Shown piece after piece: positions 1 through 64,000 of a stretch of DNA of 64,000 nucleotides; the first letter of the stretch is position 1, and the number at the start of each line of letters is the position of its first letter. Source of the DNA: Polyangiaceae bacterium (GTDB taxonomy: Bacteria; Myxococcota_A; Polyangia; Polyangiales; Polyangiaceae); assembly GCA_013214025.1 (NCBI GenBank), contig JABSRN010000111.1, positions 1 to 64,000 of the forward strand, in the 5' to 3' direction. A program made the position numbers and the translations under genes. The notes beneath the pieces are model-generated. The model was given only the letters and a program-made list of their open reading frames with translations. It made no database searches and was not told the DNA's origin.

Positions 1-138
1 AGCCAATTCGAGGCCCGGAGTGAAATCGCTGAGTACATCGAGGGCTTCTACAACTGCCAACGTCGACACTCGACCCTCGACTACCTCAGCCCGCTCGACT
101 ATGAGAAGATCACATCAGGAGCTACACTAGCTGCCTGA
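1..138 (+). pseudogene. IS3-family transposase (OrfB), C-terminal remnant, cut by window edge
   Basis: Frame 1 is open from the first base and stops with TGA at 136-138. It encodes 45 residues including [11 protein letters not shown], then [11 protein letters not shown]. This matches the well-known C-terminal end of the IS3-family DDE integrase (rve core, final helix). The upstream part lies outside the window, so whether the element is whole or broken cannot be judged. The bases after the stop (about 139-175, beginning aaagctgtccac) resemble the terminal region of IS3-type elements, but the left end is not visible and the inverted repeat cannot be confirmed. It marks the start of an accessory patch. 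Confidence 0.85.
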
Positions 139-245
139 AAAGCTGTCCACAATTTCGGATCAAGCCCAAACTGCCCGGAGGGCTCCAACGCCTTCAGCCG
201 GGGCATGGGAGATATTGTTAGTCGCCCGGGGAGCGCCGCGACTTG

Positions 246-3200
246 CTAACTTGTGTGAGGGATCCAGTTCAGTGCTTGCACCCCGTCGTCAGCCAAGCGT
301 CGTGTGTATCTCCCCGTGGCCAGGGTCGCCTGATTGCCGATGGTGATGAGGTGTTCGCGTGCGCGAGAGATGGTTACGTTAAGTAAGTTGACGCGATCGT
401 TCAAGAAACCCAACGAGCGGGCTTCTGTCACCACGCTGCTGAAGATGACACAGCTTCGCTCACCGCCTTGGAAACGGTGGACGGTGCCGAGAGTCAGTCC
501 GCACTCGCCATTTGACCCTCCGAAGAGTCCCATTTGATCCGCCGCTTTCAGTCCGCGGTCGATGGGGATCCCGCGTTGCGCAGCGCCTCTCTGAAGTAAC
601 TCAAGCTGCCCACGATAGGGGGTGATGATGGCGACCTCGCTTGGATCGATACCGCACCGAAGCATGTCTTCGAGCAGGCCGAGGCAGACGCTAATCTCGG
701 CTGGGTTGATCCAACTACCCCCCAACCGTTCTTGTTGTCCGTCGACATCCAGAAATAGTAGCGGCGCTTCGAGATACGACGCTTGTGTGGCTCGATTGGC
801 CGGCGCCGTGTGCACATGGAGCCCGTAGTTACAGAATGAGTCGCACAGCGCGATAATGCTCGGCTGACATCGAAAGTGATCGATCAGCCGGAGTGGGGCA
901 CCAAGAGCGCGAGCGGCGAGTGATTGAACCGAGTTACGGCCCTCGGAGTAAACTCGATAGGGTGCCAAGACACTGTCGCTTAGTTGGGTGCGCGCCTGAG
1001 CCTGAACACGCTCTTCGTCCTGCTTCCCCAGGCCTACAACCGGCTCGAGTTGATGTACGTCTCCGATAATTAGCGCGCTTTGGCACCGCAGTAGAGCGGA
1101 GACGGCGTAGGCGGGATGACACTGTCCCGCTTCGTCGATGATGATTCGGGATAGCGCTCTCGATTCGGCGGGCACTGCGTTAGCCATCGACAGCAATGTG
1201 CAGCCCCAGACTCCGAGTAAGCGGCGTAGCCACCGCCCCGCCTCGTCTTCCGCGCGAAATAGTGTCCGCATCGACTTTTCGGATGCGGTGTATCTGACTG
1301 CGATTTTCAGGGCCTCGTGCAACTTGTCAGCGTGCACTATCGCCCACGCTTGGCGCACCGCTAGTGCCGCTAAGAACAGCTCTGCGCGCAAGGCATCAAG
1401 AGCGTCGCTGTCGCAGGCAGGGGCAGCGAGTTTTGACGCACCCTTGAGGCTGGTCGTGTCGGCCTCCAATGGTGCGGTACTGAGCTGTTCGATGAGTTGT
1501 TGACGTCGGGTAATTAGCTTCCGGCACTCAATGGAGTCGCCCACTGTTTCGGCGAGCACAATTACGCAACCAATGCTTTGCTGTACGGCATCCTCCCACG
1601 CCATCATGATCTCTTCTGTAGAGGTCGACTTGGGTTTGGGCGGCAGGGGCCAGGTATCGCCGTTGCCTATTTCCTGGTGAAGGGTGAGGATTGGTTCCCC
1701 AAATTCCTTTTTGAATTTTCCGTAGGCGCGGTCGAGTTGGCGCATCGCGGAATCCGATGAGCTTCTGCCAGCGACGTCGGACAATCGGTCGAGGGCGTCC
1801 ATGCCGCGTTTAAGCAGGCTCAGTTCTTTCGCGGTGTATTTGGCTCCCTGAATGCTGTCGACCGCTTGCTGAGTCTCCTTGTTGGATGCTGTTTGTGGCG
1901 GCAGTGCCCCGAGAGAGCCGAGCTGTCGGTTGAGTTCGACAAGTTGGGTGCGGATCTCGCTGAGACGGTTCTGTTCCCCCATTGCGAGCACCCGCTCGGC
2001 TTCGATTTCGAGCAGCGTCGTGCGCAATTCTCGATATTTCCCGATGCTAGCATCGAGAGACTGCTTCGCTAGGGTCTTTTGTCCTGCTGCGGGTTGGATG
2101 TATCGAGCGAGCCAGACAACGGCGTCTCGTAGTTGCCTGCTGGTAATTTTCTCGAATACGTCCCGGCTGCCAGTGCGAAGCGCCAACGGAAGCTTCCCGC
2201 CTCCCAAGGCGGTGTTCCGGTTCAAGGGTTCGATCACGTTGTCGACCGCTCGGTTATTGGTACTGGCGACTACCATCAGGTGGCAGCCCATTTTTCCGTC
2301 GTCCACCAATGCGTCGACCTGCTCAACGATATGCTGCGCCGCTAGGTGTAGAATCAGCGTGGTCTTCCCCGTGCCCGGGGGGCCTTGCACGGCTGACAAA
2401 GCGGAGCCCAAAAACTGTTCGGCCGCTTCGCGCTGACTCGGAGTGAGCGCGCTACCGGGGTAGGCGGCCTTTTGCAGGACGGACCCAACTTCCGGCCGGT
2501 TTCCGCTCAAGTACGCATGAAGGGCGGACTCGTCATCGTCACTGGGTTCGTCGATCAGAATTTGCATTTCGCGTTGCAGGTGCCACGTGCTTCGCGCTTG
2601 TTGTGCATCCACAACCAGGCTCAGAGGGTAGGCTTTCGCTCCCGAAGGCCGGAGTCGTAGGCGCTGGTTCATCCTGGTGACCATCAGTGACAGCACTGGC
2701 TCTATGTCCTCGTCCTCCCGCTGGTTCTCCTGCGCGAGCTCGTCGTCGTCCTGCGTGAGCTTGTTCTTGTTGTCGGTGTCGCTGGTGATCGGCGCGGGCA
2801 CGGCGCTTTCTTTCGGCAACGCGAGCAGTCCGCATAGTGCGCGTAACATCGTCCCGGGGGACACGGGGTCGTCAGACGTGGTGGTTTTGGATAGGGACGA
2901 AAAGAACCCGTCGATTTCTTGCGGCTCCACCCCGAGTTCGTCGTGCAGTAGGCGAGTGTCGACAAAGAAGGGTAGGCGCCCGGAGATGCCAGGATCTGCT
3001 CCCTGAACGCGCAGATCGCTGGGTGGCGGGGGCCAAGTGCCGGCGCGTCGCGTTTTGGCGCCGGGCACAACAAAGGCAGTGCCATCGCCCTGTAGAAACT
3101 CAAGTTCCACATCGCAGCGGAGTAAGCCCGCCAACTCGCCGCGGCGCAGGTGTACGACTGGGAAACAGAGTAGGTGTTTTAAGCGTTCGGAGGAGTCTCG

Positions 3201-3509
3201 GCTTCCTGATGAATTGCGTCGCGGTCCGGCTCCGCCCCGATATTGCCGATGGAGCCAGGTCTCGAAGTATGCGGCTGCGGGGGAGTCGACGGCGACTTTT
3301 AGTTCGTCGCCACAGGCCGCGGCCCACATCGCCCGGTCGCAAGGGAGTCGCAAGTACTCGACGCCCTCAACGGGTTGAGACATGTCTATATTGACGGGTC
3401 GATCGCCGGAGGGCGCCCGTCGGGCTTTGGGTCGAGCCCCGAGCGCTTCTTCCATGCGCACACAGGCGAGCCAGTATCGCAACACCTGCACGGAAAGGGA
3501 TTCGCCCAT
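246..3509 (-). CDS. UPF1/DNA2-like superfamily 1 helicase (AAA_11/AAA_12 type), 1087 aa
   Basis: The central P-loop GPPGTGKTT lies near residues 376-384. It is followed by a long helical insertion, a Walker B box IIIDEAGQ, the motif GDVHQLEPV, and C-terminal motifs ITPYRGQ, TVHRFQGGE and NVTISRARE. These are the motifs of SF1B helicases of the UPF1/DNA2/NAM7 group, which translocate on RNA or single-stranded DNA. The first 350 residues match no domain I can name and contain an acidic, low-complexity linker near 250-275. The start ATG at 3507-3509 has no strong ribosome binding site. The gene sits alone between a transposase remnant and a decayed receiver-domain fragment, so it may be mobile or defence-related cargo; that role is inference. 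Substrate unknown. Confidence 0.85.
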   Translation of the reverse strand: MGESLSVQVLRYWLACVRMEEALGARPKARRAPSGDRPVNIDMSQPVEGVEYLRLPCDRAMWAAACGDELKVAVDSPAAAYFETWLHRQYRGGAGPRRNSSGSRDSSERLKHLLCFPVVHLRRGELAGLLRCDVELEFLQGDGTAFVVPGAKTRRAGTWPPPPSDLRVQGADPGISGRLPFFVDTRLLHDELGVEPQEIDGFFSSLSKTTTSDDPVSPGTMLRALCGLLALPKESAVPAPITSDTDNKNKLTQDDDELAQENQREDEDIEPVLSLMVTRMNQRLRLRPSGAKAYPLSLVVDAQQARSTWHLQREMQILIDEPSDDDESALHAYLSGNRPEVGSVLQKAAYPGSALTPSQREAAEQFLGSALSAVQGPPGTGKTTLILHLAAQHIVEQVDALVDDGKMGCHLMVVASTNNRAVDNVIEPLNRNTALGGGKLPLALRTGSRDVFEKITSRQLRDAVVWLARYIQPAAGQKTLAKQSLDASIGKYRELRTTLLEIEAERVLAMGEQNRLSEIRTQLVELNRQLGSLGALPPQTASNKETQQAVDSIQGAKYTAKELSLLKRGMDALDRLSDVAGRSSSDSAMRQLDRAYGKFKKEFGEPILTLHQEIGNGDTWPLPPKPKSTSTEEIMMAWEDAVQQSIGCVIVLAETVGDSIECRKLITRRQQLIEQLSTAPLEADTTSLKGASKLAAPACDSDALDALRAELFLAALAVRQAWAIVHADKLHEALKIAVRYTASEKSMRTLFRAEDEAGRWLRRLLGVWGCTLLSMANAVPAESRALSRIIIDEAGQCHPAYAVSALLRCQSALIIGDVHQLEPVVGLGKQDEERVQAQARTQLSDSVLAPYRVYSEGRNSVQSLAARALGAPLRLIDHFRCQPSIIALCDSFCNYGLHVHTAPANRATQASYLEAPLLFLDVDGQQERLGGSWINPAEISVCLGLLEDMLRCGIDPSEVAIITPYRGQLELLQRGAAQRGIPIDRGLKAADQMGLFGGSNGECGLTLGTVHRFQGGERSCVIFSSVVTEARSLGFLNDRVNLLNVTISRAREHLITIGNQATLATGRYTRRLADDGVQALNWIPHTS

Positions 3510-3743
3510 GCATCGCTCATAGCAAGCCGCCGGTCTCCGCGGTGGAAATCACGGAGGGTGTGTCGGCGCGCAATAGCGGGTCACACGGTTGCGATAGCCA
3601 TCGCTGTCAATCCAGCCTGGCCCACGGGCGGATGGCGCCTGCGTCGGCGTTCCGCCCGTGGCGTTTGGAATCCTTACCCAACGTGAAGTACTCCGTCGTG
3701 CCTTGGCCGGCGACGGAATTTCTCTTGATGGTGCCGATACCGG

Positions 3744-3998
3744 TTGTCTCAATTCATCTGTGCGAACCGGCTTGGTGAGGTAGTCGTCCCTCCCTGCCGC
3801 TAGGCAGCGCTCTCTGTCTTCGGGGCTAGCGTGTGCAGTCAGGGCGACGAACGGCGTGTGTTGGGTCTCGCCGCGTTCTTGCCGGATGATCTGTGTTGCA
3901 GCAAGTCCGTCCATCTCGGGCATCTGACAATCCATGAGGATAAAGGTCTTATCGGAGATCGCGCTGCGGGCGGCCGCGTGAGTTAGCGTGGCTTCGCG
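3744..3998 (-). pseudogene. Response-regulator receiver domain remnant (probably from a hybrid histidine kinase)
   Basis: The minus-strand frame reads [20 protein letters not shown], then [18 protein letters not shown] and DDYLTKPV. This is the second half of a receiver domain: the phospho-accepting Asp of MDCQMP, the switch Thr and the conserved Lys of KPV. An in-frame stop at about 3999-4001 precedes it, and the first half of the domain with its acidic pocket is missing. After DELRQ the frame runs on to 3549 without recognisable homology. It is therefore a fragment rather than a functional regulator, consistent with decay beside the transposase remnant. It most resembles the C-terminal receivers of hybrid sensor kinases. 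Confidence 0.75.
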
Positions 3999-4144
3999 TC
4001 ATGACGGCTCCACGAGGTTCAGAACGATTGACGGCGGAGCCCAACTGAAGGCGCTCCCTCAGCAGTCCAACGACCGAGTCTCAGACAGGCTTTCGACCGC
4101 CGTATGGGTGGCGGTTCTGTATCGGGGCGACGCTGTTGTGATAA

Positions 4145-4591
4145 TCAGTCGCAGTATTCGACGGCGACCCAGCCGCGGTCGCGCGTGCAATTGATTTTCC
4201 AGCCGGCTTCCTGACCGTTGTTGCAGTAGGCACACTCCATTAACTCTTCGCAGGCCGCTCCGATGGTGAGCTCGCCGAAGGTATACGGACATGAGCCAAA
4301 TATTTGGGGGCAGCCAGTGCCATCACAAATCGTGGCGGAGTCGCTCAGACCCAGGTCGACGGCTTCGATGGTCCCCGTGTCGGTCGGAGCGGAATCTACG
4401 GGGGCCGCTGCCTCGACAACGACACCGGGCGCCCTTGCGGGGCCTCCTGCTTCCTGAGCGCCGAATCCGGGGGACACGTCGGGATTTTCGTCGTCGTCGC
4501 CGCAGGCGGCGCAGACGAGGCCTATGAATGCTGTGACCGTGGTTAGGCGGAGCGCAATGAACAGTGGCATCTTTTTGGCGGAAGCGACCAT
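4145..4591 (-). CDS. Small secreted lipoprotein of unknown function, 148 aa
   Basis: The N-terminus has positive residues, a hydrophobic stretch (about residues 8-27) and the sequence VCAACGDDDEN, which fits a lipoprotein signal with the modified Cys followed by an acidic tether, a pattern very common in Myxococcota. The mature part has a Pro/Ala/Thr-rich linker and then a Cys-rich C-terminus with about ten Cys residues, suggesting a small disulfide-bonded domain exported to the periplasm or cell surface. ATG at 4589-4591 was chosen; a second in-frame Met at 4570 is possible. No family was recognised. Confidence 0.7.
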   Translation of the reverse strand: MVASAKKMPLFIALRLTTVTAFIGLVCAACGDDDENPDVSPGFGAQEAGGPARAPGVVVEAAAPVDSAPTDTGTIEAVDLGLSDSATICDGTGCPQIFGSCPYTFGELTIGAACEELMECAYCNNGQEAGWKINCTRDRGWVAVEYCD

Positions 4592-4627
4592 GGAGGAACC
4601 TTAAGCGAAGGGGCCGAGCGCGATATG

Positions 4628-5311
4628 CTAGCGCAAATCTTTATATAGCTTGGATAATCGGTGGGGGGGGATTCCGAGCCGAAACAACGCTGGAAACGTC
4701 CACATCGTTAAGAGAGATGCCAGGGGCGCGCCTCGAAATCGTCTATCTGACACTGTCATTCGTTCGCGTATTCGTGCGGTGGGGGCGACCTTCGCCAGCC
4801 TGCGGGACAATTCGTAGTCCTCCATAAGCGGAATATTGGCGAACCCGCCGAGTTCGCGGAACACCTGCGTTCTCACGAATAGTCCCTGATCCCCGTACGG
4901 GTGCCGGGATATTCGGCTCCGGAGATCCGCGAGGTGGGTCCAGGCCGTCCATGGATTGCCGGGCGGGTCGCCGACGTGCCAGGTTTGAAAAGCGCCGGCT
5001 ACTACGCGAGGGTTTCGCAGTGCTTTTTCAATGTGTGTTCGAGCCGCCGCCGGCGGTGTGGCGTCGGCGTGAACGAACCAAAGCGCATCCCCCGTCGCTA
5101 AGGAAGCGCCGGCGTTGAGTTGTCCGCCGCGTCCCTTGGAGGCTCGAATGCGTGTGACTCCGTGCTGCTTGCCCAAAGCTTCCCACGTTCGGTCCGTGGA
5201 GCCCCCGTCAACGCAGATGAGTTCGTCGAACCCGACGGCGCGAAGCCCGTGAACCAGCTGTGGGACCCGATCGGCCTCGTTCCAAAGCGGGACTACGACA
5301 CTGAGCTTCAT
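4628..5311 (-). CDS. Family 2 glycosyltransferase (TIGR04283-like), 227 aa
   Basis: A GT-A fold glycosyltransferase. It begins KLSVVVPLWNEADRV, has the nucleotide-sugar motif CVDGGSTDRT, then KGRGGQLNAGA, the metal-binding motif HADATPP, GDQGLFVRTQVF and IPLMEDYELSRRL. The GRGGQLNAGA, HAD and MEDYELSRR pattern is that of the short cytosolic GT2 group named transferase 2, rSAM/selenodomain-associated. The radical-SAM and DUF2064-type partners that often accompany this group are not visible nearby. Length is normal. The start ATG is at 5309-5311. The sugar donor and acceptor cannot be read from sequence. Confidence 0.85.
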   Translation of the reverse strand: MKLSVVVPLWNEADRVPQLVHGLRAVGFDELICVDGGSTDRTWEALGKQHGVTRIRASKGRGGQLNAGASLATGDALWFVHADATPPAAARTHIEKALRNPRVVAGAFQTWHVGDPPGNPWTAWTHLADLRSRISRHPYGDQGLFVRTQVFRELGGFANIPLMEDYELSRRLAKVAPTARIRERMTVSDRRFRGAPLASLLTMWTFPALFRLGIPPHRLSKLYKDLR

Positions 5312-5660
5312 TTCGGAGCCCGTTGTACGGGGTAGGGCGGCGTCTGTCGCCGTCGCTTCGGAAGATTGCAGCGGGCCCGACCGCGCCGCGTTCCCCGATA
5401 ACGCCGGGAAACGGGAGAGTTATCGCCCAGAGTGAGAGTAACCTCTGGCGTGGCCCCGTGCCCGCCGCCCGAACAATCGGCGAATCTCGCGTCAATGGGC
5501 GGTTCCCGTGGTGTTTATGGCCGCTTCGGGGGGCCGTGGTCAGCCGAGAACCGACTCTTTGTCCCTGCGCTCGCGGCAGCAGGTCCTTGTCCGGACGATA
5601 AATCGGTGCGACAGCCGGTCGTTCGGCATCCAGATATGCGAAAATCACGTCGCTTCTTTG
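5312..5660. other. Intergenic stretch without a supported gene
   Basis: Several short overlapping frames exist on both strands, but none shows a domain, a ribosome binding site with plausible start, or a signal peptide. The stretch lies between the divergently read glycosyltransferase start and the tRNA promoter. I see no repeat or RNA structure that I can name. Confidence 0.5.
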
Positions 5661-5688
5661 TTGAGCTGGCGCCTGCTTGTGATAGAAA
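5661..5688 (+). promoter_or_regulatory. Probable sigma-70-type promoter of tRNA-Asp
   Basis: TTGAGC at 5661-5666 and TAGAAA at 5683-5688 are separated by 16 bases and end about 12 bases before the first base of the tRNA. This position suits a short 5' leader. The match to consensus is moderate, so this is inferred from position and sequence together. Confidence 0.45.
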
Positions 5689-5699
5689 TCGCCCGCCGA

Positions 5700-5773
<74 letters not shown>

Positions 5774-5778
5774 CCGGA

Positions 5779-5815
5779 AAGAAGGTCCTCAGAAATGAGG
5801 ACCTTCTTGTTTTTG
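5779..5815 (+). terminator. Rho-independent terminator of tRNA-Asp
   Basis: A perfect 13-bp stem AAGAAGGTCCTCA/TGAGGACCTTCTT with a GAAA tetraloop (5792-5795) is followed by a T-rich tail GTTTTTG. It starts six bases after the tRNA. Confidence 0.93.
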
Positions 5816-6269
5816 TGGCGAGACCGGGCGCGAAGCGGACGCACTGATTCGGCTCCGTTAGCCGCTTTGGTGCGATAGCCCGTCGATTGCATGTGTGATT
5901 CCGACACGGTGGAAAGGTCCGTGGGGGGAGTCGATCAGCGTGCAGCCTGATGGTTTTTCCTCCGGGGGCCGTTTTATTGGGAGGACCCGCAGCCCATGGG
6001 CGACGAAGCAGCATTGATGGAAGAGCGGCCAAGCCCGAACTGGGTGGAGGCAGTAGTGGAGGGTATTTGTTACCTGTCTGCCAGCTTGTCACGTCAAGAC
6101 GCGTCTCTGTCACGCTCACCCAAACATCCAGCTGGGATTGCCGACCATGCGGGGCGACGAAATGGACTCCCTCAAATACTCAGGCAGACACCTGCAAGCC
6201 GTAGAAATTGACGGGCACCGCTGCGTGGCGGTGATCATCGAGCTTCCCTGCGCCCAGTGAGGCCGGCAG
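5816..6269. other. Gene-poor stretch between tRNA terminator and uridine kinase
   Basis: About 450 bases with only short frames that have no recognisable protein features. A minus-strand frame through the tRNA (5719-5907) yields the DGTRTRGLRRDRP peptide, a common artefact of translating tRNA genes. Nothing else is supported. Confidence 0.5.
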
Positions 6270-6890
6270 CTATTTGCAGAGGGGGCGGAGCTTGCTCAAA
6301 ACGAGATCGACGGCCACCTCGTTGTTGCCTCCACCGGGGACAGTGATGTCTGCCCAGCGTTTCGCGGGTTCTACATATTGCAGATGCATCGGGCGAACGG
6401 TGGTGAAGTACTGCGATTCGACTTGAGCGAATGAGCGGCCGCGTTCGGCCATATCGCGCTTAATACGTCGAAATGAACGCACGTCGGCGTCTGTGTCCAC
6501 GAACAGCTTGAGGTCCAAGCGTTCCCGAATCCGTTCCTCCACAAACAACAGAATGCCCTCCACTAAAATAATAGAGGCGGGTTGGACGGTTCGAGTGTGG
6601 GGGTGCCTCAAGTGGCTAACAAAGTCGTAGATGGGAACTTCGACGGGCTGTTGCTGAGCGAGGGCATCGAGATGGTCTACGAGAAGATCAAAGTCCACGG
6701 CCCTTGGATGATCGAAGTTCAAGGCATCGCGGCTGTTTGGGGAGAGCTCCGGGTGCGGCGTATAATACGAGTCCTGGCAAAGCGTCGCGATGGCTCCGTT
6801 GGGTAGCCCTTCGGCGAGGTTGGCGGCGAGAGTCGTCTTGCCCGAGCCCGTGCCGCCCATGATGCCAACGAAGTAGGGTCGGTTCGTCAC
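6270..6890 (-). CDS. udk: Uridine kinase
   Basis: Phosphorylates uridine and cytidine to UMP and CMP in pyrimidine salvage, using ATP or GTP, in the cytoplasm. The protein has the P-loop GGTGSGKTT close to the N-terminus, then CQDSYYTPH, NFDHPRAVDFDLL, the substrate-loop YDFVSHLRHP, VEGILLF and FVDTDADVRSFRRIKRD with the lid arginines. These are the signatures of the Udk/PRK family. The GTG at 6888-6890 gives 206 residues, the usual size, and has a GAGCAGG-type ribosome binding site upstream. An in-frame TTG at 6950 would add 20 residues with no ribosome binding site. Divergent from the lipoprotein gene starting at 7073. Confidence 0.93.
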   Translation of the reverse strand: MTNRPYFVGIMGGTGSGKTTLAANLAEGLPNGAIATLCQDSYYTPHPELSPNSRDALNFDHPRAVDFDLLVDHLDALAQQQPVEVPIYDFVSHLRHPHTRTVQPASIILVEGILLFVEERIRERLDLKLFVDTDADVRSFRRIKRDMAERGRSFAQVESQYFTTVRPMHLQYVEPAKRWADITVPGGGNNEVAVDLVLSKLRPLCK

Positions 6891-7072
6891 GTGCGAAGCC
6901 TGCTCTTCGCGTTCCTTTGAGGCAAGTTCGTAGTTGTTGTCCGGCCGCAACGTCGGCTGGATCTAGCGATCCGAGGAGTTTTCTCCCTTTGCGCGGGGGG
7001 CAGTATATTGTATGCAAATACAGTATGTTGGGCCGTCTCGTGGCCATCCCGCGGCGCTTCGCAGGAGTTCTT

Positions 7073-8149
7073 ATGATTCGATCCTTCCAATGTTTCGCGA
7101 CCCGTCGCTTTGTCGCGGGGGCGACCACAGCGGCGCTTGTGGCCAGTCTTTCCGCTTGTGGCGACCAAGGCCCAGTCGCGGAAACCGATTTTACCGCGGT
7201 GGTCGACGACACACTCGAGGAGAATGCGGGGGGAGACGACTACTGTGCGGCAGAAGCTCCCTATGTTGTCTCGACTTGTGAGCCGCAGGGACCGGGGATC
7301 GCCGCGGATGCCGCGTGCGACATGAACGGAGTGTGGATAGCCGAGTCCCGTACTCTCACGGTGGCGGTCAACGAGGCTGTCCAGCAGGCCGGTCACACCT
7401 TGTTTTACTACGATATCGAACAGCACGGCACCGACACGCTCACCACTAAATTGCTTCGCTGTGGCGTCCGCATCTCCGACGCAGGAGGCTCCTTGGAGAC
7501 GGGCATCGAGATGGTGACGCCGGTGCTGTGGGACGCTGTCATGGGAAAGAATCGTTACGGCTGTCTCCAGGGGACCTATGCCATGGGCGATTCTGCCTGC
7601 GATGGTGACTTCGGCATCCTGTGGTTAGTTCGCGGACTGAGCCCGCACTTCCTCGACCCCTCCACGGATCTTGAGGGGCTCACGCAGAGCGATTCCGCCG
7701 ACTGTCCGGGGACTCCAGGCTGGGAAGATTGGGACGAGGATGGCAAACCCGGCATCACGCTTACCGCAACGGGGATCGCCAACTTTGACATGCACGTCGG
7801 GCAGCGCGGTTGGAACCATGTGCACGGGACGACCGAGGGATCCGCCGGGCATTTCCGTATGCCAGTGGACTGGGAGCAGAGTCAGGTGATTCTGAGCACG
7901 ACCCCTCCTGACTTTCCTGTCCCTCCGCAGCTGCAAGCACCAGCCCCGCGGCCTTTCGAGCACTATCAAATTTTCCACAAGCTGGATGAAGCCATGCTCA
8001 AGAAACTCGGCGAGTTGGTCGATAGGGCCGGAGACGACCTCGATGCCGCCGACCGCGCAATCTGCGCCCAGGTCCGGACGTGGAGCCCGACTTGGCTGGC
8101 GGAGGCAGAGCCGGGTTCCGATCCTACGGCGAGTCCTGTAGACCCCTGA
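7073..8149 (+). CDS. Secreted lipoprotein of unknown function, 358 aa
   Basis: The ATG at 7073 follows AGGAG at a good distance and is chosen over upstream in-frame starts. The N-terminus (MIRSFQCFATRR, a hydrophobic stretch, then SLSACGDQ) is a lipoprotein signal with lipobox LSAC. The mature protein contains about nine Cys residues and a central region rich in Gly, Asp and aromatic residues (near DEDGKPGITLTATG and NFDMHVGQRGWNHVHG) without a named domain. The stop is one base before the GTG of a FadL-like porin, and a second porin follows, so the three genes probably form an operon. It may be a periplasmic or outer-leaflet partner of those porins; this is inferred only from position. Confidence 0.75.
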   Translation: MIRSFQCFATRRFVAGATTAALVASLSACGDQGPVAETDFTAVVDDTLEENAGGDDYCAAEAPYVVSTCEPQGPGIAADAACDMNGVWIAESRTLTVAVNEAVQQAGHTLFYYDIEQHGTDTLTTKLLRCGVRISDAGGSLETGIEMVTPVLWDAVMGKNRYGCLQGTYAMGDSACDGDFGILWLVRGLSPHFLDPSTDLEGLTQSDSADCPGTPGWEDWDEDGKPGITLTATGIANFDMHVGQRGWNHVHGTTEGSAGHFRMPVDWEQSQVILSTTPPDFPVPPQLQAPAPRPFEHYQIFHKLDEAMLKKLGELVDRAGDDLDAADRAICAQVRTWSPTWLAEAEPGSDPTASPVDP

Positions 8150-8150
8150 C

Positions 8151-9713
8151 GTGTTCGTCCCAGCGGGTTCGCAGCTCGTAAAAATCACGCGTTGGTCACG
8201 GCGTTTCATCACGCCCTGTTGTGTCGTGTTGGGGGCCGTCAGTGTGTCAGCTCCGGTGGCGGCAGAACAGATGTTCGAACTGGTGGGGGGCACCATGGGC
8301 ATGGGCGGCTTTAACGCTCGGGCAACAGGTGCTTCGCCGGCGTCGACTTTCTTCAACCCCGCATTGTTGCCCCAAGCGAAGCAAGAGTTGCAGTTTGGTA
8401 CCTTTGCGATGCGACTCGATTATCGGATCGAGAGTTTACCCCGTCCGAATTGCGAACGCGAGCCCTGTTCAGCGGATATCCGACAGGACATTGCCGAGAT
8501 CAATGCCCCTGGGGATTTTGACGGCACCCGCAGCGAATACTTCTCGGACGCGCCTCCCATCGCCACCAGTTGGCTCGAAGGCGGCAAGCCAGGCGGTCTC
8601 TCAGCGCGGCCTCGGAACGGAGCGTCGCCGGAAGCAGAAACGGTGCTCTTTCATAGCATTGGCATGGTGAAACGCGTCTTGGATGAAAAATTGGTGTACG
8701 GATTTTACGCTATGGTGCCGGCGGACGGGCCCTTCATACATAACAATTCATTCTTTTCCGACGAGCGGGAGCAGTACTTCGAAAACAGCCTGCAGCCTGA
8801 GTTGTTCTCGGACCGCACGAGATCTTCCTCCCTCGCCTTTGGTTTCGGTAGCGAGTTCATGAAAGGGCTGAGCGTCGGGGCGAGTTTTACTTTGTCTGTG
8901 ATGAATCAGAGCCAGGCTCAGAGCTATGTTCCGAACGGTGTTGATCTCACAAAACAACAAGTTAACGTGGAGTACACCGCTGTTTCGAATTTGGTTCCGC
9001 ATTTAGGAGTCGCTTACCAGTGGGGGGCCTCTCTAGGGCTCACCGCGACCTACCATGGTGTGCAAAAGTTCGAGATCCAGAGCGGCTTTGCCAACATGCT
9101 CAACTCCGGCGAGAGCCAGGACAGCGCGGAATCATTTGTCTTCGGCTACATCCCGCGCAGCGTTTCAGTCGGTGCAGCGTATGAGTTGACCGAGGCCATT
9201 GGAGCGGTCGCGAGTGCCCAGTGGAGCCAGTGGAGCCAGTACCTCGATCGACACGCGCACAATCCGGTGGATATTCCCGCGGAGGGTGAGAAAGCCTGGT
9301 CCGACACGGTATCGCTCACCGGCGGGGGACGTTGGCAGGCGGATGACTTCGCGGTCTTTGTCGACGCGACCTATGTGCCGTCGGCCGTACCGGGGCAACC
9401 CGGGCGAAAAAACTACGTCGACAACGATCGCGCCGGAGTGGCAACCGGTGGCAGTTGCCCATTCAGCTTGTGGGGCGCCAACTTTACGGTGGGCGCGCAG
9501 CTGCAAGTGCAGTTCCTCCTGGCTCGTGAAGTTCGCAAGGTCGATTTCTTGGTGAGGGACGAAGTGCCGGACGACGCCGAGGGGCGGAGCGGGATCTCTG
9601 CTGTTCCCTACGATGGCGCCCCAGGCCTGCAGACGAACAACCCCGGTTGGCCTGGATACAATACGGACGGCGTGTTGATAGGTGCCGGCGCTCACATTGG
9701 ATTGGCGTTTTAG
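8151..9713 (+). CDS. FadL/OmpP1-type outer membrane transporter, copy 1 (520 aa)
   Basis: Family members are 14-strand beta-barrels moving long-chain fatty acids or other hydrophobic compounds across the outer membrane. The GTG-started protein has a signal peptide ending at APVAAEQ, then the FadL N-terminal plug pattern GGFNARATGASPASTFFNPALLP. Later segments are strand-like with alternating hydrophobic residues (for example GLTATYHGVQKFEI and VASAQWSQWSQYL). It ends in an aromatic residue (GAHIGLAF), as expected for BAM-inserted barrels. Just before the end it carries GLQTNNPGWPGYN, shared almost exactly with the next gene. It sits one base after the lipoprotein gene and two bases before copy 2. 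The substrate is not known. Confidence 0.88.
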   Translation: MFVPAGSQLVKITRWSRRFITPCCVVLGAVSVSAPVAAEQMFELVGGTMGMGGFNARATGASPASTFFNPALLPQAKQELQFGTFAMRLDYRIESLPRPNCEREPCSADIRQDIAEINAPGDFDGTRSEYFSDAPPIATSWLEGGKPGGLSARPRNGASPEAETVLFHSIGMVKRVLDEKLVYGFYAMVPADGPFIHNNSFFSDEREQYFENSLQPELFSDRTRSSSLAFGFGSEFMKGLSVGASFTLSVMNQSQAQSYVPNGVDLTKQQVNVEYTAVSNLVPHLGVAYQWGASLGLTATYHGVQKFEIQSGFANMLNSGESQDSAESFVFGYIPRSVSVGAAYELTEAIGAVASAQWSQWSQYLDRHAHNPVDIPAEGEKAWSDTVSLTGGGRWQADDFAVFVDATYVPSAVPGQPGRKNYVDNDRAGVATGGSCPFSLWGANFTVGAQLQVQFLLAREVRKVDFLVRDEVPDDAEGRSGISAVPYDGAPGLQTNNPGWPGYNTDGVLIGAGAHIGLAF

Positions 9714-9715
9714 TG

Positions 9716-11353
9716 ATGCTGCGCGATTCACTATTTGTTGTTCCGCTCGTGGCTTTGGCGGCCTCCGTAGTGTCGGCGACGGCCGTCGCCGGTCCGCTGT
9801 TGGAGCTGATTGGTGGGAGTCACGGTTCTGCCGGCCTGTCCGCACGCACGACAGGCGCATCGTCGTCCTCGGCGTATTTCAATCCGGCGTTGCTACCGAC
9901 GGCAGAAGAGGAAATGACTGCTGGCTTCTTCGCGTTGCGACAAGAGTACGACATTCACGTGGCCCCCCGACGAGGTAACGAAGACGTGCCCGGCGGGGCT
10001 CCCGGCGAGAACGCGACCAACACGATCAGTCCGGACCAGCCGCTCGTGCCATTTCCTACCGTCTGGCTTGAGCAAGGCCGCGACGACATGCCCGGTTTTC
10101 AACTGGAGCCCCGGCCGCGAAACGCCCAATCGTTTTCGGATTTCACCACCGAAGAGGGGGGCGAATGTGGGCCCCGCACCACTTGCTTGTTTTCGGTGGG
10201 TCTGGTCAGGGAAATTTTCGATGAACACTTGGTGCTTGGCTTCTATGGGTTATTCCCCATGGGGCATTTTCAGCAGGCCCGTGCTTTTTTTAACGATGAG
10301 CGGGAACAATTCTTTAGCAATAGCCTGCATCCAGAGCTCTACGGCGATCGTTTAGGATCTGCGGAGATCAGTTTTGGAATGGGTAGTCAGGTACTTCCGT
10401 ATTTGTCTGTAGGCGTAGCGTTTTCGACGAATGTAACAAACACCGGGCCCACTAACACTTTCGTGGCGGACGAATCAGATTTGAGCAAGACGCAGCTCGA
10501 TCTTGAAGTGAATGCGGACTCACCGATGGCTCCTCATTTTGCCGTTGTGTACGACGCCACGGAGCGGATTCGATTTACGGGAACCTTCCACTCGGTTCAG
10601 AAAGTCGAAATTTCCAGCGATGCGTCCAATGTATTGAGCGAGGGGAGCACGAACGAAACGACAGTGGAATACCTCTTTGGTTATCTGCCGTGGAGCGCTT
10701 CGGTCGGGACCGAGTATTCATTGCTGGAGGGTGGGGAAGATGACACGTCTGTCTCGGTGACGGCCAATGCCCAATACAAACACTGGGCGGACTACCGGAA
10801 CCGGCACAACGAAGCGCCGCTCGAGGCGTGGTCCAACACTATCGATCCAACGCTCGGTGTTCGTTTCGGGCTGGCGTCGTGGAAGACGCATATCGATCTC
10901 GCCTACGTGAGCTCCCCAGTCCCGACCCAGGTGGGGCGAACGAACTACGTCGACAATGATCGCATGAGCGCCGGTTTTGGCGTGAGCTGCGATTTTTATC
11001 TTCTGGGGTCATTGTTTCGAGCGGGCGGGCAGCTCCAGGTGCATGCTTTGCCCAAGCGCACTCATGTGAAGACTACTCCTCCGCCTACTCCGACCGAAGC
11101 GGAACGCAGCCTGCCGGATGGAATGAACCTCGCAGATATGCCGCTGTTCTCCTCAAGCTACGAACCGGATTACCGCTATTCCAACCCCCAACTCGTAGTG
11201 GACGAAATCCACGACGCCGCGAGGGTAAACAGCTCGTCCGGGGAACCCTTCGTCGGTCGAGAGGGATTGCAGACGAACAACCCGGGTTGGCCTGGCTTTG
11301 ATAGCACGGCTTGGATGTTGGGGGGGGGCCTGCACCTCAGCCTTTTGTACTGA
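9716..11353 (+). CDS. FadL/OmpP1-type outer membrane transporter, copy 2 (545 aa)
   Basis: A tandem paralogue of the preceding gene. The ATG at 9716 (two bases after the previous stop) gives a typical signal peptide ending VSATAVAG, followed by the same plug pattern: GGSHGSAGLSARTTGASSSS, then AYFNPALLP. It shares the blocks SVGLVREIFDEHLVLGFYG, NDEREQFFSNSLHPELYGDR and the C-terminal GLQTNNPGWPGFD, ending in Tyr. It is longer than copy 1 because of an insertion rich in Pro/Thr and acidic residues near residues 450-500. Its last 17 bases overlap the convergent GST gene. The gene pair suggests duplication with divergence in substrate. Confidence 0.88.
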   Translation: MLRDSLFVVPLVALAASVVSATAVAGPLLELIGGSHGSAGLSARTTGASSSSAYFNPALLPTAEEEMTAGFFALRQEYDIHVAPRRGNEDVPGGAPGENATNTISPDQPLVPFPTVWLEQGRDDMPGFQLEPRPRNAQSFSDFTTEEGGECGPRTTCLFSVGLVREIFDEHLVLGFYGLFPMGHFQQARAFFNDEREQFFSNSLHPELYGDRLGSAEISFGMGSQVLPYLSVGVAFSTNVTNTGPTNTFVADESDLSKTQLDLEVNADSPMAPHFAVVYDATERIRFTGTFHSVQKVEISSDASNVLSEGSTNETTVEYLFGYLPWSASVGTEYSLLEGGEDDTSVSVTANAQYKHWADYRNRHNEAPLEAWSNTIDPTLGVRFGLASWKTHIDLAYVSSPVPTQVGRTNYVDNDRMSAGFGVSCDFYLLGSLFRAGGQLQVHALPKRTHVKTTPPPTPTEAERSLPDGMNLADMPLFSSSYEPDYRYSNPQLVVDEIHDAARVNSSSGEPFVGREGLQTNNPGWPGFDSTAWMLGGGLHLSLLY

Positions 11354-11966
11354 CCGTGCCTTTATCGGCAGCGCGTTTGCGGGCGGGCCGAGTAAACATT
11401 CGATCCGCGTAGGATTCCAGCACGTCGGAGTTGAGGGGCTGCGCAAAGCGTCGGGCCCAGTGAAGGGTGTCAGCGGCGATCACGTCAACCATCGTAAACT
11501 GGTCACCGAGCATGAAGTCACGTCCGTCCAAGTGTCCCGCGAGTAAGGCCGCTGCCACAGCGAACTCTTTGGCGGCAGTGTTTAGCATCTCGGCGATGCG
11601 CCATTCTGCCGGTAGCGCGAACTTGTGTTTTCCAATACTCCACAGGGGCTGTTCGAGCTCAGTGATGAGAAAGCTGGTCCATTGATCGTAAGCCGCCTGC
11701 TTGGCGAGATCTCCCTCGGGAACCAGCTGAAACTTGGAATATTTTCGCCCGACGTATGAAACAATCGCTGTCGATTCTGTAATCGTGAGATCGCCGTCGA
11801 GAAGTGCCGGCACTTTTCCTCCGGGGTTGATGCTCAAGAACGGCTCTTGGCGGTGTTCGCCCGTGCGGAAATTCAGCTTGCGGAACTCGTAGTCGCATTC
11901 CGCCTCTTCCAGTGCCCATACGACGCGGTCCGAACGAGCTCCAGACGATCCATAAATGATGACCAT
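11337..11966 (-). CDS. Glutathione S-transferase family protein, 209 aa
   Basis: The N-terminal thioredoxin-like domain begins MVIIYGSSGARSDRVVWALE and contains the GSH-binding pattern GGKVPALLDGD followed by ITEST (cis-Pro and the Glu-Ser pair that grips the gamma-glutamyl group). An all-helical C-terminal domain with the DFMLGDQFTMVDV capping motif follows. The usual catalytic Tyr/Ser/Cys is not certain: Ser in YGSSGARS is the best candidate. The ATG at 11964-11966 gives the normal domain start; a frame extension upstream to 12026 adds unrelated sequence. A TATATGG box lies just upstream as a possible -10. Convergent with, and overlapping by 17 bases, the second FadL gene. Confidence 0.9.
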   Translation of the reverse strand: MVIIYGSSGARSDRVVWALEEAECDYEFRKLNFRTGEHRQEPFLSINPGGKVPALLDGDLTITESTAIVSYVGRKYSKFQLVPEGDLAKQAAYDQWTSFLITELEQPLWSIGKHKFALPAEWRIAEMLNTAAKEFAVAAALLAGHLDGRDFMLGDQFTMVDVIAADTLHWARRFAQPLNSDVLESYADRMFTRPARKRAADKGTVSTKG

Positions 11967-12308
11967 GTCGCCATATATAAGGCGATGACGCTTGGGTGGC
12001 CAGGAGCCCCGTCTTGTCGTTGACACGCGGAGCTAGGTCGCCGGCCAGTGGCCACAAATTCCCTGCCACCCGCCGCGGCCAGACATACAGAGACTTGAGG
12101 GGATGCGGTCGTCATCGCAGTGTTTGTGACGCACCAAGCTAGGGCTGCCCGCACCACCATTTGGTCCAGAGCTTTGCGACTGAGCGGAGGACTCAAGCTG
12201 TGGGCCACGCATCCGGACCGTCCGCTGGCAACATAACGAATGCGCTTCCCTGAGCGGATTGTATATGCACCGGCGCGCTCTGCAGGTAGCGTTGCGAGTA
12301 GAGCGACA
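11967..12308. other. Divergent intergenic region
   Basis: About 340 bases between the GST and acyltransferase starts. An AT-rich patch catatataagg near 11972-11982 could hold the GST promoter on the minus strand. No gene, repeat or structured RNA is supported here. Confidence 0.4.
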
Positions 12309-13145
12309 ATGGAAAATAAGATTCTCACGGATGACGAGTTGTTGGAGCGGATTGATGCCATCGGTATTCCGTTCGGGCGGCACGGCTATGATCCCTACGG
12401 CGTCGATCGGCGCGAACTGTTGAAAAACTTCAAGCGCCTCAATTGGATGACGCAAAACTATTTCAAGCTGCGCACTCATGGCACTCACAACATTCCGGCC
12501 AAGGGGCGGGGCATGTTGGTGGGCAACCACTCGGGTGGTTTCGGTTTGGATGGCGGCATGGTTATCGCCAGCGCGTTTTTTGATCTCAATCCGCCGCGGC
12601 TCGCTCAGGGCATGGCAGATAAGTTCATCGGCAATATGCCGTTCATGTCCGCGCTGTCGAATGGCCTCGGTCAGTTCACCGGCTTGCCCGAACACGCAGA
12701 ACGATTGTTGGAGGAGGACCGCTTGCTTATGGTCTTCCCCGAAGGCCATAAGGGGACTGCCAAGCTCTACAAGGAACGCGACACCTTAGTAAACTTTGGC
12801 AGCGGTTTTCTTCGGCTCGCTCTGCAGCATAAAGCGCCGATCATACCGTTTACATTTGTTGGCGGCGGAGAAGCCGTCCCGACAGTGATGAATCTGTACA
12901 AGTTAGGTAAGGCCATGGGCGTTCCCTATGTGCCCATCACGCCTTGGATCGTCGCGTTGCCGCTGCCGGTCCGAATGGAATTAATATTCAGCGAACCCAT
13001 GTACTTCGACGGCAACGGCAACGAGCCGGACGAGGTGATCGAGGGTTGGGTCCAGCAAGTGAAAGAACGCATTGCCGGGCTCCTTCGTCAGGGACGCGCC
13101 GTTCGTGAAGGTCATTTGCATCCGGAAGAAATTCGATGGGACTGA
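12309..13145 (+). CDS. Lysophospholipid (PlsC-like) acyltransferase, 278 aa
   Basis: A 1-acylglycerol-3-phosphate O-acyltransferase fold protein, which in characterised relatives moves an acyl chain from CoA or ACP onto a lysolipid at the inner membrane. The acyltransferase block I is GNHSGGFGLDG: the His is present, but the spacing to Asp is longer than in the classical NHxxxxD. Block III is VFPEGHKGTAK (PEGTR-like), and a later PIIPFTFVGGGE fits block IV. The ATG at 12309 was chosen because the upstream extension has no family features. The 3' end overlaps the SDR gene by 10 bases, so the two are co-translated and may act on the same lipid. Confidence 0.85.
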   Translation: MENKILTDDELLERIDAIGIPFGRHGYDPYGVDRRELLKNFKRLNWMTQNYFKLRTHGTHNIPAKGRGMLVGNHSGGFGLDGGMVIASAFFDLNPPRLAQGMADKFIGNMPFMSALSNGLGQFTGLPEHAERLLEEDRLLMVFPEGHKGTAKLYKERDTLVNFGSGFLRLALQHKAPIIPFTFVGGGEAVPTVMNLYKLGKAMGVPYVPITPWIVALPLPVRMELIFSEPMYFDGNGNEPDEVIEGWVQQVKERIAGLLRQGRAVREGHLHPEEIRWD

Positions 13146-14083
13146 AAGTTGTAGTTACCGGCGCTGCCGGCAAATTGGGATCCCTAGTCTGTCGCCACCT
13201 GGTGCACGCCGGTCACGAGGTGATCGGCTTGGATCCTCGTCGCGGAGTGAATGTTCCTGCCGGCGTGGAGATCATCGCCGCTGATATTCGCAAGCGTACA
13301 GCGGAAGAGGTGTTTCGCTCCCGCAAACCAGACGCGGTTATCCATATGGCGACCATGGCCGAGGGGCGCGTTTCTCGGGACGAACGCGAGCGCATTAACC
13401 TGCAGGGGACGCGGGCGTTATTTGACCATTGTCACAACTATGGCGTGAAGAGTTTGGTCTTCATCGGTCGCCATACGTTCTACGGCGCCGCAGCCGACGC
13501 CCCGCTGTACCGCAAGGTGGACGATCCGCCGCGTGCGATTCACCGGTACCCCGAGTTGGCTGACTTGGTTGCGGCCGATCTCTACGCCGGTTCGGCTTTG
13601 TGGCGTTATCCGGAGATCCACACGTCGGTATTGCGGATTTGCTACACGCTGGGTCCCATGAAGCATGGGACCTTGGCTCACTACCTAAAGGGTCCGAAGG
13701 TCCCGATGGCATTGGGGTTCGACCCACTGTTTCAGATCATTCACGAGGACGATGTTGTTGCCGCGATCTGTCTCGCCCTAGAGAAACAAATCCGTGGAGT
13801 GTTCAACGTCACGGGCCCCCCGCCACTTCCGTTGTCGGCGTTGATCGAAGAGGCGGGCCGTGAAGTCGTTGCCCTGCCGGCAGGGATTTTGCGCCGGGTC
13901 CAAGGGCGCTTCGGCCTTCCGCGTCTGGCTCGCGGGGCTATCGCGCATCTCCAGCATCCGGTCATCATCGATGGCAAACGCTTTGTTGAAGCTACGGGGT
14001 TTGAGTACGCTTTCGACGACGAAGTGGCGATTCGCGCCTTTGCGACGGGGACGGGCACCGGCCACCCCGCGCCTCGTCGCTAG
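13136..14083 (+). CDS. NAD-dependent epimerase/dehydratase (extended SDR), 315 aa
   Basis: The Rossmann motif TGAAGKLGS lies at residues 8-16, with Asp at the end of strand 2 (IGLDPRRG) indicating NAD(H) preference, then AADIRKR, DAVIHMAT and NLQGTRALFDH, all hallmarks of extended SDRs. The catalytic Tyr-x3-Lys motif is not canonical: RHTFYGAAADAPLYRK has Tyr but the Lys spacing differs, so activity may be altered. A C-terminal substrate domain includes FQIIHEDDVVAAI and GVFNVTGPPPLPLS. The start overlaps the acyltransferase stop by 10 bases. Substrate unknown; a lipid or sugar nucleotide are possibilities. Confidence 0.82.
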   Translation: MGLKVVVTGAAGKLGSLVCRHLVHAGHEVIGLDPRRGVNVPAGVEIIAADIRKRTAEEVFRSRKPDAVIHMATMAEGRVSRDERERINLQGTRALFDHCHNYGVKSLVFIGRHTFYGAAADAPLYRKVDDPPRAIHRYPELADLVAADLYAGSALWRYPEIHTSVLRICYTLGPMKHGTLAHYLKGPKVPMALGFDPLFQIIHEDDVVAAICLALEKQIRGVFNVTGPPPLPLSALIEEAGREVVALPAGILRRVQGRFGLPRLARGAIAHLQHPVIIDGKRFVEATGFEYAFDDEVAIRAFATGTGTGHPAPRR

Positions 14084-14322
14084 TCAACTCTGCCTAGCCG
14101 GTGACTCCGTTTCCCACGGATTCTGCAGTTCGGCATTTGTCCCGCACTGGACGCCGTCATGAAATTTCCGGTACTTGCCGGCGTCTACGGGCATGTAGGT
14201 GTTGCAAGAATGAATCCGGCCGAAAAAAGTAGACCAGGCAGACGTTGCCCCGGGCTGAATCCTGTCTGTATTCTTTATTGTCCAGGTCGAACGCATCATC
14301 TGCGGGCCGGATCCCCTGAGCA

Positions 14323-16782
14323 ATGGCCAGCACTCTGTCTCCCTTGTTCGTCGGTCTAGATATCGGGACGGCATTTTTACGCGCGGCGATTGCCGATGCC
14401 GACGGCGTTTGCCCGTTGGAGCAGGCATCGGGCCGTGTGGACATGCCGGCGATATTGAGCCTCGGCAGCGGGCCTCGAGTTGTGGGCGAAGCAGCCTTCG
14501 AGCCCCGTGCGCCGAAGGTCGTGCTGTCGGCGATCTCGCAGTTGGGCGCGGACGCTTTTTTTGGTGACGAGCGCGTGGCTCCCCAAAGTGTTGTCACCGC
14601 GTTCGCCGAAGCGCTCGTGGGCCGCGTGGGCGAGCATTGTGAGCAAGCCCCGGAGGCGGCCAGCCTGGTCGTGCCTAGCTGGTTGACAAGGCTGGGGCAG
14701 GAGCGTTTACAGGCAGGAGTAGAGGCCGTGTTGCCCGTTCGGCAATGTGTCGATCCGGCAACCGCGATAGTTGCCGCCTTGGTCAATGCAGGCACCATCG
14801 CCGGCTATCATGCGGTGGTAGATTATGGCGCCGGTGGGGTGAGCGTGGCCATCGTCGAGGTCGACGGTCGCAGCATCCGCCGTGTCGCAGTTGACGGCGA
14901 TACTGAGGCGGGGTCCGACCGCGTGACCGCGGCGCTAGTGGCCGAAAGCATGCAGCAACTCGCCGACCAAGTGGGACTGGTGCCTGCGGACGATTCCACG
15001 TTCGCGTCGTTGACTCGGCTCTGTGCATCCATGGTGCGTGAACTCGCGACTCGTTCCTGTGCGAGTCGAGCGGTGCCGTTCCTGGGGACCGACGAGGCGC
15101 TTCGGCTGCGGGTGGCTCGGGAACAACTGGATGTCCTCTGGATGGACCCGTTAGAGCGCTTGAACGCCTGTTGTCGCCGGATAGCGAAGGCGAGTGGTGG
15201 CATCGCAGTGGATTCCGTACTGCTTGTGGGCGGAGCGGCGGCCGAGCCGCTCGTTCAGGCAACGGTTGCGGATCAGTTCAATGCGCCGCTGGGGATACCT
15301 CTCGGTCGAGCTCTCCCGGCGATGGGAGCGGCGACACTGGCGGCTGCGACCGCCGGGTTGATTGAACCCATCGAGCTGCGTTCGGGGCTAAGGGCAATGC
15401 CGGCCCCACGAATATCTGGCTTGCGGGCTCCTCGTTTGCCGGGTGGATGGAACGCGCGTTCGACGCGGCCCCCGGCCGTCGGGCAACCGTCAATCATTCC
15501 TGCATCCGCGGTGCCCCCGAGTAAACGCCCCACTGCGCGACCGGTCGCCGTCGACGTCTCCGAACCCGCGGCGACGGTACGGAGCAGCATGCCCCCGCCC
15601 TCGATGGCGGGGGACGCGAACTACCTCGGCGATGCCTCTAGCGAAGCACCGCCGTCGTCCCTCCGGGGTTTGAGCCTTCCTCAATTGAGGAGCGCCTTAC
15701 CGGACGACCCCATGGGGGCAGCCCTCGGCAAGGCGCTTGAGTCAGGTCGGGTACGTGCTGCCGTCACAGCCGACTCCCTCCTCAACCCCCAGGTTGTCGG
15801 CGCCCTAGTGCCCGCGGATCTCAGCCCGATGAACGTATTCGTACTTTTTACACGGGTGCTGGCACGGCGTGGGGTAGCCGGCACCTTGCTGTTGATGCGG
15901 GATGATGACGAGGTGGTGATTCATGTGCGCGACGGGCAGGCGTTCTTGAACGTCGAGGAGTATGCCGCCCTCCGCGAGGCCTTCTGCTGGAGCGACTATG
16001 CGTATCAGCTATTGCCGGACGAAGAGCCGCTCGCCGACCGTAGAAGTTTTGGCTTCTACCAGCTCGCGGCGGACGCCTTTCGGGTCGCTTGTCACCAGCT
16101 CGCACCGGAGGAACTGATCTCAGCGTTGGGCGATCGACGGAAACAGTCGCCGGCCATAGGCATGAACAAGCTGTCGCAACTCAAACGTTTGGGTTTGGAT
16201 GCTGGCGAGCGCCGCATTGTCGACTTTGCCATTGATGGCAGTTCCTCCGTGGAGCAACTGACCCTCGGACCCAGTCGGCGCGCCTCTCTCATCTTGTTGA
16301 CGATGCTCGAGGGCTTTGGCTACCTGGATTGGGCCGCCCCGGAAACACTGGCTTCGGTCGAGCTACGGGAGAAGATCGCGCTGGTTGTGGTCACGATGGA
16401 GAGCCCCAACCATTTTGACGCGCTCGGCGTTCACTCCACTGCCATGCCCGAAGATATTCTTGCGGCTCACCGCAGTTGGAACCAGCGGCTCAAAGCAGGG
16501 GGCACGTGGCGCATCTCGTCGCCTGATTCCTGTGAAATCATCCAATCGCGAGTGGATGACGCGGCGGCGGTCCTGCGAGATCCCACGACCCATCTCTCCC
16601 ACCTGCGCCAGGTGTTTCCTCAAATTTCCGCCGCGGCTCTCGGCGCCTTGCTGGAACGGCGCGAACGAGCCTATTTTGACTTGGGTGGAAGCGGAGAGAA
16701 CAGCCAGAATATGGAGCGAACCAAGTCGCTCAGACTAGAAGTGGCTGATTCCGAGCAACGCCGCGCAGCTGGCTCCGTCTAG
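14323..16782 (+). CDS. Hsp70-like ATPase fused to a DUF4388 domain and a degenerate J-like domain, 819 aa
   Basis: Residues 1-350 form an Hsp70/actin-type nucleotide-binding domain: phosphate-1 loop GLDIGTAFLRAA, phosphate-2 loop VVDYGAGGVSVAIV near 165, and adenosine motif LLVGGAAAEPLVQ near 300. The canonical Hsp70 substrate-binding domain is absent. A Pro/Arg/Ser-rich linker spans about 350-455. About 500-610 resembles a DUF4388/PATAN domain (NVFVLFTRVLARRGVAGTLL), common in Myxococcota signalling proteins. Near 691-760 a stretch beginning NHFDALGVHSTAMPEDIL and ending DDAAAVLRDPTTH looks like a J domain but lacks the HPD tripeptide. The ATG follows a GAG-type ribosome binding site. The gene stands alone. 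Likely a regulatory scaffold or client-specific chaperone; this is inference. Confidence 0.78.
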   Translation: MASTLSPLFVGLDIGTAFLRAAIADADGVCPLEQASGRVDMPAILSLGSGPRVVGEAAFEPRAPKVVLSAISQLGADAFFGDERVAPQSVVTAFAEALVGRVGEHCEQAPEAASLVVPSWLTRLGQERLQAGVEAVLPVRQCVDPATAIVAALVNAGTIAGYHAVVDYGAGGVSVAIVEVDGRSIRRVAVDGDTEAGSDRVTAALVAESMQQLADQVGLVPADDSTFASLTRLCASMVRELATRSCASRAVPFLGTDEALRLRVAREQLDVLWMDPLERLNACCRRIAKASGGIAVDSVLLVGGAAAEPLVQATVADQFNAPLGIPLGRALPAMGAATLAAATAGLIEPIELRSGLRAMPAPRISGLRAPRLPGGWNARSTRPPAVGQPSIIPASAVPPSKRPTARPVAVDVSEPAATVRSSMPPPSMAGDANYLGDASSEAPPSSLRGLSLPQLRSALPDDPMGAALGKALESGRVRAAVTADSLLNPQVVGALVPADLSPMNVFVLFTRVLARRGVAGTLLLMRDDDEVVIHVRDGQAFLNVEEYAALREAFCWSDYAYQLLPDEEPLADRRSFGFYQLAADAFRVACHQLAPEELISALGDRRKQSPAIGMNKLSQLKRLGLDAGERRIVDFAIDGSSSVEQLTLGPSRRASLILLTMLEGFGYLDWAAPETLASVELREKIALVVVTMESPNHFDALGVHSTAMPEDILAAHRSWNQRLKAGGTWRISSPDSCEIIQSRVDDAAAVLRDPTTHLSHLRQVFPQISAAALGALLERRERAYFDLGGSGENSQNMERTKSLRLEVADSEQRRAAGSV

Positions 16783-17169
16783 GGACGCGCAGGCTTGTGA
16801 CGGGCACCGCGCGAAATTTACGCCCTAGGCGGTCAGGACAGCACGGGCCGGTCGAAAGGTTCGGGTGAAAAATGATCCCGTATGTTGGTCATAATGTTCG
16901 GTTTTGGTCGATAATACTGGCACCAGGCAATGGGTTACGTTAATAAACCAGCAGCTTTCGGCCTGGCCGGAAATCCAGTGAATGATTCATGGTGAATTTC
17001 GCCTAAGGCTTCAGAAGCTCCAAAAAGGGCTGTTGAAGCTGGCGACCGGCGCCAACATCGGCCAAGATTCAAAAACTTAACAATATCCGCTTACTTAACG
17101 TTTCTAGATAACCCCCCGGATTAGAACCCCGAGGATAGGGACGCAGCGGAAATAACTTAGGAGAACCTA
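16783..17169. other. Intergenic region, AT-richer than surroundings
   Basis: Nearly 390 bases without a supported ORF. The part from about 16860 to 17110 is noticeably AT-richer than the flanking genes and probably carries the promoter and 5' leader of the following lipoprotein, whose ribosome binding site is taggag just before 17170. No specific promoter or RNA element could be assigned with confidence. Confidence 0.4.
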
Positions 17170-17523
17170 ATGCTATCTTACAAAACCACTTTCGCGATCG
17201 TAGCCCTGTCCAGCCTGTCCTTCTTGGCCTGTGACGGAGACGACACCAAGAGCGGCGGCAGCGATGCAGCAGCCGAAACCGGCGGCGGCACGGGCGGCAC
17301 GGCAAGCACCGGCGGCACGGCAAGCACCGGCGGCACGGCAAGCACCGGCGGCACGGCAAGCACCGGCGGCACGGCTGGTACCGGTACCGCCGACACCGGC
17401 ACCGACACCGGTACCCCCGAAACCGGAGTCGATTCCGGCACCGACACCGGTACCCCCGAAACCGGAGTTGATTCCGGCGATTCCGGAGCCGATTCCGGCG
17501 ATTCCGGCGATTCCGGCCCCTGA
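17170..17523 (+). CDS. Repeat-rich surface lipoprotein, 117 aa
   Basis: The signal peptide MLSYKTTFAIVALSS with lipobox SFLACDGDD indicates a lipoprotein; TAGGAG lies just upstream of the ATG. The mature part has no globular domain. It is four copies of an 18-base unit encoding GGTAST, followed by Asp/Thr/Gly-rich segments in which a TDTGTPETGVDSG block occurs twice, ending in DSG repeats. Such acidic Gly/Thr linkers usually space a domain from the membrane, but here no domain follows, so the protein is either a spacer-only surface protein or truncated. The DNA repeats make length variation by slippage likely. Two near-identical terminator hairpins follow. Confidence 0.72.
   Translation: MLSYKTTFAIVALSSLSFLACDGDDTKSGGSDAAAETGGGTGGTASTGGTASTGGTASTGGTASTGGTAGTGTADTGTDTGTPETGVDSGTDTGTPETGVDSGDSGADSGDSGDSGP
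17281..17372 (+). repeat. 18-bp tandem repeat within lipoprotein gene
   Basis: Four near-perfect copies of the unit ggcggcacggcaagcacc stay in frame and encode GGTAST. A second direct repeat (about 17401-17480) duplicates a 40-base block encoding TDTGTPETGVDSG. Confidence 0.85.
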
Positions 17524-17542
17524 TTCGGAATCCCAACTGAGC

Positions 17543-17577
17543 AAAAGGAGCGCCTCACGGTGCTCCTTTTCTCTTTT
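17543..17577 (+). terminator. Rho-independent terminator, first of two tandem copies
   Basis: Stem AAAAGGAGC (17543-17551) pairs with GCTCCTTTT (17562-17570) around a 10-base loop and is followed by CTCTTTT. It lies 20 bases after the lipoprotein stop. Confidence 0.85.
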
Positions 17578-17604
17578 GTGGCGAGACGGTAGCCCGTCCG
17601 CAAG

Positions 17605-17632
17605 AAAAGGAGCGCCTCTGGGTGCTCCTTTT
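17605..17632 (+). terminator. Rho-independent terminator, second tandem copy
   Basis: The same stem AAAAGGAGC (17605-17613) and GCTCCTTTT (17624-17632), with a loop differing at only a few bases from the first copy 62 bases upstream. The duplication looks local. Confidence 0.75.
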
Positions 17633-17770
17633 CCAATTTGGGTTGAAAGTGACGCCACCTGCACGCCCCGCGGACGCGGGGCACGTGGAGACAAGCGCCC
17701 TTACCGCATTGGCACTTCAGCCCAGCGCGAAAGAGCCGTTCTTGTGGTGAGTAACTCCGCTCTCGAACCC

Positions 17771-18367
17771 ATGACCCCCTATTCCCAACGCTCCCGTAAC
17801 ATCCTCGAGTACCCATCGCGGATCCTCTTGGTTGAGGACAGTCCTGTGGAGCGCGGCCTATATCGTCGCATGTTGGACGGATCTGCCTACCCAGCCGAGG
17901 TAATCGAGGCTGACAGCGCGGAGATGGCGTTGGAGATATGCCGCGTTGAGCCACCTGACTGCGCGATTGTCGACTACCACCTGCCACAAATGACCGGCGT
18001 GCAGTTTCTTGAGGCGCTCCAGACGCCGATGGGGATTCCTCCGGTCGCCGTTATCATCCTGACGGGGAGCGATGACGCTGAAATTCCATATTTGGCTATG
18101 CAAGCCGGCGCGCGGGACTTTCTTCGCAAGGGAGGCATCACGGCGAAGAGTCTGCTGCGCGCCATCGAACAGTCGCTGGAGAAGCGCGGGCCCCGCCGAA
18201 TGTTGATGCTGGAGGAGGCTTATCGTTATGGATTCGTCGCCTATGTCGGGGAGGAACGGGAGCCGAGTAGCGAGGGTCTCGCGGCGATGTTGAGCGCGTC
18301 GGAACTCGACACCTTGTGGGCTGCCGTGAGTCGCTCCTTGAGTGTCTCTACAGCTCGAAGCGCGTAA
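17771..18367 (+). CDS. Stand-alone response regulator (receiver domain plus short C-terminal extension), 198 aa
   Basis: A receiver domain begins at RILLVEDSPVERGLYRRML (the acidic pair is partly retained: Glu-Asp of VED), the phospho-acceptor Asp lies in CAIVDYHLPQMTG, the switch Thr is in ILTGSDD, and the conserved Lys is in FLRKGG. After about residue 140 there is no DNA-binding domain, only a helical tail of about 55 residues, so output is presumably by protein-protein contact. No kinase gene is adjacent. The ATG at 17771 was chosen; GTG codons at 17744 and 17747 are in-frame alternatives, and the open frame extends further upstream through the preceding repeats without meaning. Confidence 0.85.
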   Translation: MTPYSQRSRNILEYPSRILLVEDSPVERGLYRRMLDGSAYPAEVIEADSAEMALEICRVEPPDCAIVDYHLPQMTGVQFLEALQTPMGIPPVAVIILTGSDDAEIPYLAMQAGARDFLRKGGITAKSLLRAIEQSLEKRGPRRMLMLEEAYRYGFVAYVGEEREPSSEGLAAMLSASELDTLWAAVSRSLSVSTARSA

Positions 18368-18390
18368 GCGTTTTGATGACGTACAAAAGC

Positions 18391-18422
18391 AAAGAGCCCA
18401 CCTGATAGGGCGGGCTCCTTTT
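18391..18422 (+). terminator. Rho-independent terminator after the response regulator
   Basis: GAGCCC-A-CC pairs with GG-C-GGGCTC around TGATAG, with one mismatch, and is followed by CTTTT. It sits 24 bases after the stop and also separates the convergent sulfite-reduction operon. Confidence 0.8.
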
Positions 18423-18460
18423 GCCGGTCTTGTGGACTGGCGTTTATCTAAGGGACGAGG

Positions 18461-18937
18461 CTAGCGGTTGTAGATCGCTCGGTTGTCGTCAGCCGACGAC
18501 TGGTAGGTGACGGAGAAGTCCTTGAAGGCCTCGAGGGCATTCTCCGGGTCGCGCCCTTCTTGTAGCTCGAAGGCGTTGAACCCGACGCGAGTCATGTAGA
18601 ACAATTGGTCGCGAAGCACCTCGCCGGTGGCCCGTAGTTCGCCTTTGAAACCGCTTCGGCGGAGTTTACGGGCTTGGGTGTAGGCGCGACCGTCAGCGAA
18701 CTTGGGGAAGGTCAGGACGATTAGGGCGAGCTTGCCAAGGTCGGATGTGAGCTCACTCACGTCATCGGAACTGTCGAGACGAACTCCGATGTTTCCCTCG
18801 CGGTTCAAGAATAAATCCTTGTGCTTCATGAAGTTCTGCAGACCGACGATGATCGATCCTGCGGCGGGCACAGTGCCCTCGCTGGCGACTTCGACGTATT
18901 CGTTCTCGACGAGCTTCTGGTCTTTAATTATCGGCAT
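18461..18937 (-). CDS. DUF934 family protein, sulfite-reduction associated, 158 aa
   Basis: The start ATG at 18935-18937 has an ideal AAGGAGG ribosome binding site. The protein begins MPIIKDQKLVENEYVEV, with the core GNIGVRLDSSDDVSEL, LIVLTFPKFADGRAYTQARKLR and FKGELRATGEVLRDQLFYM typical of DUF934. Members of this family are found almost only next to assimilatory sulfite reductase and are presumed to help in that pathway; a biochemical role is not established. The last residues FSVTYQSSADD are also family-typical. The start overlaps the sulfite reductase stop by 14 bases, so translation is coupled. Confidence 0.9.
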   Translation of the reverse strand: MPIIKDQKLVENEYVEVASEGTVPAAGSIIVGLQNFMKHKDLFLNREGNIGVRLDSSDDVSELTSDLGKLALIVLTFPKFADGRAYTQARKLRRSGFKGELRATGEVLRDQLFYMTRVGFNAFELQEGRDPENALEAFKDFSVTYQSSADDNRAIYNR

Positions 18938-20588
18938 AAACGGCCTCCTTAAACGGGGTGGCACCGACGCGCCGGTAACAGTCGAGGAATCGTTCCTCGG
19001 GGGCTGTTCGCAGGCCTAGGTAGGTTTTCAGTACGGTTTCAAGGGCGTCCACGATCTTGTCGGGAGCGAGCGCGGGGCCGATGATTTGGGCGAGGGAAGC
19101 GTCGTCACTGGGAGAGCCCCCGAGCATTAGCTGGTAGGCCTCTTTGCCGCGACGGTCGATGCCGAGAATGCCGATGTGTCCGACGTGGTGGTGACCACAG
19201 GCGTTGATGCAGCCGGAGATCTTCAGGTTCAGCTCGCCGATGTCCTCTTGGTAATCCAAGTCAGCAAAACGTTCGCTGATCTCGAGGGCGACCGGAATGC
19301 TCCGGGCGTTGGCGAGAGCGCAGAAGTCGAGGCCAGGGCAGCAGATGGTGTCTGTGACCAGGTTGTAGTTGCCTTCGGCGAGGTCCCACTCCTTGAGCTC
19401 AGCGTAAAGTGCGGGCAACTGCTCCGTCTCCACATTGGGTAGCACTAGGTTTTGAGCGTGGGTGACGACCGCTTCGCCGAAGCTGTACTTGTCGGCAATG
19501 TCCGCAATCTTGTCGAGCTGGGTGTCGCTCACGTCGCCAGGGGGCGTGTCTTTGGTCTTCAGAGAGATGACCGCCGCGCTGTAGCCGTCGACCTTGTGGG
19601 CGATGACGTTGTTCGTGACCCAATGCCCAAAGTCACGCTCTTTACTGAGTTTAAACTTGGTGAGGGCCGAATCCGAGGACGCTAGCTTCTTGTAGGTGGG
19701 AGCGACGAATTGCTTCGACACACGGTCGAGCTCGGCTTGGGTCAGCTTGGTGCCCTCGTCGCGCATCAGCTCGAATTCTTCATCAACCATGGCGCGGAAC
19801 TTGTCTACGCCGGTCTCGTTGATCGTGATCTTGATCCGTGCCTTGTACTTGTTGTCGCGACGCCCGATGGTGTTGTAGACGCGCAGGATAGCGTCCAGGT
19901 ACGTCAGCATGTCCTCTCGGGGGAGCCAGTCGCGAAGGACCTTGCCCACTACGGGGGTACGTCCGAGGCCGCCGCCGGCCATGATCTCGCAGCCCAGCTC
20001 GCCCTTGTCGTTCTTGACGAGCCGAACGCCGATGTCGTGGACCCGCACAGCCGCGCGGTCAAAGTCCGGTGTACCGGTGACGGCAATTTTAAACTTACGG
20101 GGCAGGTAAGCGAATTCCGGGTGGAAGGTCGACCACTGACGAATCAGCTCGCCGTAGGGGCGGGGGTCTTCGATTTCGTCCCGAGCGACTCCTGCGAAGG
20201 GGTCCGACGTAGTGTTTCGGATGCAGTTGCCGCTCGATTGGATGGCGTGCATCTCCACGCTGGCTAGATCCTTTAGGATCTTCGGCACATCATCGAGTTC
20301 GGGCCAGTTGTACTGGATGTTCTGACGCGTCGTAAAATGTGCGTAACCCTTGTCGTAGGTACGCGCGATGTGCGCATTCATTCGCAACTGCTTGGAGTTG
20401 AGCAAGCCGTAGGGCACGTTGACGCGCAACATGTAGGCGTGCAGCTGCATGTACAGGCCGTTCTGCAGACGCAGGGGCTTGAACTCGAGCTCTTTTACGC
20501 TGCCGGATACGCGGCGAGTGACCTGGCCTTGGAACTGATCGGCACGCTCGGTGACGATCTTCTTGTCGGTGCTGGTGTACTGATACAT
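18924..20588 (-). CDS. Assimilatory nitrite/sulfite reductase hemoprotein, 554 aa
   Basis: Reduces sulfite to sulfide with six electrons using a coupled siroheme and [4Fe-4S] centre. The cluster ligands are visible as CCPGLDFC near residues 414-421 and SGCINACG near 457-463. The siroheme/substrate region includes RMNAHIARTYDKGYAHFTTRQNIQ (written here in two overlapping motifs: NAHIARTYDKG and FTTRQNIQ), SSGNCIRNTT and GGGLGRTP. Two NIR_SIR ferredoxin-like half domains flank two catalytic domains, and total length is normal. Flanking DUF2849 and DUF934 genes favour sulfite over nitrite. Electron donor (ferredoxin or a flavoprotein) is not encoded here, nor are CysH or CysG. Nine bases separate it from the upstream DUF2849 gene. 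Confidence 0.92.
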   Translation of the reverse strand: MYQYTSTDKKIVTERADQFQGQVTRRVSGSVKELEFKPLRLQNGLYMQLHAYMLRVNVPYGLLNSKQLRMNAHIARTYDKGYAHFTTRQNIQYNWPELDDVPKILKDLASVEMHAIQSSGNCIRNTTSDPFAGVARDEIEDPRPYGELIRQWSTFHPEFAYLPRKFKIAVTGTPDFDRAAVRVHDIGVRLVKNDKGELGCEIMAGGGLGRTPVVGKVLRDWLPREDMLTYLDAILRVYNTIGRRDNKYKARIKITINETGVDKFRAMVDEEFELMRDEGTKLTQAELDRVSKQFVAPTYKKLASSDSALTKFKLSKERDFGHWVTNNVIAHKVDGYSAAVISLKTKDTPPGDVSDTQLDKIADIADKYSFGEAVVTHAQNLVLPNVETEQLPALYAELKEWDLAEGNYNLVTDTICCPGLDFCALANARSIPVALEISERFADLDYQEDIGELNLKISGCINACGHHHVGHIGILGIDRRGKEAYQLMLGGSPSDDASLAQIIGPALAPDKIVDALETVLKTYLGLRTAPEERFLDCYRRVGATPFKEAVYADN

Positions 20589-20597
20589 CGCCTATTC

Positions 20598-20903
20598 CTA
20601 TGTCGCGTCCGGGCGACGCAAGCGGGTGGTGGGGCCGGTGGCTCGGATCTGCTCCCGAGCGCTCAGCGGATCGAGTCCGCCGTCGATGAGTTTGACTGCG
20701 AACTCGTAGGGATCGCAGACCTCAGCTTCTTGGTTCTTCGCCCGAGTCAGCATGCTTTTCAGCGTGCCTTCGTCGCCGGCGTCGAAGGTGAATGCCTTGT
20801 TTAATGAGTCCGTCCAGGTCCCGTTCTTCAACGCGTAAGCCGGAGCTCCCGTTGTGGTGAGACTGGCGGAAATCACGAGATGTGTCCCTTTGGGGTGTGC
20901 CAT
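20598..20903 (-). CDS. DUF2849 family protein, sulfite-reduction associated, 101 aa
   Basis: A small cytoplasmic protein whose pattern (VISASLTTTGAPAYALKNGTW, cut here to its core; then DPYEFAVKLIDGGLDPLSAREQIRA, of which DPYEFAVKLIDGG is diagnostic) matches DUF2849. In Alphaproteobacteria and others this family directly precedes the sulfite reductase hemoprotein gene, as here. Its function is unknown. It is the first gene of the operon and faces the divergent LysR regulator across an 82-base promoter region. Confidence 0.82.
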   Translation of the reverse strand: MAHPKGTHLVISASLTTTGAPAYALKNGTWTDSLNKAFTFDAGDEGTLKSMLTRAKNQEAEVCDPYEFAVKLIDGGLDPLSAREQIRATGPTTRLRRPDAT

Positions 20904-20985
20904 GCCGGGTTTCTAGGGCGAAACGATACATAACTCAATGCTAATGAATGTTATGCATGACATAAACATAGATTATACTTAGGGT
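20904..20985. promoter_or_regulatory. Divergent promoter with LysR-type palindrome
   Basis: The 82-base gap is AT-rich compared with its flanks. CATAAC (20929-20934) and GTTATG (20950-20955) form a 6-bp inverted repeat with a 15-base spacer, fitting the size of LysR-type T-N11-A sites. On the plus strand TATACT at 20974-20979 is a good -10, only about seven bases before the GTG of the regulator. An ATGCAT palindrome at 20953-20958 overlaps the right arm. The site is placed so that the regulator could repress itself and activate the sulfite operon, the classical LysR arrangement. Confidence 0.6.
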
Positions 20986-21873
20986 GTGAACCTCAACCAA
21001 CTCAGGGTTTTTGCCCGCGTCGCCGATGCCGGCAGCCTGACGGCGGCGGCTCACGAGCTGGGTGTGAGCCAGCCTGCTGTGTCAAAACAGCTCGCTGAAC
21101 TAGAGGAAAGCGTAGGCATGAACCTATTCGACCGACTGCCGCGAGGGGTTCGTCTCACCGCAGCAGGATCGTTGCTGGTGCGCAGGGCACGGAAGATCTT
21201 CGCTGAAGAGCAGGCGGCGGAGGGAGAGCTGGCCCAGTTGGTTGGCGTCGAAGGTGGCCAGCTCTGCGTGGGAGCGTCGACTACCATCGGCAATTACCTC
21301 ATGCCGCAGTGGTTCGGCCGGTTTCACGGCGAGTACCCAGGAGTGCGCCTGGAATTGTTGATCGAAAACACGGCGATGATTCAGCAGGCGGTGATCGACG
21401 GTCGGCTGGACTTCGGGCTGACCGAGGGGCTGAGCCGCTCGGACGCCCTGGACGTCGAGGTGGTCGGCCACGACGAAATGGCTGTGATCGCAGCCCCCAG
21501 TCACTCTGTGCTGCGGCGAAAGAAGCTCCGGGCCAGCAATCTGCAGGATTATCCGATTTTGATGCGGGAGCGGGGCTCGGGCACTCGGGATGTGATCGAG
21601 GCAGAATTACGGCGAAAGGATATCCACGTCGAGGTGGCCATGGAGCTGGGCAGCTCGGAAGCGTTGAAGAACGCTGTAGTGGCGGGTCTGGGTATCGCCA
21701 TCGTATCGCGGCTCACTGTTGAGCTGGATCTGGAACATGGCCGACTCCAAGAGGTATCGATCAAAGACTTCCGGCTGCGCCGGGCTCTGCACCTACTGCA
21801 ACTCAAGGGCAAACGCGCCAGCCCCGCCTCCGAGGCGTTCTTACGCTTAGTGCGCACAGCGAGTGAAGGCTAG
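20986..21873 (+). CDS. LysR-family transcriptional regulator (probable regulator of the sulfite-reduction operon), 295 aa
   Basis: The N-terminal winged helix-turn-helix is clear: LNQLRVFARVADAGSLTAAA, then ELGVSQPAVSKQLAELEE and FDRLPRGVRLTAAG. The effector-binding domain begins near residue 90 with LCVGASTTIGNYLMPQWFGRF. This ligand-pocket pattern (GASTTIGNYLMP) occurs in CysL-like and related LysR proteins that control sulfur or selenium metabolism, agreeing with the divergent sulfite operon. The GTG at 20986 is chosen because the HTH starts immediately. The predicted transcription start practically coincides with the start codon, so the mRNA may be leaderless. Confidence 0.9.
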   Translation: MNLNQLRVFARVADAGSLTAAAHELGVSQPAVSKQLAELEESVGMNLFDRLPRGVRLTAAGSLLVRRARKIFAEEQAAEGELAQLVGVEGGQLCVGASTTIGNYLMPQWFGRFHGEYPGVRLELLIENTAMIQQAVIDGRLDFGLTEGLSRSDALDVEVVGHDEMAVIAAPSHSVLRRKKLRASNLQDYPILMRERGSGTRDVIEAELRRKDIHVEVAMELGSSEALKNAVVAGLGIAIVSRLTVELDLEHGRLQEVSIKDFRLRRALHLLQLKGKRASPASEAFLRLVRTASEG

Positions 21874-22099
21874 GGAGAGCGTTCACGACCTGAAGGGCCT
21901 CGCCCGGGAGGAAGGCTTTGACGTGCAGTCCTGTCAGTCAGGGTCGTAGAGAATCGTTTCGTTGATGCCGAAGGCGGGTGAAGTGGTCTCGTCATAGCGG
22001 ACACCCTGGGAGGGGATTACTCTCCCGCGTGGAGTCCAAAATTGACAAAGCCCAAGAAGAAAAGAAAGAAGCCGTCGAGGAGCCGAAATACGGCCCAAT
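21874..22099. other. Intergenic region after the LysR gene
   Basis: About 225 bases with no ORF that shows domain or signal features. A patch near 22045-22085 (gcccaagaagaaaagaaagaagcc) is unusually A/G-rich. No convincing terminator hairpin with a T-run was seen. Confidence 0.35.
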
Positions 22100-22603
22100 T
22101 CACAGCCGAGGCGGCTGTGCGCTGTAGAAGCCGTCGTTTAGCCATGCCGTGCCAGCCAATTTCAGTCCGTGCATATGGGTCGGCATGATGCCTTCGCCCA
22201 TGCTCATACTGACCAGTCGAGGTCGCGAAATGCCGAGTTGATAGAGAAATCCCGCGTGGGGGTAGGATGTGGAATACGAACCGAGGGGCAGATGGAAACG
22301 TCGACCTCGAATCGAAAAAGCGGTGTAAGGCGAGTACTCCACAAACATCCGTGCGGGGTGAATCATGACCGCCCCTGCACGAAGGCTAGTCATCAATTCT
22401 GCCAGTCCCATGACTTCTTTGGTGAAGGACTGTTTGAAGAAGAGCGAAAGATCCAGGAGTCCGGTATCGACTGTTTCGTTCTCTCTGTCGTAACGAAACG
22501 CCAGGCTTGTGTTGACGCGAAAACCGAGTTCGGACGGGCTCGTCGCCGCCTCGTCCGAAAATTGCGGGTCAGAGCGTTCTGTCTCAGCAGGCGATGGCTC
22601 CAG
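22100..22603 (-). pseudogene. Probable outer-membrane barrel protein, damaged or missing a normal start
   Basis: The minus-strand frame is open from 22603 to the stop at 22100. It has barrel-like alternating patterns such as ELGFRVNTSLAFRYDREN, then DTGLLDLSLFFKQSF and GRRFHLPLGSYSTSYPHAGF, but no ATG until 22411, which would remove the first half of this pattern. An in-frame TGA lies at 22604-22606, and the frame continues upstream of it with LSEEQGGRL. It therefore looks like a gene interrupted by a nonsense mutation or one with its 5' part lost. No family was recognised. The plus-strand frame 22169-22645 is considered its shadow. Confidence 0.4.
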
Positions 22604-22723
22604 TCACAGTCGCCCCCCTTGTTCTTCAGACAGACTCACAATTGAGGCTCTGTTGCGTTGTTAACTTGAGAGCAGCGGGTCAATTCTAGGCCGGTGTAGG
22701 GCCGTCGGTGTAGGGCTTGTGGG

Positions 22724-25700
22724 TTACGCCTTTTCGATGCCAGCGATGAGCTTTTCACGAATGTCCTCGGCCAGGATAATGCCGTGGAGCGAACCGACCT
22801 CTTGGGCGCGCTCAACGGTATGAATCGCATCGAATTCGGCGGCGACTTCGGCCTGTTTTTCGAGCAGTACGTCCTGCTTGAGTTTGTCGAGAGTTTCGCG
22901 TTCGGTGGATGTTGGCGGAACGCTGAGGCGTTTCTGTTGAGCGCGCACTCGATCGTCTTGGGCGACCCGGGCTCGGACCTCCCGGGGAAACACGACGGCT
23001 GCCGCGGGACCGCCGCCGATGACCGAAGCGTAGGACCCCTCGACGGCTAGAGCGTGGATACGTCCGTTGAGCTCGCTTGAGAACACGACATAGGCGCCAC
23101 CGTGATAGCGAGACACCACCAAGAAGACGATGGGGCCGTCGAAGTTGACGACGGCTCGCGCAATTTCTGCTCCGTGCTCGAGCTGAAGTTTCCTCATCGA
23201 CTCCGGCGAGCCGTCGAAGCCCGATAGGTTCGCTAGGATCACCACCGGGCGGTTGCCGCTAGCGCTATTGAGCGCGCGGGCGACCTTCTTCGAGGACTGA
23301 GGGAATAACGTACCGCCGTTCCACTCAGCGGGGCCGTCGAGGGGGCGGTATCCCCAGCGCGGGACATTTTGTCCCTCGATACCTATCATACAGACCGGGT
23401 GTCCACCCAGGTGGGCGTCCCAGACAATCGCTGTTTCTCCGGCGACTTGGCTTTGCCAGCGTTCCAATTGACCGCCGTCTTGATCGATCACAGCTGACAT
23501 GATGGAGCGCATGGCGAAGGGTTTCTTTCGCCCCGGGTTGGTCTTCGGATCGAATATTTCGCCTACCGTGTTGAATCCTTCGGCGTTGTAGTTACTGGTG
23601 ATGACCCGACGATCCCGAGGATCGGTGGACTCCAACTTGCGGGGCTGCTTTTCCCCCGGCACCACGTAGGTGAAGGAATAGTGCTGTAAGAGGACTCCAT
23701 AGGCGTCCCGGAAGTCTTCCGCGTAATATTGAGCCTGTCCGTTGGGGCCCATGACGCGTTCGTATCCGCCGATGGCGACTTCGTCTTCGGCGGATACGGA
23801 GCCTGAGGCTGCGAGGGCGGCGCGGCCGGTGAGCACCATGGAGGCTTCCGGGGTCATGATGAGAATGCCGCGGGTGTGCATGAGCATCGTGGAAAGAGCG
23901 TCCCAGTAGCTTTGTGCACCGACGTTCACGCCAGTGACGATGATGTGGATTGCGCCGCCGTCTTGGGTGAAGTTAACGATACGCCTCACCACGCGAGCGG
24001 TCGCGTCGAGATTTTCGGTCCCGCTATCCATAGAGATCTTGGCTCCACTGGAAACGGGGAACCACTCCATTGGCACATTCAAGGATTCGGCGAGATCGAG
24101 GGCCGCTACCACGCGGTCACATTCAGCGCCGGTCAGCGCACCCATACCGCGAGTCGGATCGCTGAGCAGCAGGACCCGTGTCATTCCCTCTGGGATCTTC
24201 GGGGTTGGCGTCGAGATAGTTCCGAATACGACGGAAGCCTTGTTGCCGCCGGGAGCGCGACCTTCCACACTGATAGCGATCGGCTTGTCCGCTTTGGGAT
24301 CCAGGTCGTATTCAACGAAGGTACCGCGAGGAACTCTGGCTCGTTCTTCGGCCGTCTCGGCGGCTCCCATGCCGTCGGGGGATCCGCTCTCTCGAGCGAT
24401 GACGCGAATTAGCTCGTAAGGGTAGAGCAGGCCACGACGTTTGGCGGCGACGACCGCGCGTTCGTAGGCGGAGACTGGGACCAGGGAATCTTTATGTGGG
24501 TCGCGCCACATGATGCTCATGCGATTGCCCGTGAGGTTGCTGATCACAACTTCCACTTCTCTGGCGGGCGCATTGCGAAGGTCGGGGCTGAGCACGCGCA
24601 AGCGCACCGACACTTGTTCTAGACCTAGATAGCGAGTGGTCGGGTGCAGGCGGCGAGACAACATGTCAGCTGTCTTGCCATCGAGTACAATTTCGTGGGC
24701 GAGGAACAAGCTGACTCGGTTCCACTGAAGGCGGCGGCGCGGATCGCGCTTCGCAATGGTTGCGCGCAGCACGCGGCAAGCCTCCGAAAATGTGCGCTCG
24801 AACATCGGCACATAGAGCGCCGCCTGGCAGCCCTCTTCTCGCGGTTTGCCCCGCACGTCGGCGAGCACGAAGATGCGTTCATCCTCCGGTACATCGCGGC
24901 TTTTTCCGGCGAACACGTAAATGCCCGCGTCGTTGTGGAGGCATTCCAGCTCGAAGCTTGCATAGCGGCTGAAATCGACGCGGGTTGCCGCTTCTGGGTG
25001 GAGTCCGTGCAAGGGGAGTAGTTGAAGCTCGCCACTCTCTGCAGACAGCGTTTCGTGGAGTGTCCGGTCTCCTTCCCGGAGAAACGAGATACTCAGTCGC
25101 GTGTTCGGAAGACGTGTCCCCAGCTGTTCCCGTATGGCGCTCAAAAGCGCCGTGGCGTCGGAGTCGCGATCCATGGCGATCAGCAACTCCACGTAAGTGG
25201 TCGAGCCGTTCGTCGCCCCGATTACGGAATCTAAGGATGCCTGGAGAGTGTCGGGAGTGAAGAGGCAGCCTAGAACATAGTCGCCATTGTCGAACGCGAG
25301 CTCTTCGACGGTGAGAGCGCCGTGCACTGAGGTCGTGGAGTGCGTGATATTGCGAGGTGCGTAGAGCCGACGCAGATAGGCGGCCCGTGCGACGTCCTTC
25401 TGGCGCTCGTCACCCTGGTGAAACAGTCCCTGAACTCGTGAAAACCAGCCTTTTGGCGCCAACGCAAGTTCGTCCAGCAGGCTCTCAATCGGCGCGGACG
25501 AACTATTGCTGCCATCCAACAAAAAGGCCTCAACAGCGGCGGTCGTCTCTTCCGCGTATTCTTCCAAAGCCGGACGTTCGAAGATGCCGTAGGTCGCCTC
25601 GAGCGCATAGTCCGCGATGGAGTCCGGGACCTGGCCGCGCAGGCGGGCGAGCCGAGCGAGGGCATCCCGAAGGGTGTCGTCGCCGCTAAAATCTACGCCG

Positions 25701-28306
25701 GCTTCGATCAGTGCGCGAATGCGGCGCAGAACGGCGAGCATGAGATTGAAGCGGAGTTGTGGCTCTAGTTGGGAAGCGAAGAGTCGGAACACCACACGAC
25801 TGAGGCGCTCGGTATATTCGAGGTCGCCGGAGACGTAGCCATAGTGAGCCATGGTGTTTTTTAGGCGGTCCAGGAACTCGTCGGGGATGCCGGCGCCTTC
25901 GGCGTGCATACGCCGAACAAACAACCTCAGGTAGGTGTTGTTTGACGGAGCGAGTTCGCCGGTCTGCAGGGCGAGCTGTGAGCGATCGAAGAGTTCTTGG
26001 AGATCCGCAAAGATCGCCACCTGGGCGGCGATGGACCCGAGGCCTTCGAGAAAATCTTCGGGTAGGTCCGAGGGGAGAGGTGCGTCGAGAAAGTTGATGA
26101 GATCCGCTACGCGCTGATCGTTCGCGTCGAAGCCCAATACAATTCGTTGGATCTCGCCTTTCGCGGCATCGAGTGCGGCTTGGCGAACTTCGGGGGAAGA
26201 CTTGGCTGCGGCGCCCAGATCGGGGTGGCCGAAGTTGCGCGTTTCGCTAGTGGCGAATAGCGCGGCCAGGGCGTCAACCTGAGGCGGCAACTCCAACTTC
26301 TCGGCGGCATCTTTGCCGTCGGCACTGTCAGTGGCGGGTTCAATTACGATCATGACGTCGCCCGCTGCGACTTGTTGACCGCGACGGATGCGTATTTCTG
26401 TGACGGTGCCGCCGACTGGGGCGTCGAAGGCGATCTCCATCTTCATGGCCTCCAACAAGCCGAGGGGCTGTCCAGCCTCGATGGTGTCGCCTTCTTTCAC
26501 CCCAACGGATACGACTAATGACGGTGCGCCAGCGCGTACCTGGCCCGCGGTTTGACGGCCGAAGCTGTGGACTCGACCTTCCACTTCGATACGGATGGTG
26601 GTCTCGCTGCTATCGTACAGGACGCGTAGTTCTTCGCCGCCGATGTGGAGTCGGGCTGCGTGGGGTACCACGGTGCTCAGGCGTGCGCTGACGACGCGTC
26701 CGTCCATATGGATTCGGTATCGATTGGCACCGGAGGCGTAGACATGCGCTCGGTACTGGGTTCCGCCGTAGTTGAGATCTAACTCCTGTCCCACGGATGC
26801 CGGGATCTTGTCCTGGGTGATGTTCCCCGGGTCCGCGTAGAAGTTGACTCGCTGGGTGGCGCGGTCGCTTTGATAGGAGAGAATAGACGCGAGAACAAAT
26901 GCCTCCGGGGCGTAATCTCGTTTGGCGTCTCGCGTTTCGTTCCAACGGTCGAGCCAACGAGTGTCGACGCCGCCACGGCAATAGTCCTCTGCCGTGAGGA
27001 GCTCCAGCAGGTACCCTTTGTTGGTGGCGCCGCCTTCAATGACCAGCTCAAAATCTCGGAGGGCACAGATGAGGCGGGCGCGGGCCTCTTCTCGGGTATC
27101 GCCGGTGGCCATTACCTTGGCGATGACTGAGTCGAAATCTGCGGGCACCACGCTGCCGGAATCGACTCCAGTATCGATGCGCACTCGCGGGCCAAGCGCT
27201 GGAGCGAAGCGGGCGATACGGCCTGGGGCCGGAAGAAACCCCGCATCCGGATCCTCGGCGCAGACCCGAGCTTCTAGGCAGTAACCGGTGCCGTCCGGGG
27301 TGATGGGCGGTAGTTTTTCGCCGCGGGCGATGCGGATCTGTATTTGGACCAGATCCGTGTTGGTGAGCTCTTCGGTGATTCCGTGCTCTACTTGCAGCCG
27401 CGGGTTCATTTCGAGGAAAAAGAAGTCATCGCCTTTGACTAAGAACTCCGCGGTGCCGACACCGTAGTAGCCGACGCTGGATGATAGCTCGACTGCGGCC
27501 TTCTTGATTCGCTCAAGCAAACCATCTGACAGCCCTGTGGGGGGGGCCTCTTCCAGAACCTTCTGGTGTCGGCGTTGTACCGAACAGTCCCGACAACCGA
27601 CAGCGACGACATTCCCGTGGTGGTCCGCGGCTATCTGGACCTCAATGTGTCGTCCGCCAACCACCATGCTCTCCATGAACAAGCGACCATCGCCAAAGGC
27701 CGTGATTGCTTCGGAGGATGCCGATTGAAATGCGGCTTCTAGCTCCGACGCCTGGTTGACAATTCGGATACCACGACCGCCTCCGCCGGCGGAGGCCTTG
27801 ACGACCAGAGGATATCCGATGCGCTCGCCGTGAGGGATGGCGTCCTTCTCGTTCTCCACGACGCCCCGGCTCCACTCTGTGACCGGTACTCCGGCTTTTT
27901 CTGCGAGGTGCTTGCTGGAGATCTTGTCGCCAAGGGCGCGCATGGTCTTTGCGCTCGGTCCTAGGAATCGAATGTCGTGTTTTGTGAGAAGATCAACGAA
28001 CGCGGCGTCTTCGGCGACAAATCCCCAACCGGGCCAGACCGCGTCGGCGCCTACTTCTTTCAACTTCGCCAGTAGCCCTTGGTGGTCTAGGTAGGCGGCT
28101 ACCGGGGTGGTCTTGACAGGCAGCTCGACCGAACGGTCCGCGTGTCGAACGAAGGGCGCGTCCTGGTCGGGCGTCGTGAAGAGGGCGACGACTTCAATCT
28201 GCGTCCCTTCCATGGCGCTGAGGGATTTTACGGCGCGGATACACCGCATCGCTGCCTCTCCCCGGTTGACTATGGCTAAACGACGAATCGGCTTGATTTG
28301 GCTCAA
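22724..28306 (-). CDS. Single-chain multidomain acyl-CoA carboxylase, eukaryotic-ACC-like layout, 1860 aa
   Basis: Domains in order: biotin carboxylase (about 1-450; RRLAIVNRGEAAMRCIRA, the ATP-grasp loop KASAGGGGRGIR, EMNPRLQVEH); biotin carrier domain with EAMKMEIAF, biotinyl Lys near 622; a long helical central region (about 690-1330); and a carboxyltransferase region with both halves (about 1330-1840; for example GVNVGAQSYWDAL, GGHPVCMIGIEGQNVPRWGY and ANLSGFDGSPESM). The order BC-BCCP-central-CT on one chain is that of eukaryotic acetyl-CoA carboxylase; most bacteria use four separate subunits. The central segment NRVSLFLAHEIVLDG, then VISNLTGNRMSIMWRDP aligns by eye with the eukaryotic ACC central domain. 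TTG start with a GAGAAGAGA ribosome binding site. Likely product malonyl-CoA; another acyl-CoA is possible. Confidence 0.9.
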   Translation of the reverse strand: MSQIKPIRRLAIVNRGEAAMRCIRAVKSLSAMEGTQIEVVALFTTPDQDAPFVRHADRSVELPVKTTPVAAYLDHQGLLAKLKEVGADAVWPGWGFVAEDAAFVDLLTKHDIRFLGPSAKTMRALGDKISSKHLAEKAGVPVTEWSRGVVENEKDAIPHGERIGYPLVVKASAGGGGRGIRIVNQASELEAAFQSASSEAITAFGDGRLFMESMVVGGRHIEVQIAADHHGNVVAVGCRDCSVQRRHQKVLEEAPPTGLSDGLLERIKKAAVELSSSVGYYGVGTAEFLVKGDDFFFLEMNPRLQVEHGITEELTNTDLVQIQIRIARGEKLPPITPDGTGYCLEARVCAEDPDAGFLPAPGRIARFAPALGPRVRIDTGVDSGSVVPADFDSVIAKVMATGDTREEARARLICALRDFELVIEGGATNKGYLLELLTAEDYCRGGVDTRWLDRWNETRDAKRDYAPEAFVLASILSYQSDRATQRVNFYADPGNITQDKIPASVGQELDLNYGGTQYRAHVYASGANRYRIHMDGRVVSARLSTVVPHAARLHIGGEELRVLYDSSETTIRIEVEGRVHSFGRQTAGQVRAGAPSLVVSVGVKEGDTIEAGQPLGLLEAMKMEIAFDAPVGGTVTEIRIRRGQQVAAGDVMIVIEPATDSADGKDAAEKLELPPQVDALAALFATSETRNFGHPDLGAAAKSSPEVRQAALDAAKGEIQRIVLGFDANDQRVADLINFLDAPLPSDLPEDFLEGLGSIAAQVAIFADLQELFDRSQLALQTGELAPSNNTYLRLFVRRMHAEGAGIPDEFLDRLKNTMAHYGYVSGDLEYTERLSRVVFRLFASQLEPQLRFNLMLAVLRRIRALIEAGVDFSGDDTLRDALARLARLRGQVPDSIADYALEATYGIFERPALEEYAEETTAAVEAFLLDGSNSSSAPIESLLDELALAPKGWFSRVQGLFHQGDERQKDVARAAYLRRLYAPRNITHSTTSVHGALTVEELAFDNGDYVLGCLFTPDTLQASLDSVIGATNGSTTYVELLIAMDRDSDATALLSAIREQLGTRLPNTRLSISFLREGDRTLHETLSAESGELQLLPLHGLHPEAATRVDFSRYASFELECLHNDAGIYVFAGKSRDVPEDERIFVLADVRGKPREEGCQAALYVPMFERTFSEACRVLRATIAKRDPRRRLQWNRVSLFLAHEIVLDGKTADMLSRRLHPTTRYLGLEQVSVRLRVLSPDLRNAPAREVEVVISNLTGNRMSIMWRDPHKDSLVPVSAYERAVVAAKRRGLLYPYELIRVIARESGSPDGMGAAETAEERARVPRGTFVEYDLDPKADKPIAISVEGRAPGGNKASVVFGTISTPTPKIPEGMTRVLLLSDPTRGMGALTGAECDRVVAALDLAESLNVPMEWFPVSSGAKISMDSGTENLDATARVVRRIVNFTQDGGAIHIIVTGVNVGAQSYWDALSTMLMHTRGILIMTPEASMVLTGRAALAASGSVSAEDEVAIGGYERVMGPNGQAQYYAEDFRDAYGVLLQHYSFTYVVPGEKQPRKLESTDPRDRRVITSNYNAEGFNTVGEIFDPKTNPGRKKPFAMRSIMSAVIDQDGGQLERWQSQVAGETAIVWDAHLGGHPVCMIGIEGQNVPRWGYRPLDGPAEWNGGTLFPQSSKKVARALNSASGNRPVVILANLSGFDGSPESMRKLQLEHGAEIARAVVNFDGPIVFLVVSRYHGGAYVVFSSELNGRIHALAVEGSYASVIGGGPAAAVVFPREVRARVAQDDRVRAQQKRLSVPPTSTERETLDKLKQDVLLEKQAEVAAEFDAIHTVERAQEVGSLHGIILAEDIREKLIAGIEKA

Positions 28307-28414
28307 TCTCTTCTCGACGATATGGAAGCGTGCTTCCGGTAAATCAGCCCTCGTATTAGCGCCTTGCGGCTTTTAAGACCACCTTTGAGCGGTTGGAAAG
28401 AGTCGGGAAAAGCG

Positions 28415-28470
28415 CGCGGCGCGCGTAGCGCGTAGCGCCGTTCGCGGCGCATCGCGCTACGCGCGCCGCG
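28415..28470 (-). terminator. Long GC-rich hairpin with TTCG loop, probable terminator of the membrane-protein gene
   Basis: Arms of 26 bases (28415-28440 and 28445-28470) pair perfectly except for a two-base TA/AT mismatch 6 bp from the loop. The loop is TTCG closed by C-G, the very stable UUCG tetraloop. In the minus direction the hairpin lies about 80 bases after the stop of the gene at 28548-29384 and is followed within a few bases by CTTTTCCC. On the plus strand no T-run follows. It could alternatively be a mobile palindromic (REP-like) unit. Confidence 0.6.
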
Positions 28471-28547
28471 TCATGAACCTCGAGCGCTCCAGCAGGTCGA
28501 GTGGGCCGGGTCCAGCCCGTTCCGGAGGCGCGCCTTCAGTGGCCTGG

Positions 28548-29384
28548 TTACTCTCGGCTGTAATGGCCCCAAATTGGCGGTTCAGGGGGGCAGCTAGGAT
28601 TGCTGGCAGCATCGGCCAGCAGGTAGAAGTGCGCCATGCCCACACAGCACAGAGGCGCCATGACGACGAGGCCCAACCCACACGGAATCGCCCCCATACA
28701 GAGGAATAGGAGTACCAAAGAGTTCATGATGAGCAAATCGACGCGACGACCCTCGCTCAGATCCCACGATTCCGCGAGACTCTCGACCCCGTTTAGCTTC
28801 CGATCGACGAGCGCGGGTAAGGAGAGTGACCAGCTGATTGCGAAAAACACCCCTAGGCCGCAGAACGCGATGGTCAAACTGAATACAGATTGCGTGATGA
28901 CGCTGGCAACCACGGCGGCGGGCCAATAGGGGATCGAGTCACGGGCCGCTTCGATACTGGGTGTTCCGCCTCGGGCGGTGGTGAGCGCCATCAGGCAAAT
29001 AGTCGAGCCACCGATCCCACTCAACACGCCGCCACCGACAACTCCGATCAGCAGAGGGATGCCGATGCCGCCGAAGGGCAGCGTATCAAAAACAAGTTTT
29101 GTGATTCCCGACCAGACGCCTTGGGCGACGAAGCAGCCCAACAACACGAAGACGAACGGCAATAGCCCGTGAAAGCCGAGGCGTTGCAAGTCTCCCCACG
29201 CTGCGCTGAAGGCTTCGGCCGTTATCCATCCGGAACCCCCGCCCCCGCCCCCGCCAACCCGTCCGGGGATAGCGCCCGGGTGGCCGTAGCTCGCTCCCGG
29301 GTACGCAGCGCCTGGCATGCCCCCCGGGGGCTGTCCCGGATGGGTTGCCCCAGTTGGCCCGCCGCCCTGATTTCCTTGAGTCAC
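28548..29384 (-). CDS. Multi-pass inner membrane protein with Gly/Pro-rich N-terminus, 278 aa
   Basis: The first 50 residues are a Gly/Pro/Ala/Tyr-rich cytoplasmic-type tail (GAAYPGASYGHPGAIPG and a run of seven Gly). Five to six hydrophobic segments follow, for example FHGLLPFVFVLLGCFVAQGV, the region GIPLLIGVVGGGVL, AAVVASVITQSVFSLTIAFC and VLLFLCMGAIPCGLGLVVM. The layout, with a soluble loop SLAESWDLSEGRR before the last membrane segment, resembles DUF975-like or general Myxococcota membrane proteins, but I cannot assign a family. Function unknown. It is followed by a long hairpin that probably ends its transcript. Confidence 0.75.
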   Translation of the reverse strand: MTQGNQGGGPTGATHPGQPPGGMPGAAYPGASYGHPGAIPGRVGGGGGGGSGWITAEAFSAAWGDLQRLGFHGLLPFVFVLLGCFVAQGVWSGITKLVFDTLPFGGIGIPLLIGVVGGGVLSGIGGSTICLMALTTARGGTPSIEAARDSIPYWPAAVVASVITQSVFSLTIAFCGLGVFFAISWSLSLPALVDRKLNGVESLAESWDLSEGRRVDLLIMNSLVLLFLCMGAIPCGLGLVVMAPLCCVGMAHFYLLADAASNPSCPPEPPIWGHYSRE

Positions 29385-29550
29385 AGTCGCTCCTTGGTGG
29401 CATCACCTAGTGGCATCAGCCGTCGGGGCGTCGGTCGTCGCCGCCCCCGCGAGCATGCTGCAGTAAACCGGCCAATCGGGCCACATTCTGACAGCACGTC
29501 GGTATCGCGTCGATAGGGATGCTGTTGGGTTGCCCCGCTGATCGGTCCGG

Positions 29551-31392
29551 CTACTCCGTGCTCGAGCTGGGGGCGGGAGTTGACGAGAACGTGGGCGCCT
29601 CCCGTCCTTCAGCAGCGGCGAGGGCGGCTTTTAATTCGCCGCCCTTTTTGCGCAAACAGCCCCAGCAGTCCCCCAGACCGATGAATCCGCAACCACTGCG
29701 GCGGGTCAGTTTTTTGAGGGGCCTGACCGAGCGGCTATCCGCCACATTGGTGGCTTCCGGTAGCAGTGCCTTCATCTCTTCGCACTTGCCCTTGACGCGT
29801 AGTTGCAGCGCAATCTTCAGCGCTGGGCTCGACTTCTTTTGGACTTCCGGTGAGTCCAGAAGCTTTCGGGCAAGCTTGGTACTGGTCGTTTTTTTGTGGG
29901 TACCCGCCCAGACATCGAACAGGATATCGGCACCGGCGGACTCCAGCTTGTCCGCGATCAGTTCCAGCGCGGAAGGGAGGGCTTTGCCGCTGGCCGCTGC
30001 GTTTCTGAGATCCCGTTGGGTCTCCGGATCTTCCTTCAAGTTCTTGCGTTCGTCCAGGGCGCGGTCGTAGGCGATCACCGCCTGGGAGTAGTCGCCGACC
30101 TCCGTGTAACCACGGCCTAGGGCGAGCCACACACTCGAGGAGCGTTCTTTGGGTTTGACAGCTGCCAACTTTGCCAGAGCCCTGGTTTCGCCCTGGGCGG
30201 CAGGTTCGAGCCACTCTTCGGTCGGATCGCCATCCTCGGCGACCAACGCTGCCGGGTCGTCGGGTTCTCCGTCTCCAAAGATGAACACACCAAAAAAACT
30301 GACCAGGGCTGCCAGAGCTACGCCAGCCGCTATTTTGACCGTCGGGACATCGCGCGGCATCCGACGGGAATCCAGAGTCGGAGAAACCAAGTTGGTCTCC
30401 GTCTGTGCGGTCGCAATATTGTCCGACGGTGGCTTGGGCGTGGATGGGACCTGAATGTCCACGACGCTATGACTCCTTGACCGCGGACCGCTCTGTACGG
30501 GATCGTAGTCGCCTTCTACGACGGGATAGCTCTCCAAAATGTCCGCTAGCCGATGGCTGACAGCGTTTGCATCAACGGGACGCTTGTCGGGCTTTTTCTC
30601 CAAGAGTTCGAAGACCAGGTCTCGAATTCTCGAATCAATGGTCTCCGGCAGCGGCGGGGGTGCCTCGGTCAGTTGTTTGGTGAGGATGATCAAAATCTCG
30701 TCGGCTTCGAAGGGCGGCGCGCCGGTAAGCATCTCGTAAAACATGATCCCGAAAGCGTAGAGATCGACGCGGTGATCGATGTTCTTGCCCGAAGCCTGCT
30801 CGGGAGCGATGTACGTCGGAGTCCCGATGACGGTGCCCAGCTGGGTGAGTTGGGTATTGTCTGCGGCCCCACCGGTGAGTTTAGCGATGCCGAAGTCGAG
30901 CACCTTGACGAAGTTATTCTGCCCGCGGTGCTCGATGAGCATCACGTTTTCCGGCTTGAGATCGCGATGCACGATGTCTGCTTCGTGGGAGGCACTGAGG
31001 GCTTCGGCGATCTGAAGGGCGACGCGTAGAGCTTGACCGTGCGGCATGGGGCCGCGTGAGATGGTCTTGGTCAGCGTCTCGCCGGCGACAAATTCGAGTA
31101 CGAGATAGAATGAACCATCCGGCAACTTGCCGAAATCCATGGCGTTAACGACATGGGGGTGTTTGATGGTGGCGGAAGCTACCGCTTCTCGTTCGAAGCG
31201 CTTAACGGCCTCCTCAAGGGCCGTCATTTCCCGGTGGAGAACCTTGATAGCGACCGGTTTGCGCAGATGGATATGCTCGCCGCGGAAGACCTGTCCCATG
31301 CCGCCTTCGCCGAGCAAGGCGTCCACGCGGTAGCGATCGGCTATCGTCGTGCCGACAAGGCTTGGGGTATCGCTGGTCTCTTCTTCCGACAT
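29551..31392 (-). CDS. Membrane-anchored eukaryote-like Ser/Thr protein kinase, 613 aa
   Basis: A PknB-type kinase domain spans about residues 18-290: Gly-rich loop [13 protein letters not shown], catalytic Lys in [25 protein letters not shown], activation segment [10 protein letters not shown] and [13 protein letters not shown]. All catalytic residues are present. After a Ser/Pro linker comes one transmembrane segment ([20 protein letters not shown], about 360-380). The 230-residue extracytoplasmic part is helical and contains a TPR-like unit ([20 protein letters not shown] followed by DRALDE), with Cys residues near the C-terminus. The ATG at 31390-31392 is chosen; the open frame upstream to 31506 lacks kinase features. 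No target is evident from neighbours. Confidence 0.92.
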
Positions 31393-31611
31393 GGCGGGGC
31401 TGCAGCCTAACAGTGCTCGTCGGGGGCGGGGGAAGGTCGCGACGAGGGGCGTGCATACCGGAAAACGCGCAAGATCGGGTCGAAATTGGTGGTGGCATGC
31501 CGCCACACTGAAAGTGTCTAGCCCGACTCAACCGGCTGTCCGGAATAATGCAGCAAGCTAGGACGCGGTCGAGTCGATTTTGTCCGGGAGAGCGGGGGGC
31601 TCGCGGTGTGC

Positions 31612-32397
31612 CTAGAGCAGGTCGGAACGGAATTGATGGGTCGGCGTGAAGTAGTGGCTGCGTAAGAAACTAAGAAACATCCAGCTGGTTGTCATGACGG
31701 AGGTCAACAGTAGGAAGAAGATCAGAACCTGATATTTTACCGCCATCAGAGGGTCGACTCCCGCCAGGATCTGCCCTGTCATCATCCCAGGCAATTGGAC
31801 GATGCCGGCCACCATGAAGGCGTTCAGCGTCGGGATCATGCTGGCGCGCAAGCTCCGGGCGAACATTTCATGAACGCTATCGGGTCCCGAAAAGCCGACG
31901 CACAGCAAGGTTTCGATGTGCAACCGACGGGCCCGCAGTTCTTCTTGAAAACGTTCCCCGGCGAGAGACGCCGCATTCATGGAATTGCCGAGCAACATGC
32001 CACCGAAGGGGATCAGATACTGAGGATCGTACCAAGGCTCGGTCGGTACGACTAAGGTCGTCATCACTACCAGACTGATGGCGGTTCCGCAGGCGAGGGA
32101 CACGCCTAACAGGGGCGCGATATGGGGCAGGGGCCGGGAGAGCCGTCCCGCGCCTGTGCGTGCCGCAACGCTGAGCATGATCAGCAGCAGCGCGATCACG
32201 AGTAGGGGGTTGCGAACTGCGAAGATCGCGCTCAGGGCGTAGCCAACGGCGAACAGCTGGAGCGGTCCGCGAATGGACGCGATGGTCAGCGTTCGCTCGA
32301 TGCCGAGTTTCATGCGCAGGCTGACCGCCACTGCGAAGATTAGACAGAGGCCGCAGGCCGATAGACGCCACCACGAGATATCGACCAACGGGTGCAT
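31612..32397 (-). CDS. fetB: ABC exporter permease, FetB/UPF0014 family, 261 aa
   Basis: A hydrophobic protein with about seven membrane segments and the family blocks LGIERTLTIASIRGPLQL (as IASIRGPLQLFAVGYAL), PFGGMLLGNSMNAASLAGERF, then MIPTLNAFMVAGIVQLPGMM and GQILAGVDPLMAVKYQ. These are diagnostic of the YbbM/FetB permease which, with FetA, exports iron or gives resistance to peroxide stress in Escherichia coli. Its start codon overlaps the stop of fetA by one base (TAATG), so the two are translationally coupled. The metal specificity here is inferred from homology only. Confidence 0.9.
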   Translation of the reverse strand: MHPLVDISWWRLSACGLCLIFAVAVSLRMKLGIERTLTIASIRGPLQLFAVGYALSAIFAVRNPLLVIALLLIMLSVAARTGAGRLSRPLPHIAPLLGVSLACGTAISLVVMTTLVVPTEPWYDPQYLIPFGGMLLGNSMNAASLAGERFQEELRARRLHIETLLCVGFSGPDSVHEMFARSLRASMIPTLNAFMVAGIVQLPGMMTGQILAGVDPLMAVKYQVLIFFLLLTSVMTTSWMFLSFLRSHYFTPTHQFRSDLL

Positions 32398-33098
32398 TAG
32401 TTGCCCTGCTCTCCGAGTCGAATTAACGCGTCGGGGGTGTCCATGTTTTTCGCGGTGCCGTCGTGGATAAAGAGAGCGTTTCCGCCCAAAGCGCTGGCGG
32501 TCGCGGAATCGTGCGTGGCGCAGACGATGGCACCATCGTCATCTAGGAAGCGTTGGAGCGCGGCATAAACCTGTGCGCTACTCGCTGGATCGAGCGCTGC
32601 CGTGGGCTCATCCAGCAAGAGCACCTCGGGAGCCGCTAATAGGGCACGAACGATGCCGCCTCGATAGAGCTCGCCCACACTCACGGTGTCTGCCCGGCGG
32701 TCCAATACGTCAACGTCGAGGCCGAGAGTGCCGGCGGCGTCGCGTGCCCGCTCTTTGTCAACAGCAGGCCGTGACGGCGGAGACAGACAAATGTTGTCGA
32801 GCAACTTGCCGTCGAATGCGACTGGGGTTTGGAGGACTAGCTGGACGCGGTGCCTAAAATCCAATGGTGGCATTGCCAACGCGTTCTCGCCCGCTAGTTC
32901 AAGTGCCCCAGCGGAGGCGTCCTGCAGGCGATTCAGCAGCCGCAGAAATGTCGACTTACCGCTGCCCGATCGGCCGAGCGCGTGCAGCACCTGGCCGCGA
33001 GAAAGCGAAAAGTTGATGCCCGAGAGCCACGGCTGTGTATCTCCCGGAAACGGGGCGCTCGCCAGACTGCGAGCTTGAAAGATGACGGGGCTGGGCAC
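32397..33098 (-). CDS. fetA: ABC exporter ATP-binding protein, FetA-like, 233 aa
   Basis: Walker A is GRSGSGKST near residue 43-51, the Q-loop is in VQLVLQTPVAF, Walker B with catalytic Glu is EVLLLDEPTAALD, and the switch His is in CATHDSATA. The signature helix reads VSVGELYRGGIVRALL in place of the usual LSGGQxQR, consistent with FetA-type proteins, which have a diverged signature. GTG start at 33096-33098. It forms a two-gene unit with fetB. Predicted role: energising metal (probably iron) export across the inner membrane. Confidence 0.88.
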   Translation of the reverse strand: MPSPVIFQARSLASAPFPGDTQPWLSGINFSLSRGQVLHALGRSGSGKSTFLRLLNRLQDASAGALELAGENALAMPPLDFRHRVQLVLQTPVAFDGKLLDNICLSPPSRPAVDKERARDAAGTLGLDVDVLDRRADTVSVGELYRGGIVRALLAAPEVLLLDEPTAALDPASSAQVYAALQRFLDDDGAIVCATHDSATASALGGNALFIHDGTAKNMDTPDALIRLGEQGN

Positions 33099-33187
33099 TG
33101 CCGCTACCTATAGCCGGCGACCGTGGGGAAGGGAACGTTTCGCGAAGTGACAAGGGGCCATCCAGAGCCGCGGAGATTTCGAGTGTA

Positions 33188-34099
33188 TTAACCCTCCGGC
33201 GTGAACAGCCACGTCATGATGTCGCCGATAACCCGCGGACCGCCCATACCGTACTGCCCATGTCCAGCATCCGGCAACTCCCAGTAGCGCGAGCTCACGC
33301 CGTTGGCATTGAGCTCGTTGACGCCCGTTTTCATGTGCAGAGTTTCTTCGTTCTCGCCTCCGAACACGGCTACTTGGCTCGTGCTCCTGAGCTTGTGTAA
33401 CCAGGGCTTGCGGGGGGCGCCACCCAGCACAATTCGTCGGTACTTTTTTGGGTAATCCAGGGCCAGGGACTGAGCTCTCACGGCGCCCTGGGAGTAGCCA
33501 AATATCACTGGGTGCTTGAGCTCGAGCTGGCCGCCTCGGAGTTCCCGAACCGTGGCGAGAGCGCTTTCGATTCGGGCATTGAGACGCCACGTGCTTTGAC
33601 TGAACCGTCGCCGACCTCCGCTGTCGCAGGGGATGTCTCCCCGAAGGGCCAAGATGGTCACGAAGTGACTCGCCGTGCTCGCCCAGTTGGAGAGCGCAAA
33701 GATATTGCCGCAGACCCCGTGCAGGTAAATCATCGCGGCGGTGGTTCCAGCTTCGCCGTGCACAACCAAGATGGGTAAATCGTTGCTGATCGCGAGCTCC
33801 GTGGCCCTCCCGACGGTCAGGCCCGCCGGGAGGGCCGACGACGCGACGGGCTGTTCCTTGGGGGCTGGCAGGGTGGACGTGGTTGGGGGCGCAACGCTCG
33901 TTCGGTCTCTCGAACGGTGGACGGAGCCTCCGGCAGGGTCGGTTCCGGTACAAGTGTGGGACGGGTCTTGGCCTATCTGCGCGGGAGGCTCCGACAGGTA
34001 TTCCTCAGGCGAATCGGCAACTACGCGGGACTGACATGAGTTGCCCGTGATCCCGAAGGCGACGACTGCAAGACCCTGACGCCAGCGCACGTGCCCCAC
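33188..34099 (-). CDS. Secreted alpha/beta hydrolase, probable lipoprotein, 303 aa
   Basis: A short hydrophobic N-terminus (GLAVVAFGITGNSCQSR) can be read as a lipoprotein signal with Cys near residue 22, followed by a Pro/Thr/Ser-rich linker to about residue 95. The hydrolase domain has an oxyanion region MIYLHGVCGN, a nucleophile elbow FGYSQGAVRA with Ser, and a C-terminal His in LPDAGHGQYGMGG; the acid residue is probably Asp or Glu near VFGGENEE. The architecture suits an esterase, lipase or peptidase outside the cytoplasm. GTG start at 34097-34099; the 5' end overlaps the theoretical start of the divergent gene, which argues that the latter begins further in. Confidence 0.8.
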   Translation of the reverse strand: MGHVRWRQGLAVVAFGITGNSCQSRVVADSPEEYLSEPPAQIGQDPSHTCTGTDPAGGSVHRSRDRTSVAPPTTSTLPAPKEQPVASSALPAGLTVGRATELAISNDLPILVVHGEAGTTAAMIYLHGVCGNIFALSNWASTASHFVTILALRGDIPCDSGGRRRFSQSTWRLNARIESALATVRELRGGQLELKHPVIFGYSQGAVRAQSLALDYPKKYRRIVLGGAPRKPWLHKLRSTSQVAVFGGENEETLHMKTGVNELNANGVSSRYWELPDAGHGQYGMGGPRVIGDIMTWLFTPEG

Positions 34100-34260
34100 G
34101 GTAGCACAGGCCTAGCAGCTTACGGTTCGCGCCAAGGTTCCTGCGCCAAGGGCTCGAAGCGGTCATTCCCGGCACCACGAGTGCCGCCTCATACTGTCGG
34201 TTTGGCAGGCAATTGGTTCCGTAGCACGCGGGTTATCTGTATATTTGACTGCGGTGAGCG

Positions 34261-34759
34261 CTTGCCCCAATTGAGCCTTCCCGAACACGCCTGGATCGAC
34301 AGCTCCCAGGCGCCGCTACTTTCATTCTCCGGCCCCGCACATCCCATGGTTGCGGAGATGGCCCGCTTGTGCACGGTGCTGGAAGCCTGGTACGAGAAAG
34401 TCGGTGCTCCGTTCGTTCACGTGATGGACCTTCGCGCGCTACGAGAATGCGACGGGGCGCTTCGGGTTCGGGTGGTGCGTCACCTCAAGGACACGGCGGG
34501 TATCGTGGCGCCGCTCCACGCCGGAACCGCTTTGGTAATCGGTTCGCCCTGGGTGCGGCTGATGGTGAAAGGCGTAATATTGTTGGCGCCCGCCGCCAGT
34601 CCCGTCACGGTTCATGACATTTGGGCGAAGGCCCAAGGCGCGGGCTTGGGCCTTCGCCCAAATGTCATGCCTTCAGCAGGCAAGGTCCGAGTGACTGCTG
34701 AAGGTGGGGTCGCCGCGCCCGCTCTATCAAGGCGACTCGGTCTGAGCCGATCCTCTTAA
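34261..34759 (+). CDS. Small STAS-like protein of unknown function; start uncertain
   Basis: The likely folded part runs from about LPQLSLPEHAWIDSSQAPLL to VTVHDIWAKA and alternates strands and helices (VHVMDLRALRECDG, then GTALVIGSPWVRLMVKGVIL) as in STAS/SpoIIAA-like domains found in Myxococcota. The start is unclear: the frame opens at 34091, which would overlap the divergent hydrolase start. I prefer the TTG near 34261, preceded by GGTGAG, but no ATG supports it. The last 50 codons run through a perfect 25-bp inverted repeat and a second 10-bp one, so the C-terminus is probably an extension into terminator sequence. It overlaps the convergent DUF4920 gene by 33 bases. Confidence 0.5.
34613..34669. 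repeat. Perfect 25-bp inverted repeat, probable bidirectional terminator
   Basis: Arms 34613-34637 and 34645-34669 are exactly complementary, with the 7-base loop gcgcggg. A second inverted repeat follows at once (ccttcagcag at 34670-34679 with ctgctgaagg at 34695-34704). They lie between two convergent genes but inside the reading frame of the plus-strand one. No T-run follows on either strand. Confidence 0.8.
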
Positions 34760-35290
34760 GGCCACAGCGCTGGCGACTAGCCGGACCTCGCGCGCCGAGC
34801 CGTCGGGCAACTTGTTGCTGAAGCGGCCTCGTTCGCTCTCCATGTGTTTGACTTCGTTAGCACTGAGCAACTTCGTTTTGATGACGCCCTGAGCCCTGGC
34901 GGTTGCACCCTTTGAAGTCTTGGGGACAAAAAACGCGTAGTCCTTGAAGGTGATGCGACAACCCTGGGCGGCGGACCCTGTGTCTCCGATTTCCATCCAA
35001 CAGCCTTTTCGGCTGCATACCTGGCGGACTGTCTCTTCGACGATAACCTGTTTGCCCTCGAACTTCGCAGGCGAGGCAAGAATGGACTGAAGGGACACCA
35101 CCGTGCCTTTCGATATTTGTGCGCCATAGGTTTTCCAGACGGGGGCTGTTGACGACGGGGAGCCCTGCCGGGTGTTTGGCGCATCGGCGCCCGCGCGGTC
35201 GGGAGCCGGTGGCGGGCCTGATTGGCATGCCGAGAGGGTAATCAGGAGCAGACACGGGAACAACCTGACGAGGGGGAGACGCGAGAACAT
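34727..35290 (-). CDS. DUF4920 domain lipoprotein, 187 aa
   Basis: The signal MFSRLPLVRLFPCLLLITLS with lipobox LSACQSG marks a lipoprotein, followed by a Pro/Ala/Ser linker. The domain (about 55-180) has the pattern VVSLQSILASPAKFEGKQV, then VRQVCSRKGCWMEIGD and ITFKDYAFFVPKTSKG, which is DUF4920: an OB-fold-like periplasmic domain with a conserved Cys-x4-Cys and Trp. The pair of Cys could bind metal or form a disulfide; function is not known. It faces the ferritin-like lipoprotein gene across a 240-base gap. Confidence 0.85.
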   Translation of the reverse strand: MFSRLPLVRLFPCLLLITLSACQSGPPPAPDRAGADAPNTRQGSPSSTAPVWKTYGAQISKGTVVSLQSILASPAKFEGKQVIVEETVRQVCSRKGCWMEIGDTGSAAQGCRITFKDYAFFVPKTSKGATARAQGVIKTKLLSANEVKHMESERGRFSNKLPDGSAREVRLVASAVALRGSAQTESP

Positions 35291-35529
35291 GAAGTCGCTG
35301 TTATCACCACTGGGGAAATGCCGCCAAGTCGACCCTCGGACACAACAGTAAACTGTAGCCCTAAGCCCTCGATATCATCCCGAGACGAAGTGTGGTGTTC
35401 CCGGTTTTTGCATGGGGCTGGAATCATCGGTCGGCCGGATCCGTTGGTACGTAAAGCCGCGTCGGCACGGGACTCCATCCCCAGGAGGATTTACGTAAAC
35501 GTCCTGCGGCTATCCGTTACGCTTCAGTC
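35291..35529. promoter_or_regulatory. Divergent intergenic region between two lipoprotein genes
   Basis: This 239-base gap must contain both promoters. No clear -35/-10 pair was found; an AT-rich patch near 35340-35355 (cagtaaactgtag) contains the short palindrome CAGTaaACTG. No terminator or structured leader was recognised. Confidence 0.35.
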
Positions 35530-37215
35530 ATGCAGATGCGAACTTCCTTAGATGCCTGGGCTCTCTCCTTTTTATCAGTCATCGGGCTCAGCGCAGGCTG
35601 CGGCGCAGATGTTACATCGGATGGGGGGAATCGGTCAGCCGCTTTGGATGCTGGCGGCGTCAACACGGGCACTGGCGGAGTCAATGCTGGCGGTGGGGCC
35701 GGCACTGGAACGGCGGGCACTGCCTCCGGGGGCGCCTATGTCGGTACCGCCGGCACGGCCTCGGGCTACGGCACCGGTGGCGCGGGCTACGGAGCCAGAT
35801 CCTCAGGCACCGGCGGGACCGTATCCATCGGGACGGGCGGGTCCGTCAACGTACCGCCGCCTATCGGACTCATTCCCTGCGTCAATCCAAAACCCTTGGA
35901 AGTGGCCGGGCAGCCAAGCAACTTGGTCGTTTGTGAAAACGGAATGATTCATCGGCCTGAGAGCGCTGCGTGCGTGAACAACATCAACTACGTCGCGGTC
36001 CAGTCTGTCGATGGCGGTTTCGGAGACTGTTCGCAAGACTCTGACTGTGGCGACGCCCCAAACGGCTACTGCCGCGAAAACGTCGACTTCGTCTATGCGT
36101 TGACTTGTGAGAGCGGGTGCCTGGTGGATAGCGATTGTCTGGACAACCAAGTGTGTATCTGCGGGCAAGGCGTCGGGCGCTGCGAATACAGCCAGTGCCT
36201 CACGAACGACGACTGTGAGGGCGCTGCGCTTTGCACAGCCCGCAGTCAGTACGGATGCGATTATCATGCGGTGCCCATGCGGGGCTTCGCTTGTCAGACA
36301 CCTGAGGACCGCTGCTCGGTCACTGCGGAATGTTCCAGTGGACTGGCTTGCGTGTTTGCGGAGGGTCTGGAGGTTCAAGACTACCGAAGCTGTGCACCCC
36401 ATCCGGGATGGGTGTGTGGGCGTCCCTTTCTCGTGGCCTGTGACGAGCGGCGGGCTAACTCGGTTCTTCGGGATGACTGGCTGGGGGATGGCGCCACTGT
36501 TCGAGATTCGACGGCTTCCGTGTTGATGACGACCGAAGTCCCAGTAGAGGAGACACTAGAAGCGGAGATCCTTCATCGGTGGCGTGATATCGCGCTGATG
36601 GAACATGCATCGGTCGCCGCCTTTTCGCGATTTAGTTTGCAGCTGATGTTCCTCGGGGCTCCACCGGATCTCATTCGGCGTTCCCAGCAAGCTTCTCTCG
36701 ATGAGGTGCGACACGCGGAGTTCGCATTTGCTCGGGCCACTCACTACGCGGGTGCTGCCGTCGGCCCGGGAGCGCTGTCGATGCAAGGGGCCTTGGACGA
36801 TTGCGACTTGTATGGCATTGCCGAATTGACGATTCTGGAAGGTTGCGTCGGGGAAACTATCGCAGCCGTCGAGGCGACGGAGGCCGCCTGCCTCGCCACC
36901 GGGGCTGATCTGCGCTGTGAGCTGTTGCGCATCGCGGAAGAGGAGCAAGCGCACGCGAGTCTCGCCTGGGATACGTTACGTTGGCTGTTACAGGAGCACG
37001 CCGGTGACCAGCGATTGCTCGCCACAGTGCGTCGGGCTTTCGACAATGCCTGCAGTCAGCGAAGCTGTGAGTCGGACGCTCCTGTCGCTGCGCTGGGCGC
37101 GCACGGGTTGATTGCCGGGTCCTTGCGTCGGGAGATCCACGAACGCGTCAGACGGGAGGTCATCGCCCCTGCGTCCCGGCGCTTGCTCGCGAGTACCCAA
37201 GATGTCGCCGCGTAG
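35530..37215 (+). CDS. Surface lipoprotein with Cys-rich repeats and a ferritin-like C-terminal domain, 561 aa
   Basis: A signal peptide with Cys in LSAGCGADV is followed by a Gly/Thr-rich tether (to about residue 120), then about 200 residues rich in Cys resembling small disulfide modules (CSQDSDCGDAPNGYC, then CLVDSDCLDNQVC). From about residue 335 to 510 comes a four-helix ferritin-like domain with iron-ligand pattern MEHASVAAFSRF, DEVRHAEFAF (ExxH), ELTILEGCVGETIAAVE and AEEEQAHASLAW (second ExxH). This suggests a non-heme di-iron site on an exported protein. Possible roles are iron or oxidant handling at the cell surface; not proven. The ATG at 35530 suits the signal peptide. Confidence 0.82.
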   Translation: MQMRTSLDAWALSFLSVIGLSAGCGADVTSDGGNRSAALDAGGVNTGTGGVNAGGGAGTGTAGTASGGAYVGTAGTASGYGTGGAGYGARSSGTGGTVSIGTGGSVNVPPPIGLIPCVNPKPLEVAGQPSNLVVCENGMIHRPESAACVNNINYVAVQSVDGGFGDCSQDSDCGDAPNGYCRENVDFVYALTCESGCLVDSDCLDNQVCICGQGVGRCEYSQCLTNDDCEGAALCTARSQYGCDYHAVPMRGFACQTPEDRCSVTAECSSGLACVFAEGLEVQDYRSCAPHPGWVCGRPFLVACDERRANSVLRDDWLGDGATVRDSTASVLMTTEVPVEETLEAEILHRWRDIALMEHASVAAFSRFSLQLMFLGAPPDLIRRSQQASLDEVRHAEFAFARATHYAGAAVGPGALSMQGALDDCDLYGIAELTILEGCVGETIAAVEATEAACLATGADLRCELLRIAEEEQAHASLAWDTLRWLLQEHAGDQRLLATVRRAFDNACSQRSCESDAPVAALGAHGLIAGSLRREIHERVRREVIAPASRRLLASTQDVAA

Positions 37216-37247
37216 GAAGACTCCGCAGCATCCGCCGACCGAAGCGT

Positions 37248-37601
37248 TTAATTAGGTACCAGCGGCGCAGCTGTTGGCGTGGGGTAGTGTCTAGTTGATG
37301 TTTTCGGAGTACTGGCTAGCCGCACAACCGGCGACGCATGGTCCGGACCAGCTAGCGGATGACGCGAAGTGGACTTCGACTCAGGCAATAACGCCACCAT
37401 GTCGACACAGCTATGATGAATGCAACTCAGCCCTGGGTCGCAGTGCCCGTATTCGCCACAGCTGCCCTCTGCTGTACCCATGGCGGCGGTTCCGACGGCA
37501 GCAGTACTGACCGTTTGCGAGACGGCTTCGCTCGTTTCGTTCGGGCTGCAAGCCACTAGTGTGAGTAGGGCAAACCACAAGGCAAATACTGGGCGTCGCA
37601 T
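37248..37601 (-). CDS. Small Cys-rich lipoprotein, 117 aa
   Basis: Starts MRRPVFALWFALLTLVACSP: positive N-terminus, hydrophobic stretch and lipobox LVAC. The mature part has a six-Cys motif SCGEYGHCDPGLSCIHHSCVD of the type frequent in Myxococcota surface proteins, then a low-complexity tail ending at the stop. Another in-frame Met five residues upstream (37616) is possible. The plus-strand frame that overlaps it has no comparable features. Function unknown. Confidence 0.55.
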   Translation of the reverse strand: MRRPVFALWFALLTLVACSPNETSEAVSQTVSTAAVGTAAMGTAEGSCGEYGHCDPGLSCIHHSCVDMVALLPESKSTSRHPLAGPDHASPVVRLASTPKTSTRHYPTPTAAPLVPN

Positions 37602-37842
37602 GGGTGAGCGTCGCATGGGAGCTGAACCTAGAGCCGGTCTCGGTCAAGGGAGACCCCGTTCTTCATGCTTCGACTCCGGGGAGAATTTCCGCGGATCACT
37701 TGGCTACAAGAAAACACGATACCCTTCTGGTGGAACTTTCTGTGCGCAGTCGCGTGCATTTTGTAAGCGACAGAACGCGAGCGTTCGCGTTCTCGGGCGG
37801 ACGATATTGGATTGCCGCGGGGTATTTGAGTTCAGCAATGGA

Positions 37843-38169
37843 ATGTGCGTCGCCGCTCGCAACGAACAGTGCGGAGAGATATCGCTGTTCTTGAGGCTCA
37901 ACGAAACCATGCGGGACTATCTTGAGCGCGATGGGCGCGGGGGAGGTCTGCGCTTTGGCAAAGAGCATGGGGCGGTTCGGTGGGCCGCATTCTGTCATCA
38001 AGTACTGGGCCACAGCTGGGACCGAATAGCTCAGCGAAACGGACTTCAGCTGACCATTGAGACGATTCATCTCAATGGTAGGGGGGCCGCCATCGTCGCC
38101 AGGCTCGGGGCGATGCATATCGTTTCTATGAAAAACAATAAACGCGACTCTCGTGTGAGCGTTGCGTAA
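37843..38169 (+). CDS. Hypothetical protein, weakly supported, 108 aa
   Basis: The frame is open from 37420, but credible coding content begins only near 37840: MCVAARNEQCGEISLFLRLN, then AVRWAAFCHQVLGHSWDRIA and GRGAAIVARLGAMH. Third-codon-position GC is around two thirds by hand count, like real genes here. A neighbouring frame (37640-37890) also reads like protein up to WIAAGYLSSA, so a frameshift within one longer gene is possible. No domain recognised and no clear ribosome binding site. A minus-strand frame across 37696-38325 is the alternative. Confidence 0.3.
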   Translation: MCVAARNEQCGEISLFLRLNETMRDYLERDGRGGGLRFGKEHGAVRWAAFCHQVLGHSWDRIAQRNGLQLTIETIHLNGRGAAIVARLGAMHIVSMKNNKRDSRVSVA

Positions 38170-38427
38170 GATAGCCGCTGTTGGCCGTCGGAGACGCCGG
38201 CCCAGCCCTGTCGGAAAGAGCCCCAGCCATGAGCCGGTGGGAAGTGAGTGGCAGGCCTTCAGAAGTGACGCGCGCGCCAACTTGCACCGGCGCGGGACGA
38301 CCAGAACCGGCACTGCAGCTGGCACCGAAAAAATCAGCCAGGGCTGTCAAAAGGGCCATCTCTCAGGAAGATTTAGCTCATTCCGTGACTAGTAGGAGAA
38401 GGTGACGCCATGTAGGCTTTCACCTCA

Positions 38428-38459
38428 CACTGCCGCTAATATTGGCAGTGGAGAGGAAG
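38428..38459 (+). promoter_or_regulatory. Leader hairpin and ribosome binding site of the TPR operon
   Basis: CACTGCC (38428-38434) and GGCAGTG (38444-38450) form a 7-bp stem around an AT-rich 9-base loop. The strong Shine-Dalgarno AGGAAG (38454-38459) starts four bases after the stem, eight bases before the ATG at 38468. The spacing decides the start of the next gene and could allow translational control. Confidence 0.5.
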
Positions 38460-38467
38460 TGGCGAGC

Positions 38468-39373
38468 ATGAATCAGGTGAAGGTTCCGGAACCCATAGAG
38501 AGTGATCCCAGCGGTGTATCCATCGCGTTAGAGACGGCAGCGACCCTTTGGGAGAATGGCGGCACGGACCAGGCCCTGGAGTGGCTGAGGCGGGCCTCAG
38601 CCAGTGCGGACGAGGCGGGTGACGACATGCGGTCATTGAGCTTGGCGCGTGCCGCAGCCGACTTGGCCGATGAAATTCAGAACGCGGCCGCGGCTGAAGC
38701 GCCTGCGGCAGAAGCTCCCGCGGGCGAGGCGAAGAGTGATTCAAAAGCCGCCGAGCCTAACAAAAAGGAAGAAGACGCGACGACAGTAGAAGCGTCGGCT
38801 GACGGGGACGCCGCGGCGTCCCCGTCGAAGGCACCTTCTACTAGACCCCAATCGGTCGCGCCGCCTCCGCCTTCTGGACGTAACGCGTCTGCGATGCCAT
38901 CCGCGACAGCTCGTCCCGTGACAGTCCCAGCCGCTCCTTCGGCGAGGGCCAAGAGCATTCCTGCGCCGTCGGGAGCTCCGAAGTCCACATCTGTCGTACC
39001 GGCGGCTCGTAAATCGAGCTTGCCGAAAGCGTCGGCAACGCCTCCGCGTGCGACCTCGAAAGCCTCTTCTGCAAAGATCCGGGCGGCCGCATCCCCGGCG
39101 GCTAAGGCCCGGCCCCTGAGTACGCCGCCGCCTGCGGGTTCCGCTCCCCGAGCGACTGCTTCGCTGGTGCCACGTATCGGTGCGGCTGCCATGGTGACAC
39201 CAGTTGTCGCCACAGGCGAGCGCATCCGGGTCTCGGTCAAGGCGTCTGTACGGGATCCGGATCTGCTTTTGGTTCGCGTGTTGGCCCCTGGCAGAACGCT
39301 TCCCGATGGCGCCCACGAAGCTTGGTTGACCCCCAACAGCGACGGCATCGATCTCCTGAAGCTCAAGAATTAG
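38468..39373 (+). CDS. Ala/Pro/Ser-rich protein with N-terminal helical repeat, partner of the giant TPR protein, 301 aa
   Basis: The ATG at 38468 follows AGGAAG. Residues 10-70 form a TPR-like helical pair (IALETAATLWENGGTDQALE, then RRASASADEAGDDMRSLSLA). The middle 170 residues are a disordered Ala/Pro/Ser/Lys linker. The last 60 residues (GERIRVSVKASVRDP, LLLVRVLAPGRTLPDG) look folded and end with LLKLKN. No family assigned. It has no signal peptide and no membrane segment, so it is probably cytoplasmic. Only 18 bases separate it from the giant TPR gene, indicating an operon. Confidence 0.75.
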   Translation: MNQVKVPEPIESDPSGVSIALETAATLWENGGTDQALEWLRRASASADEAGDDMRSLSLARAAADLADEIQNAAAAEAPAAEAPAGEAKSDSKAAEPNKKEEDATTVEASADGDAAASPSKAPSTRPQSVAPPPPSGRNASAMPSATARPVTVPAAPSARAKSIPAPSGAPKSTSVVPAARKSSLPKASATPPRATSKASSAKIRAAASPAAKARPLSTPPPAGSAPRATASLVPRIGAAAMVTPVVATGERIRVSVKASVRDPDLLLVRVLAPGRTLPDGAHEAWLTPNSDGIDLLKLKN

Positions 39374-39391
39374 CCCCCGAGTACTGACGTT

Positions 39392-42300
39392 ATGGCCCAA
39401 AAAGACAAGTCCGCCTCCCTCGATGCCCAGCGGGCATTTGCTCTTGAATTGGAGCAAATGCTGAGCGAAGAACCGGCGCCGGATCCCGGCGACGCTGACG
39501 CGATTCACGTACAGCTTGTATCGATGTACGCCGACAATTTGCGCGAGCCCGCGACCTCGGTGCCGCATATCGAAGTGTTGCTGGGTCGTGACGAGGTGGC
39601 CGCGGAGAGTTTCGTGGCCGCCGACCAATTGCTCGGGCATCGATCGGTAGCCCCACAGGTGGCCGAGATGGTTTCCGAGGCGTACCGACGGACGGGGGAG
39701 GTCGCGAGTGAAGCGGGCGCCCTAGCTCGGGAATTGCGTCTCGCCAAGTCGCCGCGGGTGGAGCACATCAGGCGTCGTTTGGCGCAGCTTCGTGCTGGTG
39801 AGCTGGGTGATCCGGAGGGCGCAATTGAGTTGATCGAGGCGATGCTGAGCAAGCACCCCGGCGATGACGAAGCGCGGAAGCTATACATCGAGACATCTAT
39901 CGCTTTGGAGCGCCAAGCCCTGGCGATCAAGATGCTGACCCGGGCTACCCGTGCCTGTAAGGATTTGGAAGGTCGTGCGCGCGCGGGATTCGATCTGGGG
40001 ACGTTGTGCCTCGAGGAAGGGGAGACCGGACCTGCCCGTAAGGCTTGGGTCGATGTCGTGAAGACCGACGTCAAGTGTCCGGCAACTCTTCGTGCAGCGC
40101 AAAGACTGATCGCGATCGACAGCGACGAAGACACGGGGATCCTCCGGCCAGCTCTTGCCGTGGTGGCCAGTCTCGCTCCGGAAGCGGGGGCCCGGCTGGA
40201 GGCCGGAACAAAGCTCATCACCCTGTACAAGGACGACGACGTGGGCGCGGCTGTGGGCTGGCGCACGTTGATCGATTCCCCTCGCGGAGAAGAGGCGCTC
40301 GACAAGTTGCACGCTCTGTACACCAGTAGTGGCGACGCGCAGGGCCTGGGCGACGTGTTGCAGGAACGAGCAGTTCGCTCGAAAGGCCCCGCGGAGGCTC
40401 GGGAGTTGGCAATTCAAAGCGCCAAGGCCCGCGCCAACGACAGCCAGAACCCGGAGGCCGCGATCGCAGGGTGGACATGGGTGGTGGAGCAATATGGGCC
40501 TTCTACGGAGGTCCACCGTCAATTGATGCCATTGCTCGAAAAAGCAGCGCGATGGGAAGAACTCGCTAAGGTTCTGGAGGCTGTCATCACCAGCGTCGAG
40601 TCACACGAGCAGGCATCCCTGTTGGCCAAGCTGGGGCGCACTCGATATTTGCATCTGGACGATTCGGTGGGCGCCTTAGCGGTACTGGAGAAGGCCCTCA
40701 TTCTGGATGAGGGCCACGCCGTGGCCCGAAGTGTCGTGGAAAAAATCATGGCTGTGGCCGAACATCGCAGCGCTGCGGCGAGTGTGCTTGAGCCTGTATA
40801 CCGAGCGTCAAACAACGGCGCGGGCTTGGCTCGTGTGCTAGAGATCCGTGCGGATGCCGCGGTGGATCCCAGCGGTCGGTTGCAAGCGTTGGCTGCTGGA
40901 TTGGCGGTGGCCGATAGCAATGAGGATGCGGTTGCGGCGCTGGATATCGTGCGCCGCGCATTGACGGAGAGCTGCGAGCACAGCCTCGGCGATTTGACAG
41001 CGTGGGTCGACCATCACCTGCGTTGGGTCGGTCTCGTCGACGAACCCAAGGCTCATGCCACGACACTGACGGAGGTTCTCGGTGACCGTGACGTGGATTC
41101 CGAGCCGCTGGTATCTCTGGCTAGCGCGGCGGCGGCGGCCCTCATCGAGGACGACAACTATGACGATGCTCAGGCGATTTGCGCTCGCATGATCGTTAGT
41201 AACCCGTCATCCGTTGAAATTCACGGCCGAGTGGATGCTCTTTTGGGCGACAGTGAAGCCGTGGAAACACGCCTGGGGCGGTACAAGTCGGGGCTACAAG
41301 CTACGGAAGATCTTAAAGTCCGCCGCCCGCTTCGGGCGATCATCGCCGATATTTATGTCGAGTCCCTCGATGATTTGTCCGGCGCCTTGGCGACGTGGCA
41401 TGCTGCGCTGTCGGATGACCCGCAAGACTTCGCGTCACAAAAAGCTGTCGCTCGAGTCTATGAACATCGCCGGGAATGGCCGCAGTTGATTGAGCATCTA
41501 GACGCCGCCATCGACGTCTTGGGCGCCGAACAGCGTCAGGACATGCTGTTTCGTAAGGGGCAGGCCTTAGCCAAGCATGACCAACGGGACACGGCGCTGG
41601 AGGTGCTAGCTAGTTTGTTGGACGAGCCGAACCTGCCGGATGCCATCATCGAAAAGCTGGCGCTCCTGGCTAACGAGGAAGACGAGGGCGGCTTGTATGA
41701 GCGGGCGCTCAAACGTCAGAGCTCGTCGACTGACGAGGGCATGCGTGTTCGAGCGCTCGAACGACTCGGCGATTTTCAGTACGAGCAGTTGGGTGACGTG
41801 CAAGCGGCCCGCACGAGTTGGATGCCCGCTGCTGATCACTACGCCGGTGACGCCAACAAAGAGGAGCACGGGCGCCAGCTCTACGAGCGAGTGTTGGAGG
41901 CGACTCCGGATGACCGGGAGGCCGCTACAAGGCTTATTGAGCTCTACGCTGCCTCCGAAGATTGGGTGAAGATCCCCGGTGTGTACGGCGTGCTACTGCG
42001 CACGGGCCCCACCGAGGAGGCAACCGCCAATCTCCTGTTGGGGCTGGAAGAGCGAGCCCTCGGAGCGTGGGCCGTGGACGAGTACGTGTCCATGTTGGAC
42101 GAAGCGGTGTGGCACCAGACCGCTTCGTCTCCGATGGGGCGTCGCCTGATGGAAGCGAAAGCGCGCGCTTTGACCTCGGATCCTGGTCGTCAGATGGAAG
42201 CGTCGCAGACATTCCGGGCATTGATCGAGACTCATGCCGGCGACGAGGACATCGAGCATTACGTTAGTTTTTACGAGTCGAAATCCGATGTGGCCGAGCG

Positions 42301-45300
42301 CCATGAAGATCGCCGTTGGCTCTTTGACTGGCGAGCGCGCACTTGCGACGATGCGGGCCCAGTTTTTACGGCCTGGGCAGTGGTGGAGGAGAAAGCTGGG
42401 GATTTGCATGCGGCCATTGGTGTGTATGAGCGCATGGTCCGTTTACAGCCCGAATCCACCGAGGCTTGGGAGGCGTTGATCCGACTCCGTGAAGAGGTCG
42501 GGGACGTCGAGGGCAGCCTGGAGTCCTTGATAGCGCTTCGGGAACTCTGCGAGGGCGATGTTCGTGTCGCGGTCGATATCCGTGTCGCCGAGCTTCTGTT
42601 GTCCTTGGGGCGTTGTTTGGAGTCAGTGGAAGCCATCGCCCACCTGATTTCTGCACATCCGGTAGTGCCGGCGGCCCAAGAGATCGCTCACAGGGCCTTG
42701 GCGGATGCAGACGCGGGCGAGCGTGCGGCCGATCTAGTGGAGCAAGCGGCTGCGGGGGCGTCGGAGCCGGAGGTTAAGTCGACCTTACTGTCTATGTTGC
42801 TGGAGGGACGGCCTCTCGATGACGATCCAAGTACTGAATTCGTCGAACGTCGTGCGGCATGGTTCGAGCAGCTGACTCGATTGCGACTTGTTGGGGATGC
42901 TGATGGCGCGATGGCGCTGATTTCTCGGGGTATGTTGGAGATGCCCGGGGCGACGGATCTTTGGCGTGCAGCCGAAGATTTCGCGCGGGAAGTGGAGAGG
43001 CCGGATCCGGTCATTGACGCCTACCGCAGGGTATTGCTGGAACAGGTAGATGACGCGGAAACTGCGGAAGCTATCGGTCAGCGCATGGTGGACTTTCATG
43101 GCGAGTGGTTCGTCGACGCTTCGCTGTTGGTTGACGCCCTGGGTCGAGTATTGGAACTGCAACCGAGCGCCCGATGGGCCTTTGATAGGGTCAAGTTGGA
43201 GCTGAGTGCCAGCGGTGAGTGGGACGAGTTCTTCCGCATCTTCGACCGCGCCATCGAAATGACTCAGGACGCTGCTCTGGAGGCGGAGCTGTTGGATGAA
43301 GCGAGCGTCGCTGCCAAAGATCTAGCGGGGCTTCCGGATCGTGCGATTGGCTACTTGGAACGTATCCATCAGATACGACCTGAGGACGCACCCGTCGTCG
43401 CGGCGCTCAAGCGATTGTACGAGCAGCGCGGCCGCCCCCGGGCGCTTATTGAGTTGCTTAGCGAGGGGCTTGACCGAAGCGAAGGCCTCGCCCTGAGTGA
43501 ACTGAGAAGGCGCATTGCGACGCTCTGGTTGGAGTTAGGAGACGTTCCCCGTGCAGGCTCAATAGTCGGGCGAATGTTGGCGGACTCAGACTCTCCTGCT
43601 GATACCGCCGATTTGTATGAGCAGATGCTCGGTGTGGCCCGACCGGATTCGGTGGACGCGGACACTGCGGAGGCCGATCGTGTCGCTCGAAGCGCTGCCA
43701 TTGACCAGTTAACCGCTCACTACACGGAGTCGGGTCAACCGAACCAGGTCATCCGCATGGCAAAAAAACAGCTTGAGTTGATGAAACATCCCAAGCGCCA
43801 AGCGAAAATAATTCGGCGCATTGTGCAGCTGCGTTTGGAGCTCGCAAAAGGCGCGCCGGACAAGTTTGCCCATGTCGTCGCCGTGGTGTCCGGGGACGCC
43901 GGCGGCGTGCCCGAGTTGGAGCGTGTCGCCGCAGAGGCGGTCTTGAAATTGGCAATGGCGGAATGGAAGTCTTCCAAACAGTCCGTCACCGACGATGCCG
44001 TCGCGGCCGCCTGGCTGGAAATTCAGGTTCTTGCGGGCCTGCATCGTAGCGCGGGTGAGCCTGAGTCTTGTGCCAAACTGCTCGAGCGCAGCGCCGGTTT
44101 GCCCTTTCCACGAGAGCGGCAGCGAGAGCTGTTGAGCGAGGCGGCGCGGACGTTCTGGGAGGGGGCGGAGAACGCCGAGTTGGCGCTGCCCATACTCCGC
44201 AATCTGTTTGAAGAGGACTCCGGCGATTCGATCGCGCAGAGCTTGGTGAGCCTATTTGATAAGTTACTAGAGGACTCCGGCAGCGGTCGGGAGCGCGCCG
44301 CATTGTGGGAAGGCCAGGCGCGCTGGCACAACAACGGAGGCGAACCCCATTTGGCTCGCGAGTTGTGGGCGCGGGCAGCTCAGCTGTGGGAGGCAGAGAA
44401 CGAAACGGATCACGGCATTGAGGCTCACCGGCAGGGCGCGGCTCTGGGATCTGACGCAGCGCTGGAGGCTCTGGCCACCCGATATGTCACTGCTGAGCAG
44501 TGGACGGCAGCCTGCGAGGTTCTGGAATGGATCGTCAGTTTGGCGTCCCAAGAGTCGAAGGGAAAGAACTCGCTGAGGTTGGCCGATGCCTATATTCGGG
44601 CGGGTTCCGAAGATCAGGCGCGGGCTCGCCTGGCCGTGGTTCGCGAAGCGGACGCGGACATTGAGGAAGTTCAAGAGACCTTGGCGCAGCTGTACCGAAA
44701 GGCCACATTGTGGCCTGAACTAGCCGCGATACTCTCCCAGCAGGGATACCGTGCCCGTCTTCCGGAACGTCAGTTGATGCTTCTGCGCGAGTCGGCTGAC
44801 GTCTATCTCTATCGCTGCGAGAATCCGCACGCGGCATTGCCGCTCTTACGTGCGTCCTTGGAAATCTCCCCGGATACCTTCGCTCTCCGGCTGTTGTTCG
44901 GCTCTACCTTGGATGCCACAGGTCAGCGAGACGAAGCCATCACGGTGCTGCAATCGCAGGTCGAGTCCTATGGTCATCGTTACCCCAAGGAACGAGGGGT
45001 GGTTCATCGCGAGCTAGCTTCGGTCCTGCTCGCTGCCGAACGCGGTTCTGACGCCTTGGAGCAGCTGGTTCTGGCCGCCAAGATCGATCCAACAGGTGTG
45101 GAGATCCTCTACGATCTGGGTCGTTTAGCCCTCGAACAAGACCAGCTGGAACAAGCCGAGAAGACTTATCGGGCATTGCTGCTGGCTTTGCATCACGGGG
45201 TGGACGGGAGCGTCGCAGCACCCACGCGCGCGGAAGTGTATCTGGATCTAGCGGAGATTTCGAAGCGCCAGGGGGATGCGGCGCTTGCCAAAGAGCGGGT

Positions 45301-47701
45301 TGAGTCGGCCTTCGACTCCTCCCTGGAGAGTGTGGAACAGATACGGAGTTTCGAGGAGGCGCTCCGTCAACGAGAATTGCCCGTGCTCTTGGCGCGCGCC
45401 ATCGAGCGTCGTCTGAAATCCACGGTAATCCTATCACGAGCCGCTGAAGTACTCGAAGAATTGAGCTCCGTGTACGCCGAGTTGCTGCCAGAAGACAAAG
45501 GGCTACGTGCGGTAATCGAAGCGGGTGCGAAAACCCTATCGGCCGATCTGGATTCGGAGGAGCGGGATGTCGCGACCACGCGAAGTCTGGCTTCGGTCTA
45601 TCGCAGCCTGGGGGAATTGTCCCAAGCAGCGGTCATGTACGAACGGGTGTTCGATGCGGATCCCACGCAGCTCTCTGTGTTGCAGGCGCTTCTTGGAGTG
45701 TATCAAACGCTCGGGCAGAACAAAAAGCTGGTGAAAATGGTGGAGGCCACGGTCCCGCTTTTGGAATCGGCTGAAGAACGACAGAACTTGCGCTTGGGCT
45801 TGGCTGAAACCCTATTCGGGGACGAATCCCAAGACCCAGACACGGCCACCTTGCTGCGCGGCGTTCTGGAAGAGCAACCTGAAAACGCTGTGGCCAATTC
45901 TTTGTTGGTCCGGCTGCTGGAACGTCAAGGGAAGGATGAAGAGCTGATCGAAGTGTTGCAGTCTCAGCTCGCCCGAGCCAGCGCCGACAAAGCGGAGTTC
46001 CTGACGACCGGCGAACGATTGGGCCGCGCGTGGGAGCGGAAAGAGCAGCCCGAGGAGGCGGCGCCTCTCTACGAGGAGATGCTTTTGCGTACGCCTGGAG
46101 AGATCGACGCACTCCGGGTGCTGGCCTCGCGACTCGAAACGGTGGGCTCCGACCAGCTCGTCGTGTGCCTCGAAAGAATGATTCCGCTGGAGTCAGGTTC
46201 CCAGGCTCGAGATGTGGGGCAGCGAGTGCTCGCTCTCAAGGACAAGGCAGGGGATGCCCAAGGTGCTCGACAAACCCTCGAAGCCCTGCACGTGAACGAT
46301 CCGGCAAACGTTGGTTTCCGGAAACGCTTGGTTTCCGAGTTTGAGGAAGCCGCAGACTACCGCGGGGTCGCGCGAGTGCTCAGCCGAGCGCTTGAAGCGA
46401 CTCCCAAGAGTCAGCCGCTACTGCTTCAGTTGGTTCAGGCGTCACAGAAGGGCGGCGACAACAACGCGGCACTCGACATCCTGAGCCTGGCACTGGAGAA
46501 CGCGCCCACCAATGCGTCGTTACTGAGAGCACGAGCGGAGGTCTTGGAGGCTCTCGACCGAGTGCCCGACGCTGTGCGGGATCTCACTGCCGCGCATTCG
46601 GGCGGCGCAAAATGTGCGAACGAACTCGTGCGCCTATTAGAAATTGTCGTCACACGATCTTCGGGACCGGAAGTCGATGCCTCGACCCTGCAGCTGGTGG
46701 AGTTACTGCTGGCTTCGGAGCGAGCAGATGACGGTCGTCAGCATCTCGCGACTCTGATGAGCCGAACGCCCCTTCACCCGGGTGGACTGCAGAAAATCGC
46801 CGAAATCGCGATGGCCTCCGCTGACTGGGTAGGCGCGATGGCCGCTTACAAGAAGCTGTTGCCATTGGTAGAGGGAGACATCGTTGCCATAACTTTGGCA
46901 TACGCCGCTTGCTGCAACAACGCGGGGAACCCAGCGGAGGCGCTGGATTCACTCGCCGCAGCTGTCGAGTTGGAGCCAGAGAACAAGGAACTTCGAGAGC
47001 AACTGGAAACGCTGTACGAAGAAGCCGGTCGATTCCGAGAATTGGCAGATTTACTCTATCTTCAGATTGCCGAAGAGAAGGACAACGCAGCTCAGGTGGC
47101 TTTGTTCGTTCGAGCGACACGTATCCTGCTCAAGGATCCCACTCAGCTCCAAAAGGCGACCGACACGGTGTCGGCGGCGCGGGCCGCCACGCCCGGCAAG
47201 CTCGACATGGAACTGCTGTGGGTTGAGATCCTCACCAGCGCGTCCCGTTATAGCGATGCCCTGGCGGCTCTCGAAGCGCTAGCCGAGGGCCAGCGGGGAA
47301 AGCGGTCCAAGTCGATGGCGACGATTCATCTGGCCATGGCCAATACTCATTTCGCCGTCGACGACATCTTCGAGGCCTTCGATGCGCTGAAGAAGGCATT
47401 CAACATCGATCCGCTCAGCGCGGAGATCGCTTTGCAGTTGGGGCTCACAGCTCTCGATCTTGATGAAGTGCGCACAGCGGATCGGGCGCTGCGAGCGGTG
47501 ACGACCATGAAAGCTCGACCGAAGAATGGTACGGGGGGGGGAGCCACCACTCAAGCGCGGGCCACCGCCTACTATCACTTGGGTCGCGCGGCTCGCGATA
47601 AAGGCGACCGCCAACGGGCACGCATGATGTTGACCAAGTGCGTTCAAGAAGATCCCCAACGGAGTGAGGCTCAGGCACTGTTGGAACAGCTGACGGCCTA
47701 A
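39392..47701 (+). CDS. Giant tetratricopeptide-repeat protein, 2769 aa
   Basis: Almost the whole protein is made of TPR-like helix-turn-helix units, visible as recurring patterns such as ATSVPHIEVLLGRDEVAAES, GDLHAAIGVYERMVRLQPES, SLYRKA-type turns and GELSQAAVMYERVFDADPTQ. Many are longer than 34 residues and degenerate in the first two thirds; the clearest canonical repeats are in the last third (NPAEALDSLAAAVELEPENK, then FEAFDALKKAFNIDPLSAEI). No signal peptide, membrane segment or enzyme domain was seen. It should form a long superhelical scaffold. The start ATG is at 39392 with a weak ribosome binding site. The stop is three bases from the convergent menE stop. Partner(s) unknown; the upstream Ala/Pro-rich protein is the best guess. 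Confidence 0.88.
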   Translation: MAQKDKSASLDAQRAFALELEQMLSEEPAPDPGDADAIHVQLVSMYADNLREPATSVPHIEVLLGRDEVAAESFVAADQLLGHRSVAPQVAEMVSEAYRRTGEVASEAGALARELRLAKSPRVEHIRRRLAQLRAGELGDPEGAIELIEAMLSKHPGDDEARKLYIETSIALERQALAIKMLTRATRACKDLEGRARAGFDLGTLCLEEGETGPARKAWVDVVKTDVKCPATLRAAQRLIAIDSDEDTGILRPALAVVASLAPEAGARLEAGTKLITLYKDDDVGAAVGWRTLIDSPRGEEALDKLHALYTSSGDAQGLGDVLQERAVRSKGPAEARELAIQSAKARANDSQNPEAAIAGWTWVVEQYGPSTEVHRQLMPLLEKAARWEELAKVLEAVITSVESHEQASLLAKLGRTRYLHLDDSVGALAVLEKALILDEGHAVARSVVEKIMAVAEHRSAAASVLEPVYRASNNGAGLARVLEIRADAAVDPSGRLQALAAGLAVADSNEDAVAALDIVRRALTESCEHSLGDLTAWVDHHLRWVGLVDEPKAHATTLTEVLGDRDVDSEPLVSLASAAAAALIEDDNYDDAQAICARMIVSNPSSVEIHGRVDALLGDSEAVETRLGRYKSGLQATEDLKVRRPLRAIIADIYVESLDDLSGALATWHAALSDDPQDFASQKAVARVYEHRREWPQLIEHLDAAIDVLGAEQRQDMLFRKGQALAKHDQRDTALEVLASLLDEPNLPDAIIEKLALLANEEDEGGLYERALKRQSSSTDEGMRVRALERLGDFQYEQLGDVQAARTSWMPAADHYAGDANKEEHGRQLYERVLEATPDDREAATRLIELYAASEDWVKIPGVYGVLLRTGPTEEATANLLLGLEERALGAWAVDEYVSMLDEAVWHQTASSPMGRRLMEAKARALTSDPGRQMEASQTFRALIETHAGDEDIEHYVSFYESKSDVAERHEDRRWLFDWRARTCDDAGPVFTAWAVVEEKAGDLHAAIGVYERMVRLQPESTEAWEALIRLREEVGDVEGSLESLIALRELCEGDVRVAVDIRVAELLLSLGRCLESVEAIAHLISAHPVVPAAQEIAHRALADADAGERAADLVEQAAAGASEPEVKSTLLSMLLEGRPLDDDPSTEFVERRAAWFEQLTRLRLVGDADGAMALISRGMLEMPGATDLWRAAEDFAREVERPDPVIDAYRRVLLEQVDDAETAEAIGQRMVDFHGEWFVDASLLVDALGRVLELQPSARWAFDRVKLELSASGEWDEFFRIFDRAIEMTQDAALEAELLDEASVAAKDLAGLPDRAIGYLERIHQIRPEDAPVVAALKRLYEQRGRPRALIELLSEGLDRSEGLALSELRRRIATLWLELGDVPRAGSIVGRMLADSDSPADTADLYEQMLGVARPDSVDADTAEADRVARSAAIDQLTAHYTESGQPNQVIRMAKKQLELMKHPKRQAKIIRRIVQLRLELAKGAPDKFAHVVAVVSGDAGGVPELERVAAEAVLKLAMAEWKSSKQSVTDDAVAAAWLEIQVLAGLHRSAGEPESCAKLLERSAGLPFPRERQRELLSEAARTFWEGAENAELALPILRNLFEEDSGDSIAQSLVSLFDKLLEDSGSGRERAALWEGQARWHNNGGEPHLARELWARAAQLWEAENETDHGIEAHRQGAALGSDAALEALATRYVTAEQWTAACEVLEWIVSLASQESKGKNSLRLADAYIRAGSEDQARARLAVVREADADIEEVQETLAQLYRKATLWPELAAILSQQGYRARLPERQLMLLRESADVYLYRCENPHAALPLLRASLEISPDTFALRLLFGSTLDATGQRDEAITVLQSQVESYGHRYPKERGVVHRELASVLLAAERGSDALEQLVLAAKIDPTGVEILYDLGRLALEQDQLEQAEKTYRALLLALHHGVDGSVAAPTRAEVYLDLAEISKRQGDAALAKERVESAFDSSLESVEQIRSFEEALRQRELPVLLARAIERRLKSTVILSRAAEVLEELSSVYAELLPEDKGLRAVIEAGAKTLSADLDSEERDVATTRSLASVYRSLGELSQAAVMYERVFDADPTQLSVLQALLGVYQTLGQNKKLVKMVEATVPLLESAEERQNLRLGLAETLFGDESQDPDTATLLRGVLEEQPENAVANSLLVRLLERQGKDEELIEVLQSQLARASADKAEFLTTGERLGRAWERKEQPEEAAPLYEEMLLRTPGEIDALRVLASRLETVGSDQLVVCLERMIPLESGSQARDVGQRVLALKDKAGDAQGARQTLEALHVNDPANVGFRKRLVSEFEEAADYRGVARVLSRALEATPKSQPLLLQLVQASQKGGDNNAALDILSLALENAPTNASLLRARAEVLEALDRVPDAVRDLTAAHSGGAKCANELVRLLEIVVTRSSGPEVDASTLQLVELLLASERADDGRQHLATLMSRTPLHPGGLQKIAEIAMASADWVGAMAAYKKLLPLVEGDIVAITLAYAACCNNAGNPAEALDSLAAAVELEPENKELREQLETLYEEAGRFRELADLLYLQIAEEKDNAAQVALFVRATRILLKDPTQLQKATDTVSAARAATPGKLDMELLWVEILTSASRYSDALAALEALAEGQRGKRSKSMATIHLAMANTHFAVDDIFEAFDALKKAFNIDPLSAEIALQLGLTALDLDEVRTADRALRAVTTMKARPKNGTGGGATTQARATAYYHLGRAARDKGDRQRARMMLTKCVQEDPQRSEAQALLEQLTA

Positions 47702-47704
47702 TTC

Positions 47705-49147
47705 TCAACCCAGAGGGTGCAGCCGAGACAGGCTCAATTCATGGGCCTGAGCACGGCTGATCTTGCCGATCGCCGTGCGGGGTAGTTCGTCCAGAAGGGC
47801 GTAGCGTCTGGGGCGTCGGAATTTGGCCAAGCGCTGGGCGCAAAACTCGACGAACGCTTTCAGGTCGAGATCTTTCGCCACCAGCGCGACCGCGACCACC
47901 TCTCCCCATTTCTCGTCCTCTACGCCGAACACGACCGCCTCTTGGATGCCGGGAAATTCGCTGAGGATCGTTTCCACTTCCAGAGGATGCACGTTTTCGC
48001 CGCCGCTGATGATCAAGTCGGAGCTTCGTCCCAAGACCTGGAGGCGTTCATCTGAGCTCAAGGCACCGAGGTCCGACGTGCGAAACCATTCGTTGGTGAT
48101 GGGCGGTTTGTCGGGTGCCGGCGAGGCGGAGTTGCCGTCTGGGGCTTCCGGTCGGTTTCCGCCGGCCGTATAGTAGCCGCTGAATAGGGTGTCGGAACAG
48201 ACTTCAATCACACCGTCGCGTATGCGTAGCTCGGTGCCGGGGATGGCGCGGGGAGGGCGGTCGGCTTCATCCGCCAACATTTGGGTCGCCACCTGGGAGC
48301 AGGTTTCCGTCATGCCGTAGGTGGCGAGGGCCGGAATCCCCAGCTGGCGGGCATCGGTCAAGCGCTCGGGGGCGCAGGGGGCTCCGCCGACCAACACCCG
48401 TTTGAGCGTCGGTACGGGGTCGCGCTCCTCGGTCAGCCATTGGCTGAGTTGACTGGGGACCACGGAAAGGTGCGTGATGCTGGCACTGCGGACCAGTTGA
48501 GGAATGGTCTCTTGGGAGTGGGTACGAATCACCGTGGTGGCGCCCGCAAGCAGGCAGCGCACCCATACCATCAGTCCGGCCACATGGGCGAGAGGCAGGT
48601 TGAGCAACCATCGATCGCCGCGGCCTAATGGCACCGCGCGCAGGCTAGCTTCGGCCGAGGCCTCTAGAGCTCGGTGGCTGAGCATGACTACCTTTTGTAC
48701 GTCGCTCGACCCAGAGGTGAACATGAGCGCGGCGATGTCCTCTTTCTCGGGAGCCCGTTGAGTTTCGTGGGTGGGATTGTAGTCCCGAATTCCCATGGGG
48801 CAACCCGAGCACCACTGGTACTGCACCGGCACCAGACTGAGAGCGCGCTGGCGTTCCTCGTCGTTCCAGGCGGGATGAGCGAGAACCGGGGGCACGCCGA
48901 TTTCGAACAGAGCCAGAGTGCATAGCAGCGTATTCAAGTCGGCCCGGGCAGTGAGCGCTACTGGCTCCGGACAGGCGACGCCGCCCATCAAGGGGCGGTT
49001 CTGGGTTACGTGGTGGGCCTGCAGGGTCTTGACCATCGCCAGTGTCAGATTCTTGAGCTCAAGAAAACTGAAACACGCGCCGTCTAAATCCAACGCAATG
49101 GCCGGACCATATTTATCGGCTAGCCGCGCCGCGTTGAGAGCCGTCAA
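47705..49147 (-). CDS. menE: o-Succinylbenzoate--CoA ligase (MenE-like), 480 aa
   Basis: An adenylate-forming enzyme that activates o-succinylbenzoate to its CoA ester, the fifth step of menaquinone synthesis. Motifs: A3 FTSGSSDVQKVV (the usual Gly/Thr-rich TSGTTGxPKGV is altered), A5 ATYGMTETCSQ, A7 WFRTSDLG and A8 GRSSDLIISGGENVHP, with catalytic Lys in RTAIGKISR. A TTG start overlaps the menC stop by four bases (TTGA), so the assignment rests on domain plus context. Other acyl-CoA ligases share these motifs. Confidence 0.87.
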   Translation of the reverse strand: MTALNAARLADKYGPAIALDLDGACFSFLELKNLTLAMVKTLQAHHVTQNRPLMGGVACPEPVALTARADLNTLLCTLALFEIGVPPVLAHPAWNDEERQRALSLVPVQYQWCSGCPMGIRDYNPTHETQRAPEKEDIAALMFTSGSSDVQKVVMLSHRALEASAEASLRAVPLGRGDRWLLNLPLAHVAGLMVWVRCLLAGATTVIRTHSQETIPQLVRSASITHLSVVPSQLSQWLTEERDPVPTLKRVLVGGAPCAPERLTDARQLGIPALATYGMTETCSQVATQMLADEADRPPRAIPGTELRIRDGVIEVCSDTLFSGYYTAGGNRPEAPDGNSASPAPDKPPITNEWFRTSDLGALSSDERLQVLGRSSDLIISGGENVHPLEVETILSEFPGIQEAVVFGVEDEKWGEVVAVALVAKDLDLKAFVEFCAQRLAKFRRPRRYALLDELPRTAIGKISRAQAHELSLSRLHPLG

Positions 49148-50226
49148 GGTAGGTTCTCAACAGGCCAAGCGGCAGTTGAATGTTGCCAGACGGTGCCGGC
49201 GCTCGGAGAGAGCCGCAATGGTAGCCACGTCTCCAGAGCGTCGTGGTGGTCTAGTCCGGCCGGTACACCTTGCGTCTGCAGCGCGCAGGCGAGCTCGCAA
49301 CAAGCGGCCATATCCACGGGGCCGCCCAGACAGTGGGAGACGATGGGTTCTGCGCGTATGGCGCGAGCGGCCCGGGCGTAGGCGACACTTGCGGTGATAC
49401 CCCCCAACACCATGGGTTTGATCACCAGCGCGGCAGGAATGGTGCCGGTGGGTGTATTGGCTAACTCTGTGGCTGTTTGATCTCTCAAGCTTTCATCCCA
49501 TGCAGTTGGCAACTCAACACGTACGTTCGGCACACCAAACGGCTCCTCCAAGAAATCGATACCGAGATCTTTCCACGCGGAGGCGTTGTCGTCGAATGCG
49601 TCCGGTGCCAAGCTGCGGTTGGCGTCCAGCCGTAGAGAGATACCGATGCCGAATTCTGCGCGGAGTTGACTCAATGTACTGAGCAGTGGGTCTAGATTAT
49701 CTGGACCGCACTTGAACTTAAGACTTTGATAACCGGACGCAAGAGCCTGACGTGCGCTGTGCAGCCAATCTTTCTCGTTCTGACCGGTGACCCAACGTGT
49801 GAGTGGCACCTCCGCTTGGGGAGAGGGATTCAGCAGATCGGCTGGGCTCAGACCTTGGCGTTGGGCGAGCCAACTCCACATGGCGACTTGCACTGCGCAC
49901 CGGGCTGCGGGTAATTCTACCGGTATGTTCTCCGAGGCCTTTTCCAATTGGCCGAGGGTCCACTCAACGTTGTTAACAGTGTCAACAGTCGATTCTGGCT
50001 CCGGAACACGCTCTATCCAGTGTTCTAGGGCGCGCACACAGTCCTCTAGGCTGTCGCTGGAGTAGCCCGGCAGGGGACTGGCCTCGCCGTATGCCCGGCG
50101 ACCTTGGTCGCCCTCAATTCGTAGCAGAACCCCGCGACGCTCTGTCCAAGTGGAATTCGCGTTGCCGATGGGTGCTGTGATGTCCGAACCGTAGCGGTAG
50201 AGCTTCGCAGTGAGCCGTCGGGTCAT
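49144..50226 (-). CDS. menC: o-Succinylbenzoate synthase (MenC), 360 aa
   Basis: An enolase-superfamily enzyme dehydrating SHCHC to o-succinylbenzoate. The muconate-lactonizing-like barrel is evident from SLKFKCG (the KxK catalytic Lys), metal ligands in RLDANRSL, DFLEEPF and a later Asp, and the second catalytic Lys in LVIKPMVLGG. The C-terminal SHCLGGPVDMAACCELAC follows family pattern. The ATG at 50224-50226 gives the expected start MTRRLTAKLYRYG; an in-frame TTG three codons upstream is possible. Its stop overlaps menE. About 6 kb of surface-protein genes separate this pair from the other men genes. Confidence 0.9.
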   Translation of the reverse strand: MTRRLTAKLYRYGSDITAPIGNANSTWTERRGVLLRIEGDQGRRAYGEASPLPGYSSDSLEDCVRALEHWIERVPEPESTVDTVNNVEWTLGQLEKASENIPVELPAARCAVQVAMWSWLAQRQGLSPADLLNPSPQAEVPLTRWVTGQNEKDWLHSARQALASGYQSLKFKCGPDNLDPLLSTLSQLRAEFGIGISLRLDANRSLAPDAFDDNASAWKDLGIDFLEEPFGVPNVRVELPTAWDESLRDQTATELANTPTGTIPAALVIKPMVLGGITASVAYARAARAIRAEPIVSHCLGGPVDMAACCELACALQTQGVPAGLDHHDALETWLPLRLSPSAGTVWQHSTAAWPVENLP

Positions 50227-50284
50227 CGGGCGCAATCTAACGTGTGGACGCCGCTCCCAAGCATAAAAATGCTATCCGGGGCTC

Positions 50285-51061
50285 TTACATACCGGTGCCG
50301 GTGAAGTCCGGCAGGTTGAAGACGTTGAAGCCGATACCGAGGAGGACCCAGGTCACGGATGAGTCGCTAGTGTCAATGCCGCGGATGAGAGTGGCTTCCG
50401 GTTGTATGGCGAAATTCTCACTCACACGAAAGTTCACGCCCAAGCCAAAGCGGGCCATCGCGCCATCGATGGCCAATGCCTGCTCGATTCCAGAACTGAG
50501 CGCGTCATCAGGAGTGCTCACGGTGGCGAAACTGATGCCCGGAGTCCCGACAAGCGATACTTGCTCGTTGAAGTTGAGGCCAAGAATGACCGGCAAGTGA
50601 TAGTACGTGACGCTGAGCAGACCCAAGGGGAAGTGCTGAATCCCCGGATCGACGGCCATGTCAAAGGCGTTGCTTTTGTAAAAGTTCCACTTTGCGTCGG
50701 CGCCCACACTGCTGAGGTTGTTGACCTTGAAGCCGATGTCAAAGTCCTCGGCGATACCCACCCGCAGGTGGTAGCTGGGCCCGGTGGGGCTATTGAAGTT
50801 CTCGTCTACAGTGATTTCGGCGTTTGGGCCGGTCGGCTCTGCACTCTGCTGGACCGTCTCGGTGATCTCGTAACTGACTCGCACGGCCTCGCCCGCAAAT
50901 GTGTGAGCGACCTTGCCCACCGGAGTGGTTCGGGGCGTCGCGTAGATGTTTGGGTTCGGGCAACCCGTGGCGAATAAACCCAGCAAAGCGACCGCGCAAA
51001 CGTACGTGCGCTTCGAACTGACGCTGCGGTTTTGAATCGAAATGGCTGTGGTTGAGTCCAT
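50285..51061 (-). CDS. Outer-membrane-type beta-barrel lipoprotein, 258 aa
   Basis: The ATG at 51059-51061 precedes a signal with lipobox LFATGCPNPN. The mature protein alternates hydrophobic residues in strand-like blocks (YHLRVGIAEDFDIGFKVNNL, then RFGLGVNFRVSENFAIQPEA and SSVTWVLLGIGFNVFNL), as in small eight-stranded barrels. No family name is certain. It lies just upstream of menC on the same strand, 58 bases away, but is unlikely to be part of menaquinone synthesis. A 300-base gap separates it from the OmpA-family gene. Confidence 0.72.
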   Translation of the reverse strand: MDSTTAISIQNRSVSSKRTYVCAVALLGLFATGCPNPNIYATPRTTPVGKVAHTFAGEAVRVSYEITETVQQSAEPTGPNAEITVDENFNSPTGPSYHLRVGIAEDFDIGFKVNNLSSVGADAKWNFYKSNAFDMAVDPGIQHFPLGLLSVTYYHLPVILGLNFNEQVSLVGTPGISFATVSTPDDALSSGIEQALAIDGAMARFGLGVNFRVSENFAIQPEATLIRGIDTSDSSVTWVLLGIGFNVFNLPDFTGTGM

Positions 51062-51361
51062 AGGGGGCGATCTCCAAGCAAAAAGTAAGGCCGCGAGCGG
51101 CTCCGCTGATTGGGACGACGTCACGAAGTTTCAACACTATCGCGACGCTTCCGTGCGCCGCTAGCCTTAAGGCGGCGATTCGGGGTCTGCCGCCCCATAA
51201 GTCGCCGCTGGATCCCTCCCCAATAGGAGCATATCTCACTGAATCCATGAGAAGTGCCCCGCCGGCAGAAAGTCTAGCTTAGCGGTATTTTGCGCGATAA
51301 TCCGGAAACTGGGCGCGGCACCGTGCACCGATTGACGCACGGTGATTCGCTGGTTGCGAAG
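51062..51361. other. Intergenic region with one inverted repeat
   Basis: No gene in 300 bases. CACCGTGC (51319-51326) and GCACGGTG (51337-51344) form an 8-bp stem with a 10-base loop just after the stop of the OmpA-family gene (minus strand). No T-run follows in the minus direction, so it is a weak terminator candidate or an mRNA 3'-end stabiliser. Confidence 0.5.
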
Positions 51362-52846
51362 TTACTCGCTATCGTTGTCGGTCGCGCCACCGCCATCAAT
51401 GACCACAAATCCAACGCGACGGTTGGCCGCCATGGCCTCATAGCTATCTCCGGACTCAAGAGGCTTCGACTCGCCGAAGCCCTTCGCCTCGAGTCGATCG
51501 CCGCTGACACCCTTGTCGATCATGTAGCGCCGAACAGACTCGGCTCGTTGTTGGCTCAGTCGTTGATTCATGTCCGCGTCACCCTGGGAGTCCGTGTGAC
51601 CTTCGACCTGGATTTTCACGTCGGGGTTTTGTTTCACGAGAAGTGTGACCTGATCGAGCAAGGAGTGAGACTCGGATTTCAGATTTGCCGAGCCCGTCTC
51701 GAACTCCACGTGGTCTAGCACCACGAACTCGCCGTGCTCGTAGACGACCCGGGGATCCCCGGTGTCGGGACAACCATCGTCGTCGTCGACTCCGTTGACG
51801 GTTTCTTTTGCATCCGGGCAGTCATCTTCCCAGTCGGCTACGCCATCACGATCCGAATCGGGATCTTCCTCGGGGCAGCCATCTAGATCTTCGATGCGGT
51901 CGATGTCTTCTGGAACATTCGGGCACTGATCGTCGGCGTCACTAATTCCGTCGTGATCGCTATCGTGGGACGTGGGCGTGTAGCGAACGCCGGCGAACAC
52001 GCGGAAGGTCGGTATGCCGTAGCCTGCGATGGTGCCGAAGCCGGGGCCGCCCTGGAACTCCCATTCGTCATTGGGATTGTGGCGCACGTACAGGAAGCTC
52101 TCCAGCGGGGCCTCTTCCACGTCCGTTTCAGTGAGACCTACGGCACCGTTGAGTTCGCCTCCGATCTCAGTCTTGCCGGTCATACCGCCGAAGCGGTAGC
52201 CAATAGCTGCCGCGTAAGTGAGCTCTTCACTAGCCGTTACGTTGGCGAAACTGGAGTCTTCGCGGATGGCGACGCCCAGGTTTCCGCCAATTCGCATTCC
52301 GCCACGGAAGCGGTGGTCGATAGCAACCTTCGGGATCACCACCACGTTGCGCGCGCCGCCCGCAAAATCGCCGGTATGGGTGGGAGCACGGAGCTCCAAT
52401 AGGAGGGCCAAACCGATTAAATCTCGATTGTCCAGCAAGCGAAACTTGGGAACGATGCGTAGATCGCCCAAACCTGCGGCGCTAGGACCCGCATCTCCGC
52501 TCTGGAATACGTATACCGGCATGTCTACGCCGATAGCGAAGGGCTCGGCCACGGTCATCGACGCGATGAGGTTGAAACCGAGGCGGCCGGCAACGAACTG
52601 GTCGCGGAGATCGCCGTTATCGTCCACCGAGATGAGCGAGTTCTTTTGGTAGTTGAGGGAGGCCCCGAATTCCCAGGGATCGTCCACCGGCCGTACGGGG
52701 GTTCCTTCGGCGTTAACGAAGCCGCCGGGAGTGACCGCGGACTTGAAACGCTCGGTGTCAATGTCTTGAGACAGCGCGTTACCGCTTAAGAAAACTAGCA
52801 CGGCGATGATGCCCAACGCTGATGCTGAACTGATTCTATTTCGCAT
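51362..52846 (-). CDS. OmpA-family outer membrane protein with TSP3 calcium-binding linker, 494 aa
   Basis: After a signal peptide (SGNALSQDI) a beta-barrel of about 260 residues follows. Next come thrombospondin type 3-like calcium repeats (DSDHDGISDADDQCPNVPED, then DSDRDGVADWEDDCPDAKE) near 293-365. The C-terminal OmpA/MotB peptidoglycan-binding domain (about 375-485) shows HVEFETGSANLKSES, VEGHTDSQGD, LSQQRAESVRRYM and LEAKGFGESKP. It thus tethers the outer membrane to peptidoglycan. The start overlaps the end of the upstream MYXO-CTERM-like gene by 11 bases, suggesting co-translation. Confidence 0.93.
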   Translation of the reverse strand: MRNRISSASALGIIAVLVFLSGNALSQDIDTERFKSAVTPGGFVNAEGTPVRPVDDPWEFGASLNYQKNSLISVDDNGDLRDQFVAGRLGFNLIASMTVAEPFAIGVDMPVYVFQSGDAGPSAAGLGDLRIVPKFRLLDNRDLIGLALLLELRAPTHTGDFAGGARNVVVIPKVAIDHRFRGGMRIGGNLGVAIREDSSFANVTASEELTYAAAIGYRFGGMTGKTEIGGELNGAVGLTETDVEEAPLESFLYVRHNPNDEWEFQGGPGFGTIAGYGIPTFRVFAGVRYTPTSHDSDHDGISDADDQCPNVPEDIDRIEDLDGCPEEDPDSDRDGVADWEDDCPDAKETVNGVDDDDGCPDTGDPRVVYEHGEFVVLDHVEFETGSANLKSESHSLLDQVTLLVKQNPDVKIQVEGHTDSQGDADMNQRLSQQRAESVRRYMIDKGVSGDRLEAKGFGESKPLESGDSYEAMAANRRVGFVVIDGGGATDNDSE

Positions 52847-54086
52847 GAGGACTCGTCTGGACCACGTTTTGGCGTCTGCGCCAGGCGAGAGCCAAGGCTA
52901 GGAGCAGGCCGGGGAAGTAACCCGACGTCGATGAACTGCCGATAGTTCGGCAGGTACAAGCGCCGCCCTGGACCTCTTCGTCTTCGTCCACCAGGGCAAG
53001 GGAATCGGTGATGCCACCGTCGTTGGAGTCGTTGCCAGGAGGCGCCCCATAGAGGCAGCGACCGTCGGGGCCGCAGGTCCAGTCGTCTGCACAGCTGCTG
53101 CCTCCCGTGCAGGCCACACATTCACCACCGACGCAGGCGAGCTGGTCGCAATCGTTCACGTCCGTGCAAGAATCGCCAGACGCTCGGGCGATGCACCAGC
53201 CGTCCGCCGAACACTGGTCGTCCGCTGCGCAGTCGGCGTCAGTATCGCAAGGCACGCCGTAGACGCAGACTCGGTCGACACACACGCCGTCGGCTGGGCA
53301 ATCTTCGTGTCTGTCGCATACGCCTGGTTCATAGACGTCCGGAACGTTGTTGTTGTCGTTGTCTACGGGGCGACATTCGGAAAGTTCCCCCAGAACAAGA
53401 TCACTGCCGGCGGCGATGTTTCCGTTGACGCTCCGGAAGTACAACTGTGCATCGCAGGCTTCGCTGAGTCCGACCAACCCGAGGTCGAGGGATCCTTGAA
53501 TGTATCCGTGATCGTCATTGCCGATGAGAACTGGATCCCGGTCCTGACCGGTTTCGGTCGAGAACTCGGACGGGCGTAAATTCAGCGTCGCGTAGCCGCC
53601 CGGGTTGGCTTGCCACTGCCAAACGTCAGCCAGAGAGCCATCGCCGACGATACCAATTACGTATTCGTAGCCTCCGGGTGAGGGATCCGAGGCGAAGGCT
53701 TCGTGGATATCGGTGCCGGCGGCGCCTCCACCGGCTGGGCCACCCGTGCCCGCGTTTCGGTCGGTGTTGATGAAGGCGTAAACGGTGGCGCTGTCGCTCA
53801 GATCGCTGGCGTGCGAGACGTACGCGCGAATCCAGAAGCCGGTGTTGTCCGTCGCGGCGTAGGCGGTGCGTAGATCGACCGCCTGCTCAGCTGTGCCAAA
53901 GGCGCCCAGCCCATCGCCCGCGATGTCTTCGGGCCCCCAGGGCCAACCATTCTCGCCGGTTCTGTCCACGGCCACCAACTGGTGGATCCGAGGGGTATTT
54001 CGAGGGCCGGGCCAGGTCTGTGCTGCCGCCGATTGGGCGCCAAAAAGCAGGCTTGTGGCGAATAGCGCCGATAGTCGATAATCCAT
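52836..54086 (-). CDS. Secreted protein with Cys-rich modules and MYXO-CTERM-like anchor, 416 aa
   Basis: A classical signal peptide (ATSLLFGAQSAAAQ) is followed by a beta-rich domain of about 220 residues with RTGENGWPWGPED and PSPGGYEYVIGIVGDG. Next is a run of disulfide-type modules (CDRHEDCPADGVCVDRVC, CDTDADCAADDQC). The C-terminus GGACTCR, a hydrophobic stretch PGLLLALALAWRRR and a basic end is the pattern of MYXO-CTERM sorting signals, here with C-x-C in the motif. It would be processed and anchored at the cell surface. The 3' end overlaps the OmpA gene by 11 bases. Confidence 0.82.
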   Translation of the reverse strand: MDYRLSALFATSLLFGAQSAAAQTWPGPRNTPRIHQLVAVDRTGENGWPWGPEDIAGDGLGAFGTAEQAVDLRTAYAATDNTGFWIRAYVSHASDLSDSATVYAFINTDRNAGTGGPAGGGAAGTDIHEAFASDPSPGGYEYVIGIVGDGSLADVWQWQANPGGYATLNLRPSEFSTETGQDRDPVLIGNDDHGYIQGSLDLGLVGLSEACDAQLYFRSVNGNIAAGSDLVLGELSECRPVDNDNNNVPDVYEPGVCDRHEDCPADGVCVDRVCVYGVPCDTDADCAADDQCSADGWCIARASGDSCTDVNDCDQLACVGGECVACTGGSSCADDWTCGPDGRCLYGAPPGNDSNDGGITDSLALVDEDEEVQGGACTCRTIGSSSTSGYFPGLLLALALAWRRRQNVVQTSPHAK

Positions 54087-54289
54087 AAGTTACCCAAAAA
54101 CGGCGGTGCCGTCACTATATGAGTGGGTGCTATCGGCTAGAATTATCACCCGTTAGTCGTCTGTTGCTCGTCTGTTGGATTCGACGCGTTTTCAGTGCAA
54201 GCCGACGGACCGGTTGGGCGTTTCCGATCGCCATGAGCCAAGAAGGTTCTGCTCGCAGTGCTTTCGATTCCGGTCGGGGACCGCGAAAC

Positions 54290-56032
54290 CTACTCGGTCT
54301 CGTAGGCGCCAATGTCTATCTTCGCACCTTGGGTTCGCGCCTCGCCATCGATATCGAGGCTGCCGGACGCGGGGTTGAGAGTGCCCGCATTGATGAGTGA
54401 TGAAGCCATCCCGGCGTGCATATCGCCCGGCGTGCCGGCTTCGCCCCCGGTCCCGTAGCTCCCGGTATTGATGAAGTTAGGTGTTCCACTATTGAGACCG
54501 GCACCGAGCCAGCCCTCGATCAAACTACTGACGAAGGTCGGGTAGCCATTCGAGGTGACTATGCTGGAATCCGCCGTGGAGGCGGCAGGCGCGTAGTTGG
54601 CCCAGATTACGGTGTTGGTGATGGCTAGCGTCGCCGGCCCGCCTTCTTCTCCTGCAGTAACGGCGATGGCGCCGCCCGTAGCCAATTCGGTGGAGTTCGC
54701 CGATAGACTGCAGTTGTTGAGGGCGAGAGTGCCGCCGTCGTACAGATGAATGGCGCCTCCGGCGCCTGTGGCGGAGTTTGCGGAGAATATCGAGTTGTTG
54801 ATGGTGGCGCTGATTGCCTCCCGAACTTGGATCGCTCCCTGTCCGGACAGATTCCGAACGAACTGCGTTCGCTCAAAGCTGACGATTCCGCTCCCTCTCA
54901 CCAACGCCGCACCACCGCCAAAGTCAGCGATGTTCTCGTCGAATACGACGTCGGTGAACGCAGCGTCGACCGCCGATCCCTCTAGGAAGACAGCGCCCCC
55001 AGTGCTTCCAAAATTCCCGCGGAACACCAGATTGCTGAGCGTGAGAGCGCCATTGCGGATGCGAATGCCTCCACCGCCCCGTACGGCGTAGTTGCCGGCG
55101 AATGTCACGTTCGAGATCGTCACGTCGGCGGTGTCTGAAAACATACCTCCGCCACGATACTGCAGCTCTTCTGCCGAGAGATTTTCGTCCGCGACGCCTC
55201 CAGTCACCACGAAGCCGTCCAGGACTGCCGCCGAGTTGACGTCGTTCGCCATTACCACTGTGTAGGAATTGGTGCCGGCGGGGTTGGTCAGTAGCGATTG
55301 CGAGTCGAACTCGAGCTGGACAACACCGTCCACCGCGTTGTCCGGCTCAGTCTCGTGATCGATGTCCCCACTCAAAATCGTGACCTGGGTCGCGGTATCC
55401 CGTTGGGCGCGGGCGATTTCGGTACCCGTGAAGCCGCCGTACAGGGCCACGTCGTCTAGAAGTGTGAACTTCGCGTCGGGGTCATCATTGATTACATCGG
55501 TGCCGTCGTCTGGATAATATGTCCCGGCAGCAACCCAAAGTTCGTAGGTGAAACCGATCTCGGCGTCGGATAGGCCGTCCTGCAGCGTTGGAAAGGCGGT
55601 TGCCCAGGAGCCGCCATCGGGATCCTGCGATGTGCTGTTGCTATCGACTCGAATGATGGGCGGAGTGTCCTCCGGGTCGTTGGGATCGGTGTTCCAGGCA
55701 ATTTCATCGGCATCGTCGACGAAGTCACCGTCGGTATCCACGAAGACTCGCTGGACACTCGCGTCGCTAGCGTCGCTGGCATCGCTGGCATCGCTGGCAT
55801 CGCTGGCGTCAACCGCCCCGGAGCCGCCAGCGTCGCTCATGCCGCCGGAGCCGCCATCTCCGCTGGCACCTCCACTGGCGTCCGGCGAGGCCTCTCTCGT
55901 GTCACCTGAGTCGCGGCTTCCAGAATCAAATTCTGCAGCTTGGGGCTTGGTACCTTCGTCGTCTCCGCAGGCGGCAGCGCCCACCAGAGCTAGGACAACG
56001 ACGGACGAGAGGCTGGTACAACGCAAGGTCAT
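54290..56032 (-). CDS. Right-handed beta-helix surface lipoprotein (choice-of-anchor Q type), 580 aa
   Basis: The lipoprotein signal (LALVGAAACGDDE) and an acidic Gly/Asp/Ser tether include five to six copies of the tripeptide DAS coded by 9-base DNA repeats (about 55757-55808). The rest is a parallel beta-helix of the pectate-lyase type: recurring strands like VTISNVTFAGNYAVRGGGG, ALTLSNLVFRGNFGSTGGAV and TLALNNCSLSANSTELATGG. The C-terminal DIDGEARTQGAKIDIGAYE is the choice-of-anchor Q signature. The family is linked to surface polysaccharide or adhesion functions; no catalytic residues can be named. It lies 78 bases downstream of menA but is probably a separate unit. Confidence 0.85.
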   Translation of the reverse strand: MTLRCTSLSSVVVLALVGAAACGDDEGTKPQAAEFDSGSRDSGDTREASPDASGGASGDGGSGGMSDAGGSGAVDASDASDASDASDASDASVQRVFVDTDGDFVDDADEIAWNTDPNDPEDTPPIIRVDSNSTSQDPDGGSWATAFPTLQDGLSDAEIGFTYELWVAAGTYYPDDGTDVINDDPDAKFTLLDDVALYGGFTGTEIARAQRDTATQVTILSGDIDHETEPDNAVDGVVQLEFDSQSLLTNPAGTNSYTVVMANDVNSAAVLDGFVVTGGVADENLSAEELQYRGGGMFSDTADVTISNVTFAGNYAVRGGGGIRIRNGALTLSNLVFRGNFGSTGGAVFLEGSAVDAAFTDVVFDENIADFGGGAALVRGSGIVSFERTQFVRNLSGQGAIQVREAISATINNSIFSANSATGAGGAIHLYDGGTLALNNCSLSANSTELATGGAIAVTAGEEGGPATLAITNTVIWANYAPAASTADSSIVTSNGYPTFVSSLIEGWLGAGLNSGTPNFINTGSYGTGGEAGTPGDMHAGMASSLINAGTLNPASGSLDIDGEARTQGAKIDIGAYETE

Positions 56033-56110
56033 TGGGCTCAGGCTAAACGTCCCGGCCGAGTGTTGTCAACGAGGCGGGCACGAAGCCGCTTTGTGAGCGT
56101 TATGGAGGCT

Positions 56111-57040
56111 TCAGTTGCCGCGAGATATGCCCACGGCGAAACACAAACCGAAGCCAAACAACAGTTTTGCCGTGAGAACGAGAGTTGGGTTGAGCGCCTC
56201 ACCGCGTTGAGTCGCGACCCTACGCCAAAGTATCAGCGCGCCGGGTAGGGTGACCCAGGGCAGCAATACGCTCACCGGCGCTTGGTCTCGGACGAAAAGC
56301 ATCAGCGGCGTGCCGTAGGCGAGCGCCAACATGAGGCCGTATTCGGCAATTCCCGCGCGGCGGCCAAAACGCACCGGGAGTGTGCGTTTTCCTGCGAGCA
56401 CGTCCGTTGCTTGGTCGCGGACGTTGTTGACGACGAGAATATTCGTTGCCAGCGCGCCGACGGGTACGGCGCAATACCACGCCAGCGCTGGCACACTTCC
56501 GGCCTGTACAAGAGCCGTGCCGCACACGGCGACGAAGCCGAAAAATATCATCACAAAAACGTCGCCCAGACCATGGTACCCCAACGGGTACGGTCCTCCG
56601 GTGTAGGCGATTGCACATACGATGGACGCTATTCCAATGGCGATGACCGCCGGTCCCGCCACCCACGTCAGGTAAGCTCCAAATACACTAGCCAGGCCGA
56701 ACACCACGACCATGCCACGCCGCACTGCCGACGGTTGAAGCAGTCCCGATTGAACGGCACGGGTTGGACCGAGCCGCGCTTCCGTATCGGCGCCCTTTTC
56801 GTAGTCGAAAACGTCGTTGGCGAAGTTCGAACCGATTTGAAGGAACATCGCTCCAAAGAGTGCGGCGAGTGCCGGCCACAGCGCGAAGCTATTCTCAGCG
56901 ACGCAACACGCCGTCCCCACGGCCACCGGTGTTGCCGCTGCGGTGAGCGTCGCGGGGCGACACGCTAATAGCCACGCCCGCTTGCTGCCGGGCTCGATCG
57001 CGGGGGCCTCCGCTGCTGTTATGGCGCGCGCTTCCGTCAT
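56111..57040 (-). CDS. menA: 1,4-Dihydroxy-2-naphthoate polyprenyltransferase
   Basis: Attaches the polyprenyl tail to 1,4-dihydroxy-2-naphthoate in the inner membrane to give demethylmenaquinone. A UbiA-fold membrane protein of 309 residues with eight to nine helices. The two Asp-rich motifs are [14 protein letters not shown] and [19 protein letters not shown], which bind the prenyl diphosphate through Mg ions. The ATG at 57038-57040 overlaps the menH stop (ATGA), so upstream in-frame extension to 57385 is rejected. Last gene of the menG-F-D-H-A unit. Confidence 0.93.
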
Positions 57041-57822
57041 GGCTCGTCCGGCTCTGACAGTAAGCAGGCCGTGATTCGATCGGGAGCTTCCAGCACGGGG
57101 TTGTGTCCGATGTCTGGCAACACGGAGTGTCGAGCGTGCTTCAGCCTTGATAACAGGGTGGAAAGCAGGCCGGTAAACTTGGAATCCAGCTTGCCGCTGA
57201 CCAGGTGAATCGGCATCTCGAGGGCTTCCAGCGCTGACGTCGTGCTGGGCATCACCCCCAGTCCGGTGACGCCTAGAGAGAACGCCAATCCTTTGGGGTC
57301 GCAGCGGAGTCTGGCGGCGCGCTGGTTCTTGAGTTGGATCTCTGAGAGCCGGCTCTGGCTGTTGAATAAGGGCAAGCTTTCCCACTTGTCCACGAACGCG
57401 TCGAGCCCCTCGTTGAGCAATAGGTCTTGCCAGTGTTGGTCAGCCTGTTTGCGCTCTGCCCGTTGGCGTGGTGCGTCCAAACCCGGATGGCAGCCGATGA
57501 GGGTTGCTTGGGAAAATAGCTGTGGATGCCGACTGAGAAGAACACAAGCCACCCGGCCGCCCAACGAGTATCCCGCGAGGTGGGCACCTGCGAATTGCTG
57601 TTGGGTAACGAGCGCCGCGAGCCGATCGACCTCGGTTGCAAAACCATTGTCTTCGCCGTCGTTTGCGGAATAGCTCAGCCCCGACTCCCTGTCGTGCCCC
57701 ACTAGGGTCGGGCATAGGACTTGGGCGCCGTTCGCTTTGAGTTGCGCGGCTACAGGTTCCCAGCTCTCGGGGCTGCCGGTGAAGCCGTGCAATAGAACAA
57801 ATTGTTTGCGTAGGCCGTTCAC
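57037..57822 (-). CDS. menH: SHCHC synthase (MenH), alpha/beta hydrolase, 261 aa
   Basis: Eliminates pyruvate from SEPHCHC to give SHCHC in menaquinone synthesis. Motifs: oxyanion strand [14 protein letters not shown], nucleophile elbow GYSLGGRVA with Ser, and C-terminal catalytic His in [16 protein letters not shown] start at 57820-57822 overlaps the menD stop by four bases. MenH identity is supported mainly by its place between menD and menA; related hydrolases share these motifs. Confidence 0.88.
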
Positions 57823-59579
57823 GGCGAAGAGACCGCTCCGATCGTTTCGCGCACCTGTTCCAGCAATTGTTCCATGGCGTCCCGGGCACTACTCGGCGGC
57901 ACCTTGAATTCAACGAGGGTCGCACCGCGCTTGGCAAGGGCGGCCTGCAGTGCCGAGCCCGCTTCCTGGGGGTCGGACACTTCGCGATAGTCCAACTGAT
58001 ACAATGCTGCGGCGTGACGAAAATCAGTGTCGTGGGGGGTGAGCCATGGCGCCATTTCTGCAACGGTCGCGTTCGAGGCCAACGGCAGTTGATCGAAAAT
58101 GCGGCCCCCTTCGTTGTTGATGACGGCAATAACAAAGGGAGTATTCAGACCGGCGGCCAGCAGTAAGCCGGAAATGTCGTGGTGCAAACTGACGTCGCCT
58201 AGCAGTACGGTGACAGTTTTTTTGCAGGCTCGGGCCACTCCGACCGCTCCAGAAATGATGCCGTCAATACCGCTGGTTCCCCGCTGGGAGACGACGGATA
58301 CCTTCGCCGCCAGTCCGTCGCTGAAGGTGTCGATTTCGCGTACTGGCAGACTATTCCCGAGCACGAGAACTGAATCCTCCGGGATGAGACTGGCGATGGC
58401 GGCAATGGCGCCGGGCTCTGCGAATCGTTCCCGAGTACGGTCGCGAAATTCGGTGGCACTCTGGTCGAGTTTTTGCAGAGTTTCGTTGGCGTTCTCGGTA
58501 CCTTCCTCCCGGGCGAGAGCGGAACGGAGTTCCTGCAGAGCTGGCTCAAGATCCCCTTGAAGGATTTGTCGCGCACTGTTGAATGGGTCGACCCATGAGT
58601 GGTGACACAGGACGTCTCGGGGGATCGGTGCGCCGTGGCTGATGAGATCGGCGTATCCCTTCGACGTGGGCGTCAACCCCACTTGCAAGATGTAATCCGG
58701 TCGTTCGGAGCCTGCGAAAGCGCCGGCGCGAGCCAATACGTCCCAGTTTCGAACATAGCGGGGCAGTGGGTCTTGCTTTGCCGCGCGCCTTAGACCGCTT
58801 GTGGTTTCTAGATAGACATCAACCTGCGCGCTGGCGGCGATATCTGCGATGACTTGTTGGGATACGGCGCCGAGGGGCAGGGGGCCCACGATGAGCAGAC
58901 CGCGTTTCGATTCCGCCAAGGAATTGGCGGCTTTTTGCAGGGCGTCGTCGGGCACGTGCCGCGTGGGTTGGGGGGCTACCGTGATGGGTTGCGATAGTGT
59001 CCGATTGACGTTCGCGGTCAGAGTCTTTTCGGCCTCTGTTGTCGGCTGCGCGGGGTCAAAGGGTTTCCGTACTCCCAAGTTTACGTGGACAGCTCCGGCG
59101 TCAGGGCCTTGGCAGAGTGCGACGCATTGGGCGGCGGTGCGTCGCAGGGAATGCAGACTGTGTGGGTCGGGCACTCCCGGGTCAAAGAAGCCGCGAACTG
59201 CATCGCCATATAACTGGGTCTGATTCACCGTCTGCGGTGCGGCGACTCCCATCAGTTCGGGAGGCCGATCCGCCGTCAGCACAAGTAGCGGAGCGGCGGA
59301 GTAGCCGGCTTCGAGGATGCTCGGAAGGTAATGAGCTGGGGCACTACCTGATGTACACAATACCGCTGCGGGGCGCCCCGTCAGTTTGCCCCAACCAAGG
59401 GCTGCGAACCCGGCGGAGCGTTCATCCATCACCACGGTGACTTCAACCCGCGGTTCAGCGACCATCGCCCACGCGAAGGGTGTGGAGCGGGAACCAGGGC
59501 TGAGGAATAGTTGGGAGAGCCCGGCGTCCGCTAGACTCACGGCCCAGAGACGAGCCCATTCGCTGGCGAGGTTTTTCAC
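57819..59579 (-). CDS. menD: SEPHCHC synthase (MenD), thiamine diphosphate dependent, 586 aa
   Basis: Adds succinic semialdehyde (from 2-oxoglutarate) to isochorismate. Visible are SPGSRSTPFAWAM, the TPP-activating Glu region DERSAGFAALGWGK, CTSGSAPAHYLPSILEA, and the Mg-TPP motif GDVSLHHDISGLLLAAG followed by NNEGGRIFDQLP. All three TPP-enzyme domains are present, and the length matches family size. GTG start at 59577-59579 overlaps the menF stop by four bases. Confidence 0.95.
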   Translation of the reverse strand: MKNLASEWARLWAVSLADAGLSQLFLSPGSRSTPFAWAMVAEPRVEVTVVMDERSAGFAALGWGKLTGRPAAVLCTSGSAPAHYLPSILEAGYSAAPLLVLTADRPPELMGVAAPQTVNQTQLYGDAVRGFFDPGVPDPHSLHSLRRTAAQCVALCQGPDAGAVHVNLGVRKPFDPAQPTTEAEKTLTANVNRTLSQPITVAPQPTRHVPDDALQKAANSLAESKRGLLIVGPLPLGAVSQQVIADIAASAQVDVYLETTSGLRRAAKQDPLPRYVRNWDVLARAGAFAGSERPDYILQVGLTPTSKGYADLISHGAPIPRDVLCHHSWVDPFNSARQILQGDLEPALQELRSALAREEGTENANETLQKLDQSATEFRDRTRERFAEPGAIAAIASLIPEDSVLVLGNSLPVREIDTFSDGLAAKVSVVSQRGTSGIDGIISGAVGVARACKKTVTVLLGDVSLHHDISGLLLAAGLNTPFVIAVINNEGGRIFDQLPLASNATVAEMAPWLTPHDTDFRHAAALYQLDYREVSDPQEAGSALQAALAKRGATLVEFKVPPSSARDAMEQLLEQVRETIGAVSSP

Positions 59580-60955
59580 GACTCCGTTTTTACGCCAAGC
59601 GCTGCCAAGAGGGCGCCAAGTTTTAGTTGGGTTTCGCGGAACTCGTTCTCGGGTAGGGAGCCGCGAACTATGCCGGCGCCGGCATAGAGGTGGGCACAGC
59701 GTTCCTCCACGACCCCAGAGCGCAGCGCGACGACGAATTCACCGTCGCCTTCTGCATCGAACCAGCCAACTGGGGCGGCATACCAGCCGCGCGCTGACTG
59801 CTCGTTCTCTGATATCCACGTCATGGCACCGGGTGTGGGCACTCCGCCCACCGCTGGGGTGGGGTGAAGTTCGTCCACGAGTTCTAGGATGTGTGTCGGT
59901 TGTGCCAGCTCGCCTGCGATGGGCGTGCGCAGGTGGAGGATATCCCGAAGCTCGCGAAATTCTGGTGCCTCCGGGTAAGTCAGTTGCGAGCATCGAGAGC
60001 CCAAGCTGCCGACGATGGCGCTCACCACGTGGCCATGCTCCTCGGATTCTTTTTGACTATTACGGAGGTCGGCTGCGAGTTGTTGGTCACCGGACCGGGT
60101 CGAGCCGGCGAGAGCCTCGGTGACCAGGTTGAGTCCCTGTTTTTGAATCAGACGCTCAGGCGTCGCACCGAGAAAGGTCGAGCCAGTGGTTCGGAAAGCG
60201 AAACGCGTGCAGGAGAAGCTCGTCTTGCTGAGAGTGTACAGTGCCTCCAACGGGCTCAGGGCCTCATCGAAGCGTAGTTCCTGGCGACGAGCGGTCACGA
60301 CCTTCTTGCATTGGCCTTGATCGATGGCGCGAAGGATTCGTTCGACGGATTTGCACCAGAGATGAGCGTCGTCGCCGGTGAAGGCCGTGGGAACCCGGCT
60401 AGGAGCCTCGCCGTGGGAGGCCTCAGAATTTAAACCCTCAAGCAGTCGTCCGGCACGTTGAGCTAGACCCTTGCGGATCTCGGTCGTCTCATGGCCGTTC
60501 AGCGCTAGGCTGAACCATGCTCGATCGCCGGTCTTACTGTAAGCGAATCGCGGCAACCAAAAGCGTGCATCCCCGAATCCCTGCCACGGGGCTACATCCG
60601 CTGATCCGGGCGCGAAGGCGAAGCCGCCGATCAAACGGGGGGAAGGTGCGCCGTCTCCTTGAGAACGAAGGCTGAGGCTCGAGAAAATCTCAATCGCTTG
60701 TGTCTTTACGGCATCAAAACGCCCGGTGCCCTGTGCGGTGGCTTCGGCAGCTACTCCAACGCCGGCGTATACATTTCCGTCTGGGGTTTCCCATACGACG
60801 ACCGTGTCATCGCCCGCCGCTGTGACGAGACGTTCTGCAGGAGCCAACGGAGCTGGCACAGTGAGGACTGTGGGACGGGTGTTGTTCGCCAGCTGTTCAG
60901 CGAGCCAAGCTATGCCCCGCGCGGGATCCGCTGCGGTCGGAGCGGGCACAGCCAT
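59576..60955 (-). CDS. menF: Isochorismate synthase (MenF-type), 459 aa
   Basis: Converts chorismate to isochorismate, the entry step of menaquinone synthesis. A chorismate-utilising domain in the C-terminal half shows KVVTARRQEL (general-base Lys), FLGATPERLI, TEALAGSTRSG, EEHGHVVSAIV, LHLRTPIAGEL and YAGAGIVRGSLPENEFRET. The pattern fits MenF/EntC rather than anthranilate synthase, and the operon decides for MenF. ATG start at 60953-60955, three bases after the menG stop. Confidence 0.94.
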   Translation of the reverse strand: MAVPAPTAADPARGIAWLAEQLANNTRPTVLTVPAPLAPAERLVTAAGDDTVVVWETPDGNVYAGVGVAAEATAQGTGRFDAVKTQAIEIFSSLSLRSQGDGAPSPRLIGGFAFAPGSADVAPWQGFGDARFWLPRFAYSKTGDRAWFSLALNGHETTEIRKGLAQRAGRLLEGLNSEASHGEAPSRVPTAFTGDDAHLWCKSVERILRAIDQGQCKKVVTARRQELRFDEALSPLEALYTLSKTSFSCTRFAFRTTGSTFLGATPERLIQKQGLNLVTEALAGSTRSGDQQLAADLRNSQKESEEHGHVVSAIVGSLGSRCSQLTYPEAPEFRELRDILHLRTPIAGELAQPTHILELVDELHPTPAVGGVPTPGAMTWISENEQSARGWYAAPVGWFDAEGDGEFVVALRSGVVEERCAHLYAGAGIVRGSLPENEFRETQLKLGALLAALGVKTES

Positions 60956-60958
60956 GGC

Positions 60959-61690
60959 CTAGGCCTTTTTTCGGGCCTGGCCGACGTACAGGTGGCACAC
61001 GCCGAAGGTGAAGGGGACCACTTCGATGACCTCAAGGCCTGCGCTCTCCATGACCGCGGTGAATTCATCGGGTTCGGGGAACGCGGCGATAGAGCGTTGG
61101 AGGTACTTGTATTCTTTGGAGCCTGACAGCAGGCCGCCGAGAACAGGGACGATCGTATGGATATGAAAACGTGCGAGCGGCCCCATGAGGCCTGTGCGCG
61201 GTTCGCCGAGTTCGAGGATGGCGATACGGCCGCCGGGGCGCACCACGCGAGCCATTTCCCGAAGCCCAGCTTGTCGGTCAGGTACGTTTCGAATGCCGAA
61301 GGCGATGGTGGCGCCATCGAAAGAATCAGTTTCCTCGTCGATCTGTTCTGCTGATCCCTGGGCCAGAGTGATGCGGGAAGACAGCCCGGCTTTCTCGACT
61401 TTACGTTCGCCGACCTCGAGCATCTTCACCGAGGGATCGGTTCCGACGATGTTGGCTTTCGGGAAAATGTTGGCGGCCAGGATTGCCAAATCGGCCGTTC
61501 CGGTCGCAACATCGAGAATGCGTTTGGGTTCCCCGAGGCTGCGCACCGTCTTCCGGCGCCAGCGTTGGTCGATGCCCAGGGAAATGATGCGGTTGAGCAG
61601 ATCGTATCGATCGGCGATGCCGTCGAACATGGCGCCGGATCCGCCACGGGGGGCTCCGGGGGCGAGGGGGGCTTGAACATCTACAGACAT
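60959..61690 (-). CDS. menG: Demethylmenaquinone methyltransferase (UbiE/MenG), 243 aa
   Basis: SAM-dependent C-methylation giving menaquinone, the last step of the pathway. Features: MFDGIADRYDLLNRIISLGID near the N-terminus (first 20 residues MFDGIADRYDLLNRIISLGI), SAM motif I LDVATGTADLAI, GTDPSVKML, and the family signature IAFGIRNVPDRQAGLRE. The ATG at 61688-61690 is preferred over the upstream in-frame start at 61792, whose extension lacks homology. It is the first gene of the unit; a divergent CcmH-like gene begins 105 bases away. Confidence 0.93.
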   Translation of the reverse strand: MSVDVQAPLAPGAPRGGSGAMFDGIADRYDLLNRIISLGIDQRWRRKTVRSLGEPKRILDVATGTADLAILAANIFPKANIVGTDPSVKMLEVGERKVEKAGLSSRITLAQGSAEQIDEETDSFDGATIAFGIRNVPDRQAGLREMARVVRPGGRIAILELGEPRTGLMGPLARFHIHTIVPVLGGLLSGSKEYKYLQRSIAAFPEPDEFTAVMESAGLEVIEVVPFTFGVCHLYVGQARKKA

Positions 61691-61794
61691 ATGGGTTCCG
61701 GGTCGATGAGGACTAGAACCCCGACAAATGTGCGTCAAGTTGGGCGCGTATGGTGGTGCAGAGGGCGCTAGACGTGGCAGAATCCCTGACAACG
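61691..61794. promoter_or_regulatory. Divergent promoter region menG / CcmH-like gene
   Basis: The 104-base gap should drive the menaquinone operon (minus) and the CcmH-like gene (plus). No clear -35/-10 pair can be assigned; an open frame continues through it on the plus strand from 61750 without protein features. Confidence 0.35.
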
Positions 61795-62325
61795 ATGACC
61801 TTTCGCGCCGTATTCCTGTCGTTCGTGCTGTTCACTTCCTTGTGCCAGATCGGGCCTGTCCAGGCCGAGGACGGTCATGAACACGCCGAATCCGTCGATG
61901 TCGCCGAGTTTTCTAGCTATGTGGAGGGCGCGGCTCGGCTCGAAGGCCGACTCTTGGCTCCGTGCTGTTGGAACCAAACTCTCGATATCCATGGATCCCC
62001 GGCAGCGACTGAGCTGCGGCGTGAGATACGAAAGCGCCTACGCGGAGGCGAGACCCCCGACGTTATCGAAGCCAGCATCATTGCGCGGCACGGGGATAAA
62101 ATTCTTGCGGTCCCCAAAGGCAGTCCCCTTGCTAAATTGGGCATGTGGTTGGCGCTGGCGCTGGGGCTGGCGGCGTTTGGCGTGATCAAGACCCTGGTGC
62201 GATGGAACCGGCAGGGCGCTGACGAAAAACCCCGCGCTGAAGGAAGTACGGCCAGCACCCCTGAAGTTGACGATTGGGACGAACGCCTCGATGACGAGTT
62301 GAGTCGTCTCGACCGCGACGATTGA
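61795..62325 (+). CDS. CcmH-like cytochrome c maturation protein, diverged, 176 aa
   Basis: A signal peptide (LFTSLCQIGPVQAEDG) is followed by the CcmH/CycL core: VEGAARLEGRLLAPCCWNQTL, then REIRKRLRGGETPDVIEASI and RHGDKILAVPKGSPLA, one transmembrane helix (LGMWLALALGLAAFGVIKTL) and an acidic tail. CcmH normally reduces apocytochrome with an LRCxxCQ motif; here the site reads APCCWNQ with adjacent cysteines. The ATG at 61795 is chosen for the signal peptide. Whether it still works in cytochrome c assembly or in another thiol task is open. Confidence 0.82.
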   Translation: MTFRAVFLSFVLFTSLCQIGPVQAEDGHEHAESVDVAEFSSYVEGAARLEGRLLAPCCWNQTLDIHGSPAATELRREIRKRLRGGETPDVIEASIIARHGDKILAVPKGSPLAKLGMWLALALGLAAFGVIKTLVRWNRQGADEKPRAEGSTASTPEVDDWDERLDDELSRLDRDD

Positions 62326-62398
62326 CGGTACTTGCCGCGCGCTCAAGCGACAGTTTGGCGTGAACAGCATCGGACAGCGAAACCGAGCAGCGGGTGAT

Positions 62399-63145
62399 TT
62401 AAGTATCGTCGCCGGTCTGGGGCTTCTCGATGAGCACCAAGTGGGCTCGATCCCAAGTGTAGTGGTACGAACTCTGCGCCTTCGAGTATTGGTATTCACG
62501 CCCCACCGGGCACACCTGACGCACCTTGATCCATGGTTCTGGATTGGCTGCGATGGTCTCGCGGGTGGCCGTGGGCGTAGCTGATTGCTGTCGAGCGGTA
62601 GCCAGGGCGTCTTGGCAGGGTTGATCACACCCGGCGCAGGGATCCCTGCGCATGACACCGGCGTCGGATCCATCGTCATCAAACACGATCAGTGCGCGTA
62701 GCGCGAGCCATAGACCGTAGCGCGGATGTATAGCCAGCTGGGCAGGTGAGGCGCCGGTGAGCCCGATGGCGCTCGCCATGGCAACGATAGCGATATAGTC
62801 GGGGTCAGCCCGGTGACTCCAGAAGATTTCGCAAGCCGGCGCCCCTCGCGTCGCCGACTTATTCAGCGCCGCCTGAACGTGAAACTGGATGTAGCGTTCC
62901 AGGGGTTCGGCTTCTGTGGGCAAGGTGCTCTCGGCGCGATGGTAGTCGCTCAAGAATCGGTGCCAGAGTTGTCGGGTATTACCGACAAGCAGCAGCCGCG
63001 CGTTCGGCCGTGAGATTTTCTGCAAGGGCACGCTGAGCCCCGTGCGAGTTAACGTTGCCAGCGATCCTGGCATGGTTACATCCAGCCCGGCGTCGGCCAA
63101 GGACGTCGTGAGGGTGCTTAGCCATTGGGGCGACGCGTCAGACAC
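62399..63145 (-). CDS. QueG/MMACHC-like fold protein with Cys motif, 248 aa
   Basis: The middle reads PLERYIQFHVQAALNKSA, then AIVAMASAIGLTGASPAQLA and HPRYGLWLALRALIVFDDD, the pattern of the cobalamin-binding nitroreductase-like fold of epoxyqueuosine reductase (QueG) and MMACHC. It is followed by CAGCDQPC, which could hold part of an iron-sulfur cluster, and VRQVCPVGREY. Only four or five Cys are present, fewer than the eight of QueG, so two full [4Fe-4S] clusters are unlikely. It may be a corrinoid-processing or reductase protein; not certain. Stop lies 73 bases from the convergent CcmH-like gene. Confidence 0.6.
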   Translation of the reverse strand: MSDASPQWLSTLTTSLADAGLDVTMPGSLATLTRTGLSVPLQKISRPNARLLLVGNTRQLWHRFLSDYHRAESTLPTEAEPLERYIQFHVQAALNKSATRGAPACEIFWSHRADPDYIAIVAMASAIGLTGASPAQLAIHPRYGLWLALRALIVFDDDGSDAGVMRRDPCAGCDQPCQDALATARQQSATPTATRETIAANPEPWIKVRQVCPVGREYQYSKAQSSYHYTWDRAHLVLIEKPQTGDDT

Positions 63146-63153
63146 ACGTCAGT

Positions 63154-64000
63154 CTATCGCAGATTTGAACGCGCCGAGCGTGACTTCTGCGCCTTCTTCT
63201 TGGCTGGCGCCTTCTTCTTGGCTGGCGCCTTCTTCTTGGCTGGCGCCTTCTTCTTGGCTGGCGCCTTCTTCTTGGCTGGCGCCTTCTTCTTGGCTGGTCT
63301 ATCTGGCCCATCTGTGGGAGTGGCGGCAGTGTTAGACGACAACCCTGCGTCCAATGAGATCCGTTCCACTGTTGGGGCCACACTTTGCGATATCCCCAAC
63401 AGCGAAGCTTGGGCTGGTGTGTCTAGATCGGCGTCTTTGACGTTGGAGGTCGGACGCGCCGGTGGCGATTGCGCTGACGGAACCTGGCCCTCAGGAGGAG
63501 TCGGGGACTGAGCCGTCCGGGTGGAGCCAAGGGCGCGCTGCCGACTCCCGGTGGCGGGATCCAGCTCTTGGAGCGGCTTTGTGTCGGTCTGCTGTGGCTG
63601 CCTTGCCTGAACCGGAAGCCTGCCCGGGGTTGCCGCGGTCTCGGGGGACGCTACCTTTCGCCTCTTCGGGGCTTCGGTTTCAGGACGCGATGACCGCGCC
63701 TTCTTGGTGATCCGACGAGTCCGTTTTTTCTTCTTCGCCTTAGCTTCCTCTCTGGCGGCGAACTCGGACCGAACGGTTTCAGCATATTCAGCGTAGGCGG
63801 CAGCAGCCTTGCCAGCCCGTTCGGCTTCTCCTCGCATCTCAAATAGGAAGCGGCTTGGAATGGACGCACGAGACTTGCCCCATTTCATCCGCGCTTTGGC
63901 GAAACTCAAGGTGAGGTGATCCTGGGCCCGAGTGATGCCCACGTAACAAAGCCTGCGTTCTTCTGGGATACCGGCGGAGTCTGCAACGGAGCGGCCGTGG
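63154..64000 (-). CDS. UvrD/PcrA-family helicase, C-terminal part with Lys/Ala-rich tail (5' end outside window)
   Basis: From the window edge the minus frame reads IPEERRLCYVGITRAQDHL, the motif VI region of UvrD/Rep/PcrA helicases, so the gene continues beyond 64000. After motif VI and about 20 more conserved residues (KWGKSRASIPSRFLFE) there is no standard Tudor-like C-terminus. Instead about 230 residues are low-complexity: a Lys/Arg-rich stretch KAKKKKRTRRITKKARSSR, a Pro/Gln/Thr-rich linker and six tandem PAKKKA units before the end. Such histone H1-like tails bind DNA without sequence preference. Confidence 0.85.
   Translation of the reverse strand, partial: HGRSVADSAGIPEERRLCYVGITRAQDHLTLSFAKARMKWGKSRASIPSRFLFEMRGEAERAGKAAAAYAEYAETVRSEFAAREEAKAKKKKRTRRITKKARSSRPETEAPKRRKVASPETAATPGRLPVQARQPQQTDTKPLQELDPATGSRQRALGSTRTAQSPTPPEGQVPSAQSPPARPTSNVKDADLDTPAQASLLGISQSVAPTVERISLDAGLSSNTAATPTDGPDRPAKKKAPAKKKAPAKKKAPAKKKAPAKKKAPAKKKAQKSRSARSNLR
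63191..63298 (-). repeat. Six 18-bp tandem repeats coding PAKKKA
   Basis: The unit gccttcttcttggctggc is repeated six times with almost no change (the last copy ends in t). Repeats remain in frame and lie at the 3' end of the helicase gene. Copy number could vary by slippage. Confidence 0.95.

Follow-up and report, generated by a model that had tools for sequence, protein, structure and literature searches.

A probable eukaryotic-type, single-chain acetyl-CoA carboxylase carried widely by Myxococcota

Gene and domain organization

The 64,000-nucleotide stretch analyzed here (hereafter the window; contig JABSRN010000111.1 of the Polyangiaceae bacterium assembly GCA_013214025.1) carries on its minus strand one long, uninterrupted ORF that combines all the parts of an acetyl-CoA carboxylase (ACC). 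Fatty-acid synthesis has its committed step at ACC, whose usual bacterial form consists of the separate subunits AccA, AccB, AccC and AccD. The features of the window gene are the following:

22724..28306, minus strand: complete gene for the probable single-chain acetyl-CoA carboxylase (1860 aa, TTG start, stop codon at 22724-22726)
26948..28288, minus strand: biotin carboxylase (BC) domain, residues 7-453 (Pfam Biotin_carb_N, CPSase_L_D2 and Biotin_carb_C; BC tree)
26528..26947, minus strand: linker between BC and carrier, at the position of the BT domain, residues 454-593 (assigned by position; ACCA_BT match weak, E 0.23)
26342..26527, minus strand: biotin carboxyl carrier (BCCP) domain, residues 594-655 (Pfam Biotin_lipoyl, 4.7e-15)
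26441..26443, minus strand: codon for K622, the lysine predicted to be biotinylated, in EAMKME (from sequence; invariant in 21 sequences)
24332..26275, minus strand: central domain, residues about 678-1325 (profile search against the PDB, ACC_central in relatives, predicted fold)
22727..24331, minus strand: carboxyltransferase (CT), both halves (N and C) on a single chain, residues about 1326-1860 (Pfam Carboxyl_trans 4e-34, CT profile, trees)

As the original prediction had proposed, a single reading frame thus holds BC, carrier, a long central region and both CT halves in the order known from eukaryotic ACC: Pfam recovers the biotin carboxylase, the biotinyl domain (594-655) and the carboxyltransferase (1374-1854), each far above cut-off, in a protein of the ~200 kDa size class where ~650 residues separate carrier and CT. 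NCBIfam equivalogs (AccC, pyruvate carboxylase and others) mostly matched the BC part, and far under their cut-offs. The BC domain keeps its ATP-grasp and catalytic motifs (KASAGGGGRG, RRHQK, LEMNPRLQVEH), and the carrier motif is also intact, the biotinyl stretch EAMKMEI including a biotinylation site of the (A/V)MKM form (EAMKME at residues 619-624). An AGAAGAG-like ribosome-binding stretch directly precedes the TTG start, and promoter and terminator scans at the gene returned nothing above chance. Since full-length relatives with the same domain order occur in many genomes, the window gene is neither an accidental fusion nor a product of faulty assembly.

A search for conserved neighbours of the ACC gene in relatives found none except scattered protein kinases, so that genomic context offers no operon argument. 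In the window, a Ser/Thr protein kinase with a TPR match lies nearby (29551-31506, minus strand), a link that is not conserved in relatives; as the fused ACC SACE_4237 of Saccharopolyspora erythraea is reported to be phosphorylated, regulation of the enzyme by such kinases is conceivable. Farther along are a 2769-aa ORF resembling a long TPR-type repeat protein (39392-47701, plus strand) and, at 47705-61792 on the minus strand, two groups of menaquinone-biosynthesis-like ORFs with unrelated ORFs between them (MenE- and MenC-like; MenA-, MenH-, MenD-, MenF- and MenG/UbiE-like, all named by eye from translations).

Homology of the central region with the central domain of eukaryotic ACC

In the window protein itself, Pfam ACC_central matched weakly and below cut-off (E 0.011 over the full chain, 0.0006 when the central piece was searched by itself), and this match was dropped as a sole proof. 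The same model matched 18 of 21 Myxococcota sequences (best 6e-21), and in a whole-genome search six relatives exceeded its curated cut-off, with 0 matches in 14 control genomes. A profile of the central region from 21 Myxococcota proteins (A1), searched against all PDB sequences, retrieved eukaryotic ACCs exclusively (11 of 11 matches; Chaetomium 5e-15, yeast 1e-14, human 8e-8), the Chaetomium match covering two collinear stretches. An AlphaFold model of the region, built from a 46-sequence alignment (mean pLDDT 88, pTM 0.86), had yeast, human and Chaetomium ACC as its top Foldseek matches (31 chains, best 6e-22), and VIA-align superposed it on yeast ACC with a Z score of 29.9 over 514 residues vs. 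6.9 for the best unrelated chain. Together, the profile, the ACC_central matches in relatives and the fold establish that the central region and the central domain of eukaryotic ACC are homologous, which bears out the homology originally proposed for residues 690-1330. That this part is a plain linker is ruled out by the PDB profile matches and the predicted fold.

Shorter central regions occur within the family. Fused ACCs of families f29 (loci L223-L225) and f44 (L229 and L233) have central regions of ~400-470 residues vs. ~620, and those of f44 have lost a ~170-residue block from the middle while both flanks still match. The Myxococcota family thereby supplies small, natural central-domain variants for structural work on ACC, and allows a natural test of which parts of the central domain are required.

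Relationships of the carboxyltransferase and biotin carboxylase domains

Searched against the PDB, a CT profile returned eukaryotic ACCs as its top 20 distinct sequences (8e-28 to 5e-18), followed by acyl-, geranyl- and propionyl-CoA carboxylases from 5e-12 onward. CT trees, for which the eukaryotic sequences were taken from PDB alignments, separated the bacterial fused enzymes plus eukaryotic ACC from PCC/MCC-type CTs with 100/100 support. Both analyses thus place the CT with eukaryotic ACC and not with the ordinary propionyl- or geranyl-CoA carboxylases, the placement on which the original prediction had been staked.

The BC tree (yeast sequence from PDB entry 1w93) likewise joined fused bacterial and eukaryotic BC domains in one group (100/97), apart from AccC, AccA3, MCC-alpha, pyruvate carboxylase and the host's own lone BC. 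Motifs VWxGWG, LGDKIS and PWSG (the last in most members) are common to the fused and eukaryotic BC domains and absent from the other BCs compared. The branches leading to eukaryotes are long in BC and CT trees; lying at the opposite end of the chain from CT and having shorter branches, the BC domain is independent evidence. The simplest reading is a single fusion ancestral to the bacterial fused enzymes and eukaryotic ACC. In terms of known classes, the window enzyme differs from two-subunit PCC, MCC and GCC enzymes in being one chain whose CT groups with eukaryotic ACC, and from AccABCD in being single-chain in a genome where accA and accD are absent.

Distribution and evolutionary history

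Scanning 84,980 species genomes yielded at least 583 fused-ACC loci, the best 80 of which came from Myxococcota, Actinomycetota, Acidobacteriota and a few bins labelled otherwise. Three such bins, labelled Proteobacteria, Spirochaeta and Xanthomonadales (L079, L086 and L125), carry myxococcotal- or acidobacterial-type fused ACCs, and are probably mislabelled or mixed. Within Myxococcota, 140 of 379 genomes (about 37%) matched the central profile at 1e-10 or better, our threshold for a fused-positive genome, and the fused enzyme was found in 37 of the 184 genomes of the host's order; in Actinomycetota, the CT profile matched 21 of 296 genomes. Two genomes (G066 and G055; loci L157 and L158) have two fused-ACC copies each, one of them ~30% identical to the window protein over the central region. 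This paralogue was considered as a split enzyme and rejected as such, the genes running off contig ends. A literature search, covering the journals incompletely, found no paper describing a myxococcotal eukaryote-type ACC.

To place the eukaryotic enzymes, we used a concatenated BC+CT tree (52 rows, 1008 columns, LG+C20+F+G4), in which the outgroup and human rows were joined from different proteins; eukaryotes in our trees number three to four, animals and fungi only, and Myxococcota are sampled more densely than other phyla. Eukaryotes and bacterial fused enzymes grouped together (100/100), and the bacterial fused enzymes formed one clade (100/99) with the sampled eukaryotic ACCs outside it. 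Inside this bacterial clade, the window's clade A was fully supported (100/100), as was a clade in which every actinobacterial and acidobacterial enzyme sampled sits together with some from Myxococcota (100/100). All remaining deep lineages are Myxococcota, and the actinobacterial enzymes are nested among myxococcotal ones. What is new is thus that Myxococcota carry this ACC type widely and hold nearly all of its deep bacterial branches.

Constraining eukaryotes to group with the actinobacterial/acidobacterial enzymes was rejected (p-AU 0.001), as was grouping them with clade A (p-AU 0.002); both tests used groups defined once an initial tree was available, and both involve long branches. The bearing on the origin of eukaryotic ACC that was originally suggested holds with one limit: the trees do join the two, but eukaryotic ACC does not arise from the window's Myxococcota clade. 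While the bacterial source of the eukaryotic single-chain ACC had not been placed in earlier work (Lombard and Moreira, 2011; PMC3199775), an actinobacterial origin was later proposed in a study that found bacterial members only in actinobacteria (Livieri et al., 2019; PMC6491548). The tree and the AU rejections argue against this proposal: a specifically actinobacterial source fits poorly, and the results speak rather for a Myxococcota-centred history of the bacterial fused family.

Beyond this, the trees fix neither a gift from Myxococcota to eukaryotes nor the direction of transfer. One scenario, which we offer tentatively and as a minority possibility, is that the fused ACC was born in bacteria, in or near Myxococcota, that the eukaryotic ancestor would have acquired its cytosolic ACC from a stem lineage of this bacterial group, and that the actinobacterial enzymes reflect a later transfer. 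The reverse, a eukaryotic ACC gene transferred once into bacteria and then spread, mostly in Myxococcota, would be compatible with an ACC function and would give the observed picture of all bacterial fused enzymes in one clade beside eukaryotes, as expected from a single early transfer. We consider it unlikely, as the bacterial diversity is very deep (CT domains 46-75% identical, several old Myxococcota lineages) and the bacteria are not nested within eukaryotes, although only three to four animal and fungal sequences represent the latter.

Loss of AccA and AccD and the probable role of the enzyme

Both accA and accD are absent from the host's own genome assembly (a draft in 184 contigs, 97% complete), which answers the question, raised with the original prediction, of whether the four-subunit genes exist elsewhere in this genome. 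Across the order, every one of the 12 genomes carrying the window's subtype (the host and 11 relatives) is missing both genes, as against only four of the 147 that have no fused ACC (Fisher 1e-13). No uniform picture emerges for the other fused subtypes in the order: of 25 genomes, five lack both genes and 16 have both. Among named-collection genomes with the window's subtype, 14 of 17 lack accA, the remaining three having a sub-cut-off match (L085, L091) or a full match (L098). At the phylum level, accA is absent in 130 of 140 fused-positive genomes and present in 143 of the 239 others (odds ratio 0.05, p 8e-27); the genomes being related, these Fisher p-values overstate independence, yet the accA pattern extends over about 29 families. 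At the thresholds applied, accA and a fused ACC were both missing from roughly one in four Myxococcota genomes (96/379), whose ACC is likely a divergent fused form or a two-subunit enzyme.

This coupling of accA/accD absence to the fused enzyme indicates that the fused enzyme stands in for the four-subunit ACC, and the window enzyme is most likely the fatty-acid ACC of its host. The domain architecture, the three-part homology to eukaryotic ACC, and the absence of accA and accD with its coupling across the phylum are computed observations; very probably, then, the window encodes a eukaryotic-type single-chain ACC that took over the malonyl-CoA supply for fatty-acid synthesis, with loss of AccA and AccD. 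Several points count against an ACC role: the assembly is a draft, some relatives keep accA/accD alongside the fused enzyme, and the CT C-half has an invariant SGFDGS in place of the eukaryotic RGFSGG, the loop LSGFDGS having a serine at the position of the arginine in WRGFSGG.

The host has further carboxylase genes, i.e., a pyruvate carboxylase (contig C102), a BC-BCCP/CT pair (C108), CT subunits (C35 and C129) and a lone BC (C150), which from their sequences look like ordinary PC and PCC/MCC-type enzymes. Two-subunit enzymes carboxylate acetyl-CoA in some actinomycetes, and the C108 pair, the C35 and C129 CTs and the C150 BC could likewise carboxylate acetyl-CoA and supply malonyl-CoA. The lone BC (456 aa; L164:6244-7611, on contig C150 of G000) adjoins a GlmM-like gene with no evident CT nearby, and forms a long branch in the BC tree. 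With such genes at hand, the window enzyme might instead be a single-chain carboxylase for other acyl-CoAs (propionyl-CoA, long-chain acyl-CoAs or polyketide extenders), malonyl-CoA coming from a two-subunit carboxylase; this would agree with the coexistence of fused enzyme and accA in some Myxococcota, and with SACE_4237 carboxylating acetyl-CoA and propionyl-CoA equally (PMC6491548). The strong mutual exclusion of fused enzyme and accA, and a CT that groups with eukaryotic ACC rather than with PCC, GCC or MCC, make this reading improbable.

If the window enzyme is indeed an ACC, established domain chemistry would have the BC domain use ATP and bicarbonate to carboxylate the biotin on Lys622, the carrier swing carboxybiotin from the BC to the CT domain, and the CT transfer the carboxyl group to acetyl-CoA (and perhaps propionyl-CoA) to yield malonyl-CoA. 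The catalytically silent central domain would act as a scaffold spacing BC and CT within a homodimer, a function suggested by analogy with yeast and human ACC. As malonyl-CoA supply passed to the fused enzyme, AccA and AccD would have been lost. Substrate, dimeric state and essentiality are here extrapolated from SACE_4237, a homodimeric and essential multidomain ACC (Livieri et al., 2019; PMC6491548).

Comparison with known carboxylases

SACE_4237 is also the closest known system, with the same BC-BCCP-central-CT layout, a size of about 200 kDa and a central region homologous to that of eukaryotic ACC; a fused ACC from the same genus (S. hirsuta, L111) aligns with the window protein over its full length (41%). 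Hence, the eukaryote-style enzyme in a bacterium that was originally announced is real but not unprecedented, an actinobacterial example having been available since 2019 (PMC6491548). The window enzyme differs in belonging to a monophyletic Myxococcota clade outside the actinobacterial-acidobacterial one, and in replacing AccA/AccD in a phylum where many other members use the four-subunit enzyme; this kind of fused bacterial ACC was thus already known, and the window enzyme represents a new clade of it.

Eukaryotic cytosolic ACC (yeast Acc1, human ACC1/ACC2) shares with the window protein the domain order and the central-domain fold, the BC motifs WxGWG and LGDKIS (PWSG is shared by most relatives, the window protein having EWSR), and in the CT an N-terminal RxPGxN and features of the C-terminal helix. 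The window protein is shorter (1860 aa vs. about 2200-2400), lacks the eukaryotic BC inserts and N-terminal extension, and keeps the bacterial VRIDTG in the C-part of BC where eukaryotes have VWGYFS. The BC domain of eukaryotic ACC is inhibited by soraphen A, a compound that Sorangium produces. AccABCD catalyzes the same reaction with homologous BC and BCCP, but as four separate subunits. The CT-first type of carboxylase also has BC, BCCP and CT in one chain, but in reversed order, without a central region and as a hexamer (PMC6491548). Single-chain acyl-CoA carboxylases have indeed arisen separately at least once (the long-chain type of Pseudomonas and mycobacteria; PMC6491548), yet an independent fusion of bacterial BC-BCCP and CT around a mere linker is hardly tenable here, given a central domain with eukaryotic fold and sequence signal and BC and CT domains that, from opposite chain ends, each independently group with eukaryotic ACC.

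Syntrophic models of how eukaryotes arose count Myxococcota among the proposed bacterial partners, and the phylum has also been put forward as a source of sterol synthesis (PMC12872458, PMC12004948), so that the fused ACC family offers a specific gene against which to test such models. If the tentative scenario of a fused ACC born in or near Myxococcota were true, a core step of eukaryotic lipid synthesis would be of myxococcotal-type origin. For the phylum itself, this ACC type is widespread and at its deepest in Myxococcota, where it is accompanied by loss of AccA, and it bears on the origin of the animal and fungal enzymes.
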